A stretch of 18,020 nt of DNA, from the NCBI GenBank assembly GCA_031255975.1, contig JAIRRM010000155.1:1-18020 (forward strand). The letters are read 5' to 3'. The notes under the pieces are model-generated. The model was not told where the DNA came from, did no database searches, and was given only the letters and a program-made list of their open reading frames with translations. Both the position numbers and the translations under genes were made by a program. Positions 1-18,020 of this stretch are shown here, piece by piece (position 1 is the stretch's first letter; each line of letters opens with the position of its first letter). This stretch comes from Propionibacteriaceae bacterium. GTDB taxonomy: Bacteria; Actinomycetota; Actinomycetes; Propionibacteriales; Propionibacteriaceae.

Positions 1-769
1 AGCCCTTGGCACCGTATTGGAAAAGGCAAAGGCCCAGGGCATCATCGTCATAGGCTACGACCGCCTGATTGAGAACACAGACGCAATTGACGGCTTGGTG
101 CAGTACAACTCTGTCGGCACAGGTCGCCTACAGGGCCAAGCCCTTCTTGATGGCCTCGCTGCATGGTCTGGCGAAGGGCCGTACAACATTGAGTTGTTCG
201 CCGGCGGGCCAGCCGATCCGAATGCCCCGAACTTCTTCAACGGCGCTATGGAAATCCTGCAGCCGAAGATTGATGACGGCACGCTCGTGGTAGTGTCCGG
301 CCAGACGACGTTCCAGGATGTAGCCACCGAATCATGGAGTAACGAAAAGGCTCAAGCTCGTATGGATAGCCTGCTGGCCACGTTCTACTCCGATAAGAAG
401 ATTGATGGCGCGCTGAGCCCGAACGACGGCATCGCTCGGGCGATTATCACCGCTGTCGAAAATGCGGGGTACACAGATCCCTTCCCGACTTCGGGTCTTG
501 ATGCTGAAAATGACAGCGTGGAATGGATTTGGAACGGTCGCCAATGGTCAACCGTTCACAAGGACCAGGTTCCGTTGATTACCAAGGTCATCGACCTTAT
601 CAAGATTGCGCAGGGAGGCGGGAATCTCCCTGCCGGTAGCGAAACCGCACAAAACGGCGTCAAGGATGTCCAGGTTTACGCACTGGATCCCGTTGTCGTC
701 ACCAAAGCCAACGAGTGCCAGGCATTTGCAGGCGATCCGTCCGGCCGCGATAAGTTGATCTCCTGCTGA
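1..769 (+). CDS. chvE: ChvE-family multiple-monosaccharide ABC transporter substrate-binding protein, 3' part (5' end outside window)
   Basis: This is the C-terminal ~255 residues of an extracytoplasmic sugar-binding protein that would deliver monosaccharides (xylose, arabinose, glucose or galactose type) to an ABC importer. The frame is open to the left edge (first full codon at 2), so the gene starts upstream and the internal TTG at 17 is not the start. Family landmarks in order are the IIVIGYDRLI strand, YNSVGTGRLQG, ELFAGGPADPNA, a W-x4-AQARMDSLL helix, LSPNDGIARAI, TSGLDAENDSV, and a WSTVHKDQ segment matching the family's 'TVfKD' stretch. It ends at TGA 767-769. It lies on the opposite strand from the secretion cluster, is followed by terminator hairpins, and is probably unrelated to it. 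The partner permease and ATPase genes are not visible. The family call is firm; the precise sugar is not. Confidence 0.88.
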   Translation, partial: ALGTVLEKAKAQGIIVIGYDRLIENTDAIDGLVQYNSVGTGRLQGQALLDGLAAWSGEGPYNIELFAGGPADPNAPNFFNGAMEILQPKIDDGTLVVVSGQTTFQDVATESWSNEKAQARMDSLLATFYSDKKIDGALSPNDGIARAIITAVENAGYTDPFPTSGLDAENDSVEWIWNGRQWSTVHKDQVPLITKVIDLIKIAQGGGNLPAGSETAQNGVKDVQVYALDPVVVTKANECQAFAGDPSGRDKLISC

Positions 770-778
770 TGCTCTAAC

Positions 779-825
779 CAGCAGTAGGCGTTGGGCTTCA
801 CCTTCTTCGCCAACGCTACTGGCTG
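779..825 (+). terminator. Imperfect hairpin just after the sugar-binding gene
   Basis: CAGC-AGTAG-g-CGTTGG (779-794) pairs with CCAACG-CTACT-g-GCTG (810-825), with one unpaired G on each side and a 15-base loop. The stem is about 15 bp. It begins 10 bases after the stop codon but has no U-tract, so on its own it is more likely an mRNA-stabilising or pausing hairpin than an intrinsic terminator. It works in tandem with the hairpin at 836. Confidence 0.5.
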
Positions 826-835
826 ACTAGGCGCG

Positions 836-880
836 CGACGGTCTGGTACCCATATGGGTGCCGGACCGTCGTGTGTTTTC
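836..880 (+). terminator. Intrinsic (rho-independent-like) terminator
   Basis: A 16-bp stem (836-851 against 856-871) contains two G.U wobbles, has the tetraloop ATAT, and is followed by TGTGTTTT (872-879). The U-rich tail is on the + strand side, so it terminates transcription coming from the sugar-binding gene. Read in the opposite direction it lacks a U-tract. Confidence 0.8.
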
Positions 881-1260
881 GCCCTGCTCAATCGGATCGC
901 CGCACACAGGACTATCTGTTCTTTATAGCAACAACCGACGCTGGCTTGTGCGTACAGGCCGAATCATGATTAGTTAGTTGTGCTCTGTACCAAGGGGCTA
1001 CCGTCTCGCCTGAGGAGAAACAAATGCTGCGCTCCAGATACCCGGTGCCAGAAACCGATGTAGAGTTCCCAAAGGCATCCCAGAGCGTCAAAGTGGCGTC
1101 CCAGCCATCTCGCCCTGCAGGAGTACTCACTGCCGTAGCGCACCACTGATTGGTACTTCCTCGGTGACCTGTGTATATGCGCCACCACGATCAACAGCGC
1201 CGTCAACAGCCCCAACACCAAGCCGCTTAAGCCCAACAGACAACTTCGACCCTCCAGCCA
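881..1260. other. Long gap without a confident gene
   Basis: This stretch lies between the terminator and the end of the - strand gene train. I see no RNA gene or mobile element and no convincing terminator for the - strand operon. Several short ORFs overlap here. On the - strand there is a 44-codon ORF from 1261 (listed separately). In the frame that follows the transglutaminase-like gene's stop there is a strongly hydrophobic segment (about 1236-1180). On the + strand an open frame runs 970-1149 with an ATG at 1024 after GAGGAG-AAACAA. None is recognisable. The region could hold remnants of decayed genes. Confidence 0.5.
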
Positions 1261-1261
1261 T
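1127..1261 (-). CDS. Possible 44-aa small protein at the end of the operon
   Basis: An ATG (1261-1259) overlaps the TGA of the transglutaminase-like gene as TGATG and is preceded by GGAGG nine bases upstream, a strong ribosome-binding site. The product starts MAGGSKLSVGLKRL, is 44 residues long, and matches nothing I recognise. A one-base frame change inside it would lead into a hydrophobic stretch (GLLTALLIVVAHIH), so it may be the broken start of a small membrane protein rather than an intact gene. The good start signal is what is seen; whether the product is real is uncertain. Confidence 0.3.
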   Translation of the reverse strand: MAGGSKLSVGLKRLGVGAVDGAVDRGGAYTQVTEEVPISGALRQ

Positions 1262-3582
1262 CACTTACTACCTCCAAAAGTACTCCGGTTTCCCGTCAAC
1301 GGCGACAACAACGAACGCGGACTGAGCCGCGCCCAGAACCTCCGCCAACCCGACGCATCGGCGCCAAGTTCAGCCCGCACGCTCCGCACCTCGGCCCAGT
1401 AATCGACCACATCGGCCTGATCCGGAGCTGTCGCACCGAACATCACCCGATCCGTCATATCGGCAAACCTGCTGAGCGGCTCAAAACCAAAATTTGTCGC
1501 TTGAGCGCGATATGTGGCACCTTGCGGATACTGATACCCCAAGTCGCGGGCCCTATCCAGCACCTCTGCCCAGCCGCCGGCCACTCGCTGTGGGTACGTT
1601 CCATGAACCCGTCGTCGCGTGGCACGCAACAGTTTGTACAACACCACAGCCCCGGCGAGCAACTTAACGCTGCCACCTATACCCACCACTTGACGTGCCC
1701 ACACCGGCAATAGCCCCAACAGCCCTTCCGAACCCTGCTCGCCCTTGCTGGCGGTAGCTTCGGTATTCAGGGTGTCGCCCTGCGCGTTGCTCAACTCATT
1801 CGGTTTAGGTGGCGGCACAAACGTCGAATCACGATCTTCGCTCTCGTCCCGTTCCCAATCCTTAGGCACAGCGTCCCGTCCGGGAATGAACACGTCATAC
1901 GGAATAAGCCGCCACCCAGCCGTAGTGCTTATCTCCACCCAGGCGTGAACATCCCGGCCACGCACCACGCCATCGTCGGGCACCTCCGCCCCGAAAATCA
2001 CCCGTGCCGGAAATCCCAGCCGGTTTGCCGCCAGCGCAAACGCCGTGGCGTAGTGTTCGTCGGAGCCGATCAGCGCACCCCATCTGAAGAAGAAACTCAC
2101 CATGCGACTCTGGCCATGACCGGGCAGGAACGCCGCTTCACCTTCCCGGGTTCCGTCGCTCCAATAGCCGTTCGTCAGTTCCTCGCCGAACCTCTTGAGC
2201 GCCTGCCACGGCGACGAGGCACCCCTGGTGTATTCAGACACCGGTTCCGCCATGAATTCACTGCGCGAACTCGGCACCACCGGCATACCAGACGGGGTGG
2301 GTATCTCGTCTGCCAACTGTGGCATCACCACACCAGTGATGGTGTAACGCTCCCCCGCCCGCATTCGATCAGCGACAACTCCTTGTGATTTGTTCAGGTC
2401 GTACACCAGATTCTCCCGAGCTCGGTCGCTGTCGAACGTCACCGTGATGGCAGGGCCGAAAGACGGCAACCAGCTAGCGAGATCATCACGGACTGTATAG
2501 TCATCGCTCAGGGTGATGGTGGCCTGATACTCCACCCCAGCCATAAACACGGGGATGCGCGAACCAAACCTTCGGAAGGTACCCGTAGTCGTTCCGGAGT
2601 CCGCCGCCCAGACGGTGCCGTCGTAGTTGTCGAGTACCGCGATACGCAGCACGGCCCCGGCAGGAGCGCCGGTTACGGTGAGTAACACCTTGTCGTAAAG
2701 ACTGTCGTCCACCAATTCCGATGAATACTTCCGGAATCCGCCCAACGGGCCAGGCAGCTCCAGCAATTCGATAGGGGGATGCACATAGCTGCGTAATACC
2801 AAACGGGTGTCGGAGGCGATGCCAGGTATCCGCCCGCCGAAGAAAAGCGCACCGGCAACCACACCCATCACCAGCGCGAAGCCACCGACGACGCGCGACA
2901 GCCGAGCAGCACCGGTAATGGCGATACGGCCCTGGCGCGCCTTTCGCAGCGCCAGCCACGTCACCATAAGCATCATGAAAACGATGCCGATCACGTTTGG
3001 ATACGCTGGATCGAAATCAGCCAGCAGGATCACCACCGCCAGCAACAAACTCGGAGCCAGCAATGGCGGATAAGTTGCCTTGCCGCGAAGCGCGATCAAT
3101 AAACCGATGCCTGAGAACACCAGTGCCAGCAGGAACACCAACACTAGATACCCGCTGTCACCAGCCACCGGCAACCCGATGGTGAGCAGATCCTTCCAGC
3201 CGGTGATGACGGCCCCCGCCAGGTTCTGAAGCGTGGTGACACTTGGTGCCACCGACCAGATCAGGTCATCACGCAACGCCACAACACCGCCAAAACCGAA
3301 GTAGAGCAGCACTATCAGGGCAATGGCCAACGTCCAATGCCAACGTAAGGCAACCGTCAGGCGGGCCGCAAACACCCCGAGCGCGGTGCCGATGGCGGCG
3401 ACGATCAGAAACCACCAGCTATCGAAAGTAGTGGCGAACCCAACCAGCGCCACCATGGTGAACGTTGCCACGAAAAGCGTGTCAACAAGACGCTGCCGGA
3501 ACACCTCATCTCCGAGTACCTGCCGCATCGCGCCAGACTTCTCGGCGGTCGCCACCGTCATCGGATCTATGGTACGAACCAC
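1261..3582 (-). CDS. Multi-TM transglutaminase-like (TgpA-type) protein, catalytic Cys position replaced
   Basis: This 773-aa membrane protein has about six to seven hydrophobic helices in residues ~34-250, an extracytoplasmic region (~255-625) ending in a transglutaminase-like core, a further TM at ~631-652 and a cytoplasmic tail. In the core, the position that is Cys in active family members (usual context C-E-H) is Asp508 in GSDEHYATAF, while His546 (DVHAW) and Asp563 (PYD) are kept, so cysteine-protease-like catalysis is unlikely. The start is GTG at 3582, one base after the DUF58 stop and preceded by a GGGGGTG purine run; an ATG seven codons later is the alternative. It is the last member of the MoxR-DUF58-transglutaminase trio, a conserved module thought to act in envelope or chaperone functions. 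Its exact role here is unknown. Confidence 0.85.
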   Translation of the reverse strand: MVRTIDPMTVATAEKSGAMRQVLGDEVFRQRLVDTLFVATFTMVALVGFATTFDSWWFLIVAAIGTALGVFAARLTVALRWHWTLAIALIVLLYFGFGGVVALRDDLIWSVAPSVTTLQNLAGAVITGWKDLLTIGLPVAGDSGYLVLVFLLALVFSGIGLLIALRGKATYPPLLAPSLLLAVVILLADFDPAYPNVIGIVFMMLMVTWLALRKARQGRIAITGAARLSRVVGGFALVMGVVAGALFFGGRIPGIASDTRLVLRSYVHPPIELLELPGPLGGFRKYSSELVDDSLYDKVLLTVTGAPAGAVLRIAVLDNYDGTVWAADSGTTTGTFRRFGSRIPVFMAGVEYQATITLSDDYTVRDDLASWLPSFGPAITVTFDSDRARENLVYDLNKSQGVVADRMRAGERYTITGVVMPQLADEIPTPSGMPVVPSSRSEFMAEPVSEYTRGASSPWQALKRFGEELTNGYWSDGTREGEAAFLPGHGQSRMVSFFFRWGALIGSDEHYATAFALAANRLGFPARVIFGAEVPDDGVVRGRDVHAWVEISTTAGWRLIPYDVFIPGRDAVPKDWERDESEDRDSTFVPPPKPNELSNAQGDTLNTEATASKGEQGSEGLLGLLPVWARQVVGIGGSVKLLAGAVVLYKLLRATRRRVHGTYPQRVAGGWAEVLDRARDLGYQYPQGATYRAQATNFGFEPLSRFADMTDRVMFGATAPDQADVVDYWAEVRSVRAELGADASGWRRFWARLSPRSLLSPLTGNRSTFGGSK

Positions 3583-3583
3583 G

Positions 3584-4858
3584 TCACACCCCCGCCCCGA
3601 TCAATCCGTGTTGCAGATCATCCAGGCCCGTGATGGTGAGCACCGTGAAACCAGCCACCTCCCGTAGCCCCAGTTCCGCATCGGAATCGACGATGACGAC
3701 CACCATACGTACCGCCGCGGGCACACTGGCCCGACAGTGCATCAGATCATCGAAACTGATGTTACGACCGGTGGCCACCGCGACGACGGAAACATCTGGT
3801 GCCAGCGTGCTGATCCGCACAAAGGCATCACGCAACGGTTTACCATCCAATGCGGCACGGGCAAAAATGTCTAAAGCGATGTACGGATCGGGGCGGAACG
3901 CGGCTAGATTGCCGCAGATGATCGACAGCCCCATCTCATCAGTGATGGTGCGCTGCGCGATGGATGCCCCAACCGAGAGCGCCACCTCGAACTCGCGATC
4001 ACTGTCATAGGCCGCCGAGTCGGTGTCGGTGACCATCACCAAATGTGACCGACGGCTGTCAAGGAATTGGCGCACTAGCAGCTTCGTCTCGCCCGATCTG
4101 GCGCTGGCCTTCGCCGACGATTTCCAATGGATATGCCGTTGGTCATCGCCGGGGACATATTCACGCAACGCGTGAAACGCCATATCGGAGTTGGACACCT
4201 CCTGGGTGGTAAGGCCCTCCAAATCGCGTAACAACCCGGTAGAAACCGACTCCAGCGGTACCGTCACCGGACGCACGATCAACTCCACCGGCTCCGTCCA
4301 GGAGACCTCGCGCCGTATTATTCCAAACGGATCGCCACGCTGAGTACGAACCGGCCCCACCACGATGACACCGCGACGACTGGTGGGCAGTTCCACCGAC
4401 ATCTCGAAACTTCCACCGGGCAGCAAGGTGGGAACCGTGGTACGCGCAGACGACACCCCGGCTGGCAGTTCCACCAGCAGCGAGTTCACCGGCAACCTGG
4501 TGTTGTTTAACAGCTCAAAGCGCGCCCCAGCTTGCCGTCCCACCCGCACCCGACGCGGATGCACCTCAATGGTGACCGCCAACCGCATCCGCCCGATGGT
4601 GAAGATGTACGACAACACCACGGCGGTAAGACAACCGGCTGCGATGATTCCGAACTCCAACCAACCAAACAGGGCGGACAAGAGCATACAGATATGCCCG
4701 ACGAGAATGACGGCACGCCCCAACGGAGTGATCCATGACAGCGGCGTTTTTATCAGAGAGAAGACGGGCGCAAGCCGCTCCCACAGCGGCGACAACCAAG
4801 CGCCGACGGTGGTACGCCACAACGTCCCCACCCTCTCGAACAACACTTGGCTGGTCAC
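3584..4858 (-). CDS. DUF58 domain-containing membrane protein
   Basis: This 424-aa protein has two adjacent TM helices (~48-64 and ~68-86) and then a cytoplasmic part carrying the DUF58 signature FHALREYVPGDDQRHIHWKSS (residues 228-248; the R-x-Y-x-x-G-D and H-W-K cores are clear). DUF58 proteins are partners of MoxR ATPases, with a vWA-like C-terminal part; the exact activity is not established. The start is GTG at 4858, with AGGAG four bases upstream and no better in-frame alternative. It lies 34 bases after the MoxR gene and one base before the transglutaminase-like gene, so the three are surely co-transcribed. Confidence 0.9.
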   Translation of the reverse strand: MTSQVLFERVGTLWRTTVGAWLSPLWERLAPVFSLIKTPLSWITPLGRAVILVGHICMLLSALFGWLEFGIIAAGCLTAVVLSYIFTIGRMRLAVTIEVHPRRVRVGRQAGARFELLNNTRLPVNSLLVELPAGVSSARTTVPTLLPGGSFEMSVELPTSRRGVIVVGPVRTQRGDPFGIIRREVSWTEPVELIVRPVTVPLESVSTGLLRDLEGLTTQEVSNSDMAFHALREYVPGDDQRHIHWKSSAKASARSGETKLLVRQFLDSRRSHLVMVTDTDSAAYDSDREFEVALSVGASIAQRTITDEMGLSIICGNLAAFRPDPYIALDIFARAALDGKPLRDAFVRISTLAPDVSVVAVATGRNISFDDLMHCRASVPAAVRMVVVIVDSDAELGLREVAGFTVLTITGLDDLQHGLIGAGV

Positions 4859-4892
4859 ATCACTCCTAATACTTCCGTGGCGTCACACCGGA

Positions 4893-5858
4893 TCAGCCAC
4901 GCAACTTCGGTGCCGGTATATCGGCCAACAACCCATTCACAACATCTTCCACCTTGATGGCCTCGAACTGGGCGTTGGCGTTCAATACCAGACGATGCCC
5001 CATCACCGGCAATGCCAATTCACGGATGTCATCCGGGGACACATATTCGCGTCCGTGGGCCACCGCCCAGGTCTTCGCGACCCGCACGTATGCCAGCGCG
5101 CCACGCATAGACACACCCAAACGTACGTAGGGGTGGGCGCGCGAGGACGTGGCGAGCTGGTTCACATAGTCAAGAATCGCCGGATCGACGTAGGTCAGGT
5201 TGGCGAACTCGCTCATCTGCAACACCGCCTGCCCCGAGATCACCGCCGACACCGATTTGGCGCGATCCCGGTTGGCCGCCTCATTCAGCAGTTCCACGGC
5301 CACGGCGTGATCCGGATAGCCGACGGCGACTTTCATCAGGAAACGGTCGAGTTGCGCCTCCGGGAGCCTGTACGTACCAGACTGTTCTATCGGGTTCTGA
5401 GTGGCCACCACCATGAACGGGCGGCCCACGTCATGGCGTACCCCGTCCACGGTGACGGTGTTCTCCTCCATCACCTCCAGCAGCGCCGACTGGGTTTTCG
5501 GCGAGGCCCGGTTCACCTCGTCCGCTAACACAATGGTGGCGAACACCGGCCCCTCATGGAACACGAACGATTGGGTGCGCTGGTCATACACACTCACCCC
5601 GGTGAGGTCAGACGGCAACAAGTCGGGCGTGAACTGTATCCGTGAGTGCGTGCCCTGCACGGTGTTGGCGATCGCCTTGGCGAGCACCGTCTTACCGGTG
5701 CCGGGGTTGTCCTCCAGCAACAGGTGACCCTCCGACAGCAGGCAGGTCAACGCCAACGCGATGATGTTGTCTTTGCCGCGAATAGCGATGGCGACGTTCG
5801 ACACCATGCGGTCGAAGTTGCTCTTGAACCAACCGGCTTGTTCTGCGGTTATCGGCAT
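4893..5858 (-). CDS. MoxR-family AAA+ ATPase
   Basis: This 321-aa soluble ATPase has Walker A NPGTGKT (51-57), Walker B IVLADEVNR (109-117), sensor-1 ATQNP (152-156), an LDRF arginine motif (170-173) and the C-terminal lid domain, all the usual length for MoxR. MoxR proteins are chaperone-like and act with DUF58 or vWA proteins to mature or assemble complexes. The start is ATG 5858, after a weak AAAGAGA purine run. A 51-base gap separates it from the upstream FHA/winged-helix gene; that gap contains a short GC hairpin (CGGCG-TCCC-CGCCG, 5891-5904). All catalytic residues look intact. Confidence 0.95.
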   Translation of the reverse strand: MPITAEQAGWFKSNFDRMVSNVAIAIRGKDNIIALALTCLLSEGHLLLEDNPGTGKTVLAKAIANTVQGTHSRIQFTPDLLPSDLTGVSVYDQRTQSFVFHEGPVFATIVLADEVNRASPKTQSALLEVMEENTVTVDGVRHDVGRPFMVVATQNPIEQSGTYRLPEAQLDRFLMKVAVGYPDHAVAVELLNEAANRDRAKSVSAVISGQAVLQMSEFANLTYVDPAILDYVNQLATSSRAHPYVRLGVSMRGALAYVRVAKTWAVAHGREYVSPDDIRELALPVMGHRLVLNANAQFEAIKVEDVVNGLLADIPAPKLRG

Positions 5859-5909
5859 ATCGGCGTATCTCTTTCTCTGCTCCGAAGCGGCGGCGTCCCC
5901 GCCGTTTCT

Positions 5910-6608
5910 TTATGGCTTAGTTTTGCCCTCGGGCAGGAGGGCGATGTCTTCGATGGTGACTATTCCGGCACCGACCGCGTATTCAACAAGCCGGGCCTTG
6001 CGCGAGACAGCCAATCTAGCGGGGCCGCCATGCAGGCCGCGTACCCCCAGATCGGCCAATTTCTGACACACGTTGTCGAGCTTGCGGTTGAACTTGGTGA
6101 TGGCCCAGCCCAGCCGTGCGGCAGCCTGCGCCGAGGTTGGAATCGCGCCCGCACCCCGATGCATTTTGCGCAACACGTCCTCGGCGAGAGCCACACTCAA
6201 CAGTCTCTGATCGGTGGTGAGATTCACCGAGCCGATGGTGTCGCCATTCACCGTAACGTCTACCAGCCGCACCGACTCGACCAAGGCGGTATCAGGGATG
6301 AACCCCAGTTCGTACGTCATGTCGCCGGCGGTGAAGAAGGCCACCACCTCTCCGAATACCAGCGGCAGCCGATCCCCCGGAGCCAGCCAACCCTGAAGTT
6401 TGCCTTCATTGGCGACAATGCTGGCCGACAGCTTGCTGCCGACGTTCTCCAACCACCACATGCCATCCTCGTTGGTGACACGAAGGAACACCCGGTGCAG
6501 GAACGGGTTCTCATCGTCGAGCACCAGATCGGCGTCCCGGCCAATGGTGAACGGTTGATCCTCCGGAGGATAGAGGATGTCGCCGCAGTAGTCGATGGCA
6601 AGGCTCAT
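5910..6608 (-). CDS. Degenerate FHA-like domain plus winged-helix-like C-terminal domain
   Basis: This is a 232-aa soluble protein. Residues ~1-105 look like an FHA fold: the Gly-Arg pair is present (FTIGRD, 20-25), but the usual S-x-x-H becomes P-F-L-H (35-38) and the late N-G is altered (ENVGS), so phosphothreonine binding may be weak or lost. Residues ~130-220 are helical with a helix-turn-helix look (PTSAQAAARLGWAITKFNRK) and a basic wing-like end, which suggests DNA or protein binding. The ATG at 6608 overlaps the kinase stop as ATGA and has AAGGGG eight bases upstream. A GTG at 6617 is possible but lacks spacing from that site. Being in the operon, it is a good candidate for its local regulator, but that is inference. 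Confidence 0.75.
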   Translation of the reverse strand: MSLAIDYCGDILYPPEDQPFTIGRDADLVLDDENPFLHRVFLRVTNEDGMWWLENVGSKLSASIVANEGKLQGWLAPGDRLPLVFGEVVAFFTAGDMTYELGFIPDTALVESVRLVDVTVNGDTIGSVNLTTDQRLLSVALAEDVLRKMHRGAGAIPTSAQAAARLGWAITKFNRKLDNVCQKLADLGVRGLHGGPARLAVSRKARLVEYAVGAGIVTIEDIALLPEGKTKP

Positions 6609-8137
6609 GTCACACACCCCTTCTCAGACCATTCGTTTTCGAGTCCACCCGCGCCGTTCTTACGTAACACCATCACCTGAATGCAGTACTCCGTGCCGAC
6701 GGGTGCGATCTCTACGCTCTTGCGCTCGCTGGTGCGTGTTTCGGTGCCATCTGGCCGCAGTATCACCGACACATCACCTTCGCACATTCGCTCATAAACC
6801 CAGGAGAACGTGACCATGTCTGCGTCGCGCTGCGGTTCCTCAAACCGCACCCGGCCCGGCGGACGGTCACAGATAGTCGGTGGCGGCACACCAGTGGACT
6901 GGGGGGAATCGGAATCTGCGACACGACCGATGCCGTTCACCAACACCACCGTCACAATGGCGATGACGGCCAGCGCCGCCACGATGCCGATGACAAGCCC
7001 CGCGCGACCAGCTCTAGGTGTGGCCGCCGCGCCCTGCTCCTCGCCAGTTACCTTGCCCCGGTTCATTGACGCCGTGTCTGCCGACATCGCGGCCACCGGT
7101 GTCGCGCCATCCTGGTGTACCAGCGGCAACTGCTCGTCGCGGCGTATCGTCGCATCGAGGGGAGTTGACCGAACTGGGGCGGCGGGAATCGGCGTTTGCG
7201 CCGTCACCACCTGCGTCTCACCCTTACGGCGGGTACGGTCGTCTGCCGGGGCGGGCGGAGAAGCCGCCGAGGCGCTCAACTCCTCCACCATGAACCTGGT
7301 GGCGGGTAGCCGTAGCTCGGATTCGATGGCAAGCAACGCCCGGCCCAGATCGAAGGCGCTCTTGGGGCGGCGGCGGGGCTCCTTGGACAACACCAACCGT
7401 AACAGCCGCTCCAACGAGGCGGGCACATCGCCCCTCCCCGTCATCGGTGCCTCCCAGTCGCGAATACGTTGCATCATCGCCGAGGAGCGGTTATCGCCGC
7501 CAGGCACCTCGAACGGCGAACGCCCCACCAACAGGTGCCACAGCGTCGCCCCCAGTGAATAAACGTCGGAGCGTTCGTCCGCTTTAGTCCAAGAGAACAC
7601 CACCTCGGGCGGTGCCCAGGGGATCGAAAGCAACGACTCGTCGTCATCGCCGGCGTCAAGGCGGGTGGCGATGCCAAAATCGGTGAGCACCGGGTCGCCG
7701 TAACGATCGGTGAGCACGTTCGCGGGCTTGATGTCGCGGTGGATCAGCCCGGCGCGGTGTGCCGTCTCAACCGCGGCGGACAACTCCACCCCGGCTTTCA
7801 GCACCTGGCTTACCGACAACGGTGACTTCTTCACCAAAACCGACATAGAGGGGTTGGGAAGATAGGCCATCTGAATGAACGGGCGACCGTCTGTGGTACG
7901 CCCCACCCCGTACACCCGCACAATATGTGGATGCTCCAGCATGGCGGTGGTGTTGGCCTCGTCGAGGAACCGTTGTATCACACGCTGGTTCATCTCGGAG
8001 GTCTTCAACACCTTCACCGCCACCTGACGGTCGGGATGGTGGGAACGGTAAAGATACACATCGGCGAAGCCGCCGGACCCCAGGTCACGGATATAACTGA
8101 ACCCCGGGATGTCAGGTGCGATCCGTACGGTGCTCAT
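6605..8137 (-). CDS. Transmembrane Ser/Thr protein kinase with a small extracytoplasmic domain
   Basis: This 510-aa Hanks-type kinase has a glycine loop GSGGFADVY (20-28), catalytic Lys42, Glu60, HRDIKPAN (133-140), DFG (153-155) and APPE (175-178), so it should be active. Ser168 and Ser171 (DDESLLS) lie in the activation segment. A Pro/Ala-rich juxtamembrane linker (~290-375) leads to one TM helix (~380-401) and an ~105-residue outside domain that looks like a beta-sandwich of fibronectin III type. That domain has four Cys (423, 452, 485, 508), enough for two disulfides; there are no PASTA repeats. The ATG at 8137 overlaps the upstream FHA gene (ATGA). The kinase, the PP2C phosphatase and FHA proteins in one operon make a closed phospho-signalling set. 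Likely targets are the FHA partners and the secretion machinery. Confidence 0.93.
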   Translation of the reverse strand: MSTVRIAPDIPGFSYIRDLGSGGFADVYLYRSHHPDRQVAVKVLKTSEMNQRVIQRFLDEANTTAMLEHPHIVRVYGVGRTTDGRPFIQMAYLPNPSMSVLVKKSPLSVSQVLKAGVELSAAVETAHRAGLIHRDIKPANVLTDRYGDPVLTDFGIATRLDAGDDDESLLSIPWAPPEVVFSWTKADERSDVYSLGATLWHLLVGRSPFEVPGGDNRSSAMMQRIRDWEAPMTGRGDVPASLERLLRLVLSKEPRRRPKSAFDLGRALLAIESELRLPATRFMVEELSASAASPPAPADDRTRRKGETQVVTAQTPIPAAPVRSTPLDATIRRDEQLPLVHQDGATPVAAMSADTASMNRGKVTGEEQGAAATPRAGRAGLVIGIVAALAVIAIVTVVLVNGIGRVADSDSPQSTGVPPPTICDRPPGRVRFEEPQRDADMVTFSWVYERMCEGDVSVILRPDGTETRTSERKSVEIAPVGTEYCIQVMVLRKNGAGGLENEWSEKGCVT

Positions 8138-10056
8138 GGCTCCACCTCAAAGATGAAACTGAACACGTCGGCAAGCACTACCTTGGTGCCCGGTTCAATG
8201 ACCATCGGCTCGTTGGCCCGCAGCATCACTGGAGGGCGATGGGCGGGGAACACCTCGGTGCCGTTGGTGGAGTCCAAGTCACGCACGGATACGAACCAGT
8301 CTCCCACCGAGACTTCTAGGTGCTGCCCCGATACATCCTTACCGGGGTCGGCGATACGTACCAGGTTTGGGGACTGGTCGTCTGAACCGATGATCGGATG
8401 CGGGTTACGACCGAATATGACGGAACCGTCGCTAAGTTCGATCACCGCGCCATTTTGCAGCCTGAGGTAACCCAGCGGCGGACGCTCAATCTCGAACGGA
8501 TGCTGCGCGGCGATGGAGAGTCCGCACACCCGGCATTTATCGGCATACGGCGGATTGAGATGATGTTTGGAGCATTCGACTGCCAACACCACCGGCGCGC
8601 CAGCGTGGCCCAGCGCCCGCTGCGCCTTACTACGCCGTACGGTGTGCCCCGAATCCTCGACGTCTTCGGGCGGCTCTCCCAACTGCGTCGGTTGTGCTGG
8701 CCGTGCGGCGGCGAAAGGTTCGGGAGGCACGAAACCAGGCACCAAACTCGGCGGAATGGTACGAGAAATAAGCTCCTCAGGACTAGGAGGCGGGAAAACC
8801 CCCGAACCAACAGCAGCCTCAGCCAGCGATGCTGGAGGCACGGCGGCAGGAGGTTCAGTAGCTGGGAAACCCGACACCAAGCCCGGCGGAGCGGTGTGGG
8901 AGATGAGATCGTCAGGATCGGGCGGTGGGAAGAGTTGGAAGGCGGCAGACGGTATCTCTACCGGCACCCCTGCCCGCCGCACCCGGGACACTTCCGGTGG
9001 GTTTACCTGATGGGTAACCGGTTCCGGCGCGGCAGCTGGCGCGGGGACGACAGGTAACACAGGAGATGGCGTGGGAACGGGAGGCGGCACTATGAGTGAA
9101 GGCGGCGGGATGGGAGACGGGAACGACGCCGGAGGCGGAGCGGAACTCACCGGAGTGGACGGGGTACCGTTCCAGTTGAACTCTGCGATGAAACCGGGCG
9201 AAGCATCGGCGGGCGGCAGCACCGCCGGGGACGGCACCACTGGCATGTCTTCGATATAGCTGGTGTGTATCGGATCGCGGGTGAGATCCAAATCAATGGG
9301 CTTAACGGCAGGTTCTTCCGCCACGCTCGCCGGCGACCGCAACTCTGCCGCGGGTTCCATCAGCGGTTCAGGCTCTGGGGCGAAGTCGACCTCTGGTTCC
9401 GGCAGCCGTACGGTGCGGTCGAAAAGCTCCCAGAAAACGGGGCTGTCTTCCGATTGCTCGGCGGGCACATCCGGGGGCATTGGCTCAGCCGATGGTGTGA
9501 ACGGCGTAGCGTCGCTGTCACCGTCCGCGGTATCACTGCCCGCAGTAGTCGGCGGCGAGACAGGGCTGTCTGCGGCATCACCATCGGGAGCCGACGCAAC
9601 GACGGGGTTATTCTCAAGGGTCGGCACGGCGGTGCCACCACCGTCGTGAGCCACGGTTGATACCGGAACAACCCCCGTTTGTAGCGGAACCATACGCGGC
9701 CCAGCCACGGCGGCGACATCGGTGAACAACACCACCGAAGCATCGACCGGCACCGTATGTTCGGAAACCAGTCCGGTGCCGCTCAGTAGCGTGTCGGCAT
9801 CCACCATTGCTTTGACGCCGCCACGTAACAGCAGCCGAACAGCGTCGGTACCGACCTCCATAATGCCAAAACCTGGCAGCCGCGACAGCCCGTGGCTGGC
9901 AAGCGAATCAAAGGCAGCCGCCGCATTCGGAGCAGTCCGCAACGCGCCGAGAAGCGGTACCACCAACTCATCGGTGAGCGCGGTCTCGATAACGACACAA
10001 ACCGGCCAATCGGCCACCGCGACCAGATCGCCCGGAGCGTACCTGAACTCCCCCAT
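8134..10056 (-). CDS. Zinc-ribbon and FHA-domain protein with a long proline-rich linker
   Basis: This 640-aa protein has an ordered N-terminal domain (~1-125, not recognised), a long low-complexity Pro/Ala/Glu-rich region (~130-475), a small metal-binding knuckle and a C-terminal FHA domain. The knuckle has Cys495, His498 or His499, and CRVC (508-511). The FHA domain (~527-640) has GRNP (549-552), S-G-Q-H (576-579) and STNG (596-599), all key phosphothreonine-binding positions. The linker holds two copies of a ~34-residue repeat (FPPP...LIS.T.PP.LV.GF; residues 376-409 and 421-454). The start is ATG 10056, eight bases after the phosphatase stop with GGAGGAG upstream; the 3' end overlaps the kinase start. 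It probably reads kinase output and scaffolds the locus proteins. Confidence 0.85.
   Translation of the reverse strand: MGEFRYAPGDLVAVADWPVCVVIETALTDELVVPLLGALRTAPNAAAAFDSLASHGLSRLPGFGIMEVGTDAVRLLLRGGVKAMVDADTLLSGTGLVSEHTVPVDASVVLFTDVAAVAGPRMVPLQTGVVPVSTVAHDGGGTAVPTLENNPVVASAPDGDAADSPVSPPTTAGSDTADGDSDATPFTPSAEPMPPDVPAEQSEDSPVFWELFDRTVRLPEPEVDFAPEPEPLMEPAAELRSPASVAEEPAVKPIDLDLTRDPIHTSYIEDMPVVPSPAVLPPADASPGFIAEFNWNGTPSTPVSSAPPPASFPSPIPPPSLIVPPPVPTPSPVLPVVPAPAAAPEPVTHQVNPPEVSRVRRAGVPVEIPSAAFQLFPPPDPDDLISHTAPPGLVSGFPATEPPAAVPPASLAEAAVGSGVFPPPSPEELISRTIPPSLVPGFVPPEPFAAARPAQPTQLGEPPEDVEDSGHTVRRSKAQRALGHAGAPVVLAVECSKHHLNPPYADKCRVCGLSIAAQHPFEIERPPLGYLRLQNGAVIELSDGSVIFGRNPHPIIGSDDQSPNLVRIADPGKDVSGQHLEVSVGDWFVSVRDLDSTNGTEVFPAHRPPVMLRANEPMVIEPGTKVVLADVFSFIFEVEP
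8695..8931 (-). repeat. Two-copy in-frame repeat in the proline-rich linker
   Basis: Copies at 8830-8931 and 8695-8796 encode related ~34-residue units: FPPPDPDDLISHTAPPGLV and FPPPSPEELISRTIPPSLV, each followed by a GF..-EP.AA..PA tail. The similarity holds at DNA and protein level, which indicates a tandem duplication inside the FHA gene. Confidence 0.7.
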
Positions 10057-10064
10057 GATGCCCG

Positions 10065-10868
10065 CTACTCCTCCACTCTGGTCTCGCCTTCAACCGGACG
10101 TGGTTGAGTGTCCTCATAGATACCCGCCAGCAGATCACTTTGCTCAGCATCACCTACCCACACGGCCACCACCGTGACGTTATCGGCCCCGCCCGCCGCC
10201 AAGGCCGCATGGACAAGGCGCTGTGCCACTTCAGCCGGGGCAGCCGGGCATTCACCGACGATGGCGGCGATCTCGTCGTCACCCACCTCGGAGGAAAGCC
10301 CATCAGAACACAGCACGAACGCGTCACCGGCCAGCTTCGGCACCAACATGGTGTCCGCGCGAGGGGGTACACGGCTACCAAGCGAGCGCGTCAACACCGT
10401 ACGGGACGGATGGGTACGGGCTTCGTCTTCGCTCACCAATCCGGCGGCCAGCAGTGATTGCACCTCATTGTGATCCGTGGTGAGCCGCTGCAATGCCCCG
10501 TCATGATGCCGATAAACCCGTGAATCGCCGATATTGAACACCAGCCAGTGTTCTACATCTCCGATAAACACAGTCGCCAACCCGGCTACGGTAGACCCGA
10601 GCCCTCGTGCCTCTGGGTTCTCGTCGCCATAACACAACAGCTTGGTGTTGACATCTGCCAACAGTTTGATGATGTCACTCTTGTGCAGCCGCTCCCCGCT
10701 GTCACACTCCCGCAGCATATCGACGACAACATGGCTGGCCACCTCACCGGCAGCCTGTCCGCCCATACCGTCTGCCACCGCGATGATTTGCTGCCCGACG
10801 AAGAAGTCGTCTTCGTTATGAGAGCGCACCAACCCCACATCTGAGGTACCAGAGCATTCCACCCTCAT
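10065..10868 (-). CDS. PP2C-type Ser/Thr protein phosphatase
   Basis: This 267-aa cytoplasmic phosphatase has the PP2C motifs in order: SDVGLVRSHNED (9-20), VADGMGGQAAGE (31-42), GSTVAGL (91-97), GDSRVYR (114-120), LCSDGLS (186-192) and GGADNVTVV (226-234). The metal-ligand Asp/Glu positions are therefore intact. There is no TM helix. It would reverse the phosphorylation made by the kinase encoded two genes downstream. The ATG at 10868 has only a weak AAAGAGA upstream and overlaps the stop of a possible 62-codon ORF (TGATG). It is the first gene after the one sizeable gap in the train and may have its own promoter. Confidence 0.95.
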   Translation of the reverse strand: MRVECSGTSDVGLVRSHNEDDFFVGQQIIAVADGMGGQAAGEVASHVVVDMLRECDSGERLHKSDIIKLLADVNTKLLCYGDENPEARGLGSTVAGLATVFIGDVEHWLVFNIGDSRVYRHHDGALQRLTTDHNEVQSLLAAGLVSEDEARTHPSRTVLTRSLGSRVPPRADTMLVPKLAGDAFVLCSDGLSSEVGDDEIAAIVGECPAAPAEVAQRLVHAALAAGGADNVTVVAVWVGDAEQSDLLAGIYEDTQPRPVEGETRVEE

Positions 10869-11057
10869 CAGGACAGATCTCTTTCGTCTTGTGTCGCCTC
10901 ATGCCGGACGACCTGGGCCGTGCCAGGCACCGACAGTGAAACTTGCAGCCTTTGCAAGTCCTCTCTATCGTAGGGCACCCGAAGCCCTTGTGGCATGGGG
11001 AGCACTCCCCTTGGGCGTCGCCGACACCTATTCTTTCTCCACACTTTCGGTGACATG
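10869..11057 (-). other. 189-base gap between the ATPase and phosphatase genes: small ORF(s) or internal promoter
   Basis: Three readings compete. (a) A 62-codon ORF runs from ATG 11056, one base after the ATPase stop, to a TGA that overlaps the phosphatase ATG, so it fits the gap exactly; its Arg-rich product (MSPKVWRKNRC...) is unlike known families. (b) A TTG at 11061, overlapping the ATPase stop, opens an 81-codon frame ending at 10816 with an unusually Cys-rich product (CSPC, CKGC, CRC motifs, zinc-ribbon-like), but it runs 53 bases into the phosphatase gene. (c) Non-coding: the gap holds the palindromic 17-mer also found near 16775, a TACGAT -10-like box and a 7-bp hairpin. I cannot decide between them from the sequence alone. 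Confidence 0.5.
10967..11010 (-). promoter_or_regulatory. Possible internal promoter/operator ahead of the phosphatase
   Basis: On the - strand GGGGAGTGCTCCCC (11010-10997; 6-bp arms around TG) is followed by ATG and then, 24 bases after the palindrome, by TACGAT (10972-10967), which fits a -10 box. No good -35 hexamer is present, so an activator bound at the palindrome would be needed. The same 17 bases occur at 16775-16791. Next downstream is the inverted repeat ACTTGCA-aaggc-TGCAAGT (10959-10941). Confidence 0.4.
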
Positions 11058-14000
11058 TCAATCCGGTAATGGTAGTTGGACGATGTAGGGCTTCCCACCT
11101 TCCACGTACACGCCGCGGCCAACCGGGAAATCGGCGCGCTTCATACGCGGTAGCTGCACCCGGAACAGGAAATCGCCGTCTTCGGAATCCGGTTGCAGCA
11201 CGACGCCTCTCCGGCTGCTACGTACCTCGCTGACGAGTTGCCAGGCCGCGCTCCAAGAACTCGTCTCACCCTCACCGATGATGAAATGTCCGTTGCGTTT
11301 GGCCAACTTGACCAGATCCAGCAGATCCTGCTCCACCGGGGTTCCCAGCAGCTCCTGTAATCCCTCGACCAATAACACCAGTCCGGGGCGAGCGTCGGCC
11401 AACACTTCCAGTTTTGGCTTCAGGAACGCGGCCAGCGACTTCATGTCGTCGATGTTGATGGCCAGGTCCGACCATGCGGCCTCATTGCGTACCATTGAGC
11501 GCCCCGGGCCGAAGAAATACATCGGCATTTCGGGATCCCAGCGCCTGAGGCTCTGTGCCAACCACCGCAACGCCGTGGTACGTCCAGAACCCGGCATTCC
11601 CGCGACCATGAACGCCCCGTGCGGATCGAAGCCGATAGGTTCCAGGCTACGACTCTCGATGCCGAGCACCGGTAGACCGTTCATCTCGTGCGGCACTTCG
11701 TCGGAGGTGACCACGGTAGTCAATCGCCGGACAGGAGTGGCGTCCGGCATCCCCGCGGCGCGCAGCCGCTCAGCCAAGGTATTGACGACCAACGCCTGAT
11801 CCGCAGGGTTGGGCGAGCCACCAGGTACGGCAATCTGCACCTCGTTGGTGGTACCGGAGAAAACCCCGCGCCCGGCGGGTGATTCGGCATTCAGCGAATC
11901 CTTCGGTATGTCCAGGGCACCGTAGGCGTTATCCTCTGCCTGACGCAGGATGAGGCGACGCTGAATGTTGGACGCTTGTGAGTTGGGGATGGCATTTGGC
12001 TGCTCGCAACCCAACACCACATGGATGCCCAACGCTCTGCCCTCATCCAACAGCCGACTCAGCATTGTCGCCGGGCTGACCCCGTACACCAACTCAAAGG
12101 CGGAGCGGAACGCCGCATAGCCGTCGATGAGCAGGAAAACCCGCTGTTCGGCGATACCCGTCGTCTTGCGGTAATCGGCGATGGAACCGGCGTTCACCGC
12201 AGCGAACCGTGAGGCGCGCTCTTCAAGCAACGCGATCAGATGACGGAACACCCGGTCGACACGCTCGGTGTCGGCCACGCCGATGATCGCCCCCACGTTG
12301 GGCAGCGGCGTCAACATGGTGAGGCCCGCCGTGCCACAGTCGATGCCGTACACGATGGCCGGGTCGGTGTCATACATGGCGCTCGACGCGACGGCGATGG
12401 TACGCAGTACAGCCGACTTGCCGGAACCACTGGTGCCGTAGACCGCGAGATGGCCCGCGTCCGGATCGTAGTAGGAGATGCTTTGCGCCTGCCGTTGTGG
12501 CAGATCGACGACGCCAATGGGTTTGCCGACGCCACTCGCATCGGGAAACAGGCTGCGCAATCTGCGTAGATCGAACGCGGTGCTCAGTTCGGGTAACCAC
12601 GGTTTACGCGGTTCCGGTATTCCGGCCAGCCCCGCCGCCGCACTAATTGTAGTGATGGCTCGGGCGATGTCCGTCGGCTCCGATTCGTCGTCGGCCTTGT
12701 TGCGTCGGCTCACTTTCGGGATGTCCCAGGCATTGCCGCTGCCGAAAACCATGGTTTCCACTTCCACTGACGCCGGTTCCGGCTCATTGGAAGTATGGCC
12801 GCCCGCGTAGCCGGTCTGGAACAGCGTGATCCGCCCCGGCCCGGTGCGCACCGCAGCTCGCCCCGGCACCCGCGGATCGAACTCGGCGGCAAGCTTCAGG
12901 CCGATGACGTCTTGCGAATCCGCCTCGTCCGCCATGCGCAGCGCCACCCGGAGGTTGGTGTTTGCGCGCAGATTGTCTTTGATGACACCAGCCGGGCGCT
13001 GGGTGGCCAGAATCAGGTGCAACCCAAGAGAGCGCCCCCGCTGGGCCACGTCCACAACCCCATCTACGAACTCCGGCACCTCATGGACGAGTGCGGCAAA
13101 CTCGTCAACCACAATGACGAGCGACGGCGGGCACTCCGGGTCGCCGGTACGCTCCAGTGCCACCAAATCCTTTGCCTTCTTGGCGTTGAGTAGTTGTTCC
13201 CGGTACCACAATTCGGCGCGCAATGACGTGAGCGCGCGGCGCACCAGATGCGGCGACAGGTCGGTAACCAATCCGACGGTGTGCGGCAGTTTGACGCAAT
13301 CCGCGAACGCCGCCCCACCTTTGTAATCGACCAGCAGGAATGTCACCCGACTGGGGCTGTGCGCCGCCGCCATGCCGAGAATCCATGATTGTAGAAACTC
13401 TGATTTTCCCGCGCCTGTGGTGCCACCGACCAGCGCATGCGGCCCCTGGGTGCGTAGATCCAACAGAAATCCGCCGTGGGCACCCTGCCCTACCAGACCT
13501 CGCAGCGTGGGGCTGACCTTGGGGTAACGTCCGTCGGCACCGGGTAGTGAGCCATCCTCCCGCCAACGGTTGAGCGTGACCGTCGGATCAAGCGCGAGGT
13601 TCGGCTCTGCGAGCGCCAGATACGACACGGCCCTGGGGATGTCCGATTGATCGATCACCGGGGCACCAGCGTCCAGCACCGGAGCCAGACGCTTCGCCAG
13701 GCTGAGGGCGGTATCCTCGGGAATGCCCTCCACTTCATCGACACGTAGCACGATGCCCTCGTCCGGGAAGCCGGCGGTGACGGCACCACTGGCCTGGTCG
13801 TGTGTCAGGTAAGTACGGCACTGGGACGGCAATCGCTGCTCTGAGCCAGCAACCCAAATCAGATGCACCCCCACTTCGGGGCCACGTTCCGCCAATGCCA
13901 CCAGACGGCCCCGCTCTATCGGGGCATCGTCCTCCACCAACAGCACCAGCGCCGGAATATGCAGCGCCTTTCGGTCACGCTGCCCCAACCGCGACACCAT

Positions 14001-15461
14001 CACCTCTTCGAGCGCCGACACCAACATGGGAACCGCGGGCCCCGCGGCCAGATGCGACCCCCCTATCGGGGAGTGGGCCGAACCGACATGGGGCAACCAC
14101 ATCAGCCACTCCCATGTTTTGCTGGACTGTGTGGAGGCGATGGCGGCCAACACCAGTTCCGCCGGCGAATGCAGGCAGGCAAGCTGGGTGATGATACCCC
14201 GAGCTACGGGGTGGAGCCACTGAGCCGTACCGGCGATACCGAGGTTGCCGCATTCGCGTAGTTTCGCCGCCACCGGCACGCCGCTCACCACCGCTGCCCC
14301 CTGGGCCAACTCGGATAGTTCACGCCATTCGGTGCTACGACTTTCATCTCGGGCAGGCAACTCCACCACGTTGCGCGACGGAGCTTGCCCCAGCCCCAAC
14401 CGTATATCCAAGAAATCCGGATCGGCGGGACGCCGTTGCCACAGGTCGGGTTGCAAATCCGATGCGGCCGACAGCAGCATATCCAATGGGGGTAACTCGG
14501 CGCGTCTGGTCGCTACCTCTGCCGTCATCGCCTCGTCAAGGTCGGTCTTTAGCGCGTCAAGCTCGGTGCTGTATGTCTCGGCAAGCGCTTTTAGCGCCCT
14601 CCGATCAGTGACCACTTTGTCAAACCAGGTACCGAGCGCGATCAACGGGCTTAAAGCCACAAAGATGATGCTCATCATGTTACGGGTAACGGCAAACATC
14701 ACTCCGCCCATGATGAGCGGAGCCACCATCGCCACCAACGGAAACTTATTGTTCTTCGGAGGTGCCGGGGGTTTGGGGGCGGCCAGTTTCCGTCCGGTGT
14801 ACTTCACCCGCACCTTCGGGGAGCGATTGAACTCGATGGCACCGTTGCTGACAGATGCCCCAGCCGTGGCCTGGATATGGCGCTCGACACGAATCTGGTT
14901 GTCACCGATCATCACGGTGTCTTGCCGACCCAACGTGGCGTTGGGCACCACATGGCCATCAAGCACCACGCCATTGGCCGAGTTGGTGTCCCAGATCTCG
15001 ATAGCATCACCGACCGAGATCCGAGCATGTCTGCGCGACACCATGGGATCGGAGAACTGAATGTCGCATTCAGGATCGCGACCTATGGTGTTGGGCCCGA
15101 AGCGCAACTCAAATGATTTGCCCGCGTCCGGCCCCACCACAACCCGTAGGGTGGCAGGGCTAGTCGTGGTGGAGGATACATCCGCCACCTGACCGCTCGG
15201 ATCGCGGAACAGCGGATAAAGCTGTACGTTTTGCCCAGATCGCAACCCGGATTCGGCCAGGGCCGCCCGCCAGGGGAGAATCGTGGGTGCCGCCACGGTG
15301 GCGTCTGACACGCTGAGTGTCCAGAGCGAGTCGGTGGCGTGCCCTACCAACCCCGCCTGGATCGCGGCCCCCACTTCACCGATGGTCGCGGTACTTTCAG
15401 CAGTGACCGCGATCGGGGTCACCTGCTGCTCCGGGGATACGAGGGACAGCTTGAGTTTCAT
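11058..15461 (-). CDS. Type VII secretion EccC/EssC-like FtsK-SpoIIIE ATPase with N-terminal ubiquitin-like and FHA domains
   Basis: This 1467-aa motor has five parts. Residues ~1-86 have the length and strand pattern of a ubiquitin-like domain (LxLV...TIGEVGAAI...L.ESGL.SGQNVQLYPL). An FHA domain (~104-193) has IGRDPE (126-131), SRRH (142-145) and N160/N163. Two TM helices follow at ~241-278, then a cytoplasmic part and three FtsK-type ATPase domains. ATPase 1 has GTTGAGKS (680-687) and VVDEF (784-788) and should be active. ATPase 2 has GTSGSGKS (1009-1016), but its Walker B lacks the Glu (LLIDGY). ATPase 3 has GSGRT with Arg1294 in place of Lys and no Walker B Asp. The FHA-TM-TM-ATPase order and the FNRSPKVRV segment resemble Firmicutes EssC more than mycobacterial EccC. 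The ATG overlaps the preceding gene (ATGA). It would drive export of the WXG100 proteins encoded divergently. Confidence 0.92.
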   Translation of the reverse strand: MKLKLSLVSPEQQVTPIAVTAESTATIGEVGAAIQAGLVGHATDSLWTLSVSDATVAAPTILPWRAALAESGLRSGQNVQLYPLFRDPSGQVADVSSTTTSPATLRVVVGPDAGKSFELRFGPNTIGRDPECDIQFSDPMVSRRHARISVGDAIEIWDTNSANGVVLDGHVVPNATLGRQDTVMIGDNQIRVERHIQATAGASVSNGAIEFNRSPKVRVKYTGRKLAAPKPPAPPKNNKFPLVAMVAPLIMGGVMFAVTRNMMSIIFVALSPLIALGTWFDKVVTDRRALKALAETYSTELDALKTDLDEAMTAEVATRRAELPPLDMLLSAASDLQPDLWQRRPADPDFLDIRLGLGQAPSRNVVELPARDESRSTEWRELSELAQGAAVVSGVPVAAKLRECGNLGIAGTAQWLHPVARGIITQLACLHSPAELVLAAIASTQSSKTWEWLMWLPHVGSAHSPIGGSHLAAGPAVPMLVSALEEVMVSRLGQRDRKALHIPALVLLVEDDAPIERGRLVALAERGPEVGVHLIWVAGSEQRLPSQCRTYLTHDQASGAVTAGFPDEGIVLRVDEVEGIPEDTALSLAKRLAPVLDAGAPVIDQSDIPRAVSYLALAEPNLALDPTVTLNRWREDGSLPGADGRYPKVSPTLRGLVGQGAHGGFLLDLRTQGPHALVGGTTGAGKSEFLQSWILGMAAAHSPSRVTFLLVDYKGGAAFADCVKLPHTVGLVTDLSPHLVRRALTSLRAELWYREQLLNAKKAKDLVALERTGDPECPPSLVIVVDEFAALVHEVPEFVDGVVDVAQRGRSLGLHLILATQRPAGVIKDNLRANTNLRVALRMADEADSQDVIGLKLAAEFDPRVPGRAAVRTGPGRITLFQTGYAGGHTSNEPEPASVEVETMVFGSGNAWDIPKVSRRNKADDESEPTDIARAITTISAAAGLAGIPEPRKPWLPELSTAFDLRRLRSLFPDASGVGKPIGVVDLPQRQAQSISYYDPDAGHLAVYGTSGSGKSAVLRTIAVASSAMYDTDPAIVYGIDCGTAGLTMLTPLPNVGAIIGVADTERVDRVFRHLIALLEERASRFAAVNAGSIADYRKTTGIAEQRVFLLIDGYAAFRSAFELVYGVSPATMLSRLLDEGRALGIHVVLGCEQPNAIPNSQASNIQRRLILRQAEDNAYGALDIPKDSLNAESPAGRGVFSGTTNEVQIAVPGGSPNPADQALVVNTLAERLRAAGMPDATPVRRLTTVVTSDEVPHEMNGLPVLGIESRSLEPIGFDPHGAFMVAGMPGSGRTTALRWLAQSLRRWDPEMPMYFFGPGRSMVRNEAAWSDLAINIDDMKSLAAFLKPKLEVLADARPGLVLLVEGLQELLGTPVEQDLLDLVKLAKRNGHFIIGEGETSSWSAAWQLVSEVRSSRRGVVLQPDSEDGDFLFRVQLPRMKRADFPVGRGVYVEGGKPYIVQLPLPD

Positions 15462-16153
15462 GCGTCTTCCTCGTCGGCCCCGTCGTCTAATGCTGGGTCA
15501 ACTGGCGTTTGGTCGGCTGGTACTTCGGTGGGAATCCCTTTGTAAAGCATGGTGATAGCGTCAAACATCGGCACCCAGGATTCCTTCAGCATCACCATCG
15601 GCGTGGTGAAAACGCTCTGCACCATGCCGAACCCGGGAACATGCTGCAAGTAGGTCACCTGAAGTTGCTTGATGGGTTTTTCTTCCAGCCCCGGATACGT
15701 GCTTTGTATCTCGTCCACCTTGCGAATTGCCGGGTGCGGGTGGCCTTTAACCACCTCGTATCCCTCCCCGGGCGACTTGGCGATGAACTGCGTCAACGCC
15801 TTGACCGGATCAACCGCGCCACCGGTGAGTTTTATCATGGTTCTATAGTCAACACACAACAGTGACGCCGGAACAGGCAACCCGCCGACCTGCATCAGCG
15901 ACATGGCCATCACCAGACCCCCCACAGCGGCGGCGTCGTCGCATTGCCGTTTCAGTTGCTGCAGCATTTCGCGGCGTAATTCCAACCCTGTTCCGGTCGT
16001 ACCGAATTGCCTGTCGACCAGGCTCCTAATCTCCTTCGCCCGCTTTTTTGCGTCGATCAACGAAATCGGAACCCATCCGTTCGGCAAGATCAGCCGGAGG
16101 GAATCAGTCACCCGCACCCGCCTGCCACTGGGCCGTGCTTCGCCCATATTCAT
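15458..16153 (-). CDS. Conserved alpha/beta protein next to the secretion ATPase (Mog1/PsbP-like fold suspected)
   Basis: This 231-aa soluble protein has no signal peptide and an acidic C-terminus (PALDDGADEEDA). It begins with a beta strand ending in LPNGWVPISL, then helices rich in R/E/Q, a hydrophobic segment (AAAVGGLVMAMSLMQVGGL), strands, and a closing block FTTPMVMLKESWVPMFDAIT. That order (LP-GW ... F-TP ... F-x-x-I) is what I would expect of a Mog1/PsbP-like fold, but this is a pattern judgement. I chose ATG 16153, which overlaps the upstream stop as ATGA after GGAGGTGA; ATG 16147 is equally possible, and the longer frame to 16258 is not needed. It shares a general layout with its upstream neighbour. 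Its ATGA junction with the ATPase suggests a chaperone or adaptor role. Confidence 0.65.
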   Translation of the reverse strand: MNMGEARPSGRRVRVTDSLRLILPNGWVPISLIDAKKRAKEIRSLVDRQFGTTGTGLELRREMLQQLKRQCDDAAAVGGLVMAMSLMQVGGLPVPASLLCVDYRTMIKLTGGAVDPVKALTQFIAKSPGEGYEVVKGHPHPAIRKVDEIQSTYPGLEEKPIKQLQVTYLQHVPGFGMVQSVFTTPMVMLKESWVPMFDAITMLYKGIPTEVPADQTPVDPALDDGADEEDA

Positions 16154-16722
16154 TTCACCTCCATTCCCGCGATAATCTGCACTACCTGTTCTTCGAACGT
16201 GTCTTTGAGCAACAGATTGACACAACCCGCATCTAGCCATACATGGTCTGTAGACCATTCGGGGAAGCAGTAGGCCCTAACGCGCAGATACACCGTCCCG
16301 GAACCGTCTAAGCAACTCTCCATTGCCCTAAGGCCGGGCTGGCCAGCGATCTCACAGCGCGTGACAGATGAGGCAATAATATTTGGATCGTTCGTTTCAC
16401 CTCGCGCTATACGGGCAAGTTCTCGCTCCCGCTGTTCCAGGGTTACCCTGCCGTTGTTAGCCACCATCCAGGCGAAAAGAGCCACGTAACCGATAGCCGT
16501 AGCGTTAGCGTCTCCAGGTGCCCAGATGCCCACGGCGGTCGGACGGCTGGGGGCGAATCTGGCATCCATCGCCACGATAGATGCCAACACACTATCCAAC
16601 ACGGCCTCGTGACTACCAAAGCGTTCCCGTGCTAACTCCAGCGCCGCCGTAGTGTCCCCGGCGGGCCAGATGAGCCACTCATCCGGTACGCCCCAGTTTA
16701 TCCATTCAATGCCTTTTGCCAT
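16150..16722 (-). CDS. Hypothetical alpha/beta protein, first gene of the operon
   Basis: This 190-aa soluble protein of unknown function begins MAKGIEWINWGVPDEWLIWP, followed by helices, a hydrophobic stretch (AIGYVALFAWMVANNG), a charged helix (EQRERELARIARGE), then beta-rich sequence and a final amphipathic helix (DTFEEQVVQIIAGMEV). The layout (Pro-x-x-Trp near the start, hydrophobic middle, closing helix) is like that of the next gene, so the two may be distant paralogues. I chose ATG 16722: TACAGT (16734-16729) ends six bases before it, consistent with a leaderless mRNA, and no Shine-Dalgarno is seen. The frame extends upstream to a TTG at 16767, which would run into the operator-like region. 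Confidence 0.6.
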   Translation of the reverse strand: MAKGIEWINWGVPDEWLIWPAGDTTAALELARERFGSHEAVLDSVLASIVAMDARFAPSRPTAVGIWAPGDANATAIGYVALFAWMVANNGRVTLEQRERELARIARGETNDPNIIASSVTRCEIAGQPGLRAMESCLDGSGTVYLRVRAYCFPEWSTDHVWLDAGCVNLLLKDTFEEQVVQIIAGMEVK

Positions 16723-16728
16723 GCCATC

Positions 16729-16734
16729 ACTGTA
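16729..16734 (-). promoter_or_regulatory. Possible -10 box of the long - strand operon
   Basis: TACAGT on the - strand lies six bases before the ATG at 16722, the spacing expected for a leaderless transcript. No clear -35 hexamer is visible. The palindrome at 16775-16788 is about 41 bases upstream. Confidence 0.3.
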
Positions 16735-16774
16735 GCGACCATCCGCCAATACAGCCACGCGTGACAACAGAAAC

Positions 16775-16791
16775 GGGGAGTGCTCCCCATG
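16775..16791 (+). promoter_or_regulatory. Palindromic operator-like element in the divergent intergenic region
   Basis: GGGGAGTGCTCCCCATG contains 6-bp inverted arms around a central TG (16775-16788). It lies between the divergent ATGs at 16722 and 16893 and is identical over 17 bases to the element ahead of the phosphatase gene (- strand, 11010-10994). A CTTG-atg-CAAG repeat follows at 16817-16827. It probably controls one or both divergent transcripts; the binding protein is unknown. Confidence 0.5.
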
Positions 16792-16892
16792 GCGTCATAC
16801 CAGATGCTGAGCCAGACTTGATGCAAGCTGAATACCAAGATCGGCCAACGGATAAATCCGAACCGACGCAATACAGAAGGGAAACCAGAACC

Positions 16893-17192
16893 ATGGCAAA
16901 CATCCATGTCGGGTACGAGGAACTCCGTACCGCAGCTACCCACCTCCGCACCAACAAGGACAACATCCAGGGCGAACTCGACGCGCTGAAGTCCTACATT
17001 CAGAATCTGGTGGCCAGTGGCTTCGTCACTGACCAGGCTTCGAAGCAGTTCGAATCCACCTACACCCAGTTCACCGAAGGTGCCCGGCAAACCATCGAAG
17101 CCCTGCAAGGGCTCGGCCAGTATCTCGATCAGGCCGCCGCCGCGTTCAGCGATCTCGATACGCAGCTCAGCAGTGCTATCGCGGGCCGGTAG
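16893..17192 (+). CDS. WXG100-family type VII secretion protein (motif variant)
   Basis: This 99-aa, all-helical protein has the family length: helix 1 ~8-40, a turn at 41-48, helix 2 ~49-95. The turn reads SGFVTDQAS (42-50), so Phe-Val-Thr (44-46) stands where Trp-x-Gly would be. The following helix (ASKQFESTYTQFTEGARQTI) and LQGLGQYLDQAAAAF are typical of actinobacterial WXG100 proteins, some of which share the FVTD variant. No signal peptide is present, as expected for ESX-type substrates that form helical-hairpin dimers. The ATG at 16893 fits the family's MA-x-I-x-V start and has AGAAGG about 12 bases upstream. It is divergent from the ATPase operon and leads the putative substrate operon. 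Confidence 0.9.
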   Translation: MANIHVGYEELRTAATHLRTNKDNIQGELDALKSYIQNLVASGFVTDQASKQFESTYTQFTEGARQTIEALQGLGQYLDQAAAAFSDLDTQLSSAIAGR

Positions 17193-17213
17193 TAATAGTT
17201 GGAGAAAGTCGCA

Positions 17214-17246
17214 TGGTGGGCGGTGACGCCAGTTCTCCGCCCACCA
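17214..17246 (+). promoter_or_regulatory. Strong hairpin between the WXG100 gene and the next gene, overlapping a 13-codon ORF
   Basis: TGGTGGGCGG (17214-17223) pairs perfectly with CCGCCCACCA (17237-17246) around a 13-base loop. There is no U-tract, so it is not a standard terminator; it may set the mRNA level of the WXG100 gene relative to downstream genes. A 13-codon ORF (MVGGDASSPPTRH, ATG at 17213) with GGAG eight bases upstream covers the hairpin almost exactly, so translation of it could open the stem. Confidence 0.45.
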
Positions 17247-17269
17247 GACACTAAGGCAAGGAACGGATA

Positions 17270-17593
17270 ATGGACGTCCCAATTGATGAATTGGTTCGTT
17301 GTGCCGCGTCGCTGAATGTCATATCTGAGGCTCTCGGAAACGCGAACCAAAATGCAGCAGCGAGCGCTAGCAGTTGTGGGCACTCAAGACTGTCCGGAGT
17401 GCTGCTCCAATTCGGGAATAACTGGAGTGCGCACCGCAGATACCTACTAGACACGATGAGCGGACTCGGAGAGGCTTGTTGCGCCGTTGCCGAACAGTTC
17501 CAAGGCCTTGACCAAGCTCTGAAAGATGCGCTGCTGGACGCCCCCGCGTCGCCTCAGCCCGGAGTTTCTACCGGAATGCGGATCGCTGTCTGA
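17270..17593 (+). CDS. Small helical protein, probable WXG100-like partner or chaperone
   Basis: This 107-aa protein is predicted mostly helical, with no signal peptide or TM. Two helices (~4-30 and ~53-92) flank a turn with Trp52 (FGNNWSAHR), reminiscent of WXG100 geometry, and the tail is Pro/Ser-rich. It has three Cys in the C36 and C70/C71 region. The start is ATG 17270, seven bases after AAGGA. It lies between the WXG100 gene and a large putative type VII substrate, where partner or chaperone genes usually sit. I do not recognise a named family; the WXG-like reading is inference. Confidence 0.65.
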   Translation: MDVPIDELVRCAASLNVISEALGNANQNAAASASSCGHSRLSGVLLQFGNNWSAHRRYLLDTMSGLGEACCAVAEQFQGLDQALKDALLDAPASPQPGVSTGMRIAV

Positions 17594-17622
17594 ACTGCAA
17601 CCATCAGTGGAAAGAAGATGCC

Positions 17623-18020
17623 ATGTCGAGACCGACCTATGAACAATGGCGCCGAGTATGGCCGTCACTCTCAGGTGACCCCACACCCGGCGACCCACAA
17701 AGCTTCAAGACAGTAGCCGACCACTACCAACAGGTCGCTGAAGCCATCACACAAGCCACAACCGACCTGAATACGCTCGTCTCCGAAAGCAGTACCAACG
17801 CGATGGCCGCAGTGTCTCAGACTGCGGCCGATTTGAGTACACCCGCCGGCGTCAACACGGCAGTTAACGAGCCATCGATAGCCGTAAAAGAACTCCACGA
17901 GCAGATGAAGAAGGTTCTCACCCAGCTACAAAAAACCCAGGGGCGTTACCAAGACGCCGCGCAGGCGATGCAAACGTTCCACCAAAAGCTAGAGGAGAAT
18001 CAGCAGCTAGCGGACAAAAC
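17623..18020 (+). CDS. Putative type VII-secreted effector, N-terminal part only (runs off window)
   Basis: The first 132 codons are visible. The start MSRPTYEQWRRVWPSLSGDP leads to DPTPGDP (19-25), followed by long amphipathic helices ending in KLEENQQLADK. This arrangement (DPTPGDP, ~80 residues of helix, then a helix ending in '...A-QxLADKA') is the N-terminal secretion module I know from actinobacterial proteins annotated as putative T7SS-secreted, often polymorphic or RHS-type toxins. The frame is open to the window end, so the effector domain is unseen. The start is ATG 17623, preceded by a GGAAAGAAG purine run; an ATG at 17618 is in another frame. Its place after the WXG100 and small helical genes supports a substrate role. 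Confidence 0.7.
   Translation, partial: MSRPTYEQWRRVWPSLSGDPTPGDPQSFKTVADHYQQVAEAITQATTDLNTLVSESSTNAMAAVSQTAADLSTPAGVNTAVNEPSIAVKELHEQMKKVLTQLQKTQGRYQDAAQAMQTFHQKLEENQQLADK

Follow-up and report, generated by a model that had tools for sequence, protein, structure and literature searches.

Actinobacterial type VII (ESX) secretion loci combine an EccC-type FtsK/SpoIIIE ATPase with WXG100 proteins. To our knowledge, little is understood of how ESX-like systems are turned on outside the mycobacteria. TraR/LuxR-type proteins activate from boxes of 18-20 bp that lie beside the -35 region, as the tra and lux boxes do. The nearest described regulator that we found for the locus reported here is, judged by architecture and setting only, EspM. 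This mycobacterial ESX-1 regulator is described as having an N-terminal FHA domain and a C-terminal helix-turn-helix (HTH) (PMC7002343), and its C-terminal half is the part tested for DNA binding (PMC7002343, PMC11005418).

Here, the stretch of DNA under analysis ("the window") is an entire contig (C58) of 18,020 nucleotides from a Propionibacteriaceae bacterium. It contains both an EccC-type ATPase and a WXG100 protein, the combination by which an ESX/type VII locus is recognized. Unlike described loci, however, it encodes an EccC with an FHA domain and includes genes of its own for a kinase, a PP2C, a MoxR protein, a DUF58 protein and a transglutaminase. When the main ORFs of the window were scanned with Pfam, no EccB, EccD or EccE was named. 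The genes of the locus are:

1261..3582, minus strand: transglutaminase-core protein (Transglut_core 2.9e-10)
3584..4858, minus strand: DUF58 protein (DUF58 4.5e-7)
4893..5858, minus strand: MoxR-type AAA ATPase, in the same gene run (AAA_3 2.5e-61)
5910..6617, minus strand: protein with an FHA domain and a LuxR/GerE/NarL-fold HTH ("FHA-HTH"), the proposed operator reader (from fold, alignment and co-occurrence)
6605..8137, minus strand: Ser/Thr protein kinase (Pkinase 1.8e-41), with a likely transmembrane segment read from the sequence
8134..10056, minus strand: long protein with a C-terminal FHA domain (FHA 5.4e-5)
10065..10868, minus strand: PP2C-type protein phosphatase, next gene downstream of operator 1 (PP2C_2 1.8e-14)
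11058..15461, minus strand: EccC-like ATPase of 1467 aa with an N-terminal FHA domain (FtsK_SpoIIIE 3.8e-51, FHA 9.4e-14)
15458..16767, minus strand: two ORFs 5' of eccC, with no Pfam match; the upstream one, by its predicted start, probably begins downstream of 16767
16893..17192, plus strand: WXG100 protein, probably a type VII substrate; next gene downstream of operator 2 (PF06013 E 5.7e-19; TIGR03930 above cut-off)
17270-17593 and 17623-18018 (open at the contig end), plus strand: two ORFs after WXG100, of no clear family (from the ORF list)

At the contig start (2-769) lies a 3' gene fragment for an apparently unrelated protein of the periplasmic-binding type (PF13407). For comparison we took the named loci that surround EccC relatives, using the best 80 of 576 confirmed ones. 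Where the flank is visible, the usual order is MoxR, DUF58, transglutaminase, PP2C, FHA, kinase, FHA-HTH, EccC, operator, WXG100. Judged by gene order, the locus in the window is a rearranged version of this, in which PP2C has its own operator copy. One record, L040 (NZ_JADHDY010000023.1, Sporosarcina beigongshangi), presents an Arthrobacter-like ESX locus under the name of a Bacillota species; this is probably contamination or a mislabelled assembly.

A sequence-only reading of this DNA had proposed that one identical 17-bp palindrome stands at two promoters of the locus, 5' of the phosphatase and WXG100 genes. Both copies of GGGGAGTGCTCCCCATG are indeed exact, at 16775-16791 (+) and 11010-10994 (-), and both are placed as proposed, the one 5' of WXG100 (16893), the other in the gap from the stop of eccC (11058) to the start of PP2C (10868). 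With up to three mismatches, the 17-mer has three matches in the window, which are the two exact copies plus the other strand of one palindrome; the maximum in 200 shuffles was 1. The shorter pattern GGGGAGNNCTCCCC, with up to two mismatches, is not above chance in the window, giving two matches, both exact, where shuffles average 1.47 and 84 of 200 reach two. The case for the palindrome therefore rests on its exactness and its conservation. In the 1.61-Mb assembly (G000), GGGGAGNNCTCCCC without mismatches occurs at three places, the two window copies and G000:C154:8268, while the backward pattern occurs at none. The third operator of this assembly (L003:1200-1514, on the minus strand of G000:C154) lies 5' of a WXG100-like frame that stops after ~43 codons; this gene looks broken or truncated. 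(The fourth G000 site in the 296-genome count below carries one mismatch.)

The extent of the site was defined by a motif-free scan for palindromes in the 160 bp after eccC, covering all half-sites of 4 to 6 bases with gaps of 0-14. GGGGA-N4-TCCCC was the top 5-base half-site, in 30 of 76 loci from the best 80 of 576, where random regions gave at most 6. It extends to ATGGG-N8-CCCAT, in 27 of the 76 (again from the best 80 of 576). The operator is therefore taken to be ATGGGGA-N4-TCCCCAT; the proposed shared unit stands as a palindrome, and its size is amended to 18 bp. Its copies in the window, with the elements beside them, are:

10995..11012, minus strand: operator 1 (AAGGGGAGTGCTCCCCAT), towards PP2C, core 10997-11010; 13 of the 14 specified bases
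10967..10972, minus strand: -10 hexamer TACGAT of operator 1, exactly at offset 40 from the operator start
10942..10958, minus strand: CTTG..GCAAG repeat of operator 1, just 3' of the -10 and presumably within the 5' leader; not conserved
16773..16790, plus strand: operator 2 (ACGGGGAGTGCTCCCCAT), 5' of the WXG100 gene; 13 of the 14 specified bases
16813..16818, plus strand: weak -10-like CAGACT of operator 2, at offset 40, retaining A2 and T6 of TANNNT
16817..16827, plus strand: CTTG..GCAAG repeat of operator 2, overlapping the -10-like hexamer; not conserved

The repeat had been proposed as a companion to the palindrome, its two spacings differing by one helical turn. It is present 28 and 38 bases past the 14-bp palindrome, but a search for CTTG-N0-12-CAAG 3' of 83 operators in relatives found it at just one, and no such repeat follows the third G000 copy when inspected by eye. 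This rules it out as a second conserved element, and the helical phasing goes with it.

The palindrome itself is found well beyond this contig. There are 25 exact matches to its pattern in the best 80 of 576 EccC loci, and 0 there to any of the seven controls, palindromes with the same base composition; it recurs 5' of WXG100 genes in several families. In G001, of the same genus, it lies between the WXG100 and PP2C genes, with a second copy nearer PP2C, and further palindromes there front WXG100-type proteins. On this evidence from sequence comparison, the window palindromes are copies of an 18-bp operator that several actinobacterial families have in front of genes for type VII (ESX-like) secretion. 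For counting in whole genomes the longer form was preferred to GGGGAGNNCTCCCC, because some GGGGAGNNCTCCCC copies in high-GC genomes are chance (G063, the genome of L076, has 14 against 6 for the control). So counted, the operator does not show the hundreds of unrelated copies, or the absence of conservation, that the earlier reading had named as telling against it. Sixteen genomes carrying the FHA-HTH protein, hand-chosen mostly because their loci had the operator, all have 2-14 sites and 0 for the control, and conservation is broad; five genomes without the protein have 0, 1, 0, 0 and 0. The general form ATGGG-N8-CCCAT occurs 0-5 times in each of 22 genomes, mostly Nocardioidaceae, with or without the regulator, and is therefore useful by position only.

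Some sites come in pairs. L083:16758-16795 has two operators ~20 bp apart, and L074 has one full and one imperfect copy around 14480-14511, which suggests cooperative binding. In the Nocardioidaceae genome G225, without the regulator, two ATGGGACA..TGTCCCAT-type palindromes lie 31 bp apart (C6:15857-15905), perhaps another operator.

The candidate reader is the protein encoded at 5910-6617, in which an FHA domain is followed by a C-terminal HTH, the EspM-type arrangement. In a fold search with the whole model, FHA folds rank first, and the four matches at E 0.001 or better are all FHA domains; the Pfam match to FHA is below cut-off only. The canonical phosphothreonine-binding FHA motif consists of GR, SxxH and NG-type residues. 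Here, G23, R24, H38 and N55 are invariant in a 16-row alignment, and the Ser position of SxxH is Pro, Ala or Gly (NPFLHR). The model of the C-terminal domain has the GerE-type HTH fold and matches LuxR/GerE/NarL-type regulators in all 50 of the matches listed; Foldseek by itself gave none below 0.001 for this domain. Pfam gave no match to this domain of the window's protein at E 0.5, GerE-type models included, and a weak HTH_8 (Fis type) match in 7 of 21 family members. The protein is therefore likened to LuxR/GerE/NarL regulators by fold, and not filed as a member of their family. A search for sequence relatives in the PDB gave none at E 0.1 for the whole protein and, for the C-terminal domain, unconvincing ones at E 0.17 or worse. 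The presumed recognition helix contains FNRKLDNVC, invariant in 21 relatives. One genome, G408 (that of L063), has two full-length FHA-HTH matches, which could mean two related regulons.

Operators keep company with WXG100 genes. An operator (at least 12/14, or ATGGG-N8-CCCAT, within 300 bp upstream) precedes 69 of 114 WXG100-like ORFs in EccC-anchored loci of regulator-carrying genomes (best 80 of 576), and many of those without one seem to lie further down the same gene run. In regulator-less genomes it precedes 0 of 18 (best 80 of 576 loci; Fisher p 4e-7), and the WXG100-like ORF of L096, whose genome lay outside the regulator profile search, is also without one. Among control ORFs of at least 200 aa, 64 of 3268 have an operator (best 80 of 576 loci).

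They also keep a fixed distance from a promoter element. We aligned 83 non-redundant sites 5' of WXG100-like ORFs, 69 of them from EccC-anchored loci (best 80 of 576) and 14 from stretches chosen because they held the operator. A -10 hexamer, TANNNT, starts at offset 40 from the operator start in 48 sites and at offset 41 in 22, hence in 70 of 83; for the EccC-anchored subset (best 80 of 576 loci) the figure is 60 of 69. On the opposite side of the operator, TANNNT occurs at most once at any offset and 0 times at offsets 39-42, and in 200 shuffles its count never rose above 5 at any offset. (Operator 2 might also be used divergently, towards the eccC genes; on that side it has a TATTGG at offset 39.) Because of this spacing the operator covers the -35 region, its centre 31.5-32.5 bp 5' of the -10 in those 70 sites, or at about -43/-44 from the predicted start. 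The -35 is at best TCGAC-like, with ATCG on the operator's gene side in 39/83 and on the other side in 8/83.

In a genome-wide set (66 operator sites from nine genomes, a subset of existing sites), a -10 stands at offset 39-42 on one side of 39, against 79 of 11,400 random positions. Since it is in place in only 39 of 66, some copies are presumably chance or something other than such promoters. About 22 of the 39 promoter-like sites precede WXG100-like genes, as judged by eye from the translations. In L181 (G001:C153) and L188 (G004:C316), an operator lies between MoxR and a divergent gene for a large membrane protein, with TANNNT absent at the usual offset; to judge by this position, the regulon of relatives may also include MoxR genes. 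Short-repeat proteins that look, by eye, like the DUF2510 type adjoin operator copies outside the fetched secretion loci in L189 and L192.

The reading that we consider likely is that the palindrome serves a type VII (ESX-like) regulon as its operator, where an FHA-HTH dimer binds at -35 and activates. The dimer would bind ATGGGGA-N4-TCCCCAT through its LuxR/GerE/NarL-fold domain, touch RNA polymerase at the -35 region, and so activate transcription. The site, its conservation, its promoter geometry and its co-occurrence with the protein are seen in the sequences; binding, dimerisation and activation, that is, the direction of control, we infer. Activation is the most likely direction because the site covers a poor -35 at a fixed distance from the -10. 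The same protein might, of course, repress from the same operator, obstructing RNA polymerase at -35 until a phospho-signal, or assembly of the secretion system, relieves the block. Overlap with the -35 region would suit such a repressor, and the similarly built EspM is described as repressing whiB6 (PMC7002343). However, repression has no need of a -10 locked to two offsets, and the poor -35 fits dependence on an activator, although position alone is indecisive. We hold repression to be unlikely.

The candidate reader is tied to the operator by co-occurrence. Of the 80 loci (best 80 of 576), all but L096 had their genomes searched with the FHA-HTH profile; 67 of these 79 matched and 12 did not. 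Where the flank is readable (best 80 of 576), eccC has an operator of at least 12/14 next to it in 47 of the 66 loci that carry the regulator and in 0 of the 11 regulator-less ones, two Curtobacterium records included (p 8e-6). Seven of the 19 regulator-carrying exceptions are Arthrobacter, Paenarthrobacter or Pseudarthrobacter. Among the rest, L063, L064, L077 and L086 have operator variants, L039 and L057 have weaker variants, L070, L082 and L083 have the operator elsewhere in the locus, and L025, L026 and L079 have none that could be seen in the locus.

Class-wide, 27 of 296 genomes drawn have the protein. At least two sites are found in 19 of these 27 versus 9 of 269 without it (p 3e-17), and at least one in 21 of 27 versus 53 of 269 (p 2e-9), in statistics over related genomes that are not independent; six of the 27 have none at one mismatch. 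The association recurs across genera, 12 of the 14 with the protein including a genome with both protein and sites. In the window's own genus, G000, G001 and G004 have protein and sites, G003, G005 and G006 have neither, and in G002 (76% complete) sites were detected and an FHA-HTH gene was not. The earlier proposal, that a shared operator joins the substrates to the phospho-signalling half of the locus, thus gains on several sides: the operator fronts WXG100 genes in several families and PP2C here and in G001, keeps its distance from the -10, and tracks a DNA-binding-type protein of the locus.

A different reader, be it some other DNA-binding protein or an alternative sigma factor, with the FHA-HTH gene merely co-inherited, is less probable still than repression. 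The co-occurrence does concern a gene within a conserved locus, and it was compared with the FHA-HTH gene as the sole predictor, where the kinase, PP2C and the two pre-eccC ORFs are further candidates; these last (15458-16767), being family-less, might include another DNA-binding protein. Moreover, G043 and G159 have 4 and 5 operator-like sites without an FHA-HTH protein, which the regulator model does not explain (G043 matches the FHA part only, at 9e-4). Against this, the regulator-less EccC loci just counted all lack the operator, and within four regulator-containing genera the gene-less genomes G280, G263, G236 and G297 have 0 sites, G043 being the exception in a fifth. An 18-bp palindrome is also unlike the -35 element of a sigma factor. 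Finally, changes in the helix accompany two operator variants. Among the 42 of 43 sequences that could be read, the helix RFTRK occurs only in L063 and L077, both with a GGGA-type site, and AQTRF, preceded by TAV or SAV, only in L064 and L086, whose operators are ATGGGTC..AACCCAT and ATGGGTT..AACCCAT. A Nocardioidaceae genome with the protein, G252, has the operator form of L064 at a distance of 4.4 kb beyond its FHA-HTH gene. The two variants thus coincide with recognition-helix changes in four loci, L063 and L077 being close relatives by their titles; the match extends to these four because the variants GGGTA, GGGCA and GGTGA are found with the usual helix.

That the palindrome is an RNA hairpin, a terminator, a dispersed repeat with no role in initiation, or a coincidence is very improbable, for while its core is a perfect inverted repeat and 27 of 66 genome-wide copies have no -10 at the usual place, the operator is upstream of the -10 and so probably outside the transcript, an RNA element was rejected with no Rfam match in the window at the gathering threshold, and genomes hold few copies (2-14) where control patterns have zero.

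If the FHA-HTH protein is the activator, its targets would be the WXG100 genes of the locus and further WXG100-type genes elsewhere in the genome. An extra target in this genome would be the PP2C-FHA-kinase-FHA-HTH-MoxR-DUF58-transglutaminase run, and the regulator would therefore control its own gene. Phospho-signals from the locus kinase and phosphatase would tune the protein through its FHA domain; this last step is speculative, a guess from the neighbouring genes. Operator and candidate reader together suggest a phospho-signalled LuxR-type activator, and they make the regulation directly testable in harmless laboratory species. The operator also serves as a DNA tag by which to seek secreted substrates that protein similarity misses. 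A broader view, whose chances we put as about even, is that an ancient FHA-LuxR-type activator and its 18-bp box form a type VII master switch in much of the Actinomycetes, tying together the kinase and phosphatase, the machine, the MoxR-DUF58-transglutaminase genes and unlinked WXG100-type substrates. If true, box and -10 would predict unknown substrates from DNA alone.

How does this compare with known systems? Like the FHA-HTH protein, EspM is encoded beside an ESX locus and regulates ESX-associated genes (PMC7002343, PMC11005418). It differs in that the described action is to bind between whiB6 and espM, in their intergenic region, and to repress whiB6; its fragments run up to residue 363, and it has two HTH parts around a helical bundle (PMC7002343, PMC11005418). 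The main texts of PMC7002343 and PMC11005418 contain neither "palindrom" nor "inverted repeat", which means that they describe no such operator. In the Mycobacterium genome from which L056 comes, the FHA-HTH profile had no match at E 1e-8. A limited search found no publication that joins a palindromic operator with actinobacterial type VII/WXG100 genes, which is no claim of absence in print.

Mycobacterial EmbR resembles the candidate reader in having an FHA domain within a transcription factor, and its entries 2ff4 and 2fez appear in the whole-model fold list, by a match that fits the FHA part. In EmbR, however, the FHA domain is C-terminal and the DNA-binding domain is of another kind. LuxR/TraR/GerE-type activators share with the candidate reader the DNA-binding fold and a palindromic 18-bp site centred at about -43, near -35; a palindromic operator at about -42 to -45 is what 70 of the 83 sites have here, with respect to predicted starts and for a putative binder. 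They differ in their input, which is autoinducer-binding or a receiver domain, where the candidate reader has an FHA domain.
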